In this document: positions 1 to 64,000 of the stretch, in pieces
How the letters are laid out: the number at the start of each line of letters is the position of its first letter
How positions within the stretch are numbered: position 1 is the first letter of the stretch
Position numbers and translations under genes: made by a program
Source of the DNA: Neobacillus sp. YX16
Lineage (GTDB): Bacteria; Bacillota; Bacilli; Bacillales; Cytobacillaceae
Length of the DNA stretch: 64,000 nt
Direction of reading: 5' to 3'
Assembly (NCBI RefSeq): GCF_030123505.1
Contig: NZ_CP126115.1
Coordinates: 2,990,001-3,054,000 of the forward strand
The notes under the pieces: model-generated
Database searches by the model: none
What the model was told of the DNA's origin: nothing
What the model saw: the letters and a program-made list of their open reading frames with translations, nothing else

Positions 1-359
1 TCGGACAGTGTTGGAAGTATTATTACAGGTTGAACACTTCCAGATTCTAATCTTACCAGGGTAGGAACTCCATTATTCAAAGCCCAAACTACCATTGGGC
101 ATATGTCTCTATTAGAAAGTTCTGCTTGAACGAAAGGGTTGGCTAATTCTTCGACTGTTGGAGTACTAAATTCTGGATCGCCAGTTAGGTTATCACAGGT
201 AGCTAGTTGCGGGAATTCCCCTATAATATTCGGAAAAGAAATTCGCATCCCATTATTTAAGGCAATAGGAGAATCGAGAGCAAAATCTATCCGTCGTTGC
301 CTACATTCATGTGGTTCATTTGGATAATCGGTTACAGGTGGACAAATTCGTATACCCAA
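1..359 (-). CDS. Spore-surface-like small protein, C-terminus cut by window edge
   Basis: The open frame starts at a TTG (359-357) 4-5 bases after a very strong AAAGGAGGTGAA ribosome site and runs off the window, so about 119 residues are visible. The start reads LGIRICPPVTDYPNEP. The second half (CDNLTGDPEFSTPTVEEL... then ICPMVVWALNNG) is nearly identical to the truncated copy at 12052-12375, which shows that roughly 18 C-terminal residues are missing here. I do not recognise a named family; a spore-surface role is only a guess from the lineage and from the similar protein context at 3082. No signal peptide or membrane segment is visible. Confidence 0.6.
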   Translation of the reverse strand, partial: MGIRICPPVTDYPNEPHECRQRRIDFALDSPIALNNGMRISFPNIIGEFPQLATCDNLTGDPEFSTPTVEELANPFVQAELSNRDICPMVVWALNNGVPTLVRLESGSVQPVIILPTLS

Positions 360-520
360 AATATTCACCTCCTTTGCTTGTCCTACTATCAATGTATGTA
401 AAATAAAACTGAAGGTATAGATATTTGTAATAGACTCTACTAAAAAATTACGCCAAAGTATTTCTATTTATGTTAAATGAAAGGCTGTGTGATTCCCCGC
501 GATAAAGGTAGTCTTTATAA

Positions 521-627
521 AAGTTTGTGAAATAATGTTCTTAAACTATAGGGTGCGTTAGCGTAAGTTCGGTGCTGTCATTTTGGCAGCTCTTTTTATT
601 GGGTTAAAGGGGCAGAATAGTTAAAAA
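521..627 (+). repeat. Dispersed intergenic repeat, copy 1 (near complete)
   Basis: Carries every part of the family: AAGTTTGTGAA at 521, TTCTTAAACTATAGGGTGCGTTAG at 538-561 in parts, a GCTGTCA...TGGCAGC stem followed by TTTTT, and the second block GGGGCAGAATAGTTAA. The two blocks AACGGGTGC-GTTAGTT and AACGGGGCAG-GTTAGTT of the family are imperfect direct repeats flanking a terminator-like stem-loop. The 360-664 interval holds nothing else that I can support. Confidence 0.7.
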
Positions 628-664
628 CAATATTAAAAAAATATTTAATAACCGAGGGAAATTT

Positions 665-895
665 ATGAAAATAATTACTATTGGCATAATATTGGTTGTT
701 GTTGGATGTAGCATTTTAGGGTGGTTAATTAAAGATGCCTACAAAAATAATAAAGGTGAAAGTAAAAAAAATAAAATTCTTTATTTATTATGGATAATAT
801 TAGGTGTCTTACTAGATACAAGTGGATTAATCGTTTTCGTTGGATTTATATTTTTAGGCGTTATTTTAATAATTTATCATCCAATCTTCAACTAA
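665..895 (+). CDS. Small two-helix membrane protein of unknown function
   Basis: A 76-residue protein starting at an ATG behind CCGAGGGAAATTT. It has a hydrophobic N-terminal segment (residues about 4-22, containing a VVGCS that could be a weak lipobox), a short Lys/Asn-rich hydrophilic loop (KNNKGESKKNK) and a second long hydrophobic stretch (about 38-72) that could hold one or two helices. The gene sits alone between two copies of the dispersed repeat, and copy 2 begins directly at its stop codon and probably serves as its terminator. I do not recognise a family. Confidence 0.55.
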   Translation: MKIITIGIILVVVGCSILGWLIKDAYKNNKGESKKNKILYLLWIILGVLLDTSGLIVFVGFIFLGVILIIYHPIFN

Positions 896-959
896 AGGGT
901 GCGTTTCTCCCAGATCAGCTGCTTCGGCGGCTTTTTCTTATTGTACTAATGGGGCAGGT
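888..959 (+). repeat. Dispersed repeat, copy 2, 5' half (split by group II intron)
   Basis: Begins with AACTAAAGGGTGCG at the stop codon of the upstream gene. It continues with the stem CAGCTGCTTCGGCGGCTTTTTCTTATT and ends ACTAATGGGGCAGGT at 959. The expected continuation TAGTGAAAG appears only at 2905, after the intron, so the repeat was intact (GCAGGT+TAG) before intron insertion. Confidence 0.7.
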
Positions 960-2904
960 GTGCGGCCGAGCATAGGTCGTATCATATAGCGGGTGGGATT
1001 CCCGTCGAGTAAGAACTAGCCATTCGCTCGTAGCGAGTCTTGAAGGACTAAAGGTAACTTTAGTCTTTAAGCGTAGACAGTTAGGTGGCGGGCCGAAAGC
1101 CCAAGGGTTGAAGGGATTGAGCTCCATAATGTTAGAAAATCGAGAGGGCTGATGACATACCTGCGTTCAGAAAGCTACATTTTATCTTTCGTTAATGGCA
1201 AGAAGGGTAAAACCTCTCTGGGGTCAGAGACCTTGGCACGTTACACATTGATATGATACGGCAACTCGGGAGACCCTACCGGTCTTTTCTTATTTTAATA
1301 GAAGAGTATGGTCTACAAGTGATAAAAAGCGAGGAAACCAAATGCCGTGTAGGGAGTCGGATAGCAGCGTAGTACCAATGAAGTTGGGTAATGCCGATGG
1401 AGGAAAGGCTAGCTACCAGTTATCACCCTTACTAGGGACACATTTACTACACACAGAGGTAGGTATAAATAAATGGAAACAAAACTACTAAGGATAGCAG
1501 AATTAGCAAAATCTAATCCTAAAATGAAATTTACATCTCTTGCACATCTTTTAGATAAGGAAGCATTAATTCAATGCCATCTTGAACTACCCAATAAGAA
1601 GGCAACTGGGATTAACGGTACTACTAAAGAGCAATACGATGAAAGTTTAGAAGAAAACATAGAGGACTTAGTAAGTAGGCTCAAAAGCAAAAGTTATCGT
1701 CCTGTTCCAGTAAGACGAATGTATATCCCAAAGCTCAACTCAAACAAGATGAGACCATTGGGAATACCGGAACAAGAAGATAAAATTGTTCAAAAAGGCA
1801 TTACGAAAATACTAAATGCCATCTATGAAAATGACTTTCTAGACTGCTCATTTGGGTTCCGTCCAAATAGAAACTGCCACGATGCACTGAAAATACTGAA
1901 TCATTATATTGAGAAGAGAGCAATAAGCTATGTAGTAGATGTAGATATTAAAGGCTTCTTTGATAACGTTGACCACAAATGGATGATGGAATTCTTGAAA
2001 CTCCGAATCACTGACACTAACCTACTGAGACTAATCAGCAGGTTTCTTAAAGGTGGATACATGGAGGAAGGTAAGAAATACAAGACAGACAATGGTACAC
2101 CGCAAGGTGGAGTGATATCTCCGATATTAGCCAATGTCTATCTCCATTACGTTCTTGATCTATGGTTTGAAAAAGTGGTTAAGAAACAATGTAAAGGCCA
2201 GGCGTATATAGTAAGATACGCAGATGATTTTGTTTGTTGTTTTCAGAATAAAAGTGAAGCCGAGCAATTCTTTCATTCATTAAAAGCGAGATTAAAGAAA
2301 TTTAACCTAGAAATAGCCGAGGATAAAACTAAAATAATTCCCTTCGGACGGTTTGCGGAGAAGAATGCAAAACGTGACGGAATTGGCAAACCGGGTACCT
2401 TCGACTTCCTTGGATTTACTCACTATTGTGGGATAAGTAAGCACGGGAAATTCCGAGTAAAGCGGAAAACGAGCAGGAAGAAAGTCCAAGGCAAACTAAA
2501 AGGAACTAAAGAATGGCTGAAGAATAATAGGAATAAAGATATTCATATGATTATGGATAGATTTAAACGCTCACTAATAGGTTACTACAACTATTATTGC
2601 ATCACAGATAATACCCAAACTGTTAACAACTTTAAAGAGAAAATCGAATGCTTACTATACAAATGGCTAAACAGAAGAAGCCAAAGGAAATCCTTTACTT
2701 GGGACAAATTCAGGCTCTTTCTTAATAAATATCCACTACCTTCACCAAGAATCAAAGTGAATATTTATGATTTAAGAAAAGAAATTAGCTATATTCTGTG
2801 AATGATAATTTGGAGGAGCCGTGTGCGTTAATAGCGCAAGCACGGTTCTGTGAGGGGGAGGAACACAATCTACCGTAAGGTAGAGAGGTTCCTTTCTACT
2901 CGAC
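960..2904 (+). mobile_element. Group II intron with reverse transcriptase, inserted in a dispersed repeat
   Basis: The 5' end GTGCGGCCGAG at 960 fits the GUGYG consensus. The 3' end CTACTCGAC at 2904 follows a domain V-like hairpin (2816-2848, GAGCCGTGTGCG...GCACGGTTC) and a domain VI-like hairpin (about 2856-2899). Length is 1945 nt. The intron-encoded protein lies in domain IV (1473-2801). Removing 960-2904 restores GCAGGT|TAGTG, which matches GCAGGTTAG in other copies of the repeat. ACCTGC at 1159-1164 is the exact complement of the last six exon bases GCAGGT and lies about 200 nt into the intron, a plausible EBS1. The first base could instead be 958 (GTGTG). Confidence 0.88.
1473..2801 (+). 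CDS. ltrA: Group II intron reverse transcriptase/maturase
   Basis: 442 residues. The RT domain is recognisable from SFGFRPNRNCHDAL (about 126-139), DVDIKGFFDNVDH (about 156-168), GTPQGGVISP (208-217) and the catalytic YADD (249-252). The maturase (X) region follows at about 320-400 with KFRVKRKTSRKK and YYNYY. The protein ends soon after, so the HNH endonuclease domain of LtrA-type proteins is absent, as in several bacterial intron classes that retro-home without second-strand cleavage. It would bind and splice its own RNA and reverse transcribe it into target DNA. The ATG follows GAGGTAGGTATAAATAA and sits in intron domain IV. All catalytic motifs are intact, so activity is possible. Confidence 0.95.
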   Translation: METKLLRIAELAKSNPKMKFTSLAHLLDKEALIQCHLELPNKKATGINGTTKEQYDESLEENIEDLVSRLKSKSYRPVPVRRMYIPKLNSNKMRPLGIPEQEDKIVQKGITKILNAIYENDFLDCSFGFRPNRNCHDALKILNHYIEKRAISYVVDVDIKGFFDNVDHKWMMEFLKLRITDTNLLRLISRFLKGGYMEEGKKYKTDNGTPQGGVISPILANVYLHYVLDLWFEKVVKKQCKGQAYIVRYADDFVCCFQNKSEAEQFFHSLKARLKKFNLEIAEDKTKIIPFGRFAEKNAKRDGIGKPGTFDFLGFTHYCGISKHGKFRVKRKTSRKKVQGKLKGTKEWLKNNRNKDIHMIMDRFKRSLIGYYNYYCITDNTQTVNNFKEKIECLLYKWLNRRSQRKSFTWDKFRLFLNKYPLPSPRIKVNIYDLRKEISYIL

Positions 2905-2973
2905 TAGTGAAAGATGAGGAATGATTTCTATTTCATTTTAACCCAATTTACTATTAATAGAAAAACGGTTAAA

Positions 2974-2995
2974 AAAGCACCCTTACTGGTGCTTT
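2974..2995. terminator. Stem-loop terminator, usable from both sides
   Basis: AAAGCACC (2974-2981) pairs with GGTGCTTT (2988-2995) over a 6-base loop. T/A runs lie on both sides, so it can end the minus-strand gene at 3082 and rightward transcription leaving the intron. Confidence 0.7.
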
Positions 2996-3081
2996 CTTTG
3001 AAGGGAGTGAAATTTAATTTACCAAATCCCTTAATATCCAATCATTATCCATTCTAATATATTCTTCAGTTTCTATATTCG

Positions 3082-3810
3082 TTAAGAACACAAAGGTCCA
3101 CAGATTTCGAAACATTCGACACCAGCAGCAGTTAATAGAAAAGCTTGGATTGTTCCGATAGGGAGCACTTGATTTAAAGTAAAAGAGAAATTGAATGTTG
3201 TTTGGCTGGAGGGAGTGAAACTGAAATTAGCGAAAAAAATACCAGATTGTTGAGATAGTCCACAAATAGGACCGGCAATATTTGACGGTAAACAAAATCC
3301 AAACGGATCCGAAGTTGAACAAGAACTAAATGAAGTTAAAGCACACTCGAACAATAAACCAAGATTATAGAAAATTGGTGGTGCTGGAAAGCTCACTTGG
3401 TAATTCCATGTTAGTCCGTCAGGGGATACACCAAGAAATGTAATCGTGGATCCGTCAGAAAGTGTCACGCTATCTGGACAACTTAGCGGTTCTGGCAGTG
3501 TTGCTAATAAATCAAGTACATTTTCAAACTTGAACTCCAAAAGCATTTCCTTTTTGATGACGTCACGAAGGGTTCTTTGAACACTTGCATTGACATCAAG
3601 AAGATCACCTAATGACACCTCTGTGGGAGAAAGCGTAACACCTGTATCACCTAGTGTTCCAAGAACAAATTGTAGCTTCTCTGCTTCAGCGTTCATAATA
3701 TGAGCGAGAGCCAATTCCTCAAGAGCAATGGAACTTAGAAGTAAAGGAATGGTTTGTTCAACAGAAACCGAAATCAACGGTGTGATATTTGGTATATTTG
3801 GGAAAGACAA
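3082..3810 (-). CDS. Bacillaceae spore-surface-like protein (ALEEL-MNAEAEKLQ family)
   Basis: 242 residues from a TTG start behind AAAGGGGGTGAA. The N-terminal third contains SSIALEELALAHIMNAEAEKL, a conserved segment I associate with Bacillus spore-associated and collagen-like proteins, followed by QFVLGTL. The C-terminal half is Ser/Thr/Phe-rich with beta-sheet-like alternation and ends in a Cys-rich tail (GVECFEICGPLCS; additional Cys near LFECALTSFSSC and FCLPSNIAGPIC). Cysteine-rich ends suit disulfide-linked spore layers, but that role is inference. There is no Gly-X-Y collagen repeat. The gene is monocistronic with its terminator at 2974-2995. Confidence 0.6.
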   Translation of the reverse strand: MSFPNIPNITPLISVSVEQTIPLLLSSIALEELALAHIMNAEAEKLQFVLGTLGDTGVTLSPTEVSLGDLLDVNASVQRTLRDVIKKEMLLEFKFENVLDLLATLPEPLSCPDSVTLSDGSTITFLGVSPDGLTWNYQVSFPAPPIFYNLGLLFECALTSFSSCSTSDPFGFCLPSNIAGPICGLSQQSGIFFANFSFTPSSQTTFNFSFTLNQVLPIGTIQAFLLTAAGVECFEICGPLCS

Positions 3811-3934
3811 AATAATTCACCCCCTTTCTATTATTGTAATATTATTTTATGCTATAAAATTTAGTTTGTTTATATGCTTGTCCCTAGTAGATTAAAAAAT
3901 AGGATTCTACAACCACCCATATTTTCTCAAATCA

Positions 3935-3961
3935 AAGTTTGTGAATAAATGTACTTAAAGT
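3935..3961 (+). repeat. Dispersed repeat, copy 3, left part (split by IS110 element)
   Basis: AAAGTTTGTGAATAAATGTACTTAAAGT stops at 3961 where the IS110 element begins. Joining it to 5584 gives ACTTAAAGT+AACGGGTGCGTTAG, the exact family consensus. This identifies both the insertion point and the element ends. Confidence 0.8.
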
Positions 3962-4097
3962 AAACCAGCTAATAGTTTGTCAACATTTTTCAATTAAAAG
4001 TTTAATAACCTCATGTTATACTAAAAATATTCATGCCAAATAACCTTCCGTTATGCTCTTTTTGGAAGGTTTTGTTGTATTTAGTTAGATATAGATT

Positions 4098-5336
4098 TTA
4101 AGCTATATCTTGGAAAGTAGATCTGCTTTTTAATAAGGCGTAAATCCAATGTAAGAGCTTATTTGTACAGGCAATGATCGCTACTCTAAAGGGTTTTCCT
4201 TCTTCTCGTTTCTTATCGTAAAACTCTCGTAGTCTTCTATTGCGTGGAATAATCTCATCAGTCGTTTTCTTTTTACGGGAATCCCGAATACCACTTTGAA
4301 CAGCCATATACAAGGCGTGGCGAAGCCTACACGAGCCACGTTTGGTTATTCGGTTTACCGATGCAGTAAACTTTCCTGAAGAGTACACACTAGGATCTAT
4401 TCCAGCGAACGCAACTAACTTTTTGGCACCATTAAACCGATCTATCTCCCCAATTTCAGAAATAATCGTTGCAGCGATTTTTTCTCCGATTCCAGGGATA
4501 GATTGGAGGATTTCATATTCTTCAATTTTACTAGCGAGGGCATCTATTTCATCCGCAATATTGGATAGATGCTCTTGGTATTGAAGAACAATCTTAACCA
4601 AGATTTCAAGGTTAAAAATATGACTATCGTAGAGGTTGTTTTGAAAAGGATCACGAAGGGCTGCTTCTCTTAATTTCTGTGCCTTTTCCTTTGCCCATGA
4701 CTCCGAACGACTCATACATAACGAAGCTATCTTATCAGTTAACTCTTTTTCACTCACACTTAATACAGCCTTAGAAGTAGGGAACTCTAGTAAAGTAAGC
4801 AATGATACTTTCGAATATAGGCTTCCAAATACACCTCGATACTCTGGAAATACCTGATCGATTAAAGAATGAAGCTGTAACTTTGTTTTCGCTGATATTT
4901 CTGCAATACTCTCTTGTTGTCTTGTTAGATTACGAAGGTTTAAGAGTTGAACTCCACGCTTCTTGTAAGGCTCTAATTCTTCTTTATAATACAATTCACA
5001 AAGGTGATAAGCATCGATTGCATCTGTTTTTACCTTTCTTAGGCTTGAGCTCTTGGCTCTGTGTGAGATAAGAGGATTGACGATAATATAAACATATTTT
5101 TGTTCCTCTAAAAACTGAATAACGGGAATATGATAGTGCCCAGTTGATTCTAAAACGACCGAAGGTTGATGACCACCTGCTGATTTCTCAACTTCTTGAA
5201 GGAAATCTAATAAATTCCCCAAACCCTCAAGATCATGATTAATACTAAAGCTCTTACGGTATGGCTTACCTTTATCTAAAAAAGCTTGTACCTGACTTTC
5301 CCCTTTTGATACATCCAGACCAATGACTGGATTCAT
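4098..5336 (-). CDS. IS110-family transposase (DEDD recombinase), element A
   Basis: 412 residues. The N-terminal RuvC-like DEDD domain begins GLDVSKGES (Asp8) and continues with VLESTGHYH (Glu near 63) and VKTDAIDAY. A coiled middle region follows. The C-terminal Transposase_20 domain has IPGIGEKIAATIISEIG, and AGIDPSVYSSGKF provides the serine known to be the nucleophile in this family. The end motif FRVAIIACTNKLLHW is intact. It is about 70% identical to the protein at 14095 and carries an extra KKKTTDEIIPRNRR segment near residue 358. Predicted to recombine DNA together with the element's own bridge RNA. No inactivating lesion is seen. Confidence 0.95.
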   Translation of the reverse strand: MNPVIGLDVSKGESQVQAFLDKGKPYRKSFSINHDLEGLGNLLDFLQEVEKSAGGHQPSVVLESTGHYHIPVIQFLEEQKYVYIIVNPLISHRAKSSSLRKVKTDAIDAYHLCELYYKEELEPYKKRGVQLLNLRNLTRQQESIAEISAKTKLQLHSLIDQVFPEYRGVFGSLYSKVSLLTLLEFPTSKAVLSVSEKELTDKIASLCMSRSESWAKEKAQKLREAALRDPFQNNLYDSHIFNLEILVKIVLQYQEHLSNIADEIDALASKIEEYEILQSIPGIGEKIAATIISEIGEIDRFNGAKKLVAFAGIDPSVYSSGKFTASVNRITKRGSCRLRHALYMAVQSGIRDSRKKKTTDEIIPRNRRLREFYDKKREEGKPFRVAIIACTNKLLHWIYALLKSRSTFQDIA

Positions 5337-5364
5337 ACTTTATCTCCTCCTAGAAATGCAATAT

Positions 5365-5520
5365 TAGTCGGTATCCCCTAAGGCTTCTTGTAATGTCATA
5401 GGTTCGCTTGTAAAACGGGATCTATGTCCCAACGAGCCTGAAACATGTTTATACAAGTAGGGGGTGAACAGTTTAGCTAACGGGATTGAATCCCACGGGT
5501 GCGACGTTCTACCCCGACTA
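5365..5520 (-). ncRNA. Candidate bridge RNA of IS110 element A
   Basis: Noncoding segment between the element left end and the transposase, read on the minus strand. A terminal stem closes it: TAGTCGG (5520-5514) pairs with CCGACTA (5371-5365). It is alignable with the equivalent region of element B, sharing blocks such as CCCCCTACTTGTA-AAACATGTTT and GTTGGGACA. One internal loop contains CGCACCCGT, identical to the nine bases just left of the insertion point in element orientation (CGCACCCGT|T). That is what a left target guide in a target-binding loop would look like. IS110 bridge RNAs in this position are established knowledge; this assignment is inference from position, conservation and the guide match. 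Confidence 0.65.
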
Positions 5521-5583
5521 CCGTAATCATAAGACCATATAAAAAAAGGTCAACCAGAAAAATCTGGATAACCTTATATTACG

Positions 5584-5630
5584 AACGGGTGCGTTAGTTT
5601 AAGACTAGAGGCGCTGCTTTAATGAAGATA
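5584..5630 (+). repeat. Dispersed repeat, copy 3, right part
   Basis: AACGGGTGCGTTAGTTTAAG followed by the start of a GGCGCTGC stem. It continues the half-copy ending at 3961 and is cut short by the following gene; the T-run and second block are missing. Confidence 0.7.
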
Positions 5631-5645
5631 ATTGGAGAAGATAAT

Positions 5646-6184
5646 GTGAAGATAGATATGGTATTTGATTATGAGATAGGTAATGATTTAACTTCAAATA
5701 TACAAGAATTGTTAAGCGAATGTTTTCAAGAAGACTTTCCAAAAACAGAATTTATTTCAAACAATTACCTCATTTTAGATTTGTAGTTTTTAACGACAAA
5801 AATCAACTTGTAGGACAGGTAGGAATAGATTACAGAGTGATGAATCTTAACGGAAATCCTATAAGAGTGCTTGGTCTAATTGATTTATGTGTCACCCAAA
5901 ACACTCGCTCACAGGGGATAGGTTCGATGTTACTTTTAGAAATTGAACAGTTTTGTTGCAATAGAAATATTGATTTTTTATTGTTATTTGCTGACTACAA
6001 AACGTTGTATTTAAAAAATGGGTACAAGTCAGTTACGAACAAATGTAAATGGTTAAAAATTGACCATATAAGTCAAATTACAAGGGATATAGGTTATGAA
6101 GTAATTGATGGATTAATGAATAAAGAAGTTGGTAAGTCTGGGTGGAGCGAAGGAGATCTAGATTTTTTAGGCTATCTTTATTAA
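5646..6184 (+). pseudogene. GNAT acetyltransferase with a single-base frameshift
   Basis: Two frames join into one GNAT. The 5' part from GTG 5646 (behind GGAGAAG) reads VKIDMVFDYEIGNDLT...ECFQEDFPK. The 3' part continues NRIYFKQLPHFRFVVFNDKN...CVTQNTRSQGIGSMLL..., including the acetyl-CoA loop (Q/R-x-x-G-x-G type: TRSQGIGS). The switch occurs at CCAAAAACAG near 5739-5747, where one A fewer than needed (five instead of six) breaks the frame. An ATG at 5622 is an alternative start. It could be a true pseudogene or a homopolymer assembly error. The substrate is unknown; the nearest role is a generic N-acetyltransferase. Confidence 0.75.
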
Positions 6185-6185
6185 G

Positions 6186-6272
6186 CTAACGGGTCCGATA
6201 GGTGAATTGGGAGTTGTCGATACGGCAGCTCCTATTGCTTATTGTGCTAACGAAGCGGGTTTGTTGAAAAAC
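6186..6272 (+). repeat. Dispersed repeat, copy 4
   Basis: CTAACGGGTCCGATAGGTGAATTGGG, then a stem GGAGTTGTCGATACGGCAGCTCC and the second block CTAACGAAGCGGGTTTG. It begins two bases after the acetyltransferase stop and lacks the GTTTGTGAA leader. Confidence 0.65.
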
Positions 6273-6319
6273 AATAAAAAAAACCAACCGAATATAGGAT
6301 GGTTTTCAGTGAAACTTTA

Positions 6320-7309
6320 TCAATTAGATAATTCTCTACGATCGACCGAATGCGGTGGTTCCTCGAACCATTCATTAGCAATCATGATTTCCGCACAGTC
6401 TTCCGCGAGTTTGACATCATTTTTAATTGCAGAAGCATATTTGAGTCCTAGATCGCGCCGCATGGAACCGGACATGGCAGTTCCATAATATGCCATGGCA
6501 GATTGAATAAGAAAGGCACAATGGAAAATCATCAATTTATCGGAAAAAGGTGCTGTCTCGGAATCGGTGATATGGGTATCCCAGGAAATCGACGAACTGA
6601 TAAAGTCCTCATGCAGGATTGAACGAAAAATCGAAAGATGCTCTTCTGTCTGTTCCACCACCCGTTGGAAAAATGTCTGAATTTCTTTCGACTCAGCAGT
6701 TTGGCTAAAACCTAAGATTAAATCTTTTGCGAGTGTACTCTTCTGTAAATTATAATAAAGACTGCTGATTTCAATAACGTTCAAGGGTCGATGGACCCCT
6801 AACCAACCGGCAAGAAAACTTTGTTTTTTAGCAAATTCCACTTCTTCTGGCAAGGAAATGGTAGGAACCCGGTCCGATAGTCCCTTAGATTTTAACATGT
6901 CTAAGGTTGTATCATATATCTCAGAAGCGCCTTTGAATGCTTCTAAATAAAATCTTCGTACGTCCAGCCTGTGAGATGTGGTCATTCCGAGTGAATAAGC
7001 GGTTAATCCATGGGTAGTCATTCCGTGAAGATAAAACAGCCAAAATTCATCAGAAAATAAGCGAGGAGCATCAAGATGGACATCTTTCTCCGTAAATCCA
7101 TGCGGAATCGGAAACTGTTCTTTTTGAAAAATCTCAGTAATCATTTGAAGGAGATGATTGGTCAGTTGTTGTGCTTTTTCAAAAATGGAATAGATGTCGG
7201 AATCCATAATGGTTTTTAAAGCATAGGAATTGACGCACCGTGCCAACGTGTTGTTGAGATAGGGGGTCCAAAGATTCGATACATCCAGTTCTACGATTTT
7301 TTTAATCAT
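6320..7309 (-). CDS. DUF3231 family protein (tandem ferritin-like bundles)
   Basis: 329 residues with ATG 8 bases after TTGGAGGC. It consists almost entirely of predicted amphipathic helices and contains two related halves of about 160 residues (LWTPYLNNTLARC... and LPEEVEFAKKQSFLAGWLG...), as is typical of the Bacillus DUF3231 family, whose length is about 330. Family motifs include FSDEFWLFYLHGMTTHGL and the C-terminal YYGTAMSGSMRRDLG. The biochemical function of DUF3231 is not known to me; four-helix bundles similar to ferritin or CotF are often proposed. Monocistronic. The CotF-type coat genes lie one kilobase away, but the link is only suggestive. Confidence 0.85.
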   Translation of the reverse strand: MIKKIVELDVSNLWTPYLNNTLARCVNSYALKTIMDSDIYSIFEKAQQLTNHLLQMITEIFQKEQFPIPHGFTEKDVHLDAPRLFSDEFWLFYLHGMTTHGLTAYSLGMTTSHRLDVRRFYLEAFKGASEIYDTTLDMLKSKGLSDRVPTISLPEEVEFAKKQSFLAGWLGVHRPLNVIEISSLYYNLQKSTLAKDLILGFSQTAESKEIQTFFQRVVEQTEEHLSIFRSILHEDFISSSISWDTHITDSETAPFSDKLMIFHCAFLIQSAMAYYGTAMSGSMRRDLGLKYASAIKNDVKLAEDCAEIMIANEWFEEPPHSVDRRELSN

Positions 7310-8408
7310 TGCTATGCCTCCAAAACAATTTTTTTAACCCTATCCAAGCCATGATAAAAACCAATTTATTTTGCACTTTTTTATTAGCTTTTTTTAGGTA
7401 TTAATTTACGGCTACTTGCTTTATTGACAGGACATATTGTACACAATTATGTGAAGTAATATACTTAAATGTAGTGTAGTGCTTTATTAAGTGAATAAGT
7501 CATTTTGAAGTTATTTTCAGAGATTGTCCATTCCTCTATTGGAAGAAAGTACAGGCAATTTGTCACTTTACTTGGAGCCTCTGCGGGCAAGATTATGAGC
7601 CATGAAGCCAGATATATTAAGAATTCTGGCTCAGCCAAAATCAGGCTATCATGCCCGCCTCTCCAAATAAAGTGCACGTCACTACAAGGACGAATTATTA
7701 GGAATTAAATTAAAATCTTATCTATGAAAAACTTTATTTTAACCACTTTCCTTTGGAAAGGACTACAGAAACAAACGGGTGTGTTGGTCCAGGAGGATTA
7801 ACGGCCTTTTTTGTTGAATTCCTTATTGTACCACCATGAAAATAAGTTTCTTCAAGATTAGAAAAATGACAAAACTTAAGAAGACCCTGCTCAATCGTTA
7901 AAAAAAGAGGAGAGCAATAATTATAAGTCTATGGATTAGGGTTGACTGGATTAAGGTCAGTATCAGTATGGACACTTCCTAACCATTTTCATTCTTTGTG
8001 GAGCAGCACTCATTTTGTTCTGCATGGATGGCTAACGGGGTAGGTACTATTAGGGTTCCAAGGAAAATGGATAGGGAATGTTTCAATGTGGGTCCAGGAG
8101 AACACAGACTGTTAAATTTAAGGGATATGGAGCCCTTTTTAAGAAAAATACAGTTTTGAAATACTCTCCTGTCGATGCTTGTTTTTGTGTTAGCTGTGGT
8201 AATGTATTATTGCTAAAAGTAAGAAACCCAGAAAAGTTCATTTGAATTTTATACAATGATTACGGTAATGAAAGGGTAACAGTGACAGGCGGCTTTTCTT
8301 CTTCAACTGACGGGCAGGTGAAGATCTACCTGTGTAATATATTGAAGGAAAAAATCAGCTGTTTAATAGCAGCTGATTTTTTATTGCATAAAACATACGA
8401 TACTGCCC
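7310..8408. other. 1.1 kb without a supportable gene; repeat debris
   Basis: Contains a leader-like fragment TTATGTGAAGTAATATACTTAAA (from 7453), a GCCAGA/TCTGGC hairpin near 7598-7622, repeat copy 5, and GGCTAACGGGGTAGGT near 8031 that resembles the family's second block. Short frames such as 7505-7708 have no ribosome site and no recognisable protein. A block around 7995-8040 (TTTTCATTCT...GGATGGCTAACGGG) resembles 21437-21490 loosely. I read this as decayed insertions. Confidence 0.5.
7773..7832 (+). repeat. Dispersed repeat, copy 5 (variant stem)
   Basis: AAACGGGTGTGTTGGTCCAGGAGGATTAACGGCC, T-run, then GAATTCCTTATTG. The same variant, with the GTTGATCC...GGATTAAACGCC stem, is found at 20021-20077, so this is a subfamily. 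Confidence 0.55.
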
Positions 8409-8708
8409 CTATTGATCTTTAAGGTTTAAAGCTGTATGCGCATCCTGCAGTCTTACATTTACTTGGTCACCTAAATTATTAGGGTGATAATATCCATTGG
8501 CAATCATAAAATCTGTTATCTTGGCATGTGTATCCACTGCATTTCTTAATTGCTCGCGAAGAGCTGATTTCAGTTCAGGTGTAGCTGTTTCCGTAATAGC
8601 AAATGCTAGATTTCTGACGGCAGATTTAGATGAAATCAGAAAATCCGAGGCGATTGCCCGTTCTGTTAATCCTCCCATACCAGCCATATTTTGCAGGAGA
8701 TTATTCAT
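8409..8708 (-). CDS. CotF-family spore coat protein (YraD-like)
   Basis: 99 residues, with a Gly/Met-rich N-terminus (NMAGMGGL) followed by a CotF-type helical domain: ERAIASDFLISSKSAVRNLAFAITETATPEL, then THAKITDFMIANGYYHP. Its length equals B. subtilis YraD. It overlaps the end of the upstream coat gene by eight bases (8701-8708), so the two are translationally coupled. Together with the divergent genes at 9058-10798 the set reproduces the B. subtilis yraG-yraF-adhB-yraE-yraD content, known as sporulation-expressed coat proteins. It is expected in the spore coat. Confidence 0.88.
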   Translation of the reverse strand: MNNLLQNMAGMGGLTERAIASDFLISSKSAVRNLAFAITETATPELKSALREQLRNAVDTHAKITDFMIANGYYHPNNLGDQVNVRLQDAHTALNLKDQ

Positions 8709-8913
8709 TGTGAGTCTCCTCCCTGTTTGTAATAAAGTTCTGAAGTTGCTTCAGACCTTGACTTCCTGATTCTAAATCACCAGAAAGAATTGTTTTAAGA
8801 TCTCCATCAGGAAGCAATTTGCTCATAGTTACAGTTTTTGTTAAACATACTGTTTTAAATGCAATTAACTCGAGTGTCTCAAGTGTTTCATGAAGTCCTA
8901 AATATTTTGTCAA
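8701..8913 (-). CDS. Small CotF-associated spore coat protein (YraE-like)
   Basis: 70 residues from a TTG start at 8913-8911 behind TTGGAGAGA. Contains LGLHETLETLELIAFKTVCLTKT, the N-terminal half of the CotF fold that in Bacillus is often encoded as a separate small ORF upstream of the CotF-domain partner. It is homologous to the divergent gene at 9058 (YHETMETHEVLNLKTVCLLKS). First gene of a two-gene coat operon. Confidence 0.85.
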   Translation of the reverse strand: MTKYLGLHETLETLELIAFKTVCLTKTVTMSKLLPDGDLKTILSGDLESGSQGLKQLQNFITNREETHNE

Positions 8914-9057
8914 GAGTATCTCTCCAATCTTTAAAAACTTCTCTTATCTTACTTCAGACAGGAGATTCATATTCCACCAAAAATATTCCATAACCAGTTA
9001 TATTTCATTGAATAATTTTCACATAGTAAAGGGATTTTAATTTCAGGAGGTGAAGTT

Positions 9058-9273
9058 ATGGAGAAGGAAATCTTGGCTTATCATGAAACAATGGAAACAC
9101 ATGAGGTATTAAACCTGAAAACTGTATGCTTATTGAAATCAAAGCTTATGCAGGGGCTTTGCTTCGATAATGATTTAAAAGCACTGATGGAAAAAGATGT
9201 TCAACAATCAATCGCAGCGATAAATGAACTTAAAGAATTTTATAAAGGTGCAAGAACCAATTATATAGGATGA
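9058..9273 (+). CDS. Small CotF-associated spore coat protein (YraG-like)
   Basis: 71 residues with ATG behind a perfect AGGAGGTGAAG. It is paralogous to the divergently transcribed 8701-8913 product: both start with a short tail, then the HETMETHEV-LK-TVCL helix, then a second helix ending in a Leu/Lys-rich tail. It leads the operon 9058-10798, separated from the next gene by ten bases. The 144-bp divergent intergenic region probably holds sporulation promoters; I could not place a sigma box with confidence. Confidence 0.85.
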   Translation: MEKEILAYHETMETHEVLNLKTVCLLKSKLMQGLCFDNDLKALMEKDVQQSIAAINELKEFYKGARTNYIG

Positions 9274-9283
9274 GGTGAAAAAA

Positions 9284-9646
9284 ATGGAAATGGATTATTT
9301 GGATCCCCAAGGGGCTGAACATATGCCAGAAATGGCAGATTCAGGCATTGCATTGGAATTTCTTCTTTCAGTTAAAACGGGCATTCATACATATGCCATT
9401 GCGTTAACTGAAACAGCTAGCCCGGAGTTAAGGGAAGCATTATACAGGCAAATGGAACAATCCATTGATTTACACACAGAGATATCTGAATTGATGATAA
9501 GCAAGGGCTGGTTATATCCGAACGATGTTGGCAAGCAAGTTGAGTTGGATCTTAAATCTGCCGACAATGCTTTAATGATCGCCGGGATGAACATATTCCC
9601 TAATGATACGGATAGACTTGGAATGTTCGCAACGCCTAATAAATAA
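9284..9646 (+). CDS. CotF-family spore coat protein (YraF-like)
   Basis: 120 residues if started at ATG 9284, which lies 5 bases after GAGGTGA; the upstream in-frame GTG at 9275 is inside that ribosome site and is rejected. The CotF core DSGIALEFLLSVKTGIHTYAIALTETASPELREALYRQ parallels the 8409 protein, followed by LHTEISELMISKGWLYP. The C-terminal tail MIAGMNIFPNDTDRLGMF is Met/Asn-rich. Middle gene of the coat-adh operon; its product should be assembled on the spore surface. Confidence 0.88.
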   Translation: MEMDYLDPQGAEHMPEMADSGIALEFLLSVKTGIHTYAIALTETASPELREALYRQMEQSIDLHTEISELMISKGWLYPNDVGKQVELDLKSADNALMIAGMNIFPNDTDRLGMFATPNK

Positions 9647-9661
9647 GGGAGGTAAGAAAAA

Positions 9662-10798
9662 ATGAAAGCTGTCACGTACCAGGGGAATAAAAATGTCCAG
9701 GTTAAAGAAGTAAAAGACCCAAAAATTAAAAATGGCGATGATATCATTGTAAAAATAACAACTTCTGCTATATGCGGATCCGATTTGCATTTGATTCATC
9801 AAATGATTCCCAATTTGCCAACTGATTACGTAATAGGCCATGAACCGATGGGGGTAGTCGAAGAAGTAGGACCGGAAGTAACAAAATTGAAAAAAGGGGA
9901 TCGGGTAATTATTCCCTTTAATGTAAGCTGTGGGCATTGCTGGTACTGTAACCATGACTTAACTAGCCAATGTGATAATTCCAACCCTCATGGTGACATG
10001 GGCGGTTTCTTTGGATATTCAGAAACAACCGGTGGATATGCTGGCGGACAAGCTGAATATATGCGTGTTCCATATGGAAACTTTACTCCATTCAAATTAC
10101 CGGAGAACTGCGAAGTAGAAGATGAAAAGTTGGTGTTACTTGCAGATGCAGCCTCAACAGCTTATTGGAGTGTAGATCACTCTGGTGTCAAAGCTGGTGA
10201 TACTGTCATCGTTTTAGGATGTGGGCCAGTAGGTCTCCTTGCTCAAAAATTTGCCTGGTATAAAGGTGCTGAGCGAGTTATTGCTGTCGATTACATCAAT
10301 TACCGGCTTGATCATGCGAAACGAACCAATAAAGTGGAGACTGTAAATTTTGAGGAACATGAAAACGTTGGCGAATATTTAAGAGAGATAACACAAGGCG
10401 GAGCAGATATCGTTATTGATTGTTCAGGTATGAGCGGCAAGATGACTCCTCTTGAATATCTTGCATCCGGAATGAAGCTTCATGGCGGTGCAATGGGCGG
10501 GCTTGTCATTGCGTCACAGGCTGTACGCAAAGCTGGTACCATCCAAATTACCGGTGTTTATGGGGGACGTTATAATGGTTTCCCGTTAGGAGACATCTTC
10601 CAAAGAAATGTTGACATTAAAACGGGTCAAGCCCCAGTTATTCCGTATATGCCTTTTCTTTATAATCTTATATCTGAAGGAAAGGTTGATATTGGTGATG
10701 TAATTACACATGTTCTTCCATTAGACCAGGCAAAGCATGGATACGAAGTTTTTGACACAAGGACCGATAATTGTATAAAAGTCATTCTAAAACCTTAA
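9662..10798 (+). CDS. adhB: Zinc-dependent medium-chain alcohol dehydrogenase, sporulation cluster
   Basis: 378 residues, typical for MDR enzymes. The catalytic zinc ligands are Cys in SAICGSDLH and the His/Glu of VIGHEPMGVVEEVG. The structural zinc site is present in shortened form around SCGHCWYCNHDLTSQCD. The Rossmann motif is VIVLGCGPVGLLAQKFA, with an acidic DYINYR after strand beta-2 suggesting NAD(H) preference. It lies 15 bases after the coat gene in the same operon, with a GGGAGG ribosome site, matching B. subtilis adhB among yra coat genes. The substrate is unknown; formaldehyde-type or glycol oxidation is possible. Confidence 0.9.
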   Translation: MKAVTYQGNKNVQVKEVKDPKIKNGDDIIVKITTSAICGSDLHLIHQMIPNLPTDYVIGHEPMGVVEEVGPEVTKLKKGDRVIIPFNVSCGHCWYCNHDLTSQCDNSNPHGDMGGFFGYSETTGGYAGGQAEYMRVPYGNFTPFKLPENCEVEDEKLVLLADAASTAYWSVDHSGVKAGDTVIVLGCGPVGLLAQKFAWYKGAERVIAVDYINYRLDHAKRTNKVETVNFEEHENVGEYLREITQGGADIVIDCSGMSGKMTPLEYLASGMKLHGGAMGGLVIASQAVRKAGTIQITGVYGGRYNGFPLGDIFQRNVDIKTGQAPVIPYMPFLYNLISEGKVDIGDVITHVLPLDQAKHGYEVFDTRTDNCIKVILKP

Positions 10799-11151
10799 AT
10801 TGAATAAATCTAAGATGAATTCCTATAAATTCTTTTAAAAATGGAGATTGTTATTTTGTATAACAAGGACTTATAATTTGGGATAGCAGTTTTTCGTATA
10901 CTATTAACAACTATCTACACCGCAATACTTGCATCACAATTAATGGCCACAAAACATAAGTTTGATTACCTTTATTTCACAATTAAATTTACAGAAAGAT
11001 AAAACAATCATTTAAGGCGGTGATCATCCATCGTCTTTTTTGTTGAATCAATGATTTTCTTAATTACCGATAATGGTTATAAGTATTCATTGAATATCCT
11101 TGATTTCTTGAAGGACAGCAGAGCAAATATGTAAAATTATTCACCATAAGG
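10799..11151. other. AT-rich intergenic stretch
   Basis: No supportable gene. AAGGCGGTGATCATCCATCG followed by TCTTTTTTGTTGAATC at about 11016-11047 looks like a degraded terminator of the same style as repeat copies 5 and 11. Confidence 0.4.
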
Positions 11152-11256
11152 AAACTTTGTGAAACATTGTACTTAAACTATAGGGTGCAATAGTTAAAGA
11201 TGGGATCGCTGCGGCGGTCTTTTTGCTTGTTCAGCTAACGAAGCAGGTTAGCGAGG
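11152..11256 (+). repeat. Dispersed repeat, copy 6 (near complete)
   Basis: AACTTTGTGAAACATTGTACTTAAACTATAGGGTGCAATAG, a short GATCGCTGCGGCGGTC stem plus TTTTT, and the second block CAGCTAACGAAGCAGGTTAGCGAGG. It ends 38 bases before an IS110 transposase relic, and its GCAGGTTAG is the sequence into which the group II intron inserted in copy 2. Confidence 0.7.
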
Positions 11257-11293
11257 AAGATCAAGACTCCGACGCTTCCTCTACTTAGCAACC

Positions 11294-11485
11294 ATGAGCC
11301 TTGTGATGAATAACCCTGAATTTAAAGCGATCCATTCCCATAATGTGAAGGTTAAAAAGATAAAGAAAATGAAATCAATAATGAAACTGATAGGAAAACT
11401 AGCCAGGATTTTTGTAGGAATAGCACGACGAAACGAGTCTTACTGTCCAAGTAAAATCCAAGTATTAATCCCTTTAGCAGCATAG
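11294..11485 (+). pseudogene. C-terminal remnant of an IS110-family transposase
   Basis: Sixty-three codons ending in a normal stop: LVMNNPEFKAIHSHNV...KKMKSIMKLIGKLARIFVGIARRNESY. The motif (x-NPEFKAxH...KKMKSxMKLxGKLxRI) is the extreme C-terminus of IS110/IS1111-type transposases; compare NSAFKALHVYY...LKKMQSLIALCNKLIRIFF in the element at 15600. The catalytic DEDD domain is gone. The structured 3' noncoding part of the element still follows (11620-11745), so this is a 5'-deleted insertion. Confidence 0.75.
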
Positions 11486-11619
11486 AAATAATACATTAGT
11501 TTTATAAATGCATCATTTAAAATTGTTAACTTTAATTTTTGAATGTTGTCTTATTCGTAGGATTTCAAATATGTACGGAGTACCAGGTTTCTTAAACAAA
11601 AGGGCACTGTGACCCATCA

Positions 11620-11745
11620 GGTTAGCATAACTGGCCTCCACCCCTTGGATAGGCATGACGAAGGAATGAGAGGGCGATTGACCCGTTGAGACATGGGTGG
11701 GAAAGCCTCCAGGGGCGGCGTGGAGATGTACATTATATGGTAAAA
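11620..11745 (+). ncRNA. Relic of an IS110 3' noncoding RNA segment
   Basis: Shares an ordered set of blocks with the region downstream of the transposase at 15600-16894: CCTCCACC, GACGAAGGAAT, GAGCGA-like, CATGGG-GG, GCCTCCA and GTGGA-ATG. Because the protein parts differ, conservation of the noncoding blocks suggests a structured RNA, plausibly a bridge RNA placed 3' of the gene as in the IS1111-like subgroup. The right end reads GTGGAGATGTACATTATATGG; a third copy of this end lies inverted at 13070-13145. Confidence 0.5.
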
Positions 11746-12000
11746 TATGGAGTGGTAGCTGACTCCTTTATTTATGCCTTCACGAAGCCAAGATGATCTG
11801 AACTCATTTCAATTACCCGTAAATCCAATTACAAGGGTTATGAAATCCTGCGAATAAGTGAGCATTCAAGAGATATTGGTATCAAACTTAGGGAGTTTAG
11901 GAGGAATTACTTGGAAAACGTTAATAATAAACTTAATGGACTTTCTACCAAATTAAAGAGTCCCATTTTCGGGTATATTCTTGATAAATGTTCATTAGAA

Positions 12001-12033
12001 ATGACGTATGAATTTTGGTATACGTCATTTTCC
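12001..12033. terminator. Stem-loop between converging signals
   Basis: ATGACGTAT (12001-12009) pairs with ATACGTCAT (12020-12028), followed by TTTCC on the plus strand. It lies just beyond the stop of the minus-strand pseudogene at 12052. Confidence 0.5.
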
Positions 12034-12051
12034 TTGTTTAGTAATGTTTTA

Positions 12052-12375
12052 TTATCCAGGAAGTATGGTGTTAGGGTTATCAAGACAAATTGTATAGGCA
12101 AGACAGGATTCGGACGGCGTTGGAAGTATTATAACAGGTTGAACACTTCCAGGTTCTAATCTTACCAGGGTAAGAACTCCATTATTCAATGCCCAAACTA
12201 CCATTGGACATATGCCTCGATTTTCAAGTTCTGCTTGAACGGAAGGGTTGGCTAATTCTTCGACTGTTGGAGTACTAAATTCTGGATCGGCAGTAAGGTT
12301 ATCACAGTGAGCGGGGTTCGATGCGACCAATATAGTTTGCTGAGGCAACCTTTTTTCTTTTTGAACAATTAGCAA
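12052..12375 (-). pseudogene. Truncated copy of the spore-surface-like protein at 1-359
   Basis: The C-terminal 85 or so residues (from CDNLTADPEFSTPTVEEL to the stop after NPNTILPG) match the protein at the window start. The first 23 residues do not; they derive from unrelated sequence running into repeat copy 7. The only in-frame start is a TTG at 12375 with no ribosome site, where the intact copy has AAAGGAGGTGAA. The homology break sits just upstream of the CDNLT codons at about 12310. I infer a recombination that replaced the 5' end and promoter, leaving an unexpressed 3' fragment. It does supply the missing C-terminal sequence of the partial gene at 1-359. Confidence 0.65.
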
Positions 12376-12482
12376 ATTTGTGAAGAAATGTACTTAAAGA
12401 AACGGGCGCTAGAGTTGAAGATAGGGGTTGCCACGTGGCTGCCCTTTTTCTTGTTTTACTTACGGGGATATTTAGTACAATC
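12373..12482 (+). repeat. Dispersed repeat, copy 7 (complete)
   Basis: CAAATTTGTGAAGAAATGTACTTAAAGAAACGGGCGCTAG, then the strong stem GGGTTGCCACGTGGCTGCCC with a T-run, and TTACGGGGATATTTAGT. All family parts are present. Confidence 0.7.
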
Positions 12483-12556
12483 AGAAAAGGGAAAAAGAGA
12501 CCTATTGACGAATTGATAAAATTAGTAATTCAATGTCATATTTACTGGAGGTATTT

Positions 12557-12907
12557 ATGAATCCTATACTAAATCAAATCGGGACAGTTTTTATTCCTGT
12601 ACGTAATATTGAAGAGGCACGTAATTGGTATTGTGACATACTTGGCTTAGCAGCAGAAGGCGAAATATTATTTGGTCATTTGTTTATAGTACCTATGAAT
12701 GGAACAGGGATTGTATTAGATAGCAAAATTTTTTCAGTTGAAAATATACTCAAAGTCCCACTATTTCATTTCAATACTAATAATATAGAAAATGCTTACG
12801 AGTCTATGAGGGAAAAGAATGTAGAAATAACAACAGGAATAGAGCATAACCAATGGTTTAATTTTAAAGACCCTGATGGCAATCATTTGATGGTGTGTAA
12901 GTGTTAA
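12557..12907 (+). CDS. VOC (glyoxalase/dioxygenase) superfamily protein
   Basis: 116 residues from ATG 12557, seven bases after CTGGAGG; an in-frame upstream ATG (12533) has no ribosome site. It shows the paired beta-alpha-beta-beta-beta motif of VOC proteins: GTVFIPVRNIEEARNWYCDILGL, FHFNTNNIENAYESMREKNVEI and the closing FNFKDPDGNHLMVCKC with a metal-ligand-like position in the last strand. Single-domain VOC proteins usually dimerise to form the active site. The substrate cannot be told. It stands alone between two dispersed repeats. Confidence 0.85.
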   Translation: MNPILNQIGTVFIPVRNIEEARNWYCDILGLAAEGEILFGHLFIVPMNGTGIVLDSKIFSVENILKVPLFHFNTNNIENAYESMREKNVEITTGIEHNQWFNFKDPDGNHLMVCKC

Positions 12908-13015
12908 AACCTTCTTAAGCTCCCTCAGTTAGATACGATTATCTCTCAAAAACTCACTTATTGGCAGGATTTCAAAGCACTTAATAACCTTAGGGGACAA
13001 ATGAAATGAGTTTTT

Positions 13016-13205
13016 AGCAATTTGGCTAAATGAAAGCGTACTTAAATAAAGGGGTTAGGTATATCTCCATTAATTTCCATATAATGTACGGTCTCCACGC
13101 CACCCCTGTAGGTTTTCGCTCCCATGTCTAATGGGTTGCTAAGTTAGGGATTGAGGGCTGCTTCGGCAGCCCTTTTCTTGTTCCACTAGCGAAGCAGTAT
13201 AGTTA
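13016..13205 (+). repeat. Dispersed repeat, copy 8, interrupted by an inverted IS110 end
   Basis: Left part CAATTTGGCTAAATGAAAGCGTACTTAAATAAAGGGGTTAGG; right part GAGGGCTGCTTCGGCAGCCC (7-bp stem, TTCG loop, 13155-13172) with TTTTCTTGTTCCACTAGCGAAGCAG. About 75 bases in between (13070-13145) are foreign. Confidence 0.65.
13070..13145 (-). mobile_element. Fragment of an IS110-type 3' end
   Basis: On the minus strand it reads CATGGGAGCGAAAACCTACAG, then GGGTGGCGTGGAGACCGTAC and ATTATATGG, matching the end of the relic at 11690-11745 (GGGCGGCGTGGAGATGTACATTATATGG). No transposase is left. Confidence 0.6.
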
Positions 13206-13356
13206 AAATAAGGTTTGGGAATCAGTTCAATTGAATTGTAAAATATTTTAGGTTATTTTTAGTGTTTTCTTATATAAAATTTAAAATTAGTTGTTTGTTT
13301 GTCCAAGCATTTTACTTCCTTTTGAATTTAATAGAATCAAAAGGGAGGTGAAAGTA

Positions 13357-13719
13357 ATGAATAATAATGACGTTGTTTCTATTGGAGCAAATTGTGTAGT
13401 AAGAATTGGAAATCGGTTCTTTCTACTGGTAGAAATTGAAGTGGAAGATATAGATTTAGAGGAATTTGTTTTTATCCGAATTTCTGAGCGGGAATTTAGA
13501 ACACTAATAAGAGCGGGTGTTCAACGCTGTACAATTGCTGACCGCATTCCACGTAACAATGCGGAATTCATATGTGTTTTAATAGAAAATGGTCGAGCAT
13601 TTTTGGTTTTCGACGTGGAAAACAATGAAGACGAAGCTGTACTTGTTAGAATTTCATTAACAAGAGCAGAAGAGTTAATCCGTAGAGGAGCAATGAGATG
13701 TACTGTAATTAATAGATAA
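13357..13719 (+). CDS. Two-repeat small protein of unknown function
   Basis: 120 residues from ATG 13357 behind AAGGGAGGTGAAAG; the longer frame from 13291 is not supported. The protein is an internal duplication: repeat 1 FFLLVEIEV...VFIRISEREFRTLIRAGVQRCTI and repeat 2 AFLVFDVEN...VLVRISLTRAEELIRRGAMRCTV, each about 45-50 residues with alternating strands, a helix ending IRAG/IRRG and a Cys at the same place. Bacillaceae have similar small proteins of unknown role; a spore-structure role is only a guess. Monocistronic, with its own terminator at 13774. Confidence 0.7.
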   Translation: MNNNDVVSIGANCVVRIGNRFFLLVEIEVEDIDLEEFVFIRISEREFRTLIRAGVQRCTIADRIPRNNAEFICVLIENGRAFLVFDVENNEDEAVLVRISLTRAEELIRRGAMRCTVINR

Positions 13720-13773
13720 ATAAAAAAGTTATTATGGTTCTGCAAAGGGATACGAAAACTAATTTAACATATT

Positions 13774-13801
13774 GAGTCGTTTAGACGGCTCTTTTTTTTT
13801 T
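13774..13801 (+). terminator. Rho-independent terminator
   Basis: GAGTCGT (13774-13780) pairs with ACGGCTC (13785-13791, one G-T pair) and is followed by ten T. Confidence 0.8.
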
Positions 13802-13807
13802 AGAAAG

Positions 13808-13847
13808 CAAGTTTGTGAAATATTGTACTTAAAGTAACGGGAGCTTT
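13808..13847 (+). repeat. Dispersed repeat, copy 9, left part (split by IS110 element B)
   Basis: AAGTTTGTGAAATATTGTACTTAAAGTAACGGGAGCTTT, ending where element B starts. Confidence 0.7.
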
Positions 13848-13911
13848 CGTATTATAAGGTTAACCAGTTTTTACTGGTTGACCTTTTTTTAATAGAATCT
13901 ATTATATCAGT

Positions 13912-14066
13912 AGCCAGGGTAGGACGTACGGGTGCGTGGGACAAAGATTCCGTCAAGTAAACTGTCCGCCCCCTACTTGTAGAAACATGTTTGAGGCTGG
14001 TTGGGACAATGATCTCGCATAACAAGCGAAGCTATGATACTTCAAGATGGAATAGGGGTACTGGTA
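13912..14066 (+). ncRNA. Candidate bridge RNA of IS110 element B
   Basis: Noncoding region upstream of the transposase, alignable with the 5365-5520 region of element A. The outer stem is CCAGGGTA with its partner near GGTACTGG. Two candidate guide strings are seen. ACGGGTGCGT matches 8 of 10 bases of the left flank ACGGGAGCTT. AAGTAAAC pairs with 7 of 8 bases of the junction TTTACTT. Two unequal loops separated by the shared CCCCCTACTTGTAGAAACATG block agree with a target loop and a donor loop. Assignment rests on position, conservation and complementarity; folding was not computed. Confidence 0.6.
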
Positions 14067-14094
14067 AGTAATTTGAGAGAGGAAGAGATAAATA

Positions 14095-15297
14095 ATGAAT
14101 CCAGTAGTTGGTCTGGATATTTCCAGTGGGGAAAGTGAAGTTCAAGCATTTTTAGATAAGGGAAAACCTTATGGCAAAAGTTTTAAGGTATCGCACACCA
14201 ATGAATCGTTAGGAGTATTATTTCACTTTATGAGAAAGATAGAGAATGAGTCTGGTCAAAAACCGACTGTCATATTAGAAGCAACAGGGCATTACCACAC
14301 GCCAGTCATTCAGCTCTTAGAGGAACATAATTATTTGTATATAATGGTTAATCCACTACTGTCATATCAAGCAAAGAAATCAAGTTTACGAAAGGTTAAA
14401 ACCGATGCAGTCGATGCCTATTGCTTATGTGAACTTTTTTACAAGGAAGAGTTGGATCCATATAAAAAGCGTGGGACTCAGCTGTTAAACCTTCGTAACC
14501 TTACAAGACAACACGAAACTCTGACAGGTCTTTATGTACAAGCTAAGTTGCAGTTTAATGCGATATTAGAACAAGTATTTCCAGAGTATAAAGGCGTTTT
14601 CGGAGATATGTATTCGAAGGTTTCATTAAATACACTGTTGGAATATACCACATCTGAATCTGTTTTGAGGGAAGAGGAATCTAAATTAGCAGATAAGATT
14701 GCGAGTTTATGTACAAGTCGTTCGGAGCGTTGGGCAAACGAAAGAGCAAAGAAGTTGATGGAGGCAGCTCAGCGTAACCCATTTAAGAGCACACTATATC
14801 ATAGTCATTTGAATAGCTTAGAGATGTATATTCAGATGCTTCTCCAATACCAAGAGCATCTTGCCAAGTTGGACGGGCGAATAGATGCTTTGGCAGGAGA
14901 AATTGAAGAATATAAGATTATCCAATCGATCCCTGGAATTGGTGAAAAAATCGCTGCAACGATTCTTTCTGAAATTGGTGAGATCGAGAGGTTTAATCAT
15001 CCTAAAAAACTGGTTGCCTTCTCTGGAATAGATCCGAGTGTCCATTCGTCTGGTAAATTTACAGCGACGATAAATCGGATTACCAAAAGAGGTTCAAGCA
15101 GATTGCGTCATGCCTTATATATGGCTGTTCTCTGTGGAATAAGGGGCTCTCGCAATAAGAAGTTAAAAGAGTTCTATGATAAAAAGCGAGAAGAAGGAAA
15201 GCCCTTTAAGGTAGCAATGATTGCTTGTACAAATAAACTTGTTCATTGGATTTTTGCATTACTAAAAAGTAAAGAAACTTTCCTTGATTTGGCTTAA
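14095..15297 (+). CDS. IS110-family transposase (DEDD recombinase), element B
   Basis: 400 residues, ATG behind GAGAGGAAGAG. The DEDD domain starts GLDISSGESE (Asp8), followed by ILEATGHYHTP and VKTDAVDAYCL. The C-terminal domain has IPGIGEKIAATILSEIG and SGIDPSVHSSGKF with the family's serine. About 70% identical to the element A product; the 12-residue segment after SRKKK of A is absent here. No stop or frameshift, so it may be active. It works with the RNA encoded directly upstream. Confidence 0.95.
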   Translation: MNPVVGLDISSGESEVQAFLDKGKPYGKSFKVSHTNESLGVLFHFMRKIENESGQKPTVILEATGHYHTPVIQLLEEHNYLYIMVNPLLSYQAKKSSLRKVKTDAVDAYCLCELFYKEELDPYKKRGTQLLNLRNLTRQHETLTGLYVQAKLQFNAILEQVFPEYKGVFGDMYSKVSLNTLLEYTTSESVLREEESKLADKIASLCTSRSERWANERAKKLMEAAQRNPFKSTLYHSHLNSLEMYIQMLLQYQEHLAKLDGRIDALAGEIEEYKIIQSIPGIGEKIAATILSEIGEIERFNHPKKLVAFSGIDPSVHSSGKFTATINRITKRGSSRLRHALYMAVLCGIRGSRNKKLKEFYDKKREEGKPFKVAMIACTNKLVHWIFALLKSKETFLDLA

Positions 15298-15433
15298 GAG
15301 ATACAATTAAGTAATACATGAAAAACCTTCCAAGAAAGAAGATGAGGAAGGTTATTTAGCATGAACATTTTTAGTATATCCTTAGTTGTTTTATTTTTTT
15401 ATAGAAAAATATTGACATCCTATTAGCTGGTTT

Positions 15434-15492
15434 ACTTCAACTATGGGGTAATGCCATTTTCTTGTTCCACTAACGGAGCAGCATTCCTGTAA
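15434..15492 (+). repeat. Dispersed repeat, copy 9, right part
   Basis: ACTTCAACTATGGGGTAATGCC, TTTTCTTGTTCCACTAACGGAGCAG. The stem is reduced. It is followed directly by the third IS110 element. Confidence 0.6.
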
Positions 15493-15599
15493 TGAATGAA
15501 AAAGAGGTTTGAACAAAAAAAGAACCTCTTGGTAGAATAAGAGAGTCCTAAAAGCTGGCCAGCAAAAAAGGACAATCCCAAATACCAGGAGGTCTTGAA

Positions 15600-16894
15600 A
15601 TGAATTATAACCAAAATGAAAAGATTGCTCAAATCACTTCTCAGACTCTTATTATAGGTGTAGATATTGCGAAATTCAAGCATGTTGCACGTGCACAGGA
15701 CTACAGAGGAATGGAGTTTGGTTCCCCTTGTTATTTTGATAATACCAAGCAAGGATTTCAACTGTTTCTTGATTGGATCAAAAATTAAAACTAGAACAAC
15801 ACATGGAAAAAGCGATCGTAGGGATGGAACCTACTGGCCACTATTGGCTAAACCTAGCTCATATTCTGAAAGAAAATCAAATAAAGTTTGTCGCTGTGAA
15901 CCCATTACATGTTAAGAGGAGTAAGGAACTTGACGATAATTCACCGACTAAAAACGATGTGAAAGATGCTAAAGTCATCGCTCAGTTGGTCAAGGACGGG
16001 AGATATGCTGAACCGACGATACCAAAAGGTGTTTATGCAGAACTTCGTGTGGCGAAAAAAATACGTGATCTCCTTACTGATGACCTTCAAACGGTGCAAG
16101 GCCAGATTCACAACTGGCTAGATCGCTATTTTCCTGAGTTTCTAACCGTCTTTAAGAGTTGGGAAGGTAAAGCAGCGTTGCAATTTTTAAGGTTAGGATC
16201 CTTACCAAATGACCTGATCAATTTCTCTGATCAGTACTTATTAGACCATCTACGGAAAGCAGTTAGTCGTAGTGTAGGAATAAATAAAATACAAGAGTTA
16301 AAACAAGCAGCTAAAGAGTCCATCGGACTTTGCCAAGGTTCAAATATGGCCAAATTAGAACTGGCCACTCTGCTTGATAAATATGACTTGATACAAGCGA
16401 AGTTCGAAGAACTAGATCAGAAGATAGATAACTTGATTGAACATATACCTGGTGTCCAGCAAATGTTAGCAATCAAGGGAGTGGGGAGAGATACGGTTGC
16501 CGGCTTCTTTGCAGAAGTGGGAGATCTACAAGGGTATTCGCACCCGAGACAAATCATAAAGTTAGCTGGATTAAGCTTGAAAGAGAATACTTCTGGCAAG
16601 CATAAAGGGCAAACAAGGATCTCTAAAAGGGGGAGGAAGAAGCTAAGGGCTCTCCTCTTCAGGGTGTGTATGATTATGGTCGCGAAGAACTCGGCCTTTA
16701 AAGCGCTGCATGTCTATTACACGCAACGTCCGAACAATCCTCTAAAGAAAATGCAGTCTCTGATTGCCTTGTGTAATAAGCTAATACGTATATTCTTTGC
16801 CATTGGAAAGAAACAATTTGAGTTTAGTGAAGAGAGAATGTTACAGGATATCCCTCATATGAGAGTAAACATAGAAGTTGAAAAGGTAGCATAA
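15600..16894 (+). pseudogene. IS110-family transposase with a one-base frameshift
   Basis: Frame 1 (15600-15788) encodes the start MNYNQNEKIAQ...LIIGVDIAKFKHVARAQ and stops after FLDWIKN. Frame 2 (from about 15773 to 16894) continues KLKLEQHMEKAIVGMEPTGHYW, then VKRSKELDDNSPTKNDVKDAKVIAQL, IKGVGRDTVAGFFAEVG, AGLSLKENTSGKHKGQ and the terminal domain. Adding one A to the AAAAA at 15779-15784 would give an uninterrupted protein of about 425 residues. Translation could also be rescued by slippage, but five A is a weak site. The ribosome site ACCAGGAGGTC is intact. Confidence 0.85.
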
Positions 16895-16949
16895 TGCAGT
16901 AAGAGCAGTAGGTAGGATAGGTTTTTAGGTGTTATAAGTCTCGGACATT

Positions 16950-17125
16950 TGAAGCACGGATTAGTCAGCAAAGCAACTAAACTTCGGGCAAGGACCCTGT
17001 GGGGCAGCATGACTGACATCCACCTCATGGAAAGGTTGGACGAAGGAATTTGAGAGCGAAGACTCTGTGAGGCATGGGAGGGTTGACCTCCATGAGAAAT
17101 GTGGACATCCACCAGTGCGATCATA
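16950..17125 (+). ncRNA. Candidate 3' bridge-type RNA of IS110 element C
   Basis: Downstream noncoding segment with several complementary strings (CTCCAT/ATGGAG-like, GTGGACATCCAC, CATCCACCTCATGG) and ordered block conservation with 11620-11745: GACATCCACC, GACGAAGGAAT, GAGCGA, CATGGGAGGG, GACCTCCA. The IS1111-like subgroup is known to carry its guide RNA 3' of the gene. Assignment is inference. The following 17130-17395 is AT-rich and empty. Confidence 0.5.
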
Positions 17126-17395
17126 TTTTTACTCATCCACCATTTTTTGTAAGTGTGTGGCTAATGAGCTATCAGTCTTTTTGCTTCAAAGACCCAAATT
17201 TATCCTTACGAGATAAATCCAACCAAAGTAGCGAGCTGTAAACCCTACAATAATAATCTATAAAATACTGAGAATACTGGAGAAAACGTGAGTTTTCACT
17301 TTGTTTATTGAGGGAGTTTTAGTTTAATAAGATAGGACTATTAGATTATTAAATTGAATAAATAAAATAGATAAAAAAGAAGAGAGGTAATAAAA

Positions 17396-17812
17396 ATGAA
17401 AATAGTAAGGCAATGGAAACAAGAAGATAGTGATTATATAAGAAGAAAAGTGATTGAATATAATCAAAAATGTCTTTCAGATGAAGAAAAGACTCCTTCG
17501 GAAAATATCAGTTTTATAGTGAAAAATGAAAAAGAAGAAATAGTAGGAGGAGTAACGGCGACAACATTCTGGCACCACTTGCACGTTGATTTTCTGTGGG
17601 TTTCTGAAGAATATAGACACGAGGGCTACGGTAGCAAGTTGATGAAACTTATAGAAGAATTTGCAATTGAAAAAGAATGTCGTCTGATAAAATTGGATAC
17701 ATTTAGTTTTCAAGCTCCAGATTTCTATAAGAAGTATGGATATAAAGTGATAGGAATATGTGAAGATCATCCTAAAGGACATAATCAATACTACTTGGAA
17801 AAAAGATTATAA
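17396..17812 (+). CDS. GNAT family N-acetyltransferase
   Basis: 138 residues, ATG behind GAGAGGTAATAAAA. Typical GNAT layout: N-terminal helices, IVGGVTATTFWHHLHVDFLWV strands (beta-4), the acetyl-CoA loop EEYRHEGYGSKLMKLIEE (R-x-x-G-x-G variant), LIKLDTFSFQAPDFYKKYGYKVIG (beta-5 to alpha-4) and a C-terminal strand. The pattern SFQAPDFYKKYGY is typical of small soluble Bacillus GNATs; the substrate is not predictable. It stands alone and is followed by repeat copy 10. Confidence 0.9.
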   Translation: MKIVRQWKQEDSDYIRRKVIEYNQKCLSDEEKTPSENISFIVKNEKEEIVGGVTATTFWHHLHVDFLWVSEEYRHEGYGSKLMKLIEEFAIEKECRLIKLDTFSFQAPDFYKKYGYKVIGICEDHPKGHNQYYLEKRL

Positions 17813-17825
17813 ATATATTCTTCAA

Positions 17826-17905
17826 TTAACAGGTGTAAGAGTTAAAATGGAGATCCGTGCGGCGATCTTTTTTTCTTGTTCCACTAACGGGCTGTTTAGT
17901 TCAAT
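17826..17905 (+). repeat. Dispersed repeat, copy 10
   Basis: AACAGGTGTAAGAGTTAAAATGG, the short stem GATCCGTGCGGCGATC with seven T, then CTTGTTCCACTAACGGGCTGTTTAGTT. It may terminate the acetyltransferase gene. Confidence 0.65.
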
Positions 17906-17941
17906 AAGAGTTACAGACCTGCGTATTTAATCTTAGATAAA

Positions 17942-17974
17942 AATAAATCAGCCCAAAAAAGGGCCGATTTATTA
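17942..17974. terminator. Bidirectional terminator
   Basis: AATAAATC-GCCC arm pairs with GGGC-GATTTATT over an AAAAAA loop; it lies directly after the minus-strand ABC exporter gene. Confidence 0.8.
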
Positions 17975-17979
17975 TAATA

Positions 17980-19728
17980 TCACAAAGTTAATTCAAACTG
18001 TCGGGAATATAGGTTGGAATAAACTCCATCGCTTTCAAGTAAAGAGTGGTGAGTGCCTTGTTCCACAATACCACCCTCAGTTAAGACAATGATCCTTTGA
18101 GCATTACGGATAGTTGAAAGGCGATGGGCAATAACAATAGTTGTACGCCCTTTCGCCAGCTTTTCGAGTGATTCCTTGATAATGCTTTCACTCTCGTTAT
18201 CTAATGCACTAGTTGCCTCATCTAATATAAGAACTGATGGATTTTTAAGAAATACACGGGCGATACTTACTCTCTGTTTTTGCCCTCCAGAAAGTCTAAC
18301 TCCTCGTTGACCAATAATGGTGTGGTATCCGTTTGGCAAGTTCATGATAAAGTCGTGAGCGTTTGCATCCTTAGCTACTTTTACTATTTCCTCATCGCTG
18401 GCTGCTGGATTTCCGTAACGAATATTTTCCAATATTGTTCCCCCGAAAAGGTAAACATCCTGCTGTACAATTCCTATAGCTTTTCTTAGGGACTGAAGGT
18501 CAATAGAGCGGACGTTTTTCCCATCCAGTAATACTTCTCCAGTTGTTACTTCATAAAAGCGGGGGATGAGCGAGCAAAATGTTGTTTTTCCAGCTCCAGA
18601 TGGGCCAACCAAGGCTATATACTCTCCCTGTCGTATATGAAGAGACATATTTTCAATGATAAAGCCTGCATTATCTTCATAACGGAAGGAAACATTTTTG
18701 AACTCTATTTCACCCTGTACTTTTTCCATAGGCAGAGTCACGGCATTCCGATTGCTTTCGATTGAAGGCTGTAGATTCATAATTTCCATAAATCGCTGGA
18801 AGCCAGTGATTCCTTCCTGAAATTGCGTACTCATATGAGTCAGTTTTTGAATTGGTTCAATCATATAGTTGATATACAATAAAAATGTGATTAAATCGGC
18901 AAGATCCAATGTGCTATTTACAATACTGGCACCCCCGATAATAATTACTGTGATTGTAATCAACTGGATAATTGTTTGTGTACTATTGTAAAACTTGGCT
19001 TCGACCTTGTAAAATTCTTTTCTGCTCTCAAGGAAACGATTATTTTCCCGTCTGAACTTTTCAATCTCATATTGCTCGTTGGCGAATGATTGGACAACTC
19101 GGATTCCTGATAGACTATCCTCTACCAGTGCGTTTACGTCTCCAATCCTTTCCTTGTTTCTTCTTAATGCCCTGTTTTCAATCTTATTGAAATATAAGGA
19201 AAGGGCACCGCAAAAAGGTAGGAAACAGAAAGCGACAATTGTTAAATGGCCATTAATAAAGAATAAAATAACAAAGGCCCCAATAAAACGGACTAAATAT
19301 TTGAGATAGTCTTCCGGGCCATGATGATACAACTCGGAAATCAGCAGTAGATCATTAGTAATCCTGGACATGAGTTGACCAGTCTTTTCTTTATCGTAAA
19401 AACTGAAGGAAAGTTTTTGCATATGAGCGAACAGTTCATTACGCATATCCCTTTCCATTCGTGCCCCAACTTTATGCCCTTTGTAGTCCAAAAAATAGTT
19501 TGCTATATTTTGGATTGCTACTAAAACAAGCATTAGCGCGCCAATCCAATAAACTTTAGGTAAAGCGGTCGATAAATCTCCTTCTAAAACATCTTTCGTT
19601 ATATACCGAACAAGTAGCGGCAGCACCAAAGTCACACCTGAGACAATCAATGCACAAGCTAATACTGTAAGATACAACTTTACATATGGTTTGTAATACG
19701 AGAAAAATTTTTTTATTGGAAAATCCAT
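17980..19728 (-). CDS. ABC exporter, fused membrane and ATPase domains
   Basis: 582 residues, a half-transporter that should act as a dimer. The N-terminal membrane domain has six helices (first YLTVLACALIVSGVTLVLPLL, with the coupling region FSFYDKEKTGQLMSRITND). The ATPase domain starts at about 340 with Walker A GPSGAGKTT, Q-loop IVQQDVYLFGGTI, signature LSGGQKQR, Walker B VLILDEATSALD and the switch His in VIAHRLSTI. All are intact, so it is an active lipid/drug-type exporter related to B. subtilis YgaD/YfiB and Sav1866. ATG lies behind AAAAAGGGGTAAC. Monocistronic; a single gene rather than a heterodimer pair. Confidence 0.92.
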   Translation of the reverse strand: MDFPIKKFFSYYKPYVKLYLTVLACALIVSGVTLVLPLLVRYITKDVLEGDLSTALPKVYWIGALMLVLVAIQNIANYFLDYKGHKVGARMERDMRNELFAHMQKLSFSFYDKEKTGQLMSRITNDLLLISELYHHGPEDYLKYLVRFIGAFVILFFINGHLTIVAFCFLPFCGALSLYFNKIENRALRRNKERIGDVNALVEDSLSGIRVVQSFANEQYEIEKFRRENNRFLESRKEFYKVEAKFYNSTQTIIQLITITVIIIGGASIVNSTLDLADLITFLLYINYMIEPIQKLTHMSTQFQEGITGFQRFMEIMNLQPSIESNRNAVTLPMEKVQGEIEFKNVSFRYEDNAGFIIENMSLHIRQGEYIALVGPSGAGKTTFCSLIPRFYEVTTGEVLLDGKNVRSIDLQSLRKAIGIVQQDVYLFGGTILENIRYGNPAASDEEIVKVAKDANAHDFIMNLPNGYHTIIGQRGVRLSGGQKQRVSIARVFLKNPSVLILDEATSALDNESESIIKESLEKLAKGRTTIVIAHRLSTIRNAQRIIVLTEGGIVEQGTHHSLLESDGVYSNLYSRQFELTL

Positions 19729-20020
19729 AAGTTACCCCTTTTTGTGTTATTTAAATAAACACATATTAGGGGGTACACCGTAAACAATTAAGAAAGTGTT
19801 ACACCCCTATATGTTTGAACGGATGTGTTAATCATTTTTCGCATGGAAAATTCCTCCTTGACATTTGTTATAACAATTATATGTGAGTACTTTAATAAAG
19901 TACAGAATATTTAATTAATTATCTTTACGAATGAAAATATGTGTTTTAAGGTTTTGTATTTAAACTAACGGCTCAGTAATCGGGAAGAAATATTGATTTA
20001 TTGATAAACTGATTGTTGAG
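19729..20020. other. Promoter-side region of the exporter, no gene
   Basis: Contains TAGGGGGT and ACCCCTA arms at about 19768-19810 near the exporter start, and repeat fragments TATTTAAACTAACGGC (from 19957). Nothing coding. Confidence 0.4.
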
Positions 20021-20077
20021 CTAACGGTGAGCGTTGATCCAGCAGGATTAAACGCCTTTTTTTTTGAATTCCTATTG
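20021..20077 (+). repeat. Dispersed repeat, copy 11 (variant stem)
   Basis: CTAACGGTGAGCGTTGATCC, AGCAGGATTAAACGCC, nine T, GAATTCCTATTG; same variant as 7773-7832. Confidence 0.6.
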
Positions 20078-20109
20078 AACAAACTGGGCTGAGACCTGCC
20101 ATTTTACAA

Positions 20110-20370
20110 TCGCTGATGCGCAACAATTCTCTACACATTATATCCCTGCCGATCATCCAATGATTAAAACACTACAATCGGCTTATCAATCAATTACAGG
20201 GGATGAACCCACACTTTTAACATCGGGCGGGGGAACATATGCAGCATTAATGAAAAATGCTGTGGCTTACGGTGCGCTTTTCCCTGGTAAGGTAGATAGC
20301 TCTCACCAAATTGATGAATTTATAGAAATTGAAAGCGACAGCCATCTATGCCAAAGAATTATATGAATAA
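20110..20370 (+). pseudogene. C-terminal remnant of a PepV-type M20 dipeptidase
   Basis: Reads IADAQQFSTHYIPADHPMIKT..., then SGGGTYAALMKNAVAYGALFPGK and HQIDEFIEIE, the C-terminal lobe of Xaa-His/PepV-like dipeptidases (GGGTYA...FGALFPG...HQxDE). The N-terminal two-thirds, including the zinc-binding site, are absent. The frame also shifts after EFIEIE, where the normal ending KATAIYAKELYE is found in another frame up to the stop at 20370. Dead gene. Confidence 0.75.
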
Positions 20371-20873
20371 GCCACTTATAAAATCAAAGGCCAGGTATGT
20401 CGTTTAGCCAACAGGTCAACCAGAAAAATAAAATGTACCCTATAGAGTAGACACTTAAAAAGGTCTGCCCTATAGGGTACTTTATTTGTCATGATGAAGG
20501 AATAAAAGCTGGATGAGCCGAATAAGTCATAGTGATCATGGTTTTGTTGTATTTTCATAATAAAAGAATGGAGTATTTCATTGAGAATATTTTTTCGTTA
20601 TATGGCCGACAGTCGAAAATGAAGGTTATTTTATGCGTATTAATGGCTTTTTTCGAAATTGATTGAGGATTATTGTTATCGTCACCCGGAAATTTCGGAT
20701 TACCCTGCCATGTTGGAGAGAATTAGAAGCTGGAGAGAAAGGTATGTCCAATATGGAAGGAACCACTTGGATTTGGTTTTTACCTTTTTAGGACCGATTA
20801 ATTTATACTATCCAGATTTTTTCTTGTCTTTTAACTTTGAAAGATTACACTAAACAGTGAGGAGATTGGTTGT
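20371..20873. other. Debris with a long imperfect hairpin
   Basis: A hairpin at 20426-20487 is listed separately. The frame 20659-20853 (ending NHLDLVFTFLG...FFLSF) begins without a ribosome site and I do not recognise it; it may be another gene remnant. Confidence 0.35.
20426..20487. repeat. Long imperfect inverted repeat, possible IS-end relic
   Basis: The arms AAATAAAATGTACCCTATAG (from 20426) and CCCTATAGGGTACTTTATTT (to 20487) flank a short loop that includes TAGACACTTAAAAAGGTCT. CCCTATAGGGTA palindromes of this kind are typical of transposon ends, but no transposase is nearby. Confidence 0.45.
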
Positions 20874-21371
20874 ATGCAAGTTGTAACCAAAATGTTTTTA
20901 GAACAACTCGACATGCATTGCCATGAGAATGATTGGTTTGCATCCATGGATCAGGCGCTTCATGGAGTCATCGCAGCTGAGGCAGCATGGACAAGTTCGG
21001 GAATCAGCAATTCGATTTGGCAGATTGTCAACCACTTGATATTTTGGAATGAAGACGTAATCCATCGAATTAAGGGCACAGAGAATCCGCATAAGGCAGA
21101 AGACAATGAAGAAACCTTTGGAAATCCGGGGGATCCAGAAGACGAAATTGGGTGGGCCCAGACAGTGCAGCGCCTTAATGAAGTCATGAATAAATTAAAA
21201 ACGGTCATTGCGGACCTTGACGATGAAAAGTTAAAAGCTCCGTATGCAGCTTACAGGTACTCTATTGAGCGTTTACTCAGCAATATCATGATGCACGATA
21301 CGTATCATCTCGGCCAAATTGTTCTTTTGCGAAAGTTGCAATCCTCTTGGGGTGGCGTTGATTGGTCCTAA
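20874..21371 (+). CDS. DinB family (DUF664-type) metal-binding protein
   Basis: 165 residues, ATG behind GTGAGGAGATTGG. Four-helix DinB bundle with the three-His pattern: IWQIVNHLIFWNED (first His), and the late MMHDTYHLGQIVLLRK with two His spaced HDxxH. Family members in Bacillus bind a divalent metal; some are thiol-dependent S-transferases (BstA type), but the substrate here is unknown. It is unlike the second DinB protein at 21861 outside these motifs, so the two are not a recent duplication. Confidence 0.85.
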   Translation: MQVVTKMFLEQLDMHCHENDWFASMDQALHGVIAAEAAWTSSGISNSIWQIVNHLIFWNEDVIHRIKGTENPHKAEDNEETFGNPGDPEDEIGWAQTVQRLNEVMNKLKTVIADLDDEKLKAPYAAYRYSIERLLSNIMMHDTYHLGQIVLLRKLQSSWGGVDWS

Positions 21372-21484
21372 AGCACCATAATTCAGCGACCTTTCTCGCC
21401 CAGTCGTAGAAGTAGTATTGACGGTGTGAAGCCCTTTTCATTCTCTATGGTGAAGCTGGTGATTTACCTGCTTTATGGATGGCT

Positions 21485-21590
21485 AAACGGGTGTGTTAGT
21501 CAAATAAATTAGAACATATTTGCAGAGCGATCTTTCGCATATTTGATTGTTCACCAGTCTGGCGCTTTTCTTAAATAAGAAGGCGTCTTT
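21485..21590 (+). repeat. Dispersed repeat, copy 12 (partial, rearranged)
   Basis: AAACGGGTGTGTTAGTCAAATAAATTAG followed by CATATTTGCAGAGCGATCTTTCGCATATTTG, whose stem differs from the consensus. Confidence 0.45.
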
Positions 21591-21637
21591 TTGCATGTAC
21601 AACACATTTAGGGATTGAGTTTAATGAGGTGTAAAAA

Positions 21638-21743
21638 AAGATTGTGAAGTCCTGTACTTAAAGTAAAGGGTGCTTATGTTAAAGAGGGGAATGCTTCGGC
21701 GAACCTTTTTTCTTAATTTGTGAAAGGAAATTTAGGTTAATAA
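21638..21743 (+). repeat. Dispersed repeat, copy 13 (near complete)
   Basis: AAGATTGTGAAGTCCTGTACTTAAAGTAAAGGGTGCTTATG, a GGGGAATGCTTCGGCGAACC stem with T-run, and AAATTTAGGTTAATAAG. Confidence 0.65.
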
Positions 21744-21860
21744 GAATTCAGAGCAGATGAAAAGGTCTTTTTATATTAATAAATGAATAGTCAGTAAAGA
21801 AAGGGGTTTTCTAAACATGTATAGAATAAGTAGTTATAACTGTTAAAGGTGGGTGTTTTG

Positions 21861-22349
21861 ATGCTTCAACACGAATATGGATGGGTTCGACAGACTAGAG
21901 GAACTCTGTTAGATTTTTGTGGGAAATTAGATCCTAATCACTTAACTCATACTAATGGTTTCGGTTGGCAAAGTGTAAGAGACACATTGGTTCATATAGC
22001 AGATTGCTATGTTGCATGGCTTGGCTCATTTGTTTTATTGAAGATAAAAAAACCACTTACTCCAAGGGAAGAATTACATAATCTCAGTTTAGAGGAAATA
22101 ATAGCACGATTTGATCAAGTAGACACAATAGTATATGAATTATTAGAACTACATGGACATAAATTAAACGTCCTAATTGAGGAAGAAATCCCTTGGAGAG
22201 AAGCACCTGAACTATTATCTATTACTCCTCGTAAATTGCTATTGCACACCATTACTCACGAGTTTCATCACAAGGGACAAATAGTAGCCATGCTCCGTCA
22301 GATGGGTTATGAGCCCCCAAATACAGATATTTTAGGAACAGAAGATTAA
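21861..22349 (+). CDS. DinB family metal-binding protein
   Basis: 162 residues from ATG 21861, placed about nine bases after AAAGGTGG; the upstream GTG at 21849 overlaps that site and is rejected. DinB pattern: RDTLVHIADCYVAWLGS (first His) and LLLHTITHEFHHKGQIVAMLRQMG, where HxxxHHKGQ supplies the other two ligands and is the family signature. The last residues PNTDILGTED are charged. Probable metal-dependent enzyme of unknown substrate. Flanked by repeat copies 13 and 14. Confidence 0.85.
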   Translation: MLQHEYGWVRQTRGTLLDFCGKLDPNHLTHTNGFGWQSVRDTLVHIADCYVAWLGSFVLLKIKKPLTPREELHNLSLEEIIARFDQVDTIVYELLELHGHKLNVLIEEEIPWREAPELLSITPRKLLLHTITHEFHHKGQIVAMLRQMGYEPPNTDILGTED

Positions 22350-22405
22350 TTTATTCTAGAAGTATTTTGGGCGATGCTTAATTGACATTGCCTTTTTCGT
22401 TGAGT

Positions 22406-22431
22406 AAGTTTGTGAAGTATCGAACTTAAAG
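22406..22431 (+). repeat. Dispersed repeat, copy 14 (leader only)
   Basis: AAGTTTGTGAAGTATCGAACTTAAAGT, after which the consensus is lost. The next bases TGGTTTACTTC equal the right end and flank of IS110 element B (CTGGTTTACTTC), which may be a scar of an excised or recombined element. Confidence 0.5.
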
Positions 22432-22451
22432 TTGGTTTACTTCGATCAGGT

Positions 22452-22553
22452 GTTCCGGTTCGAAACGATGATAAAGTTGGCCGAAATGATCCATGTCCTT
22501 GTGGTAGCGGGAAAAAATATAAAAAATGCTGCGGGCCAAGTCCGCTTAGATAG
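22452..22553 (+). pseudogene. SEC-C zinc motif tail, orphan 3' fragment
   Basis: Thirty-three codons plus stop reading [20 protein letters not shown] and then [26 protein letters not shown] is the complete SEC-C zinc-binding motif that ends SecA and many stress proteins. The nearest relative in this window is the tail of the 35692 gene ([20 protein letters not shown]). No start or upstream domain exists; the fragment follows repeat copy 14. A gene tail left by recombination. Confidence 0.7.
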
Positions 22554-22652
22554 TAACCGCCATGCCAATGTCCCCCATGCATAACGATCCATATACATAT
22601 AGGTTTTAGTTTCGGTTTGTTAGAAAAAAAGGAGATGAATAAAAATATAGTA

Positions 22653-22702
22653 TTGCAATAAATTTACATAACCTGTTAAAATTAGTGTAATATTACACTA
22701 AT
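22653..22702 (+). promoter_or_regulatory. Sigma-A promoter with a perfect 22-bp palindromic operator
   Basis: TTGCAA (22653-22658), 18-bp spacer, TAAAAT (22677-22682). ATTAGTGTAAT followed by its exact reverse complement covers 22681-22702, overlapping the -10 end and start point, with the GGGGTGG ribosome site right behind. Most likely a repressor operator; the regulator is not adjacent. Confidence 0.65.
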
Positions 22703-22714
22703 TGGGGTGGTTGG

Positions 22715-24199
22715 GTGGAGACATCTCCTAGAAGGAATAATAAACAGTCAATACATAAAAATCCATGGTTTCTTGGAACGGTAGTATGTATTTTTGTTGT
22801 CTCCGTCTTATTAAACATTCCGATTGAAAAAAGAAGATACGGCTTTACACAAAGCAAATTGACAACAGATTATACAGGTCTGCTACCTGAACGGATCGAT
22901 AGAATCGTCAAAGTAGGAGGTCGATCCGAATTACAAAAAATAGTGAATGAAGCAAATGAAAAGCGCCAGCATATTTCCATTGCTGGATTGCAACATTCAC
23001 AAGGCGGGCATACGTATTACAAGGAAAGCATCGTATTGGATATGAAGACATTCAACAAGATCCTGGAAATAGATAAACAGCAAAAAATAATAAAGGTAGA
23101 AACTGGAGCGACCTGGGAAGATGTTCAGGAAGCGATTCAACCATATGGGTTGGCTTTAAAGGTCACACAATCACAGTCGATTTTTACCATAGGTGGATCG
23201 CTCTCCGTTAATGCACATGGGCGGGATATCCGCTTTGGCCCAATGGCGGGAACCGTCAGGGAAATGACCATTCTGACTCCAACAGGGGAGATGAAAACCG
23301 TAACTAAAAATGACTCAGAGGAATGGATGAAGTATATATTTGGCGGCTATGGATTATTCGGTGTCATTTTAGATGTCACGTTAGAATTAACGGAAAATGA
23401 TGTTTACACCATTCATACAGAAGAACTTAAAACAAGTGAGTATGAAGACTACTTTTCAAATCTATTAAGTAATGATAATACCTCTATGCATTATGCAAGG
23501 GTAAGTGTTGCTCCTAATTCTTTTTTGAACGAAATGTATGTAATAGATTACAAGAATACCGGAAAAAAGGATCATCAAACGCAGCTTAAAAAAGAGCGCG
23601 GTGCCCGTATTGGTAAGCTGGCACTGGATATTGGCCGGCAAGGCGGAGGGTTAGAGAACCTTTTCTGGGAAAATCAAAAGCTGTTGATTAAGTCACTTGA
23701 TGGAGACGAGATAACTCGAAATAACGCAATGCGCGGGAATTCTGCATTTATGGAATTTACAAAACCTGGTCGGGTAGAAGTACTGCAAGAGTTCTTCGTT
23801 CCAGTGGAGAAGTTTGAAGAATATATTAGGGACCTAAAAAGATTTCTTCCATCGAATGATAAAAATGATGATTTTAAAATTCATAACATTACGGTTCGTT
23901 ATGCTGCAAAGGATGATTATTCTTATTTGAATTATGCTAAAGAAGATATGTTTGGACTCGTCATTTTAATCCAACATGGCTTAAAAGAAGAAGAGATTAA
24001 TAATGCGAAAGCAATTATTCAAGGATGGACGGATTTGACACTCAAGCACGGAGGGGGATATTACCTCCCATATTATCATTATCAAACAAAAGAACAATTT
24101 AGAAAGACTTATCCATCGTGGGAGAGGTTTCATGAAGAAAAATTAAAAAGAGATCCAAACGGTGTTTTTAAAAACATCTTTTATGACTATTACTTTTAA
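22715..24199 (+). CDS. Membrane-anchored FAD-binding oxidoreductase (PCMH/ALO type)
   Basis: 494 residues from GTG 22715 behind GGGGTGGTTGG. An N-terminal transmembrane anchor (WFLGTVVCIFVVSVLLNI, about 20-37) precedes the PCMH FAD domain: ISIAGLQHSQGGHTYYKES (FAD pyrophosphate loop), VETGATWEDVQEAI and GGSLSVNAHGRDIRFGPMAGTV. The C-terminal substrate domain resembles D-arabinono-lactone oxidase-type enzymes. No covalent flavin site is certain, although the His in QHSQGGH sits where a histidyl link would be. It is predicted to oxidise a sugar lactone or alcohol at the membrane. Followed after 14 bases by a membrane protein, so a two-gene unit. Confidence 0.85.
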   Translation: METSPRRNNKQSIHKNPWFLGTVVCIFVVSVLLNIPIEKRRYGFTQSKLTTDYTGLLPERIDRIVKVGGRSELQKIVNEANEKRQHISIAGLQHSQGGHTYYKESIVLDMKTFNKILEIDKQQKIIKVETGATWEDVQEAIQPYGLALKVTQSQSIFTIGGSLSVNAHGRDIRFGPMAGTVREMTILTPTGEMKTVTKNDSEEWMKYIFGGYGLFGVILDVTLELTENDVYTIHTEELKTSEYEDYFSNLLSNDNTSMHYARVSVAPNSFLNEMYVIDYKNTGKKDHQTQLKKERGARIGKLALDIGRQGGGLENLFWENQKLLIKSLDGDEITRNNAMRGNSAFMEFTKPGRVEVLQEFFVPVEKFEEYIRDLKRFLPSNDKNDDFKIHNITVRYAAKDDYSYLNYAKEDMFGLVILIQHGLKEEEINNAKAIIQGWTDLTLKHGGGYYLPYYHYQTKEQFRKTYPSWERFHEEKLKRDPNGVFKNIFYDYYF

Positions 24200-24213
24200 T
24201 GAAGGAGACTCGG

Positions 24214-24741
24214 ATGAAGATTATGAGTGAACGCTATGTCCCTTTGGTCGTATCAGTCGGTCAGGTTGTCATTTTTCCGTATTATATCCTTTGGTTAAAA
24301 GAAGCCTCACTGACATTTACCTTATTTACCTGGCTTTTTGTTGCTTTTTCTTTTAGTGCTGCCCTGGGATATCGCCTTTTCCAAGCTGAAAAAAAACTTG
24401 CCAATTCGTATATCCCTTTTCTCTACATGGGAATTGGGAGTGTTTATATATTAGTTGGCAATATAAGTAGTTCGTTTGAAGTGCTTCCTTTTCTCGCTCT
24501 CATATTTCAGGTTATTTTGGGTTTCTTACAAGGTTACCATCATGCCTGGCATATCGAGCAGAATACCTTTCGTTTACACGCCATCAATCACTATCTCCTG
24601 GTTGGGGTGATTATGGTTGGGCTTTCCTTTGTAAAAATAATCTCTCCAGCCATTTTCATTACTGTCTTTGGTGCTATTTTATTCATTTGCGGGCTAGTAT
24701 TTATATTTTTGAAAAATATGGACAGCGCTGTTTCAAATTGA
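24214..24741 (+). CDS. Polytopic membrane protein, partner of the FAD oxidoreductase
   Basis: 175 residues from ATG 24214, seven bases behind GAAGGAG; an in-frame ATG at 24199 overlaps the previous stop and is less likely. Five or six hydrophobic helices (YVPLVVSVGQVVIFPYYILWL, LTFTLFTWLFVAFSFSAALGY, IPFLYMGIGSVYILVGNI, LPFLALIFQVILGFLQGY, HYLLVGVIMVGLSFVKII, IFITVFGAILFICGLVFIFL) with short loops. No family recognised. Close coupling to the anchored oxidoreductase suggests it may hold or accept electrons or substrate for it, which is inference. Confidence 0.7.
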   Translation: MKIMSERYVPLVVSVGQVVIFPYYILWLKEASLTFTLFTWLFVAFSFSAALGYRLFQAEKKLANSYIPFLYMGIGSVYILVGNISSSFEVLPFLALIFQVILGFLQGYHHAWHIEQNTFRLHAINHYLLVGVIMVGLSFVKIISPAIFITVFGAILFICGLVFIFLKNMDSAVSN

Positions 24742-25093
24742 GGGACAATGAAGATCGTAAAGAAAATATCCATTTCGTGCATTAATTGAATCGTTAGAAG
24801 CATTACAAATTGCTGTTAAGAGTAATTACGAGAAAGCTTTACTATGTTCGATAAATGGAGTTTCACTCGTTACGTGTAGATTTACCATGGTAGATGATGC
24901 TTTATATTTTTTGGGGTATCTGTGACACCATAGCAAGAGGTAAAATTGGAAAATGGAAAAATAGAGTGATGAATTGTAGTTTCTTATTAACGCTCTTTTT
25001 TGTTGATCAATGGTCAGGTCACTTCAATTTGAAATTTCAAATAATACAGTTTTAAAGGAATGGATATGTAAAATTTAGTAAAGGGATGGTTGT
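24742..25093. other. Intergenic, no supported gene
   Basis: Frames are short and interrupted. TTCTTATTAACGCTCTTTTTTGTTGATC (from about 24983) resembles the terminator part of the dispersed repeat. Confidence 0.35.
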
Positions 25094-25282
25094 ATGAAAA
25101 ATGAAAATAAACCATTTAATGATGTAATAGACCACTTTAACAAGGTAGAAGGAAATGCTGCCAATCTTGCCAAAGAGGACTTAAAAAAGTTACCAAAACC
25201 ATTAAGGTATTTTGGATATTTTATGGCAGCATTCTTTTCAATTTCCATTCTATTAATGATTATTTTAAATTTATTTAATTAA
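25094..25282 (+). CDS. Small single-helix membrane protein
   Basis: 62 residues, ATG behind AAAGGGATGG. Charged N-terminal half (NKPFNDVIDHFNKVEGNAANLAKEDLKK) followed by LPKPLRYFGYFMAAFFSISILLMIILNLF, one C-terminal transmembrane helix, so a tail-anchored layout with the N-terminus inside. No family recognised. Followed by repeat copy 15. Confidence 0.6.
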   Translation: MKNENKPFNDVIDHFNKVEGNAANLAKEDLKKLPKPLRYFGYFMAAFFSISILLMIILNLFN

Positions 25283-25302
25283 CTGATACTGATTTTTATA
25301 GT

Positions 25303-25410
25303 CCAGCTGCCATTCTAGGCGGCTTTTTCTTATTAAGCTATCAAGAGTTTAAGATGGGATTGCTGCGGGGACTTTGCTAATTGTACTCTAACGGTCGGAT
25401 TGTTTAAGAG
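25303..25410 (+). repeat. Dispersed repeat, copy 15 (duplicated stems)
   Basis: CAGCTGCCATTCTAGGCGGC with T-run and TTATTAAGCTATC, then a second unit AGTTTAAGATGGGATTGCTGCGGGGAC with TTGTACTCTAACGGTCGGATTGTTTAAG. Confidence 0.55.
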
Positions 25411-25440
25411 AAAGGGACTCGGTAAGTGGGGGAGAAAATT

Positions 25441-25779
25441 TTGAAGAAGGAAATTATTCTTGTAGGAACTTTTCATTTTGAACGAGATGAAGATTTAATA
25501 AAAAGGAAAGAAGAAGAAGTCAAAGAGCTGGTTGACTATTTGGCTGGTTTTAAGCCAACAAAAATAGCATTAGAATGGGAAAAGACAGAGGAATATGCAC
25601 TAAATGAAAAATATAAGAATTCAAATAGTATTTACTCGATAGATGAAATTCAGCAAGTTGGTTTTAGGTTAGCACAAAAATTACAGCACCAAAAAGTTCA
25701 CGCTGTCAATTGGACTGGTCATCTAACTCATGAGGATATGATTCATCTTAATAATGAAATCCAACATTCTATTAAATAA
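25441..25779 (+). CDS. DUF5694-like protein, probably C-terminally truncated
   Basis: 112 residues from TTG 25441 behind GGGGGAGAAAATT; an in-frame GTG at 25426 is possible. Starts KKEIILVGTFHFERDEDL, the GTFHF signature of DUF5694 (a TraB/ChaN-like fold family of about 250 residues), then KPTKIALEWEK and a helical region ending NWTGHLTHEDMIHLNNE. The usual second half is missing and the stop is followed by repeat-like GGGGATTTCCGCCC, so I read it as a truncated gene of doubtful function. Confidence 0.6.
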   Translation: MKKEIILVGTFHFERDEDLIKRKEEEVKELVDYLAGFKPTKIALEWEKTEEYALNEKYKNSNSIYSIDEIQQVGFRLAQKLQHQKVHAVNWTGHLTHEDMIHLNNEIQHSIK

Positions 25780-25910
25780 AGAGGGGATTTCCGCCCTATT
25801 TGATTGAATTTCTTATTGACTAATCGGAGCAAATTAGTGGAAGAAGGTATTTGTTTTTTAATATCAGAATATATATATCACTCTAAAACTAATTTTAAGG
25901 TGGAAGTAAA

Positions 25911-26135
25911 ATGGATAAAAGGGTTCTATTCGACTTTGAAATCGAGTTTACGAACGGTGGTGGAATACAAGGACAGGAATTCCGTCTTGATATTAATGGA
26001 GATGACATTTCTGACGAAGAGTTGGCTAGGTATATCGTAGAAGATATGAGATTGCTAATGGTAGGGAATGTAAGGATTCTTAACAAGAAAATCATAAATG
26101 AAAAACATAAACGAAGATTCGCGGACGAGGAATAA
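25911..26135 (+). CDS. Small conserved acidic protein of unknown function
   Basis: 74 residues, ATG behind TTAAGGTGGAAGT. Sequence features: FDFEIEFTNGGGIQGQEFRLDI, DGDDISDEELARYIVEDMRLLMVG, KVRILNKKII-like ending with a basic tail NEKHKRRF. I recall similar small proteins in Firmicutes without a known function; the acidic centre and basic tail suggest a compact alpha/beta fold. It stands alone between relics. Confidence 0.65.
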   Translation: MDKRVLFDFEIEFTNGGGIQGQEFRLDINGDDISDEELARYIVEDMRLLMVGNVRILNKKIINEKHKRRFADEE

Positions 26136-26149
26136 TAAAAGTTTATTTT

Positions 26150-26215
26150 CGGTACTTCAAGTTTAAGCTTCCAAATAAGGTGGCTTTTCTTTTTTTACTA
26201 ACGAGGAAGTTCAAG
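26150..26215 (+). repeat. Dispersed repeat, copy 16 (last, degraded)
   Basis: ACTTCAAGTTTAAGCTTCC, GGTGGC with T-runs, TACTAACGAGGAAGTTCAAG. No further copies of this family were seen beyond this point. Confidence 0.5.
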
Positions 26216-26563
26216 AAAATCATACTATGAGAGTAAGTATGATTTTTTCTCGTATCAGTGAATTCTTTTTTTTAGAAGAAAAGCGAGCAAATGTGTCTAA
26301 TAATGACAATAGTATTCTATAAAGGAAAAAAAGAATTAGACAAACAATAGAAAATATGTGGCTGGTAGTATGTTTTTCACTACGGGTGAGTGTAGTGAAA
26401 AAAGGACTAAAAAGCAAGATAAGAGAACATTGTTAAATAACACAATCTCGGTTCTCTTATCACTAATTGTTCTCTACCTCTACAAGTCTTTTAAGAGTAG
26501 AAAGAAGCTTTTCCTCCCAATATTGTTCAAAGAAGGACAGCCACTTTTGTTGATTGGTTGATC
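26216..26563. other. AT-rich region, no supported gene
   Basis: Contains an inverted repeat AAGAGAAC (about 26421) and GTTCTCTT (about 26451). The frame at 26358-26561 lacks a ribosome site and a recognisable fold. Confidence 0.35.
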
Positions 26564-26803
26564 TTATTTAATTCCGAATTCTCCAGAAAATTGCTTCACA
26601 ACTGCATGTATTTCCCCTAATTTATCTGGTTTTAAAAGACTAATCATCTTAGGGATAAATTCTTGAATATCTTCTTGTGAAAAAGTACCTTCAGCTTGTT
26701 TCCTGAAGTTTTCTAATAGTATTTCTTTTGCTTCATCCTCTTTGCCCTCTTGAACTCTTTGTAAAATAAAATTTAAAAACATTTCTTGTCCTTGTTTGTC
26801 CAT
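26564..26803 (-). CDS. Small helical protein of unknown function
   Basis: 79 residues, ATG behind TTAGGAGGCAATTGG. Entirely helical and charged: MFLNFILQRVQEGKEDEAKEILLENFRKQAEG, then IQEFIPKMISLLKPDKLGEIHAVVKQF. The pattern resembles small Bacillus regulatory or adaptor proteins, but I do not recognise a family. The strong ribosome site supports expression. Confidence 0.6.
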   Translation of the reverse strand: MDKQGQEMFLNFILQRVQEGKEDEAKEILLENFRKQAEGTFSQEDIQEFIPKMISLLKPDKLGEIHAVVKQFSGEFGIK

Positions 26804-26866
26804 TCCAATTGCCTCCTAAAGAAATTTAATTTGTAACATTTTGTGGTTTCAACACCGCCTACAAAG

Positions 26867-27196
26867 TCAAGAGTGTTGTTTCGGCAGCATTGCTTTCATC
26901 GGATAAAATTCAGTTGGCATTATACCAGCAATAACAGCTGGGTCTGCTCCTATAAGTTTCGGGACTTCAGCTTCATCTTCAACTTCAATTATGGCAAGTC
27001 CGTGCGGAGCTGAGGGATTTAGAACTGGGCCGTAGACCAGAGCAATCCCTTGGTTTTGCTTGTCCGTCCAATAGGCAATATGTTTTAACATAATGTCCCG
27101 TTCTTCTGATGTCATATCCTGATGAAAAGTTGTTCTTGGCGGAGTAGACTTTAGCATAAAGTGCATTTTAGCTTTACTAACGGTATTGTCCGACAT
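26867..27196 (-). CDS. YciI-like (YCII-related) protein
   Basis: 109 residues from ATG 27196 behind ATGGAGGTATTTTAG; the longer frame to 27283 has no ribosome site. Contains KMHFMLKSTPPRTTFHQDMTSEERDIMLKH, the YCII-like ferredoxin fold with the conserved His/Asp positions, YGPVLNPSAPHGLAIIEVE and FYPMKAM near the end. Family members are small dimeric proteins with proposed dehydrochlorinase or catalytic acid-base roles; function unverified. The 27197-27507 gap upstream is AT-rich and empty. Confidence 0.75.
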   Translation of the reverse strand: MSDNTVSKAKMHFMLKSTPPRTTFHQDMTSEERDIMLKHIAYWTDKQNQGIALVYGPVLNPSAPHGLAIIEVEDEAEVPKLIGADPAVIAGIMPTEFYPMKAMLPKQHS

Positions 27197-27507
27197 CCTA
27201 AAATACCTCCATAAATATGAATTTCCCTTCATTATTATTCCATAGAGCCCTTTGGAAAACAATGCACCTGTTAAAAATTTCACTTCAACTAATTGGTGCT
27301 TTACTGAAATAAATTGAAGTTATAGTTCTTAAACAAATTTGTTTCATTTTTAATAATATCAGTCTTCCGCAATCGGGCAATTTAATCGAATTAGGATTAT
27401 TTAGAATAGGAACAGTTATCCATCAAGTGGGGGAGTCCAGTTTACGCAGCCACAATACTAATGTATCATGAAAGAGATTATCCAAATTGTTCCAAAGGAG
27501 TTGTTGA

Positions 27508-27942
27508 ATGATGTCAATTAGTTTGAACCCGTATTTGTTTTTTGACGGTAACACGAGAGAAGCGGTCCATTTTTACGAGAAAGTGCTTGGCGGGAAAGTG
27601 ATGGGCATCATGACGTACGGAGATATGCCAGATGACCCGAATCATCCGTTGACTGATGACATGAAGAATCGCGTTATGCATGCACACTTGAAAGTCGGCG
27701 TTGCGGATCTCATGTTCTCTGATACGTTTGCAGGCATGCCTTATCAGCCAGGCAATACGATTCAGATTGCCATCCATCCCAAAGAAGAGGCAAGAGCGAG
27801 AGAAATCTTCGCCTCTTTGGAAGATGGCGGACAAGTCGTCATACCCCTTCATAAGACGGATTGGAGCCCCTTGTACGGGATGGTAAAGGACAAATTCGGG
27901 GTTAATTTCAATGTAAATGTCCCAGGAGAGCAGCCGCAATAG
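27508..27942 (+). CDS. PhnB/YjdN-like VOC protein
   Basis: 144 residues, ATG (27508 or 27511) behind AAAGGAGTTGTTG. Typical PhnB-like features: LNPYLFFDGNTREAVHFYEKVLGGKV, MTYGDMPDDP, VMHAHLKVGVADLMFSDTF, and WSPLYGMVKDKFGVNFNVNV at the end. A small cytosolic VOC-fold dimer of unknown substrate. GC-richer than its surroundings, ended by a very strong bidirectional terminator. Confidence 0.88.
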   Translation: MMSISLNPYLFFDGNTREAVHFYEKVLGGKVMGIMTYGDMPDDPNHPLTDDMKNRVMHAHLKVGVADLMFSDTFAGMPYQPGNTIQIAIHPKEEARAREIFASLEDGGQVVIPLHKTDWSPLYGMVKDKFGVNFNVNVPGEQPQ

Positions 27943-27974
27943 TAACAAACAGACTTCCGCTTCACCAACAAACA

Positions 27975-28008
27975 AAGCCTCCTGTCCGCGAATGGACAGG
28001 AGGCTTAA
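27975..28008. terminator. Strong bidirectional terminator
   Basis: AAGCCTCCTGTCC (27975-27987) pairs perfectly with GGACAGGAGGCTT (27994-28006); six-base loop. It separates the converging VOC and permease genes. Confidence 0.9.
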
Positions 28009-28026
28009 TAAGTGGGATAAAAATAA

Positions 28027-29430
28027 TTAGGCAATATACTCTTCTTTTGCAATATTATTGTCTTCTTTTTTAATATAATATCTTCCTTTTGTAGAAATCG
28101 CAAAAATAATCGTTAAAATTGATGCAAGGATAGCTGCAAAAAATGCTGCAGTACTTTGTAAGAATGTTCCCATATATCCTAGAGCGGCAACCGTGCCAAG
28201 ACAACTTGCGATTAGTAGTGAGCCAACACCTACAGGATTCCATTTAAACAAATTCTGTTGTCTGGATTCATAATATCCAGGACCAATCTTTAAGATTTTC
28301 TTAACAAAAACAGCATCTGTACCAAGAATAGCTGCCCAGGATAATAGGAAAACTCCTTGGAAAGTCAAAACGGTTTCAAGGTGATTCACAATGTCCCCAA
28401 GCATTAAGACAATGGCCGATACCCCCGTAACAACTACCCAAAAGCGTCTACCTGGTTTAAATTTAAAAACATTTTCGAAAAAATTGGATAGTGACAGTGA
28501 ACCACTATAGATATTTGTCACATTTATTCTTATTTGAGTGATCATGGTAAATAAAGCTCCCCATCCACCAAGGAGTAGAACGATATAGATTCCAGGATTT
28601 GGTTCCCCGAGACGAACACCGAACCAAATTCCAAGACCCCCCATAACGCCAAAACAAAAGATCTGCGGAATAAATCCGATTGCAAATATTCCAATTTTCA
28701 TATCCTTCGGTTTCAGGAAACGAGCATAATCAGAAGCGAGTAGTGGTGTTAATCCCATAATTCCGTGCTGCATGCCAATACAAAGTAAAAGGGCAGTTCC
28801 TCCAACCTGAACATTTTCTGGCAAATACGACCAAAAGCTTCCATCATAAACGGACGGTGTGGTTGCAGCCACAACAATGGCTGCGATTAGAAAAATGCCA
28901 AAGAGAGGCAAGGACCATTTTTGTAATTTATCCAATTGCTTGATTCCAAACCAATTTAATGGAATGACGATGATACCAAAGAAAAGAATTAAACCCCATT
29001 TTGGAATAAGAGGAAAGAATTCGTGTACAGCCGCAACTAGGATTAAGCCTTCAAGCGCACAGTACATAATAAAATTAGTGGCATAAATAACGGAGGTCAA
29101 GGAGGCGCCAATATAGCCAAATCCGCCACCTCTTGATAATAAATTAACGTTCATTCCTGATTTTGCAGATAAATAGGCAATGAAGGTTCCAAGAATACCG
29201 GCAACAATAATCGCATATACAGCGGAAATAATCGCATTGATTGCACCAAATTGTAGGGCCATAACACTTCCCATCTGAAAATAGAAGATGGCCGTAGCAA
29301 TTCCAAATGTGATATTTGTTATGCTTAACCAACCCATGTTTCTTTTGTTAAGAGGTACTCTATCCAATGAGTAATCATCACTCAACTCTTTGTTGCGATT
29401 CTGTACGGTAGAAGTGTCAGATCTCAACAT
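28027..29430 (-). CDS. NCS1 family cytosine/purine permease
   Basis: 467 residues from ATG 29430, seven bases behind AAAGGAG; an in-frame TTG six bases upstream is less likely. About twelve helices. NCS1 features: YSLDRVPLNKRNMGWLSI (N-terminal substrate gate), ITFGIATAIFYFQMGSV (helix 1), GGGFGYIGAS, LALLLCIGMQHG-like GTALLLCIGMQHGIMGL, and RINVTNIYSGSLSLSN in the helix 8 region. It imports a nucleobase or related compound with a cation; specificity is not decided. No purine-riboswitch motif was seen in its 450-base upstream region. Monocistronic. Confidence 0.88.
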   Translation of the reverse strand: MLRSDTSTVQNRNKELSDDYSLDRVPLNKRNMGWLSITNITFGIATAIFYFQMGSVMALQFGAINAIISAVYAIIVAGILGTFIAYLSAKSGMNVNLLSRGGGFGYIGASLTSVIYATNFIMYCALEGLILVAAVHEFFPLIPKWGLILFFGIIVIPLNWFGIKQLDKLQKWSLPLFGIFLIAAIVVAATTPSVYDGSFWSYLPENVQVGGTALLLCIGMQHGIMGLTPLLASDYARFLKPKDMKIGIFAIGFIPQIFCFGVMGGLGIWFGVRLGEPNPGIYIVLLLGGWGALFTMITQIRINVTNIYSGSLSLSNFFENVFKFKPGRRFWVVVTGVSAIVLMLGDIVNHLETVLTFQGVFLLSWAAILGTDAVFVKKILKIGPGYYESRQQNLFKWNPVGVGSLLIASCLGTVAALGYMGTFLQSTAAFFAAILASILTIIFAISTKGRYYIKKEDNNIAKEEYIA

Positions 29431-29882
29431 TATCAACTCCTTTTGTGATAGATTTCACAAGGATGCTCCTTGCAATAAACAAATTCATAAATAGTGAACT
29501 AATGTACTAATCATAACAATAATCACAGTCTGTACTCAAACATGATTATTCGACATAATCTGTGATATAACACCTTTAGCGTAACTTTATCACTCAAATA
29601 CTGCCTCTATCTTAGGAATCGTGCCGAATACTCCGAATAATACAGGAGTAATTGTGTAAAATATACGTTTTTATACGATGCGATGGAGTTTTTTCCCTTA
29701 GAATAATAATAGTCTGCAGGGCTCAGTTAATCTAAGAGAGAATACCATTGTACCAGCAGTTGGGAAAAAATAGCAGTGATAGAAATGTCGAGAATTGTTG
29801 TTATATGTCAATTGACCTCCTATAATATAAATTTTAGAGATTCATAGATGCATATGAAATTTATCATAAGGCGAGGTCAGGT
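29431..29882. other. Divergent control region
   Basis: No gene. Holds the promoter listed at 29798-29826 for the rightward genes. A TTCGGAGTATTCGG direct repeat (minus strand, near 29620-29640) and other AT-rich sequence face the permease; no operator could be defined. Confidence 0.4.
29798..29826 (+). promoter_or_regulatory. Sigma-A promoter of the synthase/GGDEF-EAL pair
   Basis: TTGTTA (29798-29803), 17-bp spacer, TATAAT (29821-29826), about 55 bases before the ATG at 29883, which has a GCGAGGTCAGG ribosome site. Confidence 0.7.
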
Positions 29883-31064
29883 ATGGATAAAATTGTCATT
29901 ACAGGTTACGGAGTTAAGGCTCCGGGTGTCAGTAATATAGATCAATTTAAAGACGTTCTAGAACAGGGTATCTGTACACAGGAAATACTCCATGGCCGTG
30001 GCCACAATGGCTCTAATATCGTATGTGGAGTAGTGCATGAAGATTTGAATATGATCTCTGGTGAAAATTATAAAAGGTACCCACGTGGAGCTCAGTTGGG
30101 CATTGCAGCAGCTGAGGAGGCTTATAAGATGGCCAACTTACCTAATGATGATTTTGCACGTGTTGCCGTCATCATGGGTACATCCGGTGGAGGAATTTTA
30201 GAAGTGGAAAAGTTCTCTAACCATGGCAATAACCTTAAAAAAGTACCTATTCAATATGTTCCAATAGGAGATCCACATACATTATCTTCTGGAATTACGA
30301 AGCATCTTGGAATAAATGGACAGGCTTATACCCTATCTACTGGTTGTACGGCAAGCTTAGATGCAATGATTATGGGCAAATTATTCTTAGAAGCTGGATA
30401 TGCTGATATATGTATCGTTGGCGGCTCAGATGCTCTTTTAGGGGATTGGATTACCTATGGATTTTTAAAAACGGGTGCGATAACTGAAAATACGGAGATA
30501 GAAGAAACCGGGGTACCCTTTTCCACCTCTCATAAGGGTTTTGTTAAATCAGAGGGTTCTGCCGTCGTGATTATGGAAAGAAAGAAAGACGCAGATTCAA
30601 GAGGCGCTAAGATATGGGGGCAAGTTAGCGGCGGAGCTTCTAACAATGAAGCACGTTCAATATTAATGTCCGATACAACAGGAACGTTAATGACAGCTGC
30701 CTTAAAAAGAGCAATTGGCGATAGAATTCCCACCTATGTAAACAGTCAAGCGCTGGGATTAAAACAGAATGATATGATTGAGTACATTTCTCATTCGAAT
30801 CTATTTGGACCATCCGTTCCTATTACTTCTATTAAGGGAATGACCGGCCATACCTTTGGTTCAATGGGAGCTATCCAAGTGGTTTCTTCGTTATTAAGTA
30901 TGGAATATGGATTTATTCCACCAACCATTAAGACAAGTGGAGACGGTTTTAAAGACTTACCAATCGTCACTAAGACAAAGTATCAAACTGTCGACAGTGT
31001 TGCCATAACGAACCATGGGGTTAGCGGAAATAATACTTGTTTATTAATAACTAAAGAAAATTGA
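29883..31064 (+). CDS. Beta-ketoacyl synthase-like protein with an altered triad
   Basis: 393 residues, thiolase fold. The nucleophile is present in LSTGCTASLD (Cys155), and the second active-site His is kept in KGMTGHTFGSMGA (His323). The first His, normally in a NAHGTST motif, is replaced: the aligned sequence is YVNSQALGLKQND, giving Gln289. So it is a Cys-Gln-His protein, unlike FabF (Cys-His-His) and unlike chain-length factors (no Cys). It may do acyl transfer or hydrolysis rather than decarboxylative condensation. No acyl carrier protein or ketoreductase is adjacent. Ten bases before the next ATG, so co-transcribed with a GGDEF-EAL protein. Confidence 0.8.
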   Translation: MDKIVITGYGVKAPGVSNIDQFKDVLEQGICTQEILHGRGHNGSNIVCGVVHEDLNMISGENYKRYPRGAQLGIAAAEEAYKMANLPNDDFARVAVIMGTSGGGILEVEKFSNHGNNLKKVPIQYVPIGDPHTLSSGITKHLGINGQAYTLSTGCTASLDAMIMGKLFLEAGYADICIVGGSDALLGDWITYGFLKTGAITENTEIEETGVPFSTSHKGFVKSEGSAVVIMERKKDADSRGAKIWGQVSGGASNNEARSILMSDTTGTLMTAALKRAIGDRIPTYVNSQALGLKQNDMIEYISHSNLFGPSVPITSIKGMTGHTFGSMGAIQVVSSLLSMEYGFIPPTIKTSGDGFKDLPIVTKTKYQTVDSVAITNHGVSGNNTCLLITKEN

Positions 31065-31074
31065 GGTAGAGGCA

Positions 31075-33504
31075 ATGATTTTTCTATTAATGATTTCTTT
31101 TGCATTATTTCCTTTAGCTGCTGGGATTACGACCATCTATATATTAGGGAAAACGAAATTATCAAAGCTTCTATTTCTCTTTTTTATTTTCACCTCGTTT
31201 TGGCAAATAGATGTTTCGGTTTTACATGGACATGAATTTTTTTCATACAGGGTAATTGAGTTTTTATTTCAGTTATTTCGTTTTGGCTCGATCATGTTGG
31301 GTCCCGTTTTATTTTCCATTATCTATACAGCGGTCAACCCTATACAAATGGTTGAATCTAGATTGGTAAAATATGCAGTGAATAAATTTACCGTCATTAC
31401 TCTTTATGTTTGGTCAATCTTTGTCTACTTGATAGGGTGGAGCCATAAAGGCATTCAAAGCTTTGAGGTAGTAAAACCTGAGGGTTTAATAAAGGTAAGC
31501 TACTTATACCCAGTCTATGGAGATTGGTCATGGATCTTTAACTTAAATTTATTAATCTTTGTTATTATCACCGTCATATCCTTTGCATTAAGCAAAAACC
31601 TGAAGGATTCTGAAACCAAATCGTTTGTCCTTTACTTTATTATCATTGCCACCATAGGGTATTGTATTGGAATCTTAAATATGATTAAAAGCTATCTGTT
31701 ATTACCTAGCAGTATCTCTGTTTTATTTTTATCCATTGGGATCCTGATCCCTGTTATTCGAATGCACCAAAAGATTATTACGAAGATGAATAATGCACTT
31801 ATAGATCAAAAAGAATTTCTCCATACAATCATCGATATGAACCCCAGCTATATCTATGCCAAGAGTCAGGATGGAAAATATACATTAACCAATCAAGCTT
31901 ATGGTTTACTATTTGGGGTAAATTCCGAAGAACTTATCGGGAATTTTGAGATGGATTATAATCCTGATTTGGATATGGCAAAACAGAATATACGTATAGA
32001 TCAACAAGTAATCTCTTCCTTAGAAGAAAAACATATACCGGAAAATGAAATCATTGATTCACAAGGAAATAAAAGGTGGATACAAATCGTTAAGCTGCCC
32101 ATCATTTCATCTAGAGATAAGCAAGTTCTTAGTGTAGCGACGGATATTACACAACGGAAAATCAATGAAAAAAAGAGAGAGTGGGAAGCTCTTCATGATC
32201 CTCTCACTGGGTTACCTAATCGGCGTGCATTTTATCAGGATTTAGTTGAACGAATGAAAATAGCAAAACTCAATAAAGAGAGTATTGCGGTCATTTTTCT
32301 AGATTTAGATCGTTTTAAAATTATTAATGATACTCTCAATCATGAAAATGGAGATCATCTTCTAAAGAAAGTGGGACAACGGTTAAGATATGCGGATGCT
32401 AAAAGGGTGACTGATTTTTCCGTTTATAGACTTGGCGGTGACGAGTTTACCTTTATTTTATCAAGTGTAACGAAGGCTGAAACAACCATCTTTGTAAAAA
32501 GACTGTTAAACCTATTTAAGAAATCATTTACCCTAAAAGATCACGAATTATTTGTCACGTCCAGTTTGGGAATCAGTATGTATCCAATGGACGGTGAAGA
32601 TCCGGATGTATTAATTAAAAATGCGGATATTGCGATGTATTCTTCGAAAGAATCGGGAAGAAATTCTTATTCCTTCTTTACACAAGAGATGAATCATGAT
32701 TATCAGGAGAAAATGGTATTAGAAAAAGCTCTTCGAAAAGCAATACATTCCAATGAAATTAAAACTTTTTATCAACCAAAAATGGATATTGAAAAAAACA
32801 CGATCATTGGTATGGAAGCATTAGTAAGATGGGAGAGTTCTGTATTAGGAATGATTTCACCTGCTGAATTTATTTCTTTAGCAGAAGAAACGGGAATCAT
32901 ATTACCGTTAGGTGAATGGGTTCTGAAAACTGCATGTCTTCAAAATAAGATTTGGCAAGATATGGGGTATACTCCAATACCTGTTTCCGTAAATATTTCG
33001 ATGCGGCAATTTTTTGACGGAAACTTTGTAGAAACTGTTAAGAATATCTTAAAAGAAACCAATCTTGATGCTCAATATCTAGATTTAGAAATAACGGAAA
33101 GTATTTCGATGGACAATATCACTTCTGTGATTTCCACGCTGAATGAGTTAAAGGCAATGGGGATATCGATTTCAATAGATGATTTTGGAACAGGATATTC
33201 CTCCTTAAGTTATCTGAAAAAGTTTCCAATTAATAATCTAAAAATTGACCAGTCCTTTATAAGAGATATCACAACCAATTCTGAAAATCGTTCAATTGTT
33301 AAAACCATTATCTCAATGGCCAATAATTTAAATCTTGATGTGATTGCGGAAGGCGTTGAAACGGAAGAGGAGTTAAAATTCCTTAAATTAAATGGTTGTA
33401 GGGTGGTACAGGGATATGTGTTCAGCCCTCCGATATCGGGTGAAGATTTCGAAAGAACCTTCTTAGAGGAACACCATGAACCTTCAACATCATATGTCTA
33501 CTAA
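31075..33504 (+). CDS. Membrane sensor with PAS, GGDEF and EAL domains
   Basis: 809 residues. Seven or eight hydrophobic helices in the first 230 residues (7TM histidine-kinase-type sensor region), a PAS domain at about 245-365 (FLHTIIDMNPSYIYAKSQDGKY, DITQRK end), GGDEF domain 371-535 with intact YRLGGDEFTF (454-458), and EAL domain 545-795 with intact GMEALVRW (581-583) and DDFGTGYSSLSYL. Both c-di-GMP synthesis and hydrolysis motifs look functional; net activity cannot be told. It sits in the membrane with output domains in the cytosol. Coupled to the ketoacyl-synthase-like gene upstream. Confidence 0.93.
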   Translation: MIFLLMISFALFPLAAGITTIYILGKTKLSKLLFLFFIFTSFWQIDVSVLHGHEFFSYRVIEFLFQLFRFGSIMLGPVLFSIIYTAVNPIQMVESRLVKYAVNKFTVITLYVWSIFVYLIGWSHKGIQSFEVVKPEGLIKVSYLYPVYGDWSWIFNLNLLIFVIITVISFALSKNLKDSETKSFVLYFIIIATIGYCIGILNMIKSYLLLPSSISVLFLSIGILIPVIRMHQKIITKMNNALIDQKEFLHTIIDMNPSYIYAKSQDGKYTLTNQAYGLLFGVNSEELIGNFEMDYNPDLDMAKQNIRIDQQVISSLEEKHIPENEIIDSQGNKRWIQIVKLPIISSRDKQVLSVATDITQRKINEKKREWEALHDPLTGLPNRRAFYQDLVERMKIAKLNKESIAVIFLDLDRFKIINDTLNHENGDHLLKKVGQRLRYADAKRVTDFSVYRLGGDEFTFILSSVTKAETTIFVKRLLNLFKKSFTLKDHELFVTSSLGISMYPMDGEDPDVLIKNADIAMYSSKESGRNSYSFFTQEMNHDYQEKMVLEKALRKAIHSNEIKTFYQPKMDIEKNTIIGMEALVRWESSVLGMISPAEFISLAEETGIILPLGEWVLKTACLQNKIWQDMGYTPIPVSVNISMRQFFDGNFVETVKNILKETNLDAQYLDLEITESISMDNITSVISTLNELKAMGISISIDDFGTGYSSLSYLKKFPINNLKIDQSFIRDITTNSENRSIVKTIISMANNLNLDVIAEGVETEEELKFLKLNGCRVVQGYVFSPPISGEDFERTFLEEHHEPSTSYVY

Positions 33505-33515
33505 TAAAATAAGAA

Positions 33516-33558
33516 ACACTCACAAATGCTGATAGTTCATTATTGTGAGTGTTTTTTT
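33516..33558 (+). terminator. Rho-independent terminator
   Basis: ACACTCACAA (33516-33525) pairs with TTGTGAGTGT (33543-33552), followed by seven T. Confidence 0.85.
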
Positions 33559-33666
33559 GTCATTTAAGTCGTTTTCATTTCAGTTCAATTGGCGATAATG
33601 ATAAAAAGTATGATCGACTTAGGCTTTACTCATGATGGATGTGGCCAACTGCTAGGAGAATAGAAG

Positions 33667-34536
33667 ATGTATGAAATTACCGTAAGACTCCCCATAAAAA
33701 AAATCGAGAGAATCATTGCTCATTTATACAAGAAAGGCTATTACCAGGCCTTTTATGAAGTACCCTTAGATGTCGTGACTGATGCCAACGGCTATTCCTT
33801 TGTTGAGAAGAGGGATGAAACAACAGATCTTAATATCTATATAAATGATTTTATCGAAGCAAAGGAACGACGTCTGTTAGTAGAATTATTAGCCATTGAT
33901 GAGACAAGTCTTGTGGTTAAGGAACTAAATGAGCTAAATTACCAGCAAACCTTTGATGACATATTCCTTGAGAATGGCTGGGTCATCACGATACCGGATA
34001 GAAGGAATCATTACGACATAGATAAGGTGATTGTACTAGACTCCCAAGGGAATTTTGGTACGGGCTATCATGAAACCACAAGAGATTGTTTGCACTTCAT
34101 ATTAAAACATGATTTCACAGGATCGAGTGTGGCCGACATTGGAGCAGGTTCAGGAGTGTTAAGTGTTGCTGCCGCCCTCAGGGGAGCAAACTCTATCGAT
34201 ACCTATGACATTCAACCAGTTGAGCGTGAAATTTTGTATCAATGTGAATTAAATGCTGTGAAACCGGTGAATGTGTTTCAAAGTGACTTAATCAACAATA
34301 AAAATTCAATCAACAAAGAATATGATTGGATCTTTCTTAATATCGGAACGCAGGAAAATATTGATATTCTAAAGACCCAAGGACTTTTAGGTTTTAAAGA
34401 CACTACATTTCTACTGTCAGGCATGCTTGAATGGAATTTTCACCGAGTTGTGAATGAATTTAAAAAGGCTGGATTCTTGTTGGAGGAAAGGAAACAAAGT
34501 AACGAATGGGTCACATGTCTTTTCAAAGCAAAATAA
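33667..34536 (+). CDS. PrmA-like class I methyltransferase
   Basis: 289 residues, ATG behind CTAGGAGAATAG. The C-terminal half is a PrmA-type SAM domain: FGTGYHETTRDCLHFI (compare GTGLHPTT of L11 methyltransferase), VADIGAGSGVLSVAAALRGA (motif I) and YDWIFLNIGTQENID where PrmA has a NI-VADI motif. The N-terminal 110 residues differ from L11 methyltransferase, so ribosomal protein L11 may not be the target. Standalone gene with its own hairpin at 34542-34571. A tiny frame (33598-33663) ends just before its start but has no convincing ribosome site. Confidence 0.8.
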   Translation: MYEITVRLPIKKIERIIAHLYKKGYYQAFYEVPLDVVTDANGYSFVEKRDETTDLNIYINDFIEAKERRLLVELLAIDETSLVVKELNELNYQQTFDDIFLENGWVITIPDRRNHYDIDKVIVLDSQGNFGTGYHETTRDCLHFILKHDFTGSSVADIGAGSGVLSVAAALRGANSIDTYDIQPVEREILYQCELNAVKPVNVFQSDLINNKNSINKEYDWIFLNIGTQENIDILKTQGLLGFKDTTFLLSGMLEWNFHRVVNEFKKAGFLLEERKQSNEWVTCLFKAK

Positions 34537-34541
34537 GTAGA

Positions 34542-34571
34542 AAGGGATTCCGTTTGTTAACTGAATCCCTT
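34542..34571. terminator. Stem-loop after the methyltransferase gene
   Basis: AAGGGATTC (34542-34550) pairs with GAATCCCTT (34563-34571); T-run weak. Confidence 0.6.
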
Positions 34572-34648
34572 AATAATCTTTGAATGTAGTAAGTTAAAGT
34601 TTTTAGACTCAAGGTGGGGGATGAACGGCGCAATTCGGATTATTAATA

Positions 34649-35521
34649 TTATTTCATTTTTCGTAAATCCAAATACTGAACGGTCTTTCCATCTCGATCA
34701 ACCTGAACGATTAATTGATTTTTATTAAACACATAAATAATTTGTTCACATGATGCGCTTTCATAGCAGGTAACAATCTTTACCTCATTGGGGTTCCCAT
34801 AAGCATCGAGGATTTTATTTTTCTCAGTTGGTATCGTAGTTGTCTTTAAAAATTCTGGGTATACTTGCAACTTTTCAATGGAGTCATTGTCGGCATTGAA
34901 TGTTACACGAACCCCGACGCCTTCATTCGTATAATAAAGAGATCGAGTATTTTTATCATCTTCTGTTTTTGTTGGTTTCCCAAATTTTTGAATGAGCTGT
35001 TTGTAAGAAAATCCTACACTGATTTCATTTATATGAAGGGGCTTCTCCGTTAAAAAGAAAGCATCTTTTATCCCGTTTTTCTTTAACTTCGTGATCATTT
35101 TCTCCGCTTTGGATATACTCGCAAAGGCACCTGCCTGAACACGATAATAATTTTTACCATTTATAACTTTTTTCACGACGATTGCTTCAATCCCTTTCTT
35201 TTTCAAAAAAGCAACTCGCTTCTCTGCATTACTTTTTTTGCCAAAAGAACCAGCCACTGCAACATACAAGGGTTTGATTTGTTCAATATCTGGTATTATT
35301 AACGTTTGACCAGCAATAATCTTGTTGCTTGTTATATGGTTGTATTCCTTTAAATATTCGATAGAAATCTTGTATTTCTTGGAGATGCTATATAATGTAT
35401 CACCTTTCTTTATAGTAATATATTGATCCTCGGCAAATGCCTTCCCATTACCGAAATAAAACAACGACCCCATCAACACAGTACAGAGAACAACTTGCAT
35501 GAAACGTTTAAATTTTTTCAT
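34649..35521 (-). CDS. Secreted LysM-SPOR cell wall protein
   Basis: 290 residues. Signal peptide KKFKRFMQVVLCTVLMGSLF...GKAFAED with cleavage after AFA (about residue 30). LysM domain at about 33-78 (ITIKKGDTLYSISKKYKIS...GQTLIIPD). SPOR domain at about 85-160 with two repeats (LYVAVAGSFGKKSNAEKRV and YYRVQAGAFASISKAEKMI). A C-terminal region of about 120 residues (ISVGFSYKQLIQKFGKPTKTE, AYGNPNEV) looks like an SmpA/DUF4309-type beta domain. LysM and SPOR both bind peptidoglycan, so an exported wall or spore-cortex protein is likely. ATG behind GAGGTGAAGAT. Confidence 0.85.
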   Translation of the reverse strand: MKKFKRFMQVVLCTVLMGSLFYFGNGKAFAEDQYITIKKGDTLYSISKKYKISIEYLKEYNHITSNKIIAGQTLIIPDIEQIKPLYVAVAGSFGKKSNAEKRVAFLKKKGIEAIVVKKVINGKNYYRVQAGAFASISKAEKMITKLKKNGIKDAFFLTEKPLHINEISVGFSYKQLIQKFGKPTKTEDDKNTRSLYYTNEGVGVRVTFNADNDSIEKLQVYPEFLKTTTIPTEKNKILDAYGNPNEVKIVTCYESASCEQIIYVFNKNQLIVQVDRDGKTVQYLDLRKMK

Positions 35522-35691
35522 GTTATCTTCACCTCATATATTTTGACGAGGTAATTACTTTTTCGATTCGAATAAATAAGCCCAATTATTGTTCTAAAAC
35601 AAAAAAGGGCGGATTCTACTCATTTTTTACTTTGTCTTGGTAATAAAGTACAATAATTCTACTGATAAATGGAAGAATGAGAGGATACATA

Positions 35692-36846
35692 ATGACGTTT
35701 TTAGAAAAAATTAAACCACACTTAATTAGCGATGATATTCTAATCCAAGAGGTAGTCCTGCATGCTCTGCATGATTATCCGAATGTCCCAGAAGAATGGA
35801 CCAATGAATTAATGAAAGAAGCATTTAGAAATAAAGACAAACAATCTTCCATCTTTATCTATATAGAAAATCAAACCTTCAATGAAGAGGCTGTTAAGAT
35901 ATTAATTGAAAATATTCCATTAATGGAACCATCAAAACGCCATTTAGCGGTGAACTTGGTCCACCGTATCGAACCGGAACTTGCTCTTAAATATAAGGAA
36001 CAGCTTCAAGAATATATTCCCAATCGTACATGGTCCTTATATGAGTTATTGTTACATGGTACGGAAGAAGAAGTGTACTCGGAATACGGTCAAATCTTAA
36101 ATGAACTTGAGCGGGCCGGTTCAAATCAGCATAATTTCTACATACAAGCAAAAAAACTGGCAGCCTGTTTGGTGAAAAAGGGCTGGGTTACAGAAGATGA
36201 AATTGATCTAGTACTAGAAGATGAGTTAAAGGAAAAATGGTTTTCATTTAATGGAACCTTGACGGTCTATATGATTGGATTGTTAAAATTACAAAGATAT
36301 ATTCCTTTATTGGTTAGCTTATTGGATCGCGATGATGACAGTTTGTTAGAAGAAGTGTCCGTAACGTTAACCAGTTTCCAATCGGATGAAGTGGTAAAGG
36401 AAGTAGCACCCTATCTTAGGAAAGATAATTCCATTATTTATGCAGCATCCATCGTTGAAAGCATAAAATCAGACTTCGGTGTCAAGGTTCTAAGAGAAGC
36501 ATACCGTTCTGCAAAAGAACTGGATCATCAAGACATTCTAATCGAAGCACTTTGTCACCAGCTTTCGGAAGAAGCTCTTCCTGATATTAACGAACATATG
36601 CAGCTAGATGATTCTTCTGGCCTTGTGGATATTGAACAAACCGTCTATGGCTACTTTTCGATTTTGGGGTTAGAGCATCGTGAACTAGCTCACTGGAAAC
36701 AAATCGCACTGGAAAGAGAATTCGACTTTAGACATAAAGGGCATGATCTCCCACTTGCTCCGGTCCGAAATGAAAATAAAGTCGGCAGAAATGATCCATG
36801 CATTTGTGGAAGCGGCAAAAAATATAAAAAATGCTGCGGAAAATAA
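35692..36846 (+). CDS. HEAT-like helical protein with C-terminal SEC-C zinc motif
   Basis: 384 residues from ATG 35692 behind GAGAGGATAC; an in-frame ATG at 35677 lies in front of that site. Residues 1-340 are helical repeats ([24 protein letters not shown]..., [26 protein letters not shown]), HEAT-like. The last 25 residues are [19 protein letters not shown], the SEC-C zinc site with Cys-x-Cys and CysCys ligands. Such proteins (B. subtilis YecA-like group) are thought to bind proteins or ribosomes; function open. A stray copy of this kind of tail occurs at 22452-22553. Confidence 0.85.
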
Positions 36847-36907
36847 AGTTAATGTAACATTGGTTTCGTTATAAGAGATTAAAACGTTTAAAATAGGGGT
36901 CGAAGAA

Positions 36908-37240
36908 ATGTCAATTGAAACAGTTGTTGAAAAGCAAATAGAATGCTACAACAGTCAAGATATTGAGGGGTTTGCGCGTACATATGCCGACGATATTACC
37001 GTTTACATCTTCCCGGATAATACCATCACATTAAGCGGGAAAAAGGCACTAATCGAAAGGTATACCGAAACTTTCAAAAAGAAAATGTTCGCTGATATCA
37101 AGAATCGTTCCATAGTCGGAAACAAGGTCATCGATTGGGAAATCGCCACAAATGGACTTACAGGAGAAAGTACTAGCTTGATGGCTATTTATGAAATTGA
37201 GGATAATCTCATTTCTAAGGTGTGGTTTATTAGAGAATAG
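36908..37240 (+). CDS. NTF2-like (SnoaL-type) protein
   Basis: 110 residues, ATG after GGGGTCGAAGAA. NTF2-like cone fold: TVVEKQIECYNSQDIEGFARTYADDITVYIFPDN, then KKALIERYTETFKKK and strands ending AIYEIEDNLISKVWFIRE. Typical steroid-isomerase-like small enzyme or ligand-binding protein; catalytic residues cannot be assigned. Monocistronic. Confidence 0.8.
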   Translation: MSIETVVEKQIECYNSQDIEGFARTYADDITVYIFPDNTITLSGKKALIERYTETFKKKMFADIKNRSIVGNKVIDWEIATNGLTGESTSLMAIYEIEDNLISKVWFIRE

Positions 37241-37271
37241 CGAATTTACTTGGTAATTAGAAGGTCATAAG

Positions 37272-37320
37272 ATCCCTCCTTACTTGAATATATCTAGATA
37301 AAGACTATAAATGGAGGGAT
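37272..37320 (+). promoter_or_regulatory. Hairpin that can hide the ribosome site of the DUF3291 gene
   Basis: ATCCCTCC (37272-37279) is the exact complement of GGAGGGAT (37313-37320), the ribosome site four bases before the ATG at 37325. The 33-base loop is AT-rich. An RNA thermometer or other translational control is possible. Confidence 0.5.
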
Positions 37321-37324
37321 ACAT

Positions 37325-37792
37325 ATGGCATTTGTTTCGATTTATACGGTTGGTAGACTACATCACCCCTATGACCATCCTGCCTCTCGTAAATTTTTTG
37401 AAACGGGATACGAAGTAATGCGACAGGCTTCTAAAACAGGGCAAATAATAGAGGAGTTTTCACCTTTTGGAGTCCCAATCCCTGAAGAAGCAGCTAAAGG
37501 GGATGGTTTCCCTGTTCTTACATTAACTGTATGGAAAAGCCTTCAAGCCTTGTATCGGTTTACCTATTCAGGTCACCACAGACAAGCAATGAGAAATAGG
37601 AGCAAATGGATGGAGCCTTATCAAGAGAAACACCTTTCATATGTAGTGTGGTGGACAGATAAGGTGAAGGATGTCTCTTGGCAAGAGGCATTCAATAGAT
37701 ATAACTATTATATAAAGAATGGACCCACTTCTTTTGCTTTTGATTTTAAGCAAGCATTTGATGAAAAAGGGGAGAGGTGCGAGGTAAAGTAG
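37325..37792 (+). CDS. DUF3291-like protein
   Basis: 155 residues. Contains FVSIYTVGRLHHPYDHPASRKFFETGYEVMRQA, FPVLTLTVWKSLQALYRFTYSGHHRQAMRNRSKW and YVVWWTDKVKDVSWQEAFNRYNYYIKNG, features of the DUF3291 dimeric ferredoxin-like family (ABM-like fold, possible heme or small-aromatic handling). His-rich patches (LHHPYDH, SGHHRQ) may bind metal. Its translation start is inside the hairpin described at 37272-37320. Confidence 0.8.
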   Translation: MAFVSIYTVGRLHHPYDHPASRKFFETGYEVMRQASKTGQIIEEFSPFGVPIPEEAAKGDGFPVLTLTVWKSLQALYRFTYSGHHRQAMRNRSKWMEPYQEKHLSYVVWWTDKVKDVSWQEAFNRYNYYIKNGPTSFAFDFKQAFDEKGERCEVK

Positions 37793-37799
37793 CATAGGT

Positions 37800-38528
37800 T
37801 CACTTGGAATAATTTTTATATGAATAGTGGTAAGAATCACCGTTTTCATTTTTTGTATTTTCATCGTGTTCCATATGTTCAACCTCAAGGGTAATGGCAT
37901 TGATTAATATCAGTGCACCTATAAATTGAATCCAGCTACCAACAAATAGAATCTGGTCACCCATTCCATTTTTTTCGTTTATAACATAAATGTTACCCAT
38001 TGCTTCTAAAAAAGAGCCTAAAGAAATGAAGCTATTTCCTGTAATAGCAAGGATCCTATAGGATGAATCCTCTTCAAGGAATGCACCTATTGCTTCAAAA
38101 GCTGCACCAAGACCTTGTACTCCACTGCCAAGGGTATCTATTTTTATTCCCTCTTCCTCAGCTCCATTCATGTCAATACTTACTCCAACTGAATTTGTAG
38201 TATTACCAGCTGCCTCAAGCCAAGCACCGAAGATAGCATATATTTGAGAAAGCTCCCTTTCAGATTTTAACAGCTTAGTTCTCCCGATGGCTTGCAACGA
38301 ATTTCCGAAAGCTTCAATCCCATTTCCTTTTATGATTAAATCTTTGCCCAGATCGCTGTGGGTGAAAGTTTGCTGTGTCTGCCCGATTGTATCTGTAAGT
38401 GAACCAACAGCTAGTAACCATGCTCCTGAAATTAGAAGGTCTTCTCCACGAATAGTCATATTCCCAAACGCTCCTTTAAAGGGGTATATTATATTATTCA
38501 TGAACATGGGGACGGTTCTGGTGGCCAT
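37800..38528 (-). CDS. DUF6944-like repetitive glycine-rich protein
   Basis: Up to 242 residues. Consists of at least seven degenerate repeats of the type G-x-x-L/I-x-A-x-G-N/S/A (ISGAWLLAVGSL, GNGIEAFGNSLQAIGR, FGAWLEAAGN, LGSGVQGLGAAFEAIGA, GNSFISLGSFLEAMGN, VGSWIQFIGALI), predicted short helices in a solenoid or membrane-lying array. The first nine codons (MATRTVPMF...) lie in a copy of the GGGGACGGTTCT palindrome, so the true start may be the Met at 38507 or 38501 and the original 5' region has been replaced. It converges on DUF3291. Confidence 0.75.
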   Translation of the reverse strand: MATRTVPMFMNNIIYPFKGAFGNMTIRGEDLLISGAWLLAVGSLTDTIGQTQQTFTHSDLGKDLIIKGNGIEAFGNSLQAIGRTKLLKSERELSQIYAIFGAWLEAAGNTTNSVGVSIDMNGAEEEGIKIDTLGSGVQGLGAAFEAIGAFLEEDSSYRILAITGNSFISLGSFLEAMGNIYVINEKNGMGDQILFVGSWIQFIGALILINAITLEVEHMEHDENTKNENGDSYHYSYKNYSK

Positions 38529-38554
38529 TTTAATATAACCAAGAGAACCGTCCC
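38508..38554. repeat. GGGGACGGTTCT palindromic repeat, copy 1
   Basis: GGGGACGGTTCT (38508-38519) and AGAACCGTCCC (38544-38554) enclose TGGCCATTTTAATATAACC. It covers the N-terminal codons and upstream region of the 37800 gene. Confidence 0.8.
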
Positions 38555-38640
38555 TAAGTACTCATTATTCATGTATAGTAGAGAAGAATAAAAATGAAAT
38601 ACGAATTCTTAATGGGTTTATATTGGAGTGGGGGATATGG

Positions 38641-39492
38641 ATGAGAAGAATTATTTTAACAACAGAGAGCGGTGCGGATTTACCAGAAGAATTAGCTGAA
38701 AAACATAATGTTCAAGTGGTCCCGATGCACGTAATTATGGATGGAAAGGATTATTTAGATGGTTCGTTACCTGTAACGGACATTTATGACTATTACGAAC
38801 GGACAAAGAAAATACCCTCAACAACATCTACCAATTCGCATGAATACCTTGAGTTTTTTACTAAGATCAAAAATGATTTTCCTGATTGCATCATTGTACA
38901 TATTGGTTATACTTCGAAGGCATCTTCTTCCTTCCAAAATGCGATTATCGCAACTGAAGAGTTGAATGATATTTTTCTAATTGATGCTTTGAACGTTACA
39001 GGCGGATTAACGGCGATTGTGATGTATGCTGTAACCTTATTAGAGAATGAACCTTCCATTGACCCTGAACGCTTAGTAGAGAAGATAAAATCAGTGGTTC
39101 CTAAATCAAGACTAGCTTTCGTCCCAGGCAGCTTAGATTTTTTAAGAGCAGGAGGACGAGTTAGTAATCTAGCTTATCTCGGTGGGGCACTGTTAAAAAT
39201 AAAGCCGCGGATTGAATTAATGGATGGAAATCTTACTTCAACAAAAAAATATCGCGGGAGTATGGATGCAGTTTCAGAAAAACTCATGCGAGATTATTTA
39301 GATCAATACGACATTAATAGAGAGCAGCTTTACCTTTTATTCTCAATCGGTCTCGATGAAAGGATCAAGCAGCGGATGGGTGAAATTGCGAATGAAAATG
39401 GTTTCAAAAATGTAAAATGGATTCAAGCTGGCGCAATGATTTCAACTCATGCAGGACCTGGCGGTGTTGGAATTTCAGGCTTAGAGGTTTAG
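38641..39492 (+). CDS. DegV family fatty-acid-binding protein
   Basis: 283 residues from ATG 38641 behind GGAGTGGGGGATATGG (a TTG at 38623 is upstream of the ribosome site). DegV fold: IILTTESGADLPEELAEKHNVQVVPMHVIMDGKDYLDG, TSTNSHEYLEFF (fatty acid headgroup Thr/Ser), GGRVSNLAYLGGALLKIKP and the terminal STHAGPGGVGISGLEV. These bind fatty acids for phosphorylation by FakA; no fakA is nearby. A 3' fragment of a second degV gene is found at 55596-55643. Confidence 0.9.
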   Translation: MRRIILTTESGADLPEELAEKHNVQVVPMHVIMDGKDYLDGSLPVTDIYDYYERTKKIPSTTSTNSHEYLEFFTKIKNDFPDCIIVHIGYTSKASSSFQNAIIATEELNDIFLIDALNVTGGLTAIVMYAVTLLENEPSIDPERLVEKIKSVVPKSRLAFVPGSLDFLRAGGRVSNLAYLGGALLKIKPRIELMDGNLTSTKKYRGSMDAVSEKLMRDYLDQYDINREQLYLLFSIGLDERIKQRMGEIANENGFKNVKWIQAGAMISTHAGPGGVGISGLEV

Positions 39493-39501
39493 GGTTCCAT
39501 A

Positions 39502-39567
39502 GGGACGGTTCTCATGGTCTTTCCGGAACGATGGTTCTCAAGAAATCTGGCCAGAAGAACCGTCCCC
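39502..39567. repeat. GGGGACGGTTCT palindromic repeat, copy 2 (nested)
   Basis: GGGACGGTTCT (39502-39512) and AGAACCGTCCCCC (39556-39568) enclose a second internal hairpin TCTGGCCAGA. Located directly after degV, it may terminate it. Confidence 0.8.
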
Positions 39568-39682
39568 CACGGTCCTCAAAAGTATTAATATTTAGTAGAA
39601 GAAAACAATATCAATAAAAGGATTGTAACTGAATTGAAGGAAGTTTAATTTACCCCTTATGTGTGTTGAGGAGGAACTCAAT

Positions 39683-40153
39683 TTGCAAAAAGAGTATCAA
39701 TTCAAGGACCCTAAGACAACTGTGCTAATAGAGGATGATTCAGTAGTTTTCCGAAGAGGAACGAATGATTTGATGATTCACAAAATGATGCGTGGAGATA
39801 CTAAGGTTTTTTATAACCAAATCACAGCCATCAAATACAAAGAGCCTTCCCTAGGATCAAAAGGCTATCTTCAGTTAACCACACCCCGGACATCCATTCT
39901 GGGTATGGCTCGTACTGTAGATCAGCCACAAAACGCAATTAAGTTCAAAAAAGATAAACTAGCTGATGCGAAGGAAATAAAAGATTACATTGAAGCGAAA
40001 ATCGCCCAAAACAAAAATGCTGCCACCGCTGGTAACGAGTCAGAAGGAAAATCACCAGTGGAACAAGTTAAAGAATTGAAAGAACTATTAGATATGGATA
40101 TTCTTACTCAAGAAGAATTTGATAAAAAGAAAAAAGAACTATTAGGATTGTAG
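39683..40153 (+). CDS. SHOCT-domain protein with a PH-like N-terminal domain
   Basis: 156 residues from TTG 39683 behind GAGGAGGAACTC. N-terminal PH-like domain (DUF4429-like): TTVLIEDDSVVFRRGT..., IHKMMRGDTKVFYNQITAIKYKEPS, GYLQLTT. A linker NAATAGNESEGK follows. C-terminal SHOCT motif EQVKELKELLDMDILTQEEFDKKKKELLGL. SHOCT motifs are short oligomerisation or binding helices in Bacillus proteins. Followed by a terminator at 40219. Confidence 0.85.
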   Translation: MQKEYQFKDPKTTVLIEDDSVVFRRGTNDLMIHKMMRGDTKVFYNQITAIKYKEPSLGSKGYLQLTTPRTSILGMARTVDQPQNAIKFKKDKLADAKEIKDYIEAKIAQNKNAATAGNESEGKSPVEQVKELKELLDMDILTQEEFDKKKKELLGL

Positions 40154-40218
40154 AACAAAAATGAGAGAACTGAGACACCACAATCAAAATAATATAATAA
40201 ACCTGAAGATAAAATGAG

Positions 40219-40245
40219 AAGCAGGCAGTCACTGCTTCTTTTTAT
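40219..40245 (+). terminator. Rho-independent terminator
   Basis: GAAGCAG (40219-40225), loop, CTGCTTC (40233-40239), TTTTT. Confidence 0.85.
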
Positions 40246-40311
40246 TGTACAGCCAGAAAAGATATAAATGATTTCGAAATTATAGCTTCAATAGGAACGG
40301 AGGTCAGATTG

Positions 40312-41469
40312 ATGTATAAAGGCAGCATTTTTATTATCAAGGAAGATAACACTTTGGTGAAAATGGAAGAGACTTCTTATGACTCTGAAGAGATACTTCA
40401 AGAACTACTAGATAGCTACCCTGATCTGCTTGCGGGTGATCAAATGAATCCGGAAAACCCAAGAAGATGGATACCGATTGCTAGAGAGTTCGGGATACCC
40501 TCCGTAATGAATGGAGCTTCCCATTGGCGCATTGATCATTTCTTTATTGATCAGGACTGTATTCCCACATTCATTGAGGTAAAGCGGAGCTCAGATTCCC
40601 GAATTCGAAGAGAAGTGGTGGGGCAGATGTTGGATTATGCAGCAAATGCCACAAAGTACTGGCCAATTGGGACCATCCAAAATGCTTTTATTGAAAAGTA
40701 TGTAAAAGATGGAAAAGATTCGATTCAGGTTCTCAACGACTTACTTGGCATAGAAGCAGAAGATGAGGCTGTTATTGAAGAATTCTGGTCCAAGGTTCAA
40801 GAGAATCTACGTAGTGGTGTAATCCGAATGTTATTTGTAGCAGATGAGATTCCAGAGGAATTAAGGAGAATCATTGAGTTTATGAATGACCAGAAGACAA
40901 AATCGGAGGTCCTTGGTATTGAAATTAGACAATTCCTAAATGTAGACAATAATATCAAAACACTTGTACCGCGGGTGATTGGTTCAACCACTAATGCAAA
41001 ACTAACGAAGAAGCCTGCATCAAAGCGACAATGGAACGAAGAACTTGTTATGAATGAAATTAGCAATAAACTAGGCACTGAGGCAAGAGCGGTATACCAG
41101 GATATTTTTAATCATCTTTCAACCGGTCCTTATCGTATATGGTATGGTCTGGGTCAAAAAAGTGGCTCGATTTTCTTTTTGTATGACGGTGTAAATAGTC
41201 ATAACTTATTTTGTATGTGGACGTATGGTGCATTTGAACTTCAATTCCAGCATTTAAAGTTTTATCCACCATTCTCTGATTTGGATAAAAGGAAGGAGTT
41301 TCAATTTAAATTAAAAGAATTATTGGGTGTTGAAATCACAGATAATTGCTTAAACAAACGGCCTTCATTTTCATGGGAAAAATTAAAAACGGAAGAAGCT
41401 AGAAAGAATTTCTATGAAATATTGGATTGGGCAGTAAATGAAATAAAGACTTATGAGAAGGGGGATTAA
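40312..41469 (+). CDS. PD-(D/E)XK nuclease-like protein
   Basis: 385 residues from ATG 40312, eight bases behind ACGGAGG. The nuclease core is visible as WRIDHFFIDQDCIPTFIEVKRSSDSRIRREVVGQMLDYAA: Asp in RIDHF, Glu-x-Lys in FIEVKRS and Gln in VGQML form the PD-(D/E)XK set of the NucS/DUF91-like group. The middle (VRRMLFVADEIPEELRRIIEFM) fits DUF4268-like endonuclease architecture, and the C-terminal 150 residues (RQWNEELVMNEI..., IWYGLGQKSGSIFFLYDGV) are a separate ligand-binding-type domain. No methyltransferase neighbour, so it is a solitary DNA nuclease for repair or defence. Confidence 0.75.
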   Translation: MYKGSIFIIKEDNTLVKMEETSYDSEEILQELLDSYPDLLAGDQMNPENPRRWIPIAREFGIPSVMNGASHWRIDHFFIDQDCIPTFIEVKRSSDSRIRREVVGQMLDYAANATKYWPIGTIQNAFIEKYVKDGKDSIQVLNDLLGIEAEDEAVIEEFWSKVQENLRSGVIRMLFVADEIPEELRRIIEFMNDQKTKSEVLGIEIRQFLNVDNNIKTLVPRVIGSTTNAKLTKKPASKRQWNEELVMNEISNKLGTEARAVYQDIFNHLSTGPYRIWYGLGQKSGSIFFLYDGVNSHNLFCMWTYGAFELQFQHLKFYPPFSDLDKRKEFQFKLKELLGVEITDNCLNKRPSFSWEKLKTEEARKNFYEILDWAVNEIKTYEKGD

Positions 41470-41515
41470 CAGACCAAATACCTAAATGTTTTAATCTATC
41501 GGGGTTAATCAGGTG

Positions 41516-41540
41516 GACCAATGGCTATTTGTCATTGGTC
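41516..41540 (+). terminator. Stem-loop terminator of the nuclease gene
   Basis: GACCAATG (41516-41523) pairs with CATTGGTC (41533-41540); followed by ATTTGT. Confidence 0.65.
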
Positions 41541-41676
41541 ATTTGTACAAAAATACACGAACAACGAGGATAAAGTTTCTTGTCCATATAGATTCATTGA
41601 AACTGAATCAGTCAATAAGAGCATACTCTATCCATCTTTTTAATCCATCATTTTCGAGCATTAAAATTTGCAGCTG

Positions 41677-41919
41677 TTAATCCTGCGATTTTATCCTATT
41701 AACATTTTCACGATGCCCTAGGATTACATTTCGATGTATGTCTGTAAGCCAGAACAAACTGCTTGAGCCAAAGAGACGAATTTCATCTAGAATTTCTTCT
41801 GCTGTTGCAGATTTATTTAAACCTAATTTGGTAACTAACTCATCCCAAAACATTTTTACAATCTCAGTTTCGTTGCTCATTTCTTTTGCCCATTTTAGAA
41901 CTTTCAAAGTATGATCCAT
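41677..41919 (-). CDS. Small conserved protein of unknown function
   Basis: 80 residues, ATG behind AATGGAGGTTTGAT. Reads TLKVLKWAKEMSNETEIVKMFWDELVTKLGL, TAEEILDEIRLFGSSSLFWLTDIHRNVILGHRENV. Helical, with a Trp/His-containing C-terminal part. I do not recognise it. The region 41920-42172 in front is AT-rich and contains palindromic repeat copy 3. Confidence 0.6.
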   Translation of the reverse strand: MDHTLKVLKWAKEMSNETEIVKMFWDELVTKLGLNKSATAEEILDEIRLFGSSSLFWLTDIHRNVILGHRENVNRIKSQD

Positions 41920-42061
41920 ATCAAACCTCCATTGAAAAAGAGTCTTCCTTCATCATTTCAATATTAAATGATAGGGAGTTAAGATTCCAATATCGGATGT
42001 ACAAAGAATTTATGGAAACTTTTACTTAAATTTATTAGGATGAAAGTCTAGTCTGAATCCT

Positions 42062-42105
42062 GGGGACGGTTCTCCTGGCCAGATAAAACCAAAAGAACCG
42101 TCCCC
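42062..42105. repeat. GGGGACGGTTCT palindromic repeat, copy 3
   Basis: GGGGACGGTTCT (42062-42073) and AGAACCGTCCCC (42094-42105) are perfect 12-bp arms around CCTGGCCAGATAAAACCAAA. Confidence 0.85.
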
Positions 42106-42172
42106 ACGGTCACCCGGTCACACCGTCTACATCGTAATGATGTTATTATTTTTTTAGATTATTAAGAATATA

Positions 42173-42235
42173 TTGACAAATAACCATGTATAAATTACTA
42201 TAAACTTGAAAGGTGATTCAACTTTCAAGTTTATA
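42173..42235 (+). promoter_or_regulatory. Promoter and 14-bp inverted-repeat operator of the catabolic operon
   Basis: TTGACA (42173-42178), 17-bp spacer, TACTAT (42196-42201). A perfect inverted repeat TATAAACTTGAAAG (42199-42212) / CTTTCAAGTTTATA (42222-42235) with a nine-base centre overlaps the -10 box and start point. Its position 18 bases before the TetR start indicates an autoregulatory operator. Confidence 0.75.
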
Positions 42236-42252
42236 AAAAAGGTTGTGCAAGA

Positions 42253-42870
42253 ATGAGTGAATACACGTTTTCTCAAAGTTCAATCCCAAAAACTGACCGT
42301 GGAACAAAAACAAAGCAAAAATTACTCATGGCTGCTGAAGAGGTTTTTGGTGAGATGGGTTTCTTTCAAGCAGGAATCACAGATTTGACAAAAAAGGCAA
42401 AGGTTTCCCAAGGTACATTTTATACATATTTTCAATCGAAAGAGGATATTTTTCGAGAGCTTGTAATGGGAATGCAAAAACAGCTTAGAATGGAAATTAA
42501 AATAGCAACACAAGGCATTGATGATCGACTTGAACTAGAAAAAAAGGGATTCGAAGTATTTTTCAGTTTCTTAAGCAAACACCGCTATTTATTTAGATTA
42601 TTTCGTCAAGCAGAATTTGTAGATGAACAGCTTCATCGGAATTACTTTGAGACCTTTACCAAGGGCTATATTGAAGGACTATCAGTAGCTCAGGAAAATG
42701 GTGAGATACGGGAATTAGATCCAGATATGCTCGTTTATATCTTTATGGGTATTACAGATTACCTGGGGATGAAATGGGTATTATGGGAAAACCGTGAGAT
42801 AACAGAAGATATGGTGGAAGAAGTGATGACATTTATTAAACATGGAATCGCTAAAACTTCAAATAAATAA
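42253..42870 (+). CDS. TetR family repressor of the acid-catabolic operon
   Basis: 205 residues. N-terminal helix-turn-helix: TKQKLLMAAEEVFGEMGFFQAGITDLTKKAKVSQGTFYTYFQSKEDIF, the complete TetR_N motif. The C-terminal ligand domain has RLFRQAEFVDEQLHRNYFETFTKGY, similar to FadR-type acyl-CoA-sensing TetR proteins of Bacilli. It is the first gene of the operon, with the operator over its own promoter and the SDR gene 13 bases downstream. Expected to be released by the acyl-CoA formed by the pathway. Confidence 0.9.
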   Translation: MSEYTFSQSSIPKTDRGTKTKQKLLMAAEEVFGEMGFFQAGITDLTKKAKVSQGTFYTYFQSKEDIFRELVMGMQKQLRMEIKIATQGIDDRLELEKKGFEVFFSFLSKHRYLFRLFRQAEFVDEQLHRNYFETFTKGYIEGLSVAQENGEIRELDPDMLVYIFMGITDYLGMKWVLWENREITEDMVEEVMTFIKHGIAKTSNK

Positions 42871-42883
42871 GGAGCTAATAAAA

Positions 42884-43624
42884 ATGAGGGATAAAGTGGT
42901 TGTTATTACTGGTGCTGCGTCAGGTATTGGAAGAAGGACAGCAGCTCTTTTTGCTGAAAAAAATGCTACGCTTGTCGTCAATGATATTAACGAAGCGAAG
43001 TTAAGAGAAGTAGAAGCAGAATTAGTAAATCTGGGAGTAAATGTAACCGCTATCATAGGGGACGTATCGAAAGCATCTGATGTCCAAGGGCTTATGACAG
43101 AAACAAAAGAGAGATTTGGAAAACTAGATGTTCTATGCAATAACGCTGGGGTCTGGTGGCCAGATAAGGATTCGGACGTCGTTCATCTTGAAGAGGAAAT
43201 ATGGGACAAAATTATCTCTATCAATCTAAAAAGTGTCTATTTATGTTCCAAATTTGCCATCCCATATATGGTTGAAAATAATGGAGGATCCATTATTAAT
43301 ATATCGTCTATGGCTGCACTTAGGGGTTGGAAAAACATGGATGCCTATACGGCGAGTAAGGGAGGCATTATTTCTCTTACGAAGTCGATGGCAATAGAGT
43401 TTGGCAAACATCATATTCGAGTAAACGCGATTTGTCCCGGTTCTATAAAAACTCCCCTTACGGAAAAGGCACAAGAAGAAGTGGGGTATCCTAGCACTCC
43501 ATTAGGAAGAGTAGGCTTACCTGAAGACATTGGCAAAACGATCATGTTTCTTGCGTCTGAAGATTCATCCTATTTAACGGGTTGTATCATACCGGTAGAT
43601 GGAGGAAGGTCTGCTAGACAATAA
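42884..43624 (+). CDS. Short-chain dehydrogenase, first of two in the operon
   Basis: 246 residues from ATG 42884 behind ATAAGGAGC. Classical SDR: cofactor loop GAASGIGR, NNAGVWW, catalytic Ser in NISSMAALRG, YTASKGG (Tyr-x-x-x-Lys) and the tail LASEDSSYLTGCIIPVDGG. Asp in VVNDINEAK after beta-2 favours NAD. In the pathway it probably oxidises a 3-hydroxyacyl-CoA or a ring alcohol. The second SDR (47538) is only moderately similar, so two steps or two substrates. Confidence 0.88.
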   Translation: MRDKVVVITGAASGIGRRTAALFAEKNATLVVNDINEAKLREVEAELVNLGVNVTAIIGDVSKASDVQGLMTETKERFGKLDVLCNNAGVWWPDKDSDVVHLEEEIWDKIISINLKSVYLCSKFAIPYMVENNGGSIINISSMAALRGWKNMDAYTASKGGIISLTKSMAIEFGKHHIRVNAICPGSIKTPLTEKAQEEVGYPSTPLGRVGLPEDIGKTIMFLASEDSSYLTGCIIPVDGGRSARQ

Positions 43625-43667
43625 AGTCCAGTCATTATGGTTAAAAATAAATAGAGGAGGAAAATAG

Positions 43668-45290
43668 GTGAAAGGTAGATTACTAGACAAGGATTTAACG
43701 GAAAGATATGTGAAGGACGGACATTGGAAGAACAGGATTGTATCTGAATATGTCGCAAAATGTGCAAAACTTTACCCGAATGAAATTGCGGTCGTAGACG
43801 AACAACGTTCTGCAACATATAAAGAGATTGAGGATAAATCGTTAAGGTGTGCGGCAGGACTTTATCATTTAGGTGTAAGGCGAGGAGATGTCGTCTCATT
43901 CCAGCTTCCCAATCGATTAGAAGCTTTTTATATCTATCACGGAATCGCACGGCTTGGTGCGATTGCAAATCCAATTATCCCTATCTATAGAGGGAAGGAA
44001 TTACGGTTTATATTAAATCAAGCAAAATCTAAAGTTATTTTTATTCCAGATAGGTATAGGAACCATGATTATGTATCCATGTATGAAAAAATCACCTCTG
44101 AGCTATCGCATCCAATCACGACAATTGTACTAGGAAAAGAAACTTCTAACTTTACTAGTTTTCAATCCTTTATAGAAACAGATTGGGAGAATAAAGTAAA
44201 TCTTCAAACAATAGAACCTCCAAAAGCGAATGATTTATTACTATTATTATATACCTCAGGAACGACTGCTAACCCAAAAGGGGCTCTTCATAACCATAAT
44301 ACCATTCTTTACGATACACAATACATGATGGACTGGTTTAACTTAAATGAAAGGGATGTAATCTTTAATCCTTCACCCATTACTCATATTACCGGGATCC
44401 TTTGCGGGTTAAATATGCCATTTTTATTAGGTGGAAAGGTGGTCCTTCAAGACCAATGGGACGCAGAATATGCGGTTGAATCGATCGCAAAACATCGTTG
44501 CAGCTTTATGATCTTTGCCACTCCTTTCCTACAGGGGATATTATCTTCAACACATAGACACAAATATGATTTATCGTCTCTCCGATATATTTGCTGCGGT
44601 GGTGCCGATATGCCATCTAGTTTGATTGAGAAGGCATCGATCGAATTAAATTGCACCGTTGTTCGTCAATATGGTGCCACTGAGCTACCTTCCGCTACCT
44701 GTACGAACATACACGATCATTCAGAGAAAAGATGTGCATCAGATGGTAGATGGATGCATCCTACGGAAGGGCGGATTGTGAATGAAAGAGGAGAATTGTG
44801 CTTACCAGGTCAACAAGGTGAAGTTCATTGGAGAGGGCCTGAAATGTTTCTAGGTTACCTCGATCATTCTCTTAATAAGGATAGTTTTACAAAAGATGGC
44901 TGGTTTAAAACAGGGGACTTGGCACATATGGATGATGAGGGCTACATCTATATTACCGGAAGAATTAAGGACATCATTAACCGTGGTGGAGAAAAAATGA
45001 GTGTTAAGGAAATGGAAGATATTCTGTATGAACATCCCGCCGTAAAGGAAGTGGTGATAGTGGGGATGCCAGATCCCATCCTAGTTGAAAAATCATGTGC
45101 ATTTGTAGTGGTTCATGATGGGTTTACCTTGGATTGGGATGAAATGATTCTCTATTTAGGGACGAAGGAAATTGCCAAGCAAAAATATCCTGAAAGACTA
45201 GAAATCGTCTCGGAATTACCAAAAACCGCCAGTGGTAAAATTCAAAAATATTTACTGCGGGAACAAATAAAGGAAATAATAGGAGGTTAA
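43668..45290 (+). CDS. Acyl-CoA synthetase (ANL superfamily)
   Basis: 540 residues from GTG 43668 behind GAGGAGGAAAATAG. ANL motifs: A3 LLYTSGTTANPKGALHNHN, A5 VRQYGATELPSATCT, A7 GWFKTGDLAHMDDEGYIYITGR, A8 IKDIINRGGEKMSVKEMEDIL and A10 lysine in KTASGKIQKY. Complete, so active. It activates the imported carboxylic acid to its CoA thioester with ATP. The substrate class is not readable; cyclohexanecarboxylate- and bile-acid-type ligases have the same length and gene neighbours. Confidence 0.9.
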   Translation: MKGRLLDKDLTERYVKDGHWKNRIVSEYVAKCAKLYPNEIAVVDEQRSATYKEIEDKSLRCAAGLYHLGVRRGDVVSFQLPNRLEAFYIYHGIARLGAIANPIIPIYRGKELRFILNQAKSKVIFIPDRYRNHDYVSMYEKITSELSHPITTIVLGKETSNFTSFQSFIETDWENKVNLQTIEPPKANDLLLLLYTSGTTANPKGALHNHNTILYDTQYMMDWFNLNERDVIFNPSPITHITGILCGLNMPFLLGGKVVLQDQWDAEYAVESIAKHRCSFMIFATPFLQGILSSTHRHKYDLSSLRYICCGGADMPSSLIEKASIELNCTVVRQYGATELPSATCTNIHDHSEKRCASDGRWMHPTEGRIVNERGELCLPGQQGEVHWRGPEMFLGYLDHSLNKDSFTKDGWFKTGDLAHMDDEGYIYITGRIKDIINRGGEKMSVKEMEDILYEHPAVKEVVIVGMPDPILVEKSCAFVVVHDGFTLDWDEMILYLGTKEIAKQKYPERLEIVSELPKTASGKIQKYLLREQIKEIIGG

Positions 45291-45292
45291 AA

Positions 45293-46453
45293 ATGAATTT
45301 TGCTTTTACAGACGAACAGCTTGCATTTAGGGATGAGGTAAGAGCATTTTGTGAAAAAGAAGTAACTCCAGAAATGATGGAAGAAATTTATTCGAAAGGA
45401 GATGAACATTCACCTAGCTTTTATAAAAAGCTGGCAGAAAAGGGCTGGATTGGGTTGGATTTTCCAAAGGAATATGGAGGATTAGGAAAACAGCAAATTG
45501 AAATGGGGATTTTTAGGGAAGAAACAGCCTATTACATGGCGCCGATGATGTCGAATGAAATTAATAATATCCTGACACATTCCATTTTGTTATTAGGAAA
45601 TGAAGAACAAAAACGTGAGCTTGTAACAGGTGTGATCGAAGGAAATATCCAATTATGTATGGGATATACGGAACCAGGATCAGGTTCCGATCTTGCCTCG
45701 CTTAAAACAAGGGCTGTTAAGGACGGAGATCGGTATGTGATTAATGGGCAGAAAATCTTTACAACGAATGCTCATATTGCGGACTACTGCATTTTAGCTG
45801 CTCGAACAGATGTGAATGCACCGAAACATAAGGGAATTTCCCTCTTTATTGTTGATATGAAAACAAAAGGTATTGAAGTGGGTCCATTATGGACGTTAGG
45901 AGGGTATAGGGTTAATACCGTATATTTTGAAAATGTCATCATCGATGAATCGAATCGAATCGGTAACGAGAATGAAGGGTGGAAAGGACTAGCGCTTGCA
46001 TTGGATATTGAAAGATCAGGGCTCGTTTATGTAGGCAAAGCTCGAAGGATATTGGACGAAACGATTAAGTTCTTAAATAAAGAAAAACCTGATTGTTTAG
46101 AACCACAGCATTGGGTTTCTGAGAGATTAAATGAATTATTAGCAGAAGTGAAGGCTGCCCGGTTACTAGCTTACCGTGTTCCATTAATGCAGGCAGAAGG
46201 GAAGGTGCCAAATTCCGAAGCATCCATGGCTAAATTATATTCAACAGAGCTGCTAAAGAAGGTATGTAACACAGCGATCGAAGTAATAGGAAAAAATACA
46301 CTGCTTACACATAGAAGTTTACACAATGTATGTAATGGCTTGTTTGAGGAGAATTATCGTTCTGCAGCGATGGGAACCATTGTAGCTGGTACCTCACAGA
46401 TACAAAGAGAAATTATTGCAAAAAGGAAATTGCATTTATCTAGTAAAAAATAG
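45293..46453 (+). CDS. Acyl-CoA dehydrogenase, catalytic-type subunit
   Basis: 386 residues, three bases after the ligase stop. ACAD N-domain FAFTDEQLAFRDEVRAFCEKEV, FAD/substrate strand LCMGYTEPGSGSDLASLKTRA, INGQKIFTTNAHIADYCILAART, and the C-terminal FAD-binding SAAMGTIVAGTSQIQREIIAKRKL. A carboxylate base in the EENYR region is plausible. It overlaps no other gene; together with the next gene it makes an adjacent pair of unlike ACADs, as in alpha2-beta2 heteromeric dehydrogenases of steroid side-chain degradation. It introduces the alpha-beta double bond. Confidence 0.9.
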   Translation: MNFAFTDEQLAFRDEVRAFCEKEVTPEMMEEIYSKGDEHSPSFYKKLAEKGWIGLDFPKEYGGLGKQQIEMGIFREETAYYMAPMMSNEINNILTHSILLLGNEEQKRELVTGVIEGNIQLCMGYTEPGSGSDLASLKTRAVKDGDRYVINGQKIFTTNAHIADYCILAARTDVNAPKHKGISLFIVDMKTKGIEVGPLWTLGGYRVNTVYFENVIIDESNRIGNENEGWKGLALALDIERSGLVYVGKARRILDETIKFLNKEKPDCLEPQHWVSERLNELLAEVKAARLLAYRVPLMQAEGKVPNSEASMAKLYSTELLKKVCNTAIEVIGKNTLLTHRSLHNVCNGLFEENYRSAAMGTIVAGTSQIQREIIAKRKLHLSSKK

Positions 46454-46469
46454 AAGGGAGTGGCAGTAT

Positions 46470-47537
46470 TTGGACTTTAATTTAAACAAAGAGCAAGAAA
46501 TGTTCCAACAATCATTGAGAAAGCTTTTGGAGAATACTGAGGCTGCAAAAAACAGTTATTCAAAAGATCTTTGGAAGAGTTTAGCAGATTTGGGCGTATT
46601 AAGTTTAGGAATACCAGAGGAATTAGGTGGATTTGGTTTAGACTATGAATTAATCCAGATTGCAGGACTGGAGTTAGGGAAAAGCTTAACACATTCACCC
46701 TTTTATGAGACGGTAGTGATGGCGGGTTCGGTATTAGCAAGTCAAGAAACCTCAACTTGGAAAAAAGAAGTGGAAGAGATTATCTCCGGCCAGAAAATAA
46801 TCTCCTTCATTGATACTGACAACCATATTATAGCAGATAAAGAGAACCACGAAAACTGGAACCTACATGGTACGGCAAAAGTTATTTCCTTCGGTGCAGA
46901 AGCAGATAGCTTTATCTGCTCAGCCTCAGGAACATTATTTTATATACCAAAAGAGAAAGTAAATACAGTTCCACTTGATTTCATAGATAACAGACCCGTT
47001 GCACGAGTAAATTTAGAAAATATCGTCATTCCAGATCACTTTCGATTATGTGATGTTGGACGATCGGAAGAGGTCCTTCAGAAACCTCGTGCAGTCGGTC
47101 GACTTTTCAATGCTTCCTATATGACTGGTGCAGCGCAGAGTTCATTGGACCTAGCAATCGATTACATGAATACAAGAGAACAATTTGGGAAACCAATAAG
47201 CAGTTTTCAAGCCTTAAGTCATTGGGCAGCTGACCTGCAAACCATGTGTGACGCTGCGCTCCTTTTTACAAGACAGCTAGGCTGGGAGCTAACCAATGGG
47301 CATACTCTCGAATCTTCAATCCTCTGTTTAAAGTATTCTACAAAAGTATATAAGAACTGTGCCACCGCTTCCGTTCAAATGGCAGGCGGATACGGATTTA
47401 TGATGGAATATGATATGCAACATTTTTACCGAAATGCATTGGCGATTGAACAAATAAATGATTGCCCACAAACTACAAGCATCGATTTAAGAAGGAATCA
47501 TTTACAGGAGCTTGAACTATCGGGAGCAAGCATCTAA
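46470..47537 (+). CDS. Acyl-CoA dehydrogenase-like partner subunit
   Basis: 355 residues from TTG 46470, about ten bases after AGAAGGGAG; the longer frame from 46416 overlaps the previous gene. ACAD fold but diverged: N-domain LNKEQEMFQQSLRKLLEN, IPEELGGFGLDYELIQIAGLELG. The middle substrate strand lacks the TEPxxGSD signature (VISFGAEADSFICSA instead). The C-domain has YMNTREQFGKPISSFQALSHWAADL and VQMAGGYGFMMEYDMQHFYRNALAIE. The degenerate N-half with intact C-half suits a non-catalytic or half-site subunit of a heteromer with the upstream protein. Confidence 0.85.
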   Translation: MDFNLNKEQEMFQQSLRKLLENTEAAKNSYSKDLWKSLADLGVLSLGIPEELGGFGLDYELIQIAGLELGKSLTHSPFYETVVMAGSVLASQETSTWKKEVEEIISGQKIISFIDTDNHIIADKENHENWNLHGTAKVISFGAEADSFICSASGTLFYIPKEKVNTVPLDFIDNRPVARVNLENIVIPDHFRLCDVGRSEEVLQKPRAVGRLFNASYMTGAAQSSLDLAIDYMNTREQFGKPISSFQALSHWAADLQTMCDAALLFTRQLGWELTNGHTLESSILCLKYSTKVYKNCATASVQMAGGYGFMMEYDMQHFYRNALAIEQINDCPQTTSIDLRRNHLQELELSGASI

Positions 47538-48305
47538 ATGCCAACCAATTTGTTTGACTTAGATGGACAAGTGGCTTTTGTAACCGGTGGATCGAGTGGG
47601 CTTGGTTTCATGATGGCTAGGGCGCTTGGCAGGAATGGTGCAAGGGTAGCGATATGCGGACGAAATGAACAGAAATTGCAAGAAGCAAGGCAGTCATTGG
47701 AAAAAGAAAATATTCAATGTTTAAGCTTGGTTTGCGATATTAGCAACAAGCAGGAAGTGGAGAAAAGTGTTAATAGAATCATAGAGGAGTTTGGGAAGAT
47801 TACTATCCTAGTAAACAATGCTGGACGAATTGCAGAGGACGATCCCTTGTTCCTAGAGGAACGACACTGGCAAAAAATAATCGATACCAATCTCTCCGGT
47901 GCCTTTTATTGTGCACAGGCAGTTGGAAAAATAATGGTAGAAAACGGTGGCGGAAAGATTATTAATATCGCATCAGTTGCAGGTTTTCGTGGAATGCGTA
48001 GACCCATTAAAACAACAGCCTATGGAGTTTCCAAGGGCGGCTTGATTTTATTAACAAAGGAACTGGCCGTTAAGTGGGCAGATAAAGGGATCTGTGTCAA
48101 TGCGATAGCTCCAGGAATTTTCAAGACCAGGATGACGGCTAGATTGATTGAAACGCAGACAGAAATCATCGAGGATCTAATACCGGCCAAACGCGCCGGT
48201 GAAGAGCAAGATTTAGAAGGTGTGATTGTATTTTTAGCCTCCGCAGCTGCTAATTATGTAACCGGGCAGGTAATTGCAGTGGATGGAGGACAGACTTCAT
48301 GGTAA
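47538..48305 (+). CDS. Short-chain dehydrogenase, second of the operon
   Basis: 255 residues, starting in the base after the previous stop. SDR motifs: VTGGSSGLGFMMAR, NNAGRIAED, NIASVAGFRG, YGVSKGG (Tyr/Lys) and the tail ASAAANYVTGQVIAVDGGQTSW. Arg/Asn in CGRNEQK after beta-2 suggests NADP tolerance, unlike the first SDR. Overlaps the hydratase frame region at 48299-48305 only by out-of-frame bases. Likely 3-hydroxyacyl-CoA dehydrogenase or reductase step. Confidence 0.88.
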   Translation: MPTNLFDLDGQVAFVTGGSSGLGFMMARALGRNGARVAICGRNEQKLQEARQSLEKENIQCLSLVCDISNKQEVEKSVNRIIEEFGKITILVNNAGRIAEDDPLFLEERHWQKIIDTNLSGAFYCAQAVGKIMVENGGGKIINIASVAGFRGMRRPIKTTAYGVSKGGLILLTKELAVKWADKGICVNAIAPGIFKTRMTARLIETQTEIIEDLIPAKRAGEEQDLEGVIVFLASAAANYVTGQVIAVDGGQTSW

Positions 48306-48322
48306 TGAAAGGGGAAATGAAA

Positions 48323-49093
48323 ATGAATTATCAATTTTTAGATGTTTCGATTGAAAACAAAATCGCCATTATCACATTAAATAGACCACCAGTAAATGCC
48401 GTAAGTCAAGAGATGTATAAGGAATTAAAAGAAGTGTTTACCAGCCTTGGAAAAAACAAAAATGAAGCGAATGTAGCGATCCTTACGGCTGAAGGAAAAG
48501 TATTTTGTGGAGGAAATGACTTACATGAATTTGTTAGTATGACTCCAGAAAATGGTGTGGATAGAATGAGGGAAGTCCGTGAAGCCTTCTGGGCCATTTA
48601 TGGCTGTGACATCCCTGTGATTGCAGCGGTGAATGGTGCTGCCCTAGGGACGGGATTTGCGCTTGCGGCCAGCTGTGATTTAATCATCGCTTCAGAAAAT
48701 GCAAAGTTTGCTCTTCCTGAAATTAATGTAGGGGTGTTAGGAGGAGCGAAGTTTGGAGCTAGAATCGTACCTGAAATGGTCATGCGTAGAATGTATTTTA
48801 CGGGAGAGGCAGTTTCAGTCGAAGAAATTAGTAAATACGGTGCTATCACAGAGATCACCGCTCAAGAGGATTTGTTACGAGTAAGTTTGAAGTGGGCACA
48901 AAAGATTGCGAGTAAGAGCCAAAATGCGGTTAGGATGGCCAGAAAAAGTTTAAATGGTTGTGAATATATGGACTTGAAAAGCGGCTATGAATTTGAGCAG
49001 CAATTTACGTGTGAATTATCAGGGTATGAGGAATCGAAAGAAGCAGTAAGGGCAGTTATTGAAAAGCGAAAACCAGTATTCAAGACGATCTAA
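48323..49093 (+). CDS. Enoyl-CoA hydratase/isomerase (crotonase family)
   Basis: 256 residues from ATG 48323 behind AAAGGGGAAATG; three earlier in-frame ATGs lack that spacing. Crotonase features: IAIITLNRPPVNAVSQEMYKELKE, oxyanion-hole strand GKVFCGGNDLHEFV and second oxyanion segment AAVNGAALGTGFALAASCDLIIASENAKFALPEINVG. PEINVG has Glu at one of the hydratase acid positions. Adds water across the double bond made by the ACAD pair, or opens a ring as in BadI-type enzymes. Confidence 0.88.
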   Translation: MNYQFLDVSIENKIAIITLNRPPVNAVSQEMYKELKEVFTSLGKNKNEANVAILTAEGKVFCGGNDLHEFVSMTPENGVDRMREVREAFWAIYGCDIPVIAAVNGAALGTGFALAASCDLIIASENAKFALPEINVGVLGGAKFGARIVPEMVMRRMYFTGEAVSVEEISKYGAITEITAQEDLLRVSLKWAQKIASKSQNAVRMARKSLNGCEYMDLKSGYEFEQQFTCELSGYEESKEAVRAVIEKRKPVFKTI

Positions 49094-49124
49094 CGATTAT
49101 GATCAATATGCAGGGGGTAGATTT

Positions 49125-50366
49125 ATGAAGTTATTCGGAAGCAAAAACCCATTTCTACTAATATTTTTAATACTTGTTTTACTTCTTACAGGTTGTAGTA
49201 GTAATCAATCATCCACTAACTCTGAAGATACAAAATCTGAGGGGGATAATAAAAAAGCGTTAAAAATTGGTTTTATCGGTGCATTAAGTGGTGCCGTGGG
49301 CGGCGTCGGTCAAGACATGTTAAAAGGGGCAGAGCTAGCGGTTGAAATCATCAATGAAGAAGGTGGAATCAACGGCCAGGAGGTCGAGTTACTTAGCAAG
49401 GATACAAAAGGAAATCCAAAAGATGGGATTCAGGCAGTTCGTGATTTGACTCAGGAAGGCGTTAAGATTTTTACTGGTGTAGTAAGTAGTGGTGTAGCAC
49501 TTGCATTGCCTCCGGTATTAGAGCAGGAGGATGCGTTGATTATGATTGCTGCTGCTGGAGATGACGCGATCACAGGAGAGAACTTTAGTCCAAATGTGTT
49601 TCGGATAAGTGACAATGCATATATGAGAAACACATCTGCTGCTAATTTATTTTATGAGAAATACCCTGAGCTTACGAAGTGGGCAAACTTTTCACCTGAT
49701 TATGCTTATGGCCATGCATCGTGGGATGCGTTCAACAATCAAATGAAGAAAATTAATCCGAAATATGAAGTAGTCAAAGAATCATGGCCAAAGTTTGGAG
49801 CCACTGACTTTAAGAATGACATTGCTAGTGTCCTAGCTGCTAAGCCACAGGCCGTGTTTAGTGCTCTTTATTCAGGGGATGCGATCACGATGTCGAAACA
49901 GGCCGCTCCCTATGATTTCTTTAATCAATTAGATCTCTTTGTTCTTAATTCTAACGAAGGTGATATCTCCTCTGCACTAGGGAAGGAAATGCACCCAGAA
50001 TGGTCAGGCGTTCACTACCATCCGGAAGCCTATGATAATGAATTGAATAAAAAGTTTGTCGAGAAATTTAAGGAAAAGTACAAGGTCGAACCAAATGGTT
50101 ATAACTCGGAAACCTATGTCTCTCTCTTTGCCTATAAGGAAGCGATCGAAAAAGCAAAATCTCTTGAAACAAAAACGTTAATCAAAACACTCGAAGGCAT
50201 GAAGTTTGATTCCGTTACGGGAACGAGAGAATTTAGAAAAGAAGACCATCAGGCAATCAAAGATATCGTTTGGTTGAAAATTGAACCAGATAATAGTGAT
50301 AAAGGCTGGAAAATTGCCGATATAGAAATTGTTCCAGGTTCGGAAGTAATGGCACCTTTAAAATAA
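49125..50366 (+). CDS. Liv-type ABC transporter substrate-binding lipoprotein
   Basis: 413 residues from ATG 49125 behind AGGGGGTAG. Lipobox in FLILVLLLTGCSSNQSS (Cys near residue 23), then LKIGFIGALSGAVGGVGQDMLKGAELAVEIINEEGGINGQEVELLSKD, the type I periplasmic-binding fold of LivJ/aromatic-acid binders. Two-domain length is normal. Exposed on the outer face of the membrane, it should capture the substrate acid of the operon. A perfect 13-bp stem-loop right after the stop probably raises its level over the permease genes. Confidence 0.9.
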   Translation: MKLFGSKNPFLLIFLILVLLLTGCSSNQSSTNSEDTKSEGDNKKALKIGFIGALSGAVGGVGQDMLKGAELAVEIINEEGGINGQEVELLSKDTKGNPKDGIQAVRDLTQEGVKIFTGVVSSGVALALPPVLEQEDALIMIAAAGDDAITGENFSPNVFRISDNAYMRNTSAANLFYEKYPELTKWANFSPDYAYGHASWDAFNNQMKKINPKYEVVKESWPKFGATDFKNDIASVLAAKPQAVFSALYSGDAITMSKQAAPYDFFNQLDLFVLNSNEGDISSALGKEMHPEWSGVHYHPEAYDNELNKKFVEKFKEKYKVEPNGYNSETYVSLFAYKEAIEKAKSLETKTLIKTLEGMKFDSVTGTREFRKEDHQAIKDIVWLKIEPDNSDKGWKIADIEIVPGSEVMAPLK

Positions 50367-50374
50367 TGATGAAA

Positions 50375-50407
50375 AGAAACGAGAGAGACTCTCTCTCGTT
50401 TCTTTTC
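50375..50407 (+). terminator. Perfect stem-loop attenuator between binding protein and permease genes
   Basis: AGAAACGAGAGAG (50375-50387), loop ACT, CTCTCTCGTTTCT (50391-50403), then TTTCC. The ribosome site of the permease (AAAGGAGCGGG) follows. Partial termination or 3'-end protection is expected. Confidence 0.8.
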
Positions 50408-50428
50408 CTAAAAAGGAGCGGGAAATAA

Positions 50429-51298
50429 ATGGATGTGGTACTGCTACCACTTGTTAACGGGTTAACACAAGCTGCTGTATTATTTATGATTGCCGCAGGA
50501 TTAACGCTCATTTATGGTGTTTTGCATGTAATCAATTTCGCGCATGGCTCTTTTGTGATGTTAGGAAGCTACCTAACGATGTTCTTTTTTGTTGGTAAGT
50601 TTGAAACGGTAACAGGATTATTTTTATTTATTTTCGTCTCAAGTATCATCATTGCTCTTATTGGATGGGCCATGGAAGTCTTTGTTTTGAGAAAGATGTA
50701 TAAAGCTGATGAATTTTATATGGTTTTAGCCACCTATGCGATTTTGTTAATGATTGAAGGTGGGGTTGAAAAGTATTGGGGTTCCTCACCTTTATCCCTG
50801 CCACTTCCTGCAAGTTTAAATACGACCATTTCCATCTTAGGGATATCCGTTCCGCTCTTTTCGATCTTAATTTGCGTGATTGGGTTAGCTGTTATGTTCC
50901 TTCTTTGGTATATGATGAATCACACGAACTTAGGAAAAATCATTCGAGCTGCGGCAGCGGATCAAACGATGACGAATTCCCTTGGAGTCAATGTTCCTGC
51001 ACTGTTCACCGTTGTCTTCATTATCGGGATCTTTTTAGCGGCATTTGCTGGAGGTCTGTTAGCTCCAACGGTTGCCTTGTTGCCTAACATGGGAGTGAAT
51101 ATCGTGATCCAAGCCTTTGTCGTCGTTGTCGTGGGGGGACTTGGAAATATTAATGGAGCCCTGATAGCAGCTGTCCTCATTGGCGTTTTAGATTCATTCT
51201 TAGGCTTCTATGTACCAGTATTAACAGGAATAACGTTCTATATTGTCATGGCGATCATTTTAATGATTAGACCACAAGGGTTATTGGGAAAGGCGTGA
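50429..51298 (+). CDS. livH: Branched-chain-type ABC permease, LivH-like
   Basis: 289 residues, about eight helices. LivH signature: AAGLTLIYGVLHVINFAHGSFVMLGSYL at the start, HTNLGKIIRAAAADQTMTNSLGVNV (coupling loop to the ATPase) and VVVVGGLGNINGALIAAVLIGVLDSFL. Complete. Works with LivM, LivG and LivF encoded next. Overall the importer resembles amide, urea and aromatic acid importers as much as leucine ones. Confidence 0.92.
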   Translation: MDVVLLPLVNGLTQAAVLFMIAAGLTLIYGVLHVINFAHGSFVMLGSYLTMFFFVGKFETVTGLFLFIFVSSIIIALIGWAMEVFVLRKMYKADEFYMVLATYAILLMIEGGVEKYWGSSPLSLPLPASLNTTISILGISVPLFSILICVIGLAVMFLLWYMMNHTNLGKIIRAAAADQTMTNSLGVNVPALFTVVFIIGIFLAAFAGGLLAPTVALLPNMGVNIVIQAFVVVVVGGLGNINGALIAAVLIGVLDSFLGFYVPVLTGITFYIVMAIILMIRPQGLLGKA

Positions 51299-51302
51299 TA
51301 AT

Positions 51303-52289
51303 ATGCGAAAAACAAAGCTTCTATTAATCTTTATTTTCTTACTATTTTTTGTAGCTCCTTTTGTAATGAACAACGCTTTCACTTTTCGGTTAAGTGGATT
51401 GTTAATCCTGATTCTATTTGCTGCAAGCTTCCAATTTATTGCTAGAACAGCGGGAATGTTTTCACTAGGACATGCTGCTTTCTATGGTATTGGCGCCTAT
51501 ACTTCTGCACTCTTAATCCAGAAAGGCTATTCTATATTTCTGGCAATCTTGTTAGCCGGTGTTACGGCATTTATCATTTCTCAAATTATTGGCTATTTAT
51601 GCTTAAAATCAACGGGGATCTATTTTGCCATGCTAACACTTTCATTGGCACAAGTAGTCTATCTAATCATTTATCGGACATCCGCCTTAGGAGGACAGGA
51701 TGGAATCCCTGGTATATTAGCAAAGCCTCTTAACATTTTTGGGTGGGAATTAGATATATCCAGACCAGAAAACTATTATTTTGTTATTTTATTTACGGTC
51801 ATCCTGTCAATTGCCATTCTATATTATTTAACCAATTCATCTCTTGGGCATTTCTTACGATCCATTCGAGAAAATTCGGTAAGAACCTCTTCCTTAGGGA
51901 TACATGTGAAACGCTATCAAATGGTTGCTTTTGGTATTTCGGGGTTCTTTGGAGGGGTAGCAGGTTCCTTATTATCTCCGCTTGAAGGGATTATTACACC
52001 CGAAACTCTTGCATGGACACAGTCAGCGTTACCACTCATTATTGTCCTAATTGGGGGTATTAATAGCTTTTGGGGTCCTGTAGTGGGTGCATTTACTTTC
52101 GAAATCTTCCATTTAATCACCCTTAACTCCGGTGCTGCAAATATGTATTTGGGTATCATTCTTTTAGTGACAGTGCTCGTTTTCCCTAGTGGTGTGATTG
52201 GAGTTAGTAAACAATTAACATCATTGATTAAAAAATCAATGAGAAGCAAAAATACAGGAAAAGCAGAAGAGTTGAAAGGAGTGGGGTAA
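51303..52289 (+). CDS. livM: Branched-chain-type ABC permease, LivM-like
   Basis: 328 residues, starting 4 bases after livH. Signatures: AGMFSLGHAAFYGIGAYTSALL, SLGHFLRSIRENSVRTSSLGIHVKRYQM (ATPase-coupling EAA-like loop) and LPLIIVLIGGINSFWGPVVGAFTFEI. Nine or ten helices. The C-terminal tail KKSMRSKNTGKAEELKG is basic and cytosolic. Its stop is adjacent to the start of the ATPase gene. Confidence 0.92.
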   Translation: MRKTKLLLIFIFLLFFVAPFVMNNAFTFRLSGLLILILFAASFQFIARTAGMFSLGHAAFYGIGAYTSALLIQKGYSIFLAILLAGVTAFIISQIIGYLCLKSTGIYFAMLTLSLAQVVYLIIYRTSALGGQDGIPGILAKPLNIFGWELDISRPENYYFVILFTVILSIAILYYLTNSSLGHFLRSIRENSVRTSSLGIHVKRYQMVAFGISGFFGGVAGSLLSPLEGIITPETLAWTQSALPLIIVLIGGINSFWGPVVGAFTFEIFHLITLNSGAANMYLGIILLVTVLVFPSGVIGVSKQLTSLIKKSMRSKNTGKAEELKGVG

Positions 52290-52290
52290 C

Positions 52291-53043
52291 ATGGGGGCTC
52301 TACACCTCGAAGGGGTATATAAGGATTATCCTGGAGTAAAAGTTCTTCAGGATGTTAACTTAACTATTGCAGATGGTGAAATTCATGCGATCATCGGTCC
52401 AAATGGAGCAGGGAAAAGTACGCTATTTGGAGTGATGAATGGCGATTTACATGCACAAAAAGGGACGATTACGTTCAATGGATTAAATATGAATGGAAAA
52501 GGCCTGGATTTTGCAGCAAGAAAAGGAATTAGTCGTTGCTTCCAGGTACCCAATGTATACAACAATCTTTCGATAAGAGAAAACATTCTGATCTCACTGA
52601 TGGCACATGATAAAATCCTTAAGAAGAAATTTACTCTAAAGGGATTCTTATCTCCATTAAAGAAGTATGAGGAGAAAATGAAAATAATGCTCGATGAGGT
52701 TGGTTTAAGTGGTACCGAGGATCGCTTACTTTCAGAAATATCCCATGGGGATAAAAAACGTCTGGAGTTAGCGATGGCGATCACATTGGAGCCAACGATG
52801 CTGCTTCTTGATGAGCCAACAGCCGGAATGTCTCCGGAAGAAACCTTGGATACCATTAAATTAATCAAGAAAATTCATAAATCGCGAGGCTTGACCGTCG
52901 TAATAACAGAGCATGATATGAACGTAGTTTTTTCTCTGGCTGATAGAATAACCGTTTTAAACAGAGGGGAAATCGTTACAACCGATGTTCCTGAAGAAAT
53001 AAAACGCAATCCTAAGGTAGTAGAAATTTATTTAGGGAAATAA
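52291..53043 (+). CDS. livG: ABC ATPase, LivG-like
   Basis: 250 residues. Walker A GPNGAGKSTLFGVMNG, LivG-type insert (CFQVPNVYNNLSIRENIL...), signature region ISHGDKKRLELAMAI (the usual LSYGxQR is altered to SHGDKKR), Walker B TMLLLDEPTAGMSPEE and switch His VITEHDMNVV. Complete and typical in length. Starts one base after livM, with ribosome site GGAGTGGGG. Confidence 0.92.
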   Translation: MGALHLEGVYKDYPGVKVLQDVNLTIADGEIHAIIGPNGAGKSTLFGVMNGDLHAQKGTITFNGLNMNGKGLDFAARKGISRCFQVPNVYNNLSIRENILISLMAHDKILKKKFTLKGFLSPLKKYEEKMKIMLDEVGLSGTEDRLLSEISHGDKKRLELAMAITLEPTMLLLDEPTAGMSPEETLDTIKLIKKIHKSRGLTVVITEHDMNVVFSLADRITVLNRGEIVTTDVPEEIKRNPKVVEIYLGK

Positions 53044-53053
53044 GGAGGAGCAA

Positions 53054-53761
53054 ATGCTAACAATCAATAATTTAAATTCCTATTATGGCTCCAGTCATGT
53101 ACTACATAATGTTTCCCTAACGATCAAACAAGGCCAAGGGGTTGCATTAATAGGAAGGAATGGTGCAGGAAAAAGCTCCACAATGAAAAGCGTAATGGGA
53201 TTAATGCCAAAAGCATTAGGAGAAATCAGTTATTGCGGTCAGCCGATAAACAAAGAGAAAACACATAAACGAGTTCGGATGGGGATTGGGTATGTACCCG
53301 AGGACCGGAGAATTTATAAGGATTTAACGGTCGAAGAGAATATTATGATCGCAGCGAATGCGATAAAAAAAATTAGAAGTCCTTTAGAGCTTGAAGAGGT
53401 TTGGAGTAATTTTCCACTATTAAAGGATCTAAGAACGAGAAATGGTTCTGAGCTTTCTGGTGGAGAACAGCAAATTTTATCCATAGCTAGAAGCGTAGTG
53501 GGTAGACCTAAACTCATTTTACTCGATGAACCTACAGAAGGAATTGCACCGATTATTGTTCAAGAATTAAAAGAAGTGATAAAGAACATGATTAACCAAA
53601 TGGAAGTAGCCGTATTACTTGCAGAGCAAAATCTAAAGTTTACAATCGATTTAACAGATTATGTGTATGTCATTGATAACGGGCAAATTGTTTATTCCGA
53701 TTCATCTGAGGATTTTAAAGACAGAGAAGACCTTCATTTTAAATTTCTTGGTGTTTCATAA
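53054..53761 (+). CDS. livF: ABC ATPase, LivF-like
   Basis: 235 residues, ATG behind AAGGAGGAGC. Walker A GRNGAGKSSTMKSVMG, LivF-type GIGYVPEDRRIYKDLTVEENI, signature LSGGEQQILSIARSV, Walker B KLILLDEPTEGIAP, and LLAEQNLKFTIDL where the switch His is replaced by Gln as in other LivF proteins. Last gene of the operon; the strong terminator at 53822 follows. Confidence 0.92.
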   Translation: MLTINNLNSYYGSSHVLHNVSLTIKQGQGVALIGRNGAGKSSTMKSVMGLMPKALGEISYCGQPINKEKTHKRVRMGIGYVPEDRRIYKDLTVEENIMIAANAIKKIRSPLELEEVWSNFPLLKDLRTRNGSELSGGEQQILSIARSVVGRPKLILLDEPTEGIAPIIVQELKEVIKNMINQMEVAVLLAEQNLKFTIDLTDYVYVIDNGQIVYSDSSEDFKDREDLHFKFLGVS

Positions 53762-53821
53762 TTAATTCTACTTTTGATGGCTACTTTTGATTGACCACCA
53801 GGTAATCATTATTACAGAGCT

Positions 53822-53858
53822 AGGAGGACCATGGTATGTACTTGGTCCTCCTCTTTTT
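53822..53858 (+). terminator. Terminator of the catabolic-transport operon
   Basis: AGGAGGACC (53822-53830) pairs with GGTCCTCCT (53844-53852), then CTTTTT. Confidence 0.9.
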
Positions 53859-53927
53859 ATGGAAGAAACTATAGGATGAATTTTCGTCAAAACTGATTTG
53901 CCCTTGTCCAAAGAAAGGTAGCGCTAT

Positions 53928-54165
53928 AGTGGTGGAAATTGCTCAGAAAGAAACATCCATACAATTATCATTGGAAGGAATGTTGGTTGGAAATTGGTGA
54001 TTGGTATGGAAAAGGCAATTAAGCAAACCTTCATCCAAATTCCATTTGAGACTTTCATTGAAATGATACGAGACAAAACCAAGCGAAAAGGTGTTCAAGT
54101 CATGATAGAGAAGAAAATTACACCTTCAAGTGTCATTTCTTGAATCATCACCACATTTTGACATT
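53928..54165 (+). pseudogene. Decayed IS200/IS605-type TnpB fragment
   Basis: From 53961 it reads TIIIGRNVGWKLVIGMEKAI, KQTFIQIPFETFIEMIRDKT, KRKGVQVMIE. This is the TnpB (OrfB) RuvC region TIVIGKN-GWKQ...IPF-K-I-MI-YKAE-GI-V-EE. One frame over it continues YTFKCHFLN (TnpB YTSKCSFLD, before the zinc finger). Frameshifts and stops make it non-functional, and neither TnpA nor an omega-RNA end is evident. Confidence 0.7.
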
Positions 54166-54321
54166 CGGAGAAAAACATAAATAATTTTTAGTGGGAATTC
54201 ATCCAGTGAGCGTTTGATAGAAGAACTTTTATTTCATTCAATCCAAGTAAACCTTATGAGGTTTAATATTACTCAAAAAAAATTACCCTCAAACAAACGG
54301 CCATGATGAAATTTTTGGGAG

Positions 54322-54498
54322 ACTCCATATCAGTCCTGCCTATTTAAGCAGCCTTTTCAAAAAAACACGGGTTTAACCTTGTTTGAATACATCATCAACA
54401 TGAGATGGAAAAGGCAAAGAAACTATTACGGTCAACCAATAACAAAATTTCTGATATATGCCAGCAGGTGGGAAAAACGCATTATTTTTATTTAGTGT
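54322..54498 (+). pseudogene. Decayed AraC-type helix-turn-helix fragment
   Basis: LHISPAYLSSLFKKT in one frame, then GFNLV and HEMEKAKKLLRSTNNKISDICQQVGKTHYFY in another. This is the double helix-turn-helix of AraC regulators of response-regulator type (SPSYLSRLFKKETG...EKAKELL...I-DIC--VGY). Stops and a frameshift between halves. The 53860-54487 interval contains only this and the TnpB remnant. Confidence 0.65.
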
Positions 54499-55327
54499 GT
54501 AGCCAGTCATAGTACATGACTTCGCCTGTTTGGAGCACATAGCGTATCGGCTTACTTTCACGAACTTCAAATAATTGATTGAGAAAGAGTTCTTTTAATT
54601 TGGTGGTTACAATTCCGTAAAAGAAGGCAATTGGTTTTACTATGGATTTAGTGGATTTCAGTTTACGGATTAGCTGCTTAAAGGACTGAATTGCGATACT
54701 AAGCATGTCATCTTTATTTTGATCATATTCAAATCGAAAAGCAGCGATTTGGACCATATGCCAGTATTCTTCAATCGTTTTAGCATCAGAAAAGAAGTAT
54801 TTTACGGATTGAACAAAAGCTTGAGGAACTTTATCACTAACAAAAGTGTGATCGAGTTCAATCGGCGCTTCGTTACGTTTATTACTCTTTTGTTTATTTG
54901 TTTTTAAAAGATTATTAGTTTCTTTAGGCTGGTCCAATTTTTTCGCCTTGGGTGGTTCAACTTGTGGGAAACGATTAAAGCTATAAAGGTTTGAAGACTG
55001 TGAACCATTTTTCCGTTCTGTTTCATAGACTGTGAGGATTCCTAAATCCTTCGCTTTGATGATCATCCGTTTAAAAGTAGAGCGGGAGATTCCATTACCT
55101 TGATACTCTTCATTAACCGCTTTTAACACAGTTCCAATCTTTGCATTACAAACTCCGGGAACTTTTGCAGAAAAACGAACCAGACGTTTTAATCCGACGA
55201 GCTCACCCTTCGAGAACTCATGCTTCTTCACAGCTAACCACATCTCTATATGTGTATTAAACTCCTTCACATTCTTAAACTGAGAATACCCCTCAAACCC
55301 TTCGATTCTGCCAGATTTCAAATTCAT
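54488..55327 (-). CDS. Replication-like helix-turn-helix protein of unknown function
   Basis: 279 residues. The N-terminal half resembles a winged helix of plasmid or phage replication type (FSKGELVGLKRLVRFSAKVPGVCNAKIGTVLKAVNEEYQGNGISRSTFKRMIIKAKDLGILTVYETERKNGSQSSNLYSFNRF), followed by a Lys/Asn/Pro linker (EPPKAKKLDQPKETNN) and a helical C-terminal domain. Similar proteins are scattered in Bacillus genomes and plasmids; I do not know a tested function. No origin-like iterons were noticed. The start at 55327 has only a weak ribosome site (AAGGCGGTGC). Confidence 0.6.
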   Translation of the reverse strand: MNLKSGRIEGFEGYSQFKNVKEFNTHIEMWLAVKKHEFSKGELVGLKRLVRFSAKVPGVCNAKIGTVLKAVNEEYQGNGISRSTFKRMIIKAKDLGILTVYETERKNGSQSSNLYSFNRFPQVEPPKAKKLDQPKETNNLLKTNKQKSNKRNEAPIELDHTFVSDKVPQAFVQSVKYFFSDAKTIEEYWHMVQIAAFRFEYDQNKDDMLSIAIQSFKQLIRKLKSTKSIVKPIAFFYGIVTTKLKELFLNQLFEVRESKPIRYVLQTGEVMYYDWLHTK

Positions 55328-55432
55328 AAAAATGCACCGCCTTTTCTACCCTCTATATATGGAAATAGGATGCAAAAGGACAGGGTGATTTGCAAGAAAA
55401 TGTTACAGTATTGTGAACTGTTAGGTGACCAT

Positions 55433-55479
55433 GGGGACGGTTCTGATTGCTTTTTTAATATAACCCTGAGAACCGACCC
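55433..55479. repeat. GGGGACGGTTCT palindromic repeat, copy 4
   Basis: GGGGACGGTTCT (55433-55444) and AGAACCGACCC (55469-55479), one mismatch in the right arm. Confidence 0.75.
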
Positions 55480-55595
55480 TAAAGTGTTTATTACGGTGAA
55501 CCGTATCAAAATTAAATGCGGTTTTCTTAGAGAATTTGAATTGGTAAAATTATGATAAAACTAAAGCCGATTTTCTCAATGACCAGAAAATCGGC

Positions 55596-55643
55596 ACTCA
55601 TGCTGGACCTGGTGGTGTTGTAATTTCAGGCTTGGAGGTATAG
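55596..55643 (+). pseudogene. Orphan 3' end of a degV gene
   Basis: Fifteen codons and stop: THAGPGGVVISGLEV, the exact C-terminus of DegV proteins (compare STHAGPGGVGISGLEV at 39450-39492). Nothing upstream is DegV-like. The rest of 55480-55950 is empty apart from a GCCGATTTTCTC/GAAAATCGGC hairpin at 55566-55595. Confidence 0.7.
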
Positions 55644-55959
55644 GAAGGAACAAAACCTGTAAGAAAGCCTAATAATATAAACAAAAGTGCCATACACCAT
55701 CCAATATTTTGGTAGGTGCCTTGCACTGTTTACTTGTTCTATGTCCGGTCAAATACTTTTACACCTTCAGCTAATAGAAAGTTGGCTTCTAAGCCTTGGG
55801 TAGACGAATCAGCGGAAAAAATAAAACTTCTATGGGAAGGGTTTTCATGTCCTTTCCACAACGACTGTTCCTAGTAGTCAGCAGGTCTTAAAAGATTTTG
55901 GATAAATATAGGAGGAAATAGACTAATTTTGTAGAATTATAACAATAGTAAAAAAGATG

Positions 55960-55973
55960 GGGAAACGTTTCCA
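55960..55973. promoter_or_regulatory. LacI-type operator at the repressor gene
   Basis: GGGAAACGTTTCCA, core GGAAACGTTTCC palindrome identical to those at 57140 and 57390. It lies directly before the ribosome site of the LacI gene, so autoregulation is likely. Confidence 0.75.
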
Positions 55974-55986
55974 TAAGGAGATGATA

Positions 55987-57003
55987 ATGATGGTAACAAT
56001 AAAAGATGTCGCTAGGGAAGCTAGAGTTTCAATTTCTACTGTATCGAGAGTACTAAATATGAGTGGGTATACAAGTGAAAAAACGAAAGAAAAAGTTCTT
56101 CATGCAGTTAAAAAACTAGGTTATACAGGGAGTCTAGTTGCTGCTGCAATGATCAAGAAACAAACATTAACCCTTGGTTTAATCATACCCGATATTAAAA
56201 ATATTTTTCATTCGGATCTGACTAGAGCAATAGAAGATGGAGCAAATAGTCATGGGTTTAACATTTTTTTGTGTAATACTGATAACAATTTACAAAAAGA
56301 AGTAGAGTATATACACTTATTGATTGCAAAGGGAGTCGATGGGATCATTTTTTCATCTCCCGAAGTTAAGGATAAAAATATAAAAGAAGTGAAGGAAAAA
56401 TTTCCAGATCTACCTATTGTTATTTTAGGAAGTAAATTCCACAACTTAACTGTTAATGAAATATTAGTTGATAATTTTGATGGTGGATATAGAGCGACGA
56501 GTCATCTTCTGGAAAAAGGTCATAAAGATATTGCATTTATTTCTGGGGGAATTGATTCTTATTCATCAATTGAAAGGCATAAAGGATACAAATTTGCATT
56601 GAATGAAAGTGGAATTCCTATAAATGACGATTTTGTTATTTTTGACAGGTTTTATATTGAAAGTGGGTACAAAAATGCATTGAAATTGTTACAAAAAAAC
56701 AAAAGACCTACAGCAATATTTGCTGGAAGCGACAGTATTGCTGTGGGGATCTATAAAGCTGCAAGGGAGCTTAATATTAAAATTCCCGAACAATTGTCAG
56801 TTGTTGGTTTTGATGATTCTCAATATGCAGAAATTTTGTCTCCTATGCTGACAACTATTCATACACCTATTAAAGAAATGGGACAAAGGGCAATAGAAAT
56901 CATTGTTAAATCACTTAAGGAAAAGAAAATATTTAAAGAAACGCTTATGCTTTATCCAACTCTTGTTGAAAGAGAATCAACCATGGCGGTTCGTAGTAAG
57001 TAA
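55987..57003 (+). CDS. LacI family transcriptional regulator
   Basis: 338 residues from ATG 55987 (or 55990) behind AAGGAGATG; the frame extends upstream across the operator but without a ribosome site. Helix-turn-helix VTIKDVAREARVSISTVSRVLNMSGYTSEKTKEKVLHAVKKLGY with the LacI hinge ahead of QTLTLGLIIPDIKNIFHSDLTRAIEDG. Periplasmic-binding-like sensor domain with IFAGSDSIAVGIYKAA and SVVGFDDSQYAEILSPMLTTI. It should bind the three GGAAACGTTTCC sites here and respond to a sugar or nucleoside-like inducer. Confidence 0.92.
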   Translation: MMVTIKDVAREARVSISTVSRVLNMSGYTSEKTKEKVLHAVKKLGYTGSLVAAAMIKKQTLTLGLIIPDIKNIFHSDLTRAIEDGANSHGFNIFLCNTDNNLQKEVEYIHLLIAKGVDGIIFSSPEVKDKNIKEVKEKFPDLPIVILGSKFHNLTVNEILVDNFDGGYRATSHLLEKGHKDIAFISGGIDSYSSIERHKGYKFALNESGIPINDDFVIFDRFYIESGYKNALKLLQKNKRPTAIFAGSDSIAVGIYKAARELNIKIPEQLSVVGFDDSQYAEILSPMLTTIHTPIKEMGQRAIEIIVKSLKEKKIFKETLMLYPTLVERESTMAVRSK

Positions 57004-57097
57004 TGAGTTAAAGAATTTAAACATAGATGATTCTGAATCAATTTCAGAGAATTGAATTTGAATTTCTATAATATTTAATTGAATTTTCAAAAAAGTC

Positions 57098-57153
57098 TTG
57101 TAAATGATTTGCTGCGTATGTATAATAAGTTTTAAGTAATGGAAACGTTTCCA
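57098..57153 (+). promoter_or_regulatory. Promoter 1 with LacI operator
   Basis: TTGTAA (57098-57103), 17-bp spacer, TATAAT (57121-57126), operator TGGAAACGTTTCCA (57140-57153) just past the expected start point. Confidence 0.75.
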
Positions 57154-57348
57154 CATAGTGTAAGAATTAAACCATGTAATTGAAAAATTTTTTAATGAAA
57201 GCGAATTACACTATGTAATAGTAAACTAAAAGAAGAATCACGGCATATGTGCAGTTTACCAGTAGTGAAAGTGGCAAATAATGTAAAAATGATTTGGAAT
57301 TTCTATAAATGTATTCTATAAATATATTTTGTGAACTTTCAAAAAGTC

Positions 57349-57403
57349 TTGAATATTATTTGCCAAGCTGGAATAATTTTTTATAAATGTGGAAACGTTT
57401 CCA
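57349..57403 (+). promoter_or_regulatory. Promoter 2 with LacI operator
   Basis: TTGAAT (57349-57354), 17-bp spacer, AATAAT (57372-57377), operator TGGAAACGTTTCCA (57390-57403). Same geometry as promoter 1. Confidence 0.7.
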
Positions 57404-57763
57404 GTAGTTTTAATAATCTTAACCATATATTTACTGAAGAAGCCTATAATGTAACAGACCTTCATGAAACTTCAGCAACCAGTATTTCATTGTTTCTCGA
57501 TTAAATGTAAATACAAATCGGGAAGCAATGAATATTCCTCAAAGTCCATTGAATTTATGAGATTTTGTCCATTACGGATAATTTATTTGTAAATTTACTC
57601 TTCATAGCTGAGTTCGAAAATATTAGCTTTACTTCTCTGACAAGTGTAATTACTATCTTCTGAATAATCGCAATCTTTTGTTATGTCATTGGAATACATC
57701 TTCGATTTCTTTGCTTGTTTTTCAAGATCTGAAACTTGAGTACTAAGGTGAAAGGGGATTGTA

Positions 57764-58534
57764 ATGTTTGACTACAACATATTTATCCAAGGATTTCCGG
57801 GAAAGTCTTCAACCCACGGAGGGCTTGGATGGAGTACGGTTACCTTGTTGTCCCAAAATGACCAGAATATTATTATTGATGTCGGCAGTTTTGGTGTCAG
57901 GCCACTTTTATTAAGCAGGCTGCGTGACAAAGGTTTAACTCCAAATGACATATCAATGGTTTTATTGACTCATACCCATTGGGACCATTGTGTGAATTGG
58001 ACTATGTTTCCTAATGCGGCCATCGTAGTAGGTCGAGTGGATATGAATTGGGCTTTAAATGAACCACCTGGTGGATGGCATGTACCTGAACTGTATGTTA
58101 AGGAATTAAATTGTTCCTCACAAATAAGGTTAGTCGACAATCTCGAGGAAGTTATTCCTGGTATTGTGGCTCATCAAACTAAAGGCCATACACCAGGTCA
58201 CATGGCATACAGTGTAGACAATGGTGATTATGATTTGTTATTTAGTGGGGATGCAGCTAAAAATCGGGCTGAACTTTTATCATGTAATGTAGACATGTCG
58301 TTAAATTTATTAGAAAGCCAAAGTTCAATTGATTATTTATGGAGTTTGTGGAAAAAAAAGACAGGTAGCATTTTGGTTCCTGGACACGATATACCTATGA
58401 AACTTGTTAACGGGAAGCCAATGTATCTCTATAAAAGGGAAGCCGATTTACAATATTGGTTTTCTGATACGTTGGAAGATTATACCACTATAACATTGGA
58501 GCAGGAATTAGAGTTTTCTAAAAATGGTAAATAG
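57764..58534 (+). CDS. Metallo-beta-lactamase-fold hydrolase
   Basis: 256 residues, ATG behind GAAAGGGGATTGTA. Metal motif LLTHTHWDHCVNW (HxHxDH with H-T-H-W-D-H), later GHTPGHMAYS (His), LFSGDAAK (bridging Asp) and LVPGHDIP (His), so all ligands for two zincs are present. The layout resembles lactonase-type (AttM/AiiA-like) hydrolases. In this locus it may open a lactone or hydrolyse an ester of the substrate. First structural gene after the LacI-controlled promoters. Confidence 0.88.
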   Translation: MFDYNIFIQGFPGKSSTHGGLGWSTVTLLSQNDQNIIIDVGSFGVRPLLLSRLRDKGLTPNDISMVLLTHTHWDHCVNWTMFPNAAIVVGRVDMNWALNEPPGGWHVPELYVKELNCSSQIRLVDNLEEVIPGIVAHQTKGHTPGHMAYSVDNGDYDLLFSGDAAKNRAELLSCNVDMSLNLLESQSSIDYLWSLWKKKTGSILVPGHDIPMKLVNGKPMYLYKREADLQYWFSDTLEDYTTITLEQELEFSKNGK

Positions 58535-58917
58535 GGATACCTAGTATTTAAAGATATAAGGGGTGGGTGAAACATTAGATATTAGGGAGGTGATACAAAT
58601 GGTTTAAATCAATTCAAAGAACAGGTTCGAAAGGTTTTTGTTGAAAATGGACTTTTGTTGTAACCAATTGCAGAAGCAGATCGACAGAAATGAATTGATT
58701 AAGCCTCGAATGAAAGGGGAATTAAGAAACCTAGAAAATTTAATTTCCTATATTCTCTAATCCAGAGAATAAAAAGGCTTACATACTAGAATCTCATAAG
58801 TTAGCAGATTAGCGTTTTTATTAAAGTGAAAGAATTATGGTGAAACGAGTAAGTCGTTTGTCAACCCAACTTTGCCCAAACACATTAATAACTGAAATTA
58901 GATGGGGTGTGAAAAAA
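58535..58917. pseudogene. Remains of a small gene between hydrolase and SDR
   Basis: GGGAGGTGATACAA precedes ATG 58599, which is stopped at the third codon. One extra G would open GLNQFKEQVRKVFVENGLLL, after which another stop comes and pieces PIAEADRQK and GIKKPRKFNFL follow in shifted frames. I do not recognise the family. A strong ribosome site on a broken frame suggests recent decay. Confidence 0.4.
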
Positions 58918-59757
58918 TTGAGAAATAGACTAAAGCAGCGTGTTATCGTGACCGGTGGCTCAAAGGGACTCGGCCGAGGTATCGCCCTAGCTTTCGCTGA
59001 GATTGGTGCGTCCGTAGTTATCGCTGATGTTGACGCTGACGCCGGTAAGCGATGTGTGGAGGAGATCATCGATTCGGGGGGTGAAGGCCTATTTGTATAT
59101 ACCGATGTCTCATCAAGCGGCGATGTGAAAAGACTCTTTGAGGAAGCCCACCATTTCCAAGGCGGTATAGATGTGCTCGTTAACAACGCAGGCATAGGTC
59201 ACGGCCCACTCTCGGAAAGACACTTTCTAAAAACAGACTTCGGTATGTGGGAGAACCTAATGAATATACACATTAATGGTCTTTACCACTGTAGCCAAAT
59301 GGCGGCTAAAGCCATGGTTCACCAAGGTGAAGGCGGGGTCATTATCAATATGAGTTCTGGAGGAGCTACACGCGCACATCGAAATCGTGTCGCTTACGAC
59401 GCGACGAAAGGTGCGATCGAGGCTGCTACCCGAGCAATGGCACTTGATCTGGCTCCATGGAAAATCCGAGTTAATGCCGTGATGCCTGGTGCCATCTGGG
59501 TTGAAAACCGAACCGCTGTAGGGGAAGAGTCCTCGCCCGACCATCTCATTCCACTTGGCAGGCTCGGAATGCCTCAAGACGTTGGCCAGGGTGTTCGTTT
59601 CTTGGCGTCACCGGAAGCTTCTTACATCACAGGCCATGTCCTAGCCATCGATGGTGGACTCACAGCGCAGCTTCGGGCGCCAAGTATGGATGCCAATGTT
59701 GCACTGCCTATCGACGAAATCGAATTAGGTGTGACTTCAACTGGCATCAAAAAATAA
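58918..59757 (+). CDS. Short-chain dehydrogenase of the LacI locus
   Basis: 279 residues from TTG 58918 near GATGGGGTG; upstream in-frame starts (58837, GTG 58909) are possible, so the start is uncertain. SDR motifs: VTGGSKGLGRG, NNAGIGHG, NMSSGGATRA, YDATKGA and a C-terminal VLAIDGG. DVDADAG after beta-2 indicates NAD. The tail beyond DGG is long (about 30 residues). Codon use is distinctly GC-richer (third-position C/G) than the LacI or MBL genes, pointing to a different origin. Likely oxidises a sugar or polyol-type hydroxyl. Confidence 0.85.
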   Translation: MRNRLKQRVIVTGGSKGLGRGIALAFAEIGASVVIADVDADAGKRCVEEIIDSGGEGLFVYTDVSSSGDVKRLFEEAHHFQGGIDVLVNNAGIGHGPLSERHFLKTDFGMWENLMNIHINGLYHCSQMAAKAMVHQGEGGVIINMSSGGATRAHRNRVAYDATKGAIEAATRAMALDLAPWKIRVNAVMPGAIWVENRTAVGEESSPDHLIPLGRLGMPQDVGQGVRFLASPEASYITGHVLAIDGGLTAQLRAPSMDANVALPIDEIELGVTSTGIKK

Positions 59758-59912
59758 ATGCGTACATGTATGAAACTCAACATGCACCAGTAGAAGATTC
59801 ATAGGAATGTGCAAATGATTGGGATATTGGGATCTCAATCAGTATGAACAGAAGTCAACCATGTTAAATACATGAAAAAATAAAAGATTTATATAATAAG
59901 GAGGAATTTTTT

Positions 59913-60737
59913 ATGAAAACGTCATTTACTAATATTTTCGGAGTAGAAAAACCAGTATTAGGTATGGTTCATTTAGGACCATTACCTGGATCACCACTTT
60001 ACGATGGAAACATCGATGAAGTTTTAGAAGCCGCGATCCGCGATGCGAAAAGTCTGGAAAGAGGCGGAGCTAGTTCCGTTATGGTAGAAAATTTCAACGA
60101 TTATCCCTTTTACCCTGAAACAGAGGAACCTGAAACAGTGGCAGCGATGACACTGATTGCCCACGAAATTCGTCGCGAAGTGAAACTTCCAATGGGTATT
60201 AACATACTAAGAAATTCTTGGAAATCTGCGCTAGCAGTCGCTGGAACAGTCGGAGCAGATTTTATCAGACTCAATGTCCTAACCGATGCGTACGTGACCG
60301 ACCAAGGTCTTATTAACGGTACAGCGCACTTAGTAGCGAGATATCGCAAATTTCTAGGTTTGGAGAAAAAAGTCAAGATTTTTGCTGATATTCAGACAAA
60401 ACATGCGGCTCCTTTGGCGGCTCGACCTATAGATGTCCTGGCTCGGGATACAGCCTATCGTGGGATGGCGGACGCAATTATTCTTGCTGGTGAGGAATCG
60501 GCACAACCTCCTTCAGTTGAGAATTTAGAAGCGGTAAGGCGTGCAGTCCCTGATGTTCCTATCATTATCGGCAGTGGAATGAAAGTCGAGACTGCGAGTC
60601 TTCTCAAATATGCGGATGGTGCGGTCTTTGGATATGGCGCCAAGATTGACGATATCATGACGAACCCGGTTGACGAGGAGAAAACACGTCGCTTTTGCGA
60701 GGGAGTAAACAAAGAAAGAAACCATCAATTGGTATAG
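59913..60737 (+). CDS. BtpA/SgcQ family TIM-barrel protein, copy 1
   Basis: 274 residues, ATG behind AAGGAGGAAT. BtpA family features: KPVLGMVHLGPLPGSPLYDG, SLERGGASSVMVENFNDYPF, MGINILRNSWKSALAVAGTVGADFIRLNV, VKIFADIQTKHAAPL and PIIIGSGMKVETASLLKYADGAVFG, a (beta-alpha)8 phosphate-binding barrel. BtpA helps photosystem I in cyanobacteria; SgcQ-like relatives in heterotrophs sit with sugar and nucleoside genes. A pentose- or nucleoside-derived phosphate is a reasonable substrate by context. Only four residues differ from copy 2. Confidence 0.9.
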   Translation: MKTSFTNIFGVEKPVLGMVHLGPLPGSPLYDGNIDEVLEAAIRDAKSLERGGASSVMVENFNDYPFYPETEEPETVAAMTLIAHEIRREVKLPMGINILRNSWKSALAVAGTVGADFIRLNVLTDAYVTDQGLINGTAHLVARYRKFLGLEKKVKIFADIQTKHAAPLAARPIDVLARDTAYRGMADAIILAGEESAQPPSVENLEAVRRAVPDVPIIIGSGMKVETASLLKYADGAVFGYGAKIDDIMTNPVDEEKTRRFCEGVNKERNHQLV

Positions 60738-60828
60738 TGCCGAATGTACTCGCAATTTTAATAGAATCAGAGTATCGAATGCGTCGAATCTTTATTACCC
60801 AATTTAAAATAATAAGGAGGAATTTGTT

Positions 60829-61653
60829 ATGAAAACGTCATTTACTAGTATTTTTGGAGTAGAAAAACCAGTATTGGGGATGGTTCATTTAGGACCATTA
60901 CCTGGATCACCACTTTACGATGGGAACATCGATGAAGTTTTAGAAGCCGCGATCCGCGATGCGAAAAGTCTGGAAAGAGGCGGAGCCAGTTCCGTTATGG
61001 TAGAAAATTTCAACGATTATCCGTTTTTCCCTGAAACGGAGGAACCTGAAACAGTGGCGGCGATGACATTGATTGCCCACGAAATTCGTCGCGAAGTGAA
61101 ACTTCCAATGGGAATTAATATACTAAGAAACTCATGGAAATCTGCGCTAGCAGTCGCTGGAACAGTTGGAGCAGATTTTATCAGACTCAATGTCCTAACC
61201 GATGCGTACGTGACCGACCAAGGTCTAATCAACGGTACAGCTCACTTAGTAGCGAGATATCGCAAATTTCTAGGTTTGGAGAAAAAAGTCAAGATTTTTG
61301 CTGATATTCAGACAAAACATGCGGCTCCTTTGGCGGCTCGACCTATAGATGTCCTGGCTCGGGATACAGCCTATCGTGGGATGGCGGACGCAATTATTCT
61401 TGCTGGTGAGGAATCGGCACAACCTCCTTCAGTTGAGAATTTAGAAGCGGTAAGGCGTGCAGTCCCTGATGTTCCTATCATTATCGGCAGTGGAATGAAA
61501 GTCGAGACTGCGAACCTTCTAAAATATGCAGATGGTGCGGTCTTTGGATATGGCGCCAAGATTGACGATATCATGACGAACCCGGTTGACGAGGAGAAAA
61601 CACGTCGCTTTTGCGAGGGAGTAAACCAAGAAAGAAACCATCAATTGGTATAG
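60829..61653 (+). CDS. BtpA/SgcQ family TIM-barrel protein, copy 2
   Basis: Tandem duplicate 916 bp downstream of copy 1, with its own AAGGAGGAAT ribosome site. Amino-acid differences from copy 1 are Asn/Ser in SFTxIF, Tyr/Phe in YPFxPE, Ser/Asn in ETAxLL and Lys/Gln in GVNxERN. DNA differences are mostly silent and cluster in the 5' third and near the end; the 235 bases around 61276-61511 are identical to copy 1, which suggests gene conversion. The duplication also includes 3' sequence (ACTCGCAATTTTAATAGAATC after both). Followed by a terminator. Confidence 0.9.
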   Translation: MKTSFTSIFGVEKPVLGMVHLGPLPGSPLYDGNIDEVLEAAIRDAKSLERGGASSVMVENFNDYPFFPETEEPETVAAMTLIAHEIRREVKLPMGINILRNSWKSALAVAGTVGADFIRLNVLTDAYVTDQGLINGTAHLVARYRKFLGLEKKVKIFADIQTKHAAPLAARPIDVLARDTAYRGMADAIILAGEESAQPPSVENLEAVRRAVPDVPIIIGSGMKVETANLLKYADGAVFGYGAKIDDIMTNPVDEEKTRRFCEGVNQERNHQLV

Positions 61654-61704
61654 TTGCACGAATATACTCGCAATTTTAATAGAATCAGAGTATCGATGGC
61701 TTCG

Positions 61705-61726
61705 GGGGCCAACTAGGCCCCTTTTA
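61705..61726 (+). terminator. Terminator after the BtpA duplicates
   Basis: GGGGCC (61705-61710), loop AACTA, GGCCCC (61716-61721), TTTT. Part-way inside the locus, so it may set the level of the downstream genes. Confidence 0.75.
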
Positions 61727-61835
61727 TATACCGAACCCGATTCGAATGAGGGGTTGGTGCTAATGCATCTCACGATATTTTTTCTATAAAAGGCGTTATA
61801 AATTTATATTTAAGATACAAGGAGGATTAGAGATT

Positions 61836-62810
61836 ATGGTAGAACGAGTGATTATCGATACTGATCCAGGTACTGACGACCTTGCGGCTATTTATCTTGC
61901 GCTAGCGTCCCCGGAACTTAAAGTTGAAGCTATAACGACGGTGTATGGGAATATAGAGGTTCAAACTTCGACACGCAATGCTCTTGCTTTACTTGAAGTG
62001 GCTGGAAGAACGGATATTCCTGTTTACAAGGGGGTTGTCAAACCGTTAATACGTCCAATAAAGTTTGCCAAGCACATTCACGGCGATAACGGTCTCGGTG
62101 GTGTTGAACTCCCTATACCTTCAGTTTCAGTGGCGGAAGGGTATGCTGCGATGGAGATTGTGAAGCGCGTTAACGAGGCACCCAATGAAATCACTATTAT
62201 GGCGATAGGTCCAGTGACAAATGTGGCACTCGCCCTTTCCATCGACCCAAGTATTGCGCAAAAGGTGAAAAGAATCATCGTCATGGGCGGTGCAGTCCGC
62301 GTTGCCGGAAACATTACTCCTACGGCTACATTCAATTTAAATTGTGATCCGGAGGCTGCGCGGGTGTTGTACGAGTCGGGTGCGCCTATCGTTCAGGTTG
62401 GTCTCGATGTATGTACAAAGGTGAGGATTTCGAAGGAAAACCTTGATTTTATAAAGGAATCGGGTAATCGTCCCGGAGCATTCCTCGTTGAGGCAGCCGA
62501 ATTCCGCCGTCAGGCATACAGCAAAGCGCAGCTTACTTCAGATACGGAGACAGGTGTCTTTTTCAACGACTTGCCTGTCGTTGCCTATGCACTTTGGCCA
62601 GAACTCTTTGAGGTGCAGCTGGCATTTGTTTCGATTGAGACGGCAGGGGTGCTGACGGCTGGTCAGACTGTCGCAGAATTTACAGGGCAGTGGGGTCATC
62701 CGGAAGCCAATACCTCAATCCTCATGGGGGTTGATGGGGAAAGTGTGGCAAAACGGTTTGCCGATCGGATTTCTACCTTAGAACCTAAAAGCTCGAGCCT
62801 TATAAATTAA
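61836..62810 (+). CDS. Nucleoside hydrolase (Rih family)
   Basis: 324 residues, ATG behind AAGGAGGATTAG. The calcium-binding signature IDTDPGTDDLAAIYLAL is intact, followed by TTVYGNIEV, IHGDNGLGGVELP, AIGPVTNVALAL and the second site TATFNLNCDPEAAR (Asn/Asp). It splits ribonucleosides to base and ribose. Placed between the BtpA genes and an ECF importer, it indicates that the imported or processed compound is a nucleoside or similar N-riboside. Confidence 0.92.
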   Translation: MVERVIIDTDPGTDDLAAIYLALASPELKVEAITTVYGNIEVQTSTRNALALLEVAGRTDIPVYKGVVKPLIRPIKFAKHIHGDNGLGGVELPIPSVSVAEGYAAMEIVKRVNEAPNEITIMAIGPVTNVALALSIDPSIAQKVKRIIVMGGAVRVAGNITPTATFNLNCDPEAARVLYESGAPIVQVGLDVCTKVRISKENLDFIKESGNRPGAFLVEAAEFRRQAYSKAQLTSDTETGVFFNDLPVVAYALWPELFEVQLAFVSIETAGVLTAGQTVAEFTGQWGHPEANTSILMGVDGESVAKRFADRISTLEPKSSSLIN

Positions 62811-62877
62811 TTAAATTTTACTTCAAGAGCAACTGGGCGAAATATCTGTAAAACCCATTTAAAAAGGAGGATGAAAT

Positions 62878-63480
62878 ATGAAAGGGATTAAAAAAGATTT
62901 TACACTTTTTGCAATTTTGCTCATTCCCATTGGTGTCGCCGTTAATGTAGTTGCTGGAGAACTAGTCGAATTGTTAAAGATACCTCTCTTCTTGAATCAA
63001 ATTGGGACGATGATTGTTGCGATGGTAGCTGGTCCATGGGTTGGAGCGATAACAGGAGGGGTCTCAAAACTCATTTTTGGAATATTTAACCCTACTCAGT
63101 TAGCATTCATGCCGGTTGCCATGGCCTCCGGAATTGTAGTAGGTTTGTTAGCTAAGAAGGGAATGACAACAAAAGTTTGGAAGGTTGCCATTACTGGTTT
63201 TATTGTGGCGATTGTTGCGATACTAATTGCGACTCCGACAACGGTTATTGTTTTTGGCGGGGCATCCGGAACCGGATCAGATGCACTAACTGCAATTGTC
63301 TTAGCTTCAGGAAAAGAAATTTGGACTGCTGTTGTTACTCAAAAGATATTTGTTGAAAGTATCGATAAAATACTTTCAATATTTGTGGCCTATATGATTG
63401 TTCGGAAGATGTCTGATCAATACCTTTCTAAACAAAACTATGGACACTTATATATAAAAAATAAGACGATAGCTTCATAG
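62878..63480 (+). CDS. ECF transporter substrate-binding (S) membrane subunit
   Basis: 200 residues, ATG behind AAAAAGGAGGATG. Six hydrophobic helices; the start FTLFAILLIPIGVAVNVVAGELVELLKIPLFLNQIGTMIVAMVAGPWVGAITGGVSKLI is typical of ECF S components (short first helix, LxxIGT, GPWxGAxxG). The C-terminal tail is basic. Substrate unknown; context with a nucleoside hydrolase suggests a nucleoside or base. The T component follows at 63678; the ATPases must lie beyond the window or elsewhere. Confidence 0.85.
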   Translation: MKGIKKDFTLFAILLIPIGVAVNVVAGELVELLKIPLFLNQIGTMIVAMVAGPWVGAITGGVSKLIFGIFNPTQLAFMPVAMASGIVVGLLAKKGMTTKVWKVAITGFIVAIVAILIATPTTVIVFGGASGTGSDALTAIVLASGKEIWTAVVTQKIFVESIDKILSIFVAYMIVRKMSDQYLSKQNYGHLYIKNKTIAS

Positions 63481-63490
63481 AATATAGTAA

Positions 63491-63550
63491 TAGTCATGGG
63501 GTGGGTGAGAATGTGGATAGCAATGCCTAACCTCACCACTCACCCCATTA
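63491..63550 (+). other. Stem-loop between the S and T subunit genes
   Basis: CATGGGGTGGGTG (about 63496-63508) can pair with CACTCACCCCAT (about 63537-63548), one G-T pair, with no T-run after it. An mRNA-stabilising or attenuating hairpin that separates S from T. Confidence 0.5.
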
Positions 63551-63677
63551 TGAAGTTTTCCTACTATCCACATATATTTTATAAACATAAGAGAGGCTTG
63601 AGAGTATTAAAACCCAATTTTTTCACCATGAAAGAAGGGGAAAAATGAACCTTAAAATGAAATGGGAGATAAAAATA

Positions 63678-64000
63678 TGGAAAAACTAGGGACCTTTATT
63701 CTTAATCTATATCCAACTACGAAATTTTTGTTTGCAGTATTTTTGATGATCACTCCATTACTGTTACCAGGTTATCTATATTCATACTTGGTCCCCGTGT
63801 TGTGCTTAATCATTGCGATAATTGCTGGAAAAACAAAGCTATATGTAGACATTGTCTTTAAGGGACTGCTTTCGATCGTATTCATGATTTTTCTTTTGCA
63901 ATCATTCTTCTATCCGGGAGATACCATATTATGGTCATGGAAGATATTCTCCATTAGACAAGAAGGAATTGACTTTAGTGTACAATTAACTTCCAAAATT
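63678..64000 (+). CDS. ECF transporter T subunit (EcfT/CbiQ-like), cut by window end
   Basis: 107 codons visible from ATG 63678 behind GGGAGATAAAA. Begins MEKLGTFILNLYPTTKFLF, the usual start of EcfT proteins (hydrophilic LxPxTK before helix 1), then three helices (FAVFLMITPLLLPGYLYSYLV, PVLCLIIAIIAGKT, IVFKGLLSIVFMIFLLQSFF) and the IRQEGIDFSVQL loop. The C-terminal coupling helices with Ala-Arg-Gly motifs lie outside. It connects the S subunit to the ATPases. Confidence 0.8.

Follow-up and report, generated by a model that had tools for sequence, protein, structure and literature searches.

Two IS110 elements with predicted bridge RNAs occupy a composite repeat that may form the joints of an integron-like cassette system in Neobacillus

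Two related insertion sequences lie, in opposite orientation, in copies of one dispersed repeat within a 64,000-nucleotide stretch of Neobacillus sp. YX16 (NZ_CP126115.1, positions 2,990,001 to 3,054,000; hereafter the window, whose first letter is position 1). This raises the questions of whether an RNA guide directs them to the repeat and of what the repeat is. An earlier note on this DNA had called them related IS110 elements. This assignment stands, now to the IS110 group, as both proteins match DEDD_Tnp_IS110 (PF01548) and Transposase_20 (PF02371) above the cut-off, and both elements have a long noncoding end in which the predicted RNA lies upstream of the transposase gene. The two elements, A and B, are located as follows.

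3962..5583, minus strand: IS110 element A, with the TT core included once, at 3962-3963 (junctions aligned over ten host copies)
4098..5336, minus strand: transposase of A, 412 aa (PF01548 106.6 bits, PF02371 85.9 bits)
13848..15433, plus strand: IS110 element B, core TT at 15432-15433 (aligned with host copies)
14095..15297, plus strand: transposase of B, 400 aa (PF01548 99.1 bits, PF02371 90.1 bits)

The host genome contains ten full-length copies of this element type, and their alignment places TT at the left and the right junction. Other relatives sometimes have A instead of T as the first core base on the left. The junctions, lengths and motifs first given for A and B were all found again in the sequence: A is bounded by CTTAAAGT (3954-3961) and AACGGGTGCG (5584-5593), and B starts directly after ACGGGAGCTTT and ends at 15433. 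In copies where both ends were found, the left end measures about 250 bases and the right end about 132-137. Insertion at these junctions agrees with the empty sites found: CTTAAAGTAACGGGTGCG is uninterrupted at two places, and a paralogous empty site (C1:2958513, locus L035) adjoins a 98.8% copy of the gene to the right of A.

The left ends carry the predicted bridge RNAs.

5362..5584, minus strand: left end of A, where a bridge RNA is predicted (two-loop consensus from 36 left ends)
13847..14069, plus strand: left end of B, where a bridge RNA is likewise predicted (same consensus fold)

A 5' hairpin and two stem-loops with internal loops are conserved across the 36 diverse left ends, and 9 of the 47 pairs of the consensus show both-sided change, most clearly pairs 86/247, 88/245 and 113/121 (in 10, 13 and 10 of the 36 sequences, respectively), which bears out the two-loop fold expected of these ends. 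The donor loop of A is GCTCGTT and that of its five near copies GCTGGTT; read by eye, GCTGGTT recurs within the right end of most copies (AGCTGGTT). An Rfam search over positions 3500-16500 (E up to 1) returned no match; Rfam 15 may hold no bridge RNA model. A bridge RNA is presumably made from the 5' noncoding end, and it would pair with its targets in the cell. Its putative target guides were compared with the flanks of each element.

5495..5503, minus strand: left target guide of A, CGCACCCGT, equal to the left flank of A at 9 of 9 bases
13928..13937, plus strand: left target guide of B, ACGGGTGCGT, matching the left flank of B at 8 of 10 bases
5473..5478, minus strand: right target guide of A, AGCTAA, pairing with TTAGCT; its own flank is TTACTT (4 of 6)
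13955..13960, plus strand: right target guide of B, AAGTAA, pairing with TTACTT (6 of 6)

Both left-guide matches are as previously described, and A and B do carry guides for opposite strands of one site. The match of the right guide of B was also recovered; its eight-base register across the junction gave way to one of six bases including the core, which we fixed on the ten-copy host alignment. In this register, a match of 6 of 6 bases is seen for B, for L007 and L008 (both with the right guide AACTAA) and, among the A-type copies, for L002 and L004, and the poorer right-guide fit seen earlier arises because A itself reaches only 4 of 6.

The same loops change with the flanks in other copies. 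Counted over distinct sequences from relatives, the left guide agrees with its flank at no fewer than 5 of 7 bases in 132 of 138 pairs when a shift of one base is allowed, 37 of these 132 being one base out of register. The mean left match is 6.10, whereas 500 re-dealings of guides and flanks reached 4.60 at most, and the mean right match, 2.94 of 4, exceeds all 2000 re-dealings (at most 2.50), in a model that does not include the relatedness of the copies. Among the 187 element rows, a few copies appear in each of two loci that overlap (for example L010 and L027). The left-guide count excludes 15 of the 182 left ends with a donor stem, which failed the regular expression for the guide: eight have an ordinary CGCACCC guide before GTGGGTT, L109, L118, L123 and L135 are variants, L071 is unrelated, and L112 and L171 have the left end deleted between target and guide.

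It is important to consider that such matches could stem from common descent, from local duplication or from a bias in composition, and not from RNA guidance: related copies share guide and target, and the re-dealings leave this relatedness unmodelled. We find this explanation hardly credible, given that guide classes change repeatedly on the transposase tree with the flank following, and that the matches sit in two loop strands predicted from pairing alone, as in IS621 (PMC11208160). Guidance by RNA is the reading we retain. The element ends, the two-loop fold and the covariation of the guides with both flanks are visible in the sequence itself. RNA-guided targeting by IS110 elements is a known mechanism (IS621, seekRNA), and what is new here is the target of the guides, a composite site.

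The earlier note had also suggested a repeat-dedicated, guide-switching lineage. Switching among lineages is upheld by parsimony, which places 22 changes of guide class (the classes being our own grouping) on a quick tree of 105 transposases. A recent switch of B within the host genome is not: its opposite-strand guide marks a clade (7 of the 8 rows of that clade), and therefore no recent switch took place inside this genome. Dedication to the repeat holds for most insertion sites, not all. Both site arms are recognisable (at least 6 of 8 bases) at 89 of 148 insertions and at least one arm at 131, against 0 and 18 with shuffled letters.

As for the repeat, A and B indeed lie in the same dispersed one; it is not a single motif but a composite of two 28-bp sites, R1 and R2, placed around a terminator-like hairpin with a T-run. 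Each site has two 11-bp arms and a 6-bp spacer, as pdif-module sites do, a likeness of geometry only in which the division into arms and spacer is ours. The sites in the window that bear on the argument, all on the plus strand, are listed below.

540..567, plus strand: R1 site
886..913, plus strand: R1 site of the composite whose R2 holds an intron
940..957, plus strand: R2 site, arm ATTGTACTAAT, spacer GGGGCA, G
3954..3961, plus strand: R1 site of A, part of the outer arm, CTTAAAGT (sequence at the junction)
5584..5603, plus strand: R1 site of A, remainder, AAC GGGTGC GTTAGTTTAAG (core AA at 5584-5585)
6180..6207, plus strand: R1 site after the gene to the right of A, spacer GGGTCC
11172..11199, plus strand: R1 site
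12393..12420, plus strand: R1 site, spacer GGGCGC
13828..13847, plus strand: R1 site of B, left part, CTTAAAGTAAC GGGAGC T plus core TT
15434..15441, plus strand: R1 site of B, remainder of the right arm, ACTTCAAC
15464..15481, plus strand: R2 site in B's repeat copy, arm GTTCCACTAAC, spacer GGAGCA, G
17820..17905, plus strand: composite R1-hairpin-R2 site

The R1 core pattern occurs 27 times in the host against once for the reversed pattern, and 266 times against none in G057. It is present in all 61 genomes of the genus, several of them at about the control level (4 against 3 in G005, 1 against 1 in G059). Within single sites, arm-to-arm palindromy does not exceed that of re-dealt arms (4.82 against a mean of 4.68 and a maximum of 4.91), and an attC-like fold of the composite found no support in six sites (z-scores -0.41 to -0.96). 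A bcr repeat of the B. cereus group (PMC6542083) was weighed as a possible identity of the repeat and set aside. R2 hosts two further elements, one of the second IS110 group and a group II intron.

958..2904, plus strand: group II intron lying in R2 and encoding a reverse transcriptase (1473-2801); its 3' end is approximate; RNA matches RF02005 at 996-1233 and RF00029 at 2814-2904
15482..17315, plus strand: second-group IS110-family element in R2 of B's repeat copy; ends approximate

Across 11 stretches of three Neobacillus-group genomes, gene modules lie between same-direction sites, as they do in integron arrays. Neighbouring sites share a strand in 298 of 316 cases, exactly one ORF is found in 61 of 95 R2-to-R1 intervals, and the ORFs of such intervals run along the site direction in 82 cases and against it in 28; the relatives' stretches had been selected for being rich in sites, and this same sequence also served to train the site models. 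Only 92 of the 206 same-strand steps longer than 180 bp are R2-R1, the others being R1-R1 (54), R2-R2 (34) and R1-R2 (26). Several modules common to different arrays have borders at R1 or R2, and M1, the 334-aa module of G008 and the module around 6.3 kb of the window recur in other arrays with site borders. The borders of M2 and M4 on the right and of M5 on the left lie off the sites, and some relatives have M1 without sites at one or both ends. Among 15 homologous interval pairs, six were overlaps of neighbouring stretches (100% identity) and four were IS copies; three of the other five were inspected.

The hairpin and T-run are also what an ordinary dispersed extragenic repeat or terminator of REP type would have, and IS621 and IS1111 members are known on REPs (PMC11208160, PMC11187229), so IS110 might target such a repeat, with no recombination function, much as REPs serve IS621 and ISPa11. 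The arrays in direct orientation, the 11-6-11 geometry, the shared modules with borders at sites and the adjoining Xer-like genes make this improbable.

These Xer-like genes (int) lie between R1 and R2, antisense to the array. The int family was found in 88 of 193 genomes of the family and in 20 of 25 genera (E up to 1e-60). Among 30 full-length loci, 8 partial ones being excluded, and at a limit of 200 bp, R1 adjoins the 3' end of int in 23, R2 adjoins its 5' end in 18, and both are present in 15, with neither on the wrong strand in any (0 and 0). An attI-like primary site would be expected beside the recombinase gene, where R2 occurs at the int start and R1 on the far side. A single scored site accompanies int in 11 of the 30 and none in 4 (L341, L351, L355 and L362); in 7 and 10 of the 30 loci, the other type of site scores on the respective side as well. 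Around int, the inner arms are constant and the outer arms variable. No NCBIfam model passes for the recombinase. IntI identity found no support from the integron integrase model TIGR02249, which gave 98.1 and 79.6 bits, below its cut-off of 265.

This arrangement could also describe a minimal integrative element rather than a cassette joint. A unit of about 1 kb carrying only an integrase (R1-hairpin-int-R2) and its short int-less R1-hairpin-R2 derivatives would then integrate at intergenic positions, with R1 and R2 as attL and attR, bystander genes in between and IS110 as a parasite of the att sites. The position of int between R1 and R2 (with both sites scored at 15 of the 30 full-length loci), the constant inner and variable outer arms and the ends common to short and long forms speak for it, and homologous exchange between repeat copies could yield part of the module recurrence. 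We nevertheless hold it to be unlikely, since M1, the G008 334-aa module and the 6.3-kb module recur elsewhere with borders at sites, and gene spacing and direction follow the sites.

The cassette reading is the one we prefer. The site arrays, the module borders at some sites and the place of int beside them are matters of observation, from which we infer that Int acts on R1 and R2, and the Xer-like recombinases encoded within the arrays would probably excise and insert gene modules there. R1-hairpin-R2 pairs would thus separate mostly single genes in direct-orientation arrays. One loop of the bridge RNA would read the target, and the second would read the ends of the element itself. The DEDD recombinase would join the circular element to the target at the TT core; the left guide may read the 6-bp spacer of the 11-6-11 site and the right guide an arm plus the core. 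The IS110 lineage would live on this site family and follow it by changing guides, to the opposite R1 strand (A versus B), to R2 (L007) or to other spacers in other genera.

On sequence grounds, it is likely that guided IS110 elements here exploit an integron-like cassette system with R1/R2 sites and an Xer-like recombinase, which would recombine them. The wider proposition seems to us probable on balance, with less assurance: that Bacillaceae have their own integron-like system (paired 11-6-11 sites, a terminator, an Xer-like recombinase), that at least three guided element kinds have specialised on its joints, and that IS110 guides track the spacer. The guided kinds counted are two IS110 groups and the group II intron.

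The 138 distinct left guide/target pairs, with repeated guide changes, offer a natural series for studying the targeting rules of bridge RNAs: the core, the length of the right guide and the tolerance of a one-base shift. If the cassette reading is true, a gene-capture system resembling integrons exists in a phylum for which IntegronFinder 2.0 yielded one complete integron and a few integrase-less arrays (PMC9024848), and elements with guides would have converged on the joints of gene cassettes in Gram-positives, as others have on attC. Among the matches listed in a search of open-licence literature (titles and abstract openings), no report of such Bacillaceae arrays, or of IS110 in them, was found.

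Integrons are direct-orientation arrays of mostly single-gene modules between recombination sites, with an antisense recombinase next to a site. The arrays described here share this layout and the antisense recombinase beside a site; unlike integrons, they have an Xer-like recombinase without a passing IntI match, no attC-like fold, and a joint of two sites around a hairpin. In the pdif (dif) modules of Acinetobacter (PMC10132070), gene modules lie between 28-bp sites that consist of two 11-bp arms and a 6-bp spacer. The boundary sites here have this geometry, and they differ in being paired as R1 and R2 in one direction, with recombinases encoded in the arrays.

IS1111-attC elements were reportedly treated by Tetu and Holmes in 2008 and by Post and Hall in 2009, and the IS1202 family is not known to have a guide RNA. 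The latter, found at pdif and dif sites, is likewise an IS lineage dedicated to Xer-type sites, and belongs to another IS family (PMC10132070). Like our elements in their putative cassette joints, the IS1111-attC elements ISKpn4 and ISPst6 are IS110/IS1111-type elements in gene-cassette recombination sites, for which natural reprogramming has been reported (PMC11187229); they are of the IS1111 type, with the RNA downstream and integron attC as target, whereas those studied here are of the IS110 type, with the predicted RNA upstream and target sites that lack an attC-like fold. Our elements resemble IS621 and the IS110 group (PMC11208160) in a PF02371 DEDD transposase, a (here predicted) bridge RNA in the long left end, a 5' hairpin followed by two stem-loops with internal loops, a short core, a dispersed-repeat target, a left guide resembling the top strand of the left target and a right guide complementary to the right target. 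Unlike IS621, the elements in our study have a TT core, a right guide that spans about six bases with the core counted in, and several guide types in one genome, and in place of a REP they target an 11-6-11 recombination-type site in Bacillaceae.

Our analysis confirms the claim of the earlier note that two IS110 elements, A (3962-5583, minus strand) and B (13848-15433, plus strand), occupy copies of the same dispersed repeat and hold the target sequence in their noncoding RNA. The repeat unit consists of the site R1 (approximately CTTAAACTAAC GGGTGC GTTAGTTTAAG), a hairpin with a T-run, and the site R2 (approximately TTCAACTAAC GGGGCA GTTTAGTTGAA), both sites being 28 bp long with an 11-6-11 arm-spacer-arm layout. 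A DNA search of the host, in which a 6.23 Mb chromosome carries the window, produced 19 matches to the element, 10 of them full length: A with five near copies (96-98%), three copies at 74-75%, and B at 71%; some of the host copies have broken frames. The transposases of A (412 aa) and B (400 aa) each contain both IS110 domains. In element orientation, the ten copies have in common the left end CGTA(A/T)(A/T)ATAAGG and the right end TTAGCTGGT, and their alignment places TT at both junctions; TT is accordingly the core for this host, and the element boundaries proposed earlier are correct. The donor loop of A reads GCTCGTT, versus GCTGGTT in its five near copies (window 5362-5584), a difference by which A may be impaired or inactive.

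Thirty-six diverse left ends were aligned, and the putative bridge RNA was folded from the result. The consensus fold has a 5' hairpin, then a target stem with an inner hairpin, and then a donor stem-loop, and 9 of its 47 pairs present at least one both-sided change. Its parts, in alignment columns, are the following:

Columns 90-97 with 137-143: target stem, atop an outer stem (85-89 with 244-248)
Columns 98-108: left guide, the 5' strand of the loop
Columns 109-125: inner hairpin enclosed by the target stem
Columns 126-136: right guide, the 3' strand of the loop
Columns 144-240: donor stem-loop

Guides were compared with their flanks in a non-random sample of loci comprising 80 of 528 GTDB-contig candidates, at most 30 loci per genome search, one viral contig, and 97 further regions picked from the same candidate lists. 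These loci contain 250 transposase starts, or 187 once identical rows are removed. The left guide was readable in 167 copies; in 160 of them the left flank could be used as well, and these yield 138 distinct guide/flank pairs. Over seven bases, with a one-base shift allowed, 48 pairs match at 7, 70 at 6, 14 at 5, and 6 at fewer; of the 132 good pairs, 95 need no shift. The mean match is 6.10 versus 4.29 with re-dealt guides (maximum of 500: 4.60), and strictly in register 5.02 versus 3.67 (maximum of 2000: 3.99), where re-dealing ignores relatedness. Scores of 3 or less occur in four pairs: those of L081 and L082, which are preceded on the left by IS110-type sequence, of L163, whose flank is poor, and of L238, whose anchor was misplaced. 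The right guide gave 144 distinct pairs, with 2.94 of 4 matches at positions 3-6 versus 2.29 re-dealt (maximum of 2000: 2.50), relatedness again being ignored. Taken singly, positions 3 to 5 and, by a narrow margin, 6 carry more information than in any of the 500 shuffles; positions 7 and 8 do not.

The objection that re-dealing ignores relatedness is countered by the tree: when the seven guide classes are mapped onto a quick tree of 105 transposases, in which 39 of the 102 inner branches are starred and 31 open, 22 changes are needed (shuffled mean 55.6), and in the GCACCC class starred branches alone force 10. R1 is read by A on one strand (CGCACCC) and by B on the other (ACGGGTGC), their guides being reverse complements over the shared stretch; since the site arms are nearly inverted repeats, the right guides of both could read TT plus arm. 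The guide of B marks a clade (7 of 8 rows), that of the copy L007 reads R2 (ACTGCTC), and guides in other genera read GCGCCC, TGGCCC or GCCCCC. The ten host copies have four left-guide types, or three when differences in the outermost bases are disregarded. A viral contig (IMG/VR, L046) also holds a member of this group, with a CTGCTC guide. L112 and L171 have lost the part of the left end that lies between left target and left guide, as would result from recombination between the two copies of the guide sequence.

The R1 core pattern was found in all 61 genus genomes searched, with 27 matches in the host (control 1) and the highest count, 266, in G057 (control 0); in some genomes it is no commoner than the control (G005, 4 vs 3; G059, 1 vs 1). 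Host site-pattern matches outnumber those of the reversed pattern (26 vs 6 in one search, 39 vs 14 in another) and cluster at 0.66-0.72, 1.04-1.05, 2.93-3.02, 3.18, 3.99-4.03, and 5.92-5.96 Mb; isolated matches elsewhere are probably due to chance. Clustered sites use the plus strand up to ~3.2 Mb and the minus strand beyond 3.7 Mb, as though they followed the direction of replication; scattered single matches depart from this pattern.

In a 388 kb sample (three host regions and eight site-rich stretches of the related genomes G006 and G008), 316 pairs of neighbouring sites are separated by less than 6 kb, and in 298 of them the two sites share a strand. Steps under 180 bp account for 92 of these 298, 70 of them R1 to R2. 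The 206 longer steps comprise 92 R2 to R1, 54 R1 to R1, 34 R2 to R2, and 26 R1 to R2, a mixture expected if the scan misses some partner sites. The median length of the 95 R2-to-R1 intervals is 811 bp; counting IS elements, 61 contain one ORF of at least 80 aa, 15 none, and 19 two to four, with 82 ORFs directed along the sites and 28 opposed.

Several gene modules shared between arrays end at these sites. M1, an Rrf2-like and NmrA-like pair (named by eye), occurs in two host arrays on opposite strands with 97.6% identity; homology starts at the R2 right arm and stops at the R1 spacer, and the hairpins on either side differ. In G049, its left hairpin is identical to the one in the second array of the host and its right hairpin is different; in G008 both are different, and in relatives further removed the genes are present but the sites are not. 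A module at window 6.3-7.3 kb is found again in G008, its left end falling inside R2 and its right end inside the left arm of R1, and a 334-aa gene present in two G008 arrays has its left border inside R2. A three-gene module common to the host and G008 spans both adjoining hairpins, reaching R1 at one end and R2 at the opposite end. The gene to the right of A, which looks GNAT-like by eye, has a second copy at 98.8% identity; homology between the two begins on the left at the R1 spacer, the position that A occupies in one of them, and stops on the right at an R1 arm found in one copy only. No recognisable site was found at the right border of modules M2 and M4 or the left border of M5. Separately, window 59893-61704 contains a ~0.9 kb tandem duplication (96.5% identity).

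Other mobile elements also occupy the sites. A second IS110-type element (window ~15482-17315; stops interrupt the frame that is read from 15605, 15773-16894 is open) lies in R2 of the repeat copy whose R1 holds B, and two other inspected copies of its group also begin at R2. A group II intron with reverse transcriptase (window 958-2904) lies in another R2, after GGGGCAG; seven near-identical copies, including this one, are present in the stretches compared, some elsewhere in the host.

A candidate recombinase accompanies the arrays: two intact tyrosine recombinases of ~280 aa, along with two broken relatives, are encoded within or next to them. The best PDB chain is XerD; no NCBIfam model is passed, the best being of XerA type (211.5 and 196.4 bits against a cut-off of 220). 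Genomes with a member of this recombinase family number 33 of 60 in the genus and 88 of 193 in the taxonomic family. Among 38 loci of this gene (int), 30 are full length; in these, the 3' end of int has a scored R1 within 200 bp in 23 and the 5' end a scored R2 at no more than that distance in 18, with both scored in 15, neither in 4, and no wrong-strand site. The other site type also scores on those same sides, in 7 and 10 of the loci, and in L341 and L360 an IS110 copy lies within R2 of the int unit.

The int gene is directed against the array, as intI is in integrons. The recombinase fails the IntI model and the repeat site fails an attC-like fold; therefore, we use the term integron-like rather than integron. 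RNA expression, guide pairing, and site recombination are predictions from sequence. The guide mechanism of these IS110 elements is of a known kind, and the greater novelty is their target, a probable cassette system of the Bacillaceae with joints that draw in guided elements. The modelled RNA of this IS110 group has its parts in the same order as that of IS621 (PMC11208160).
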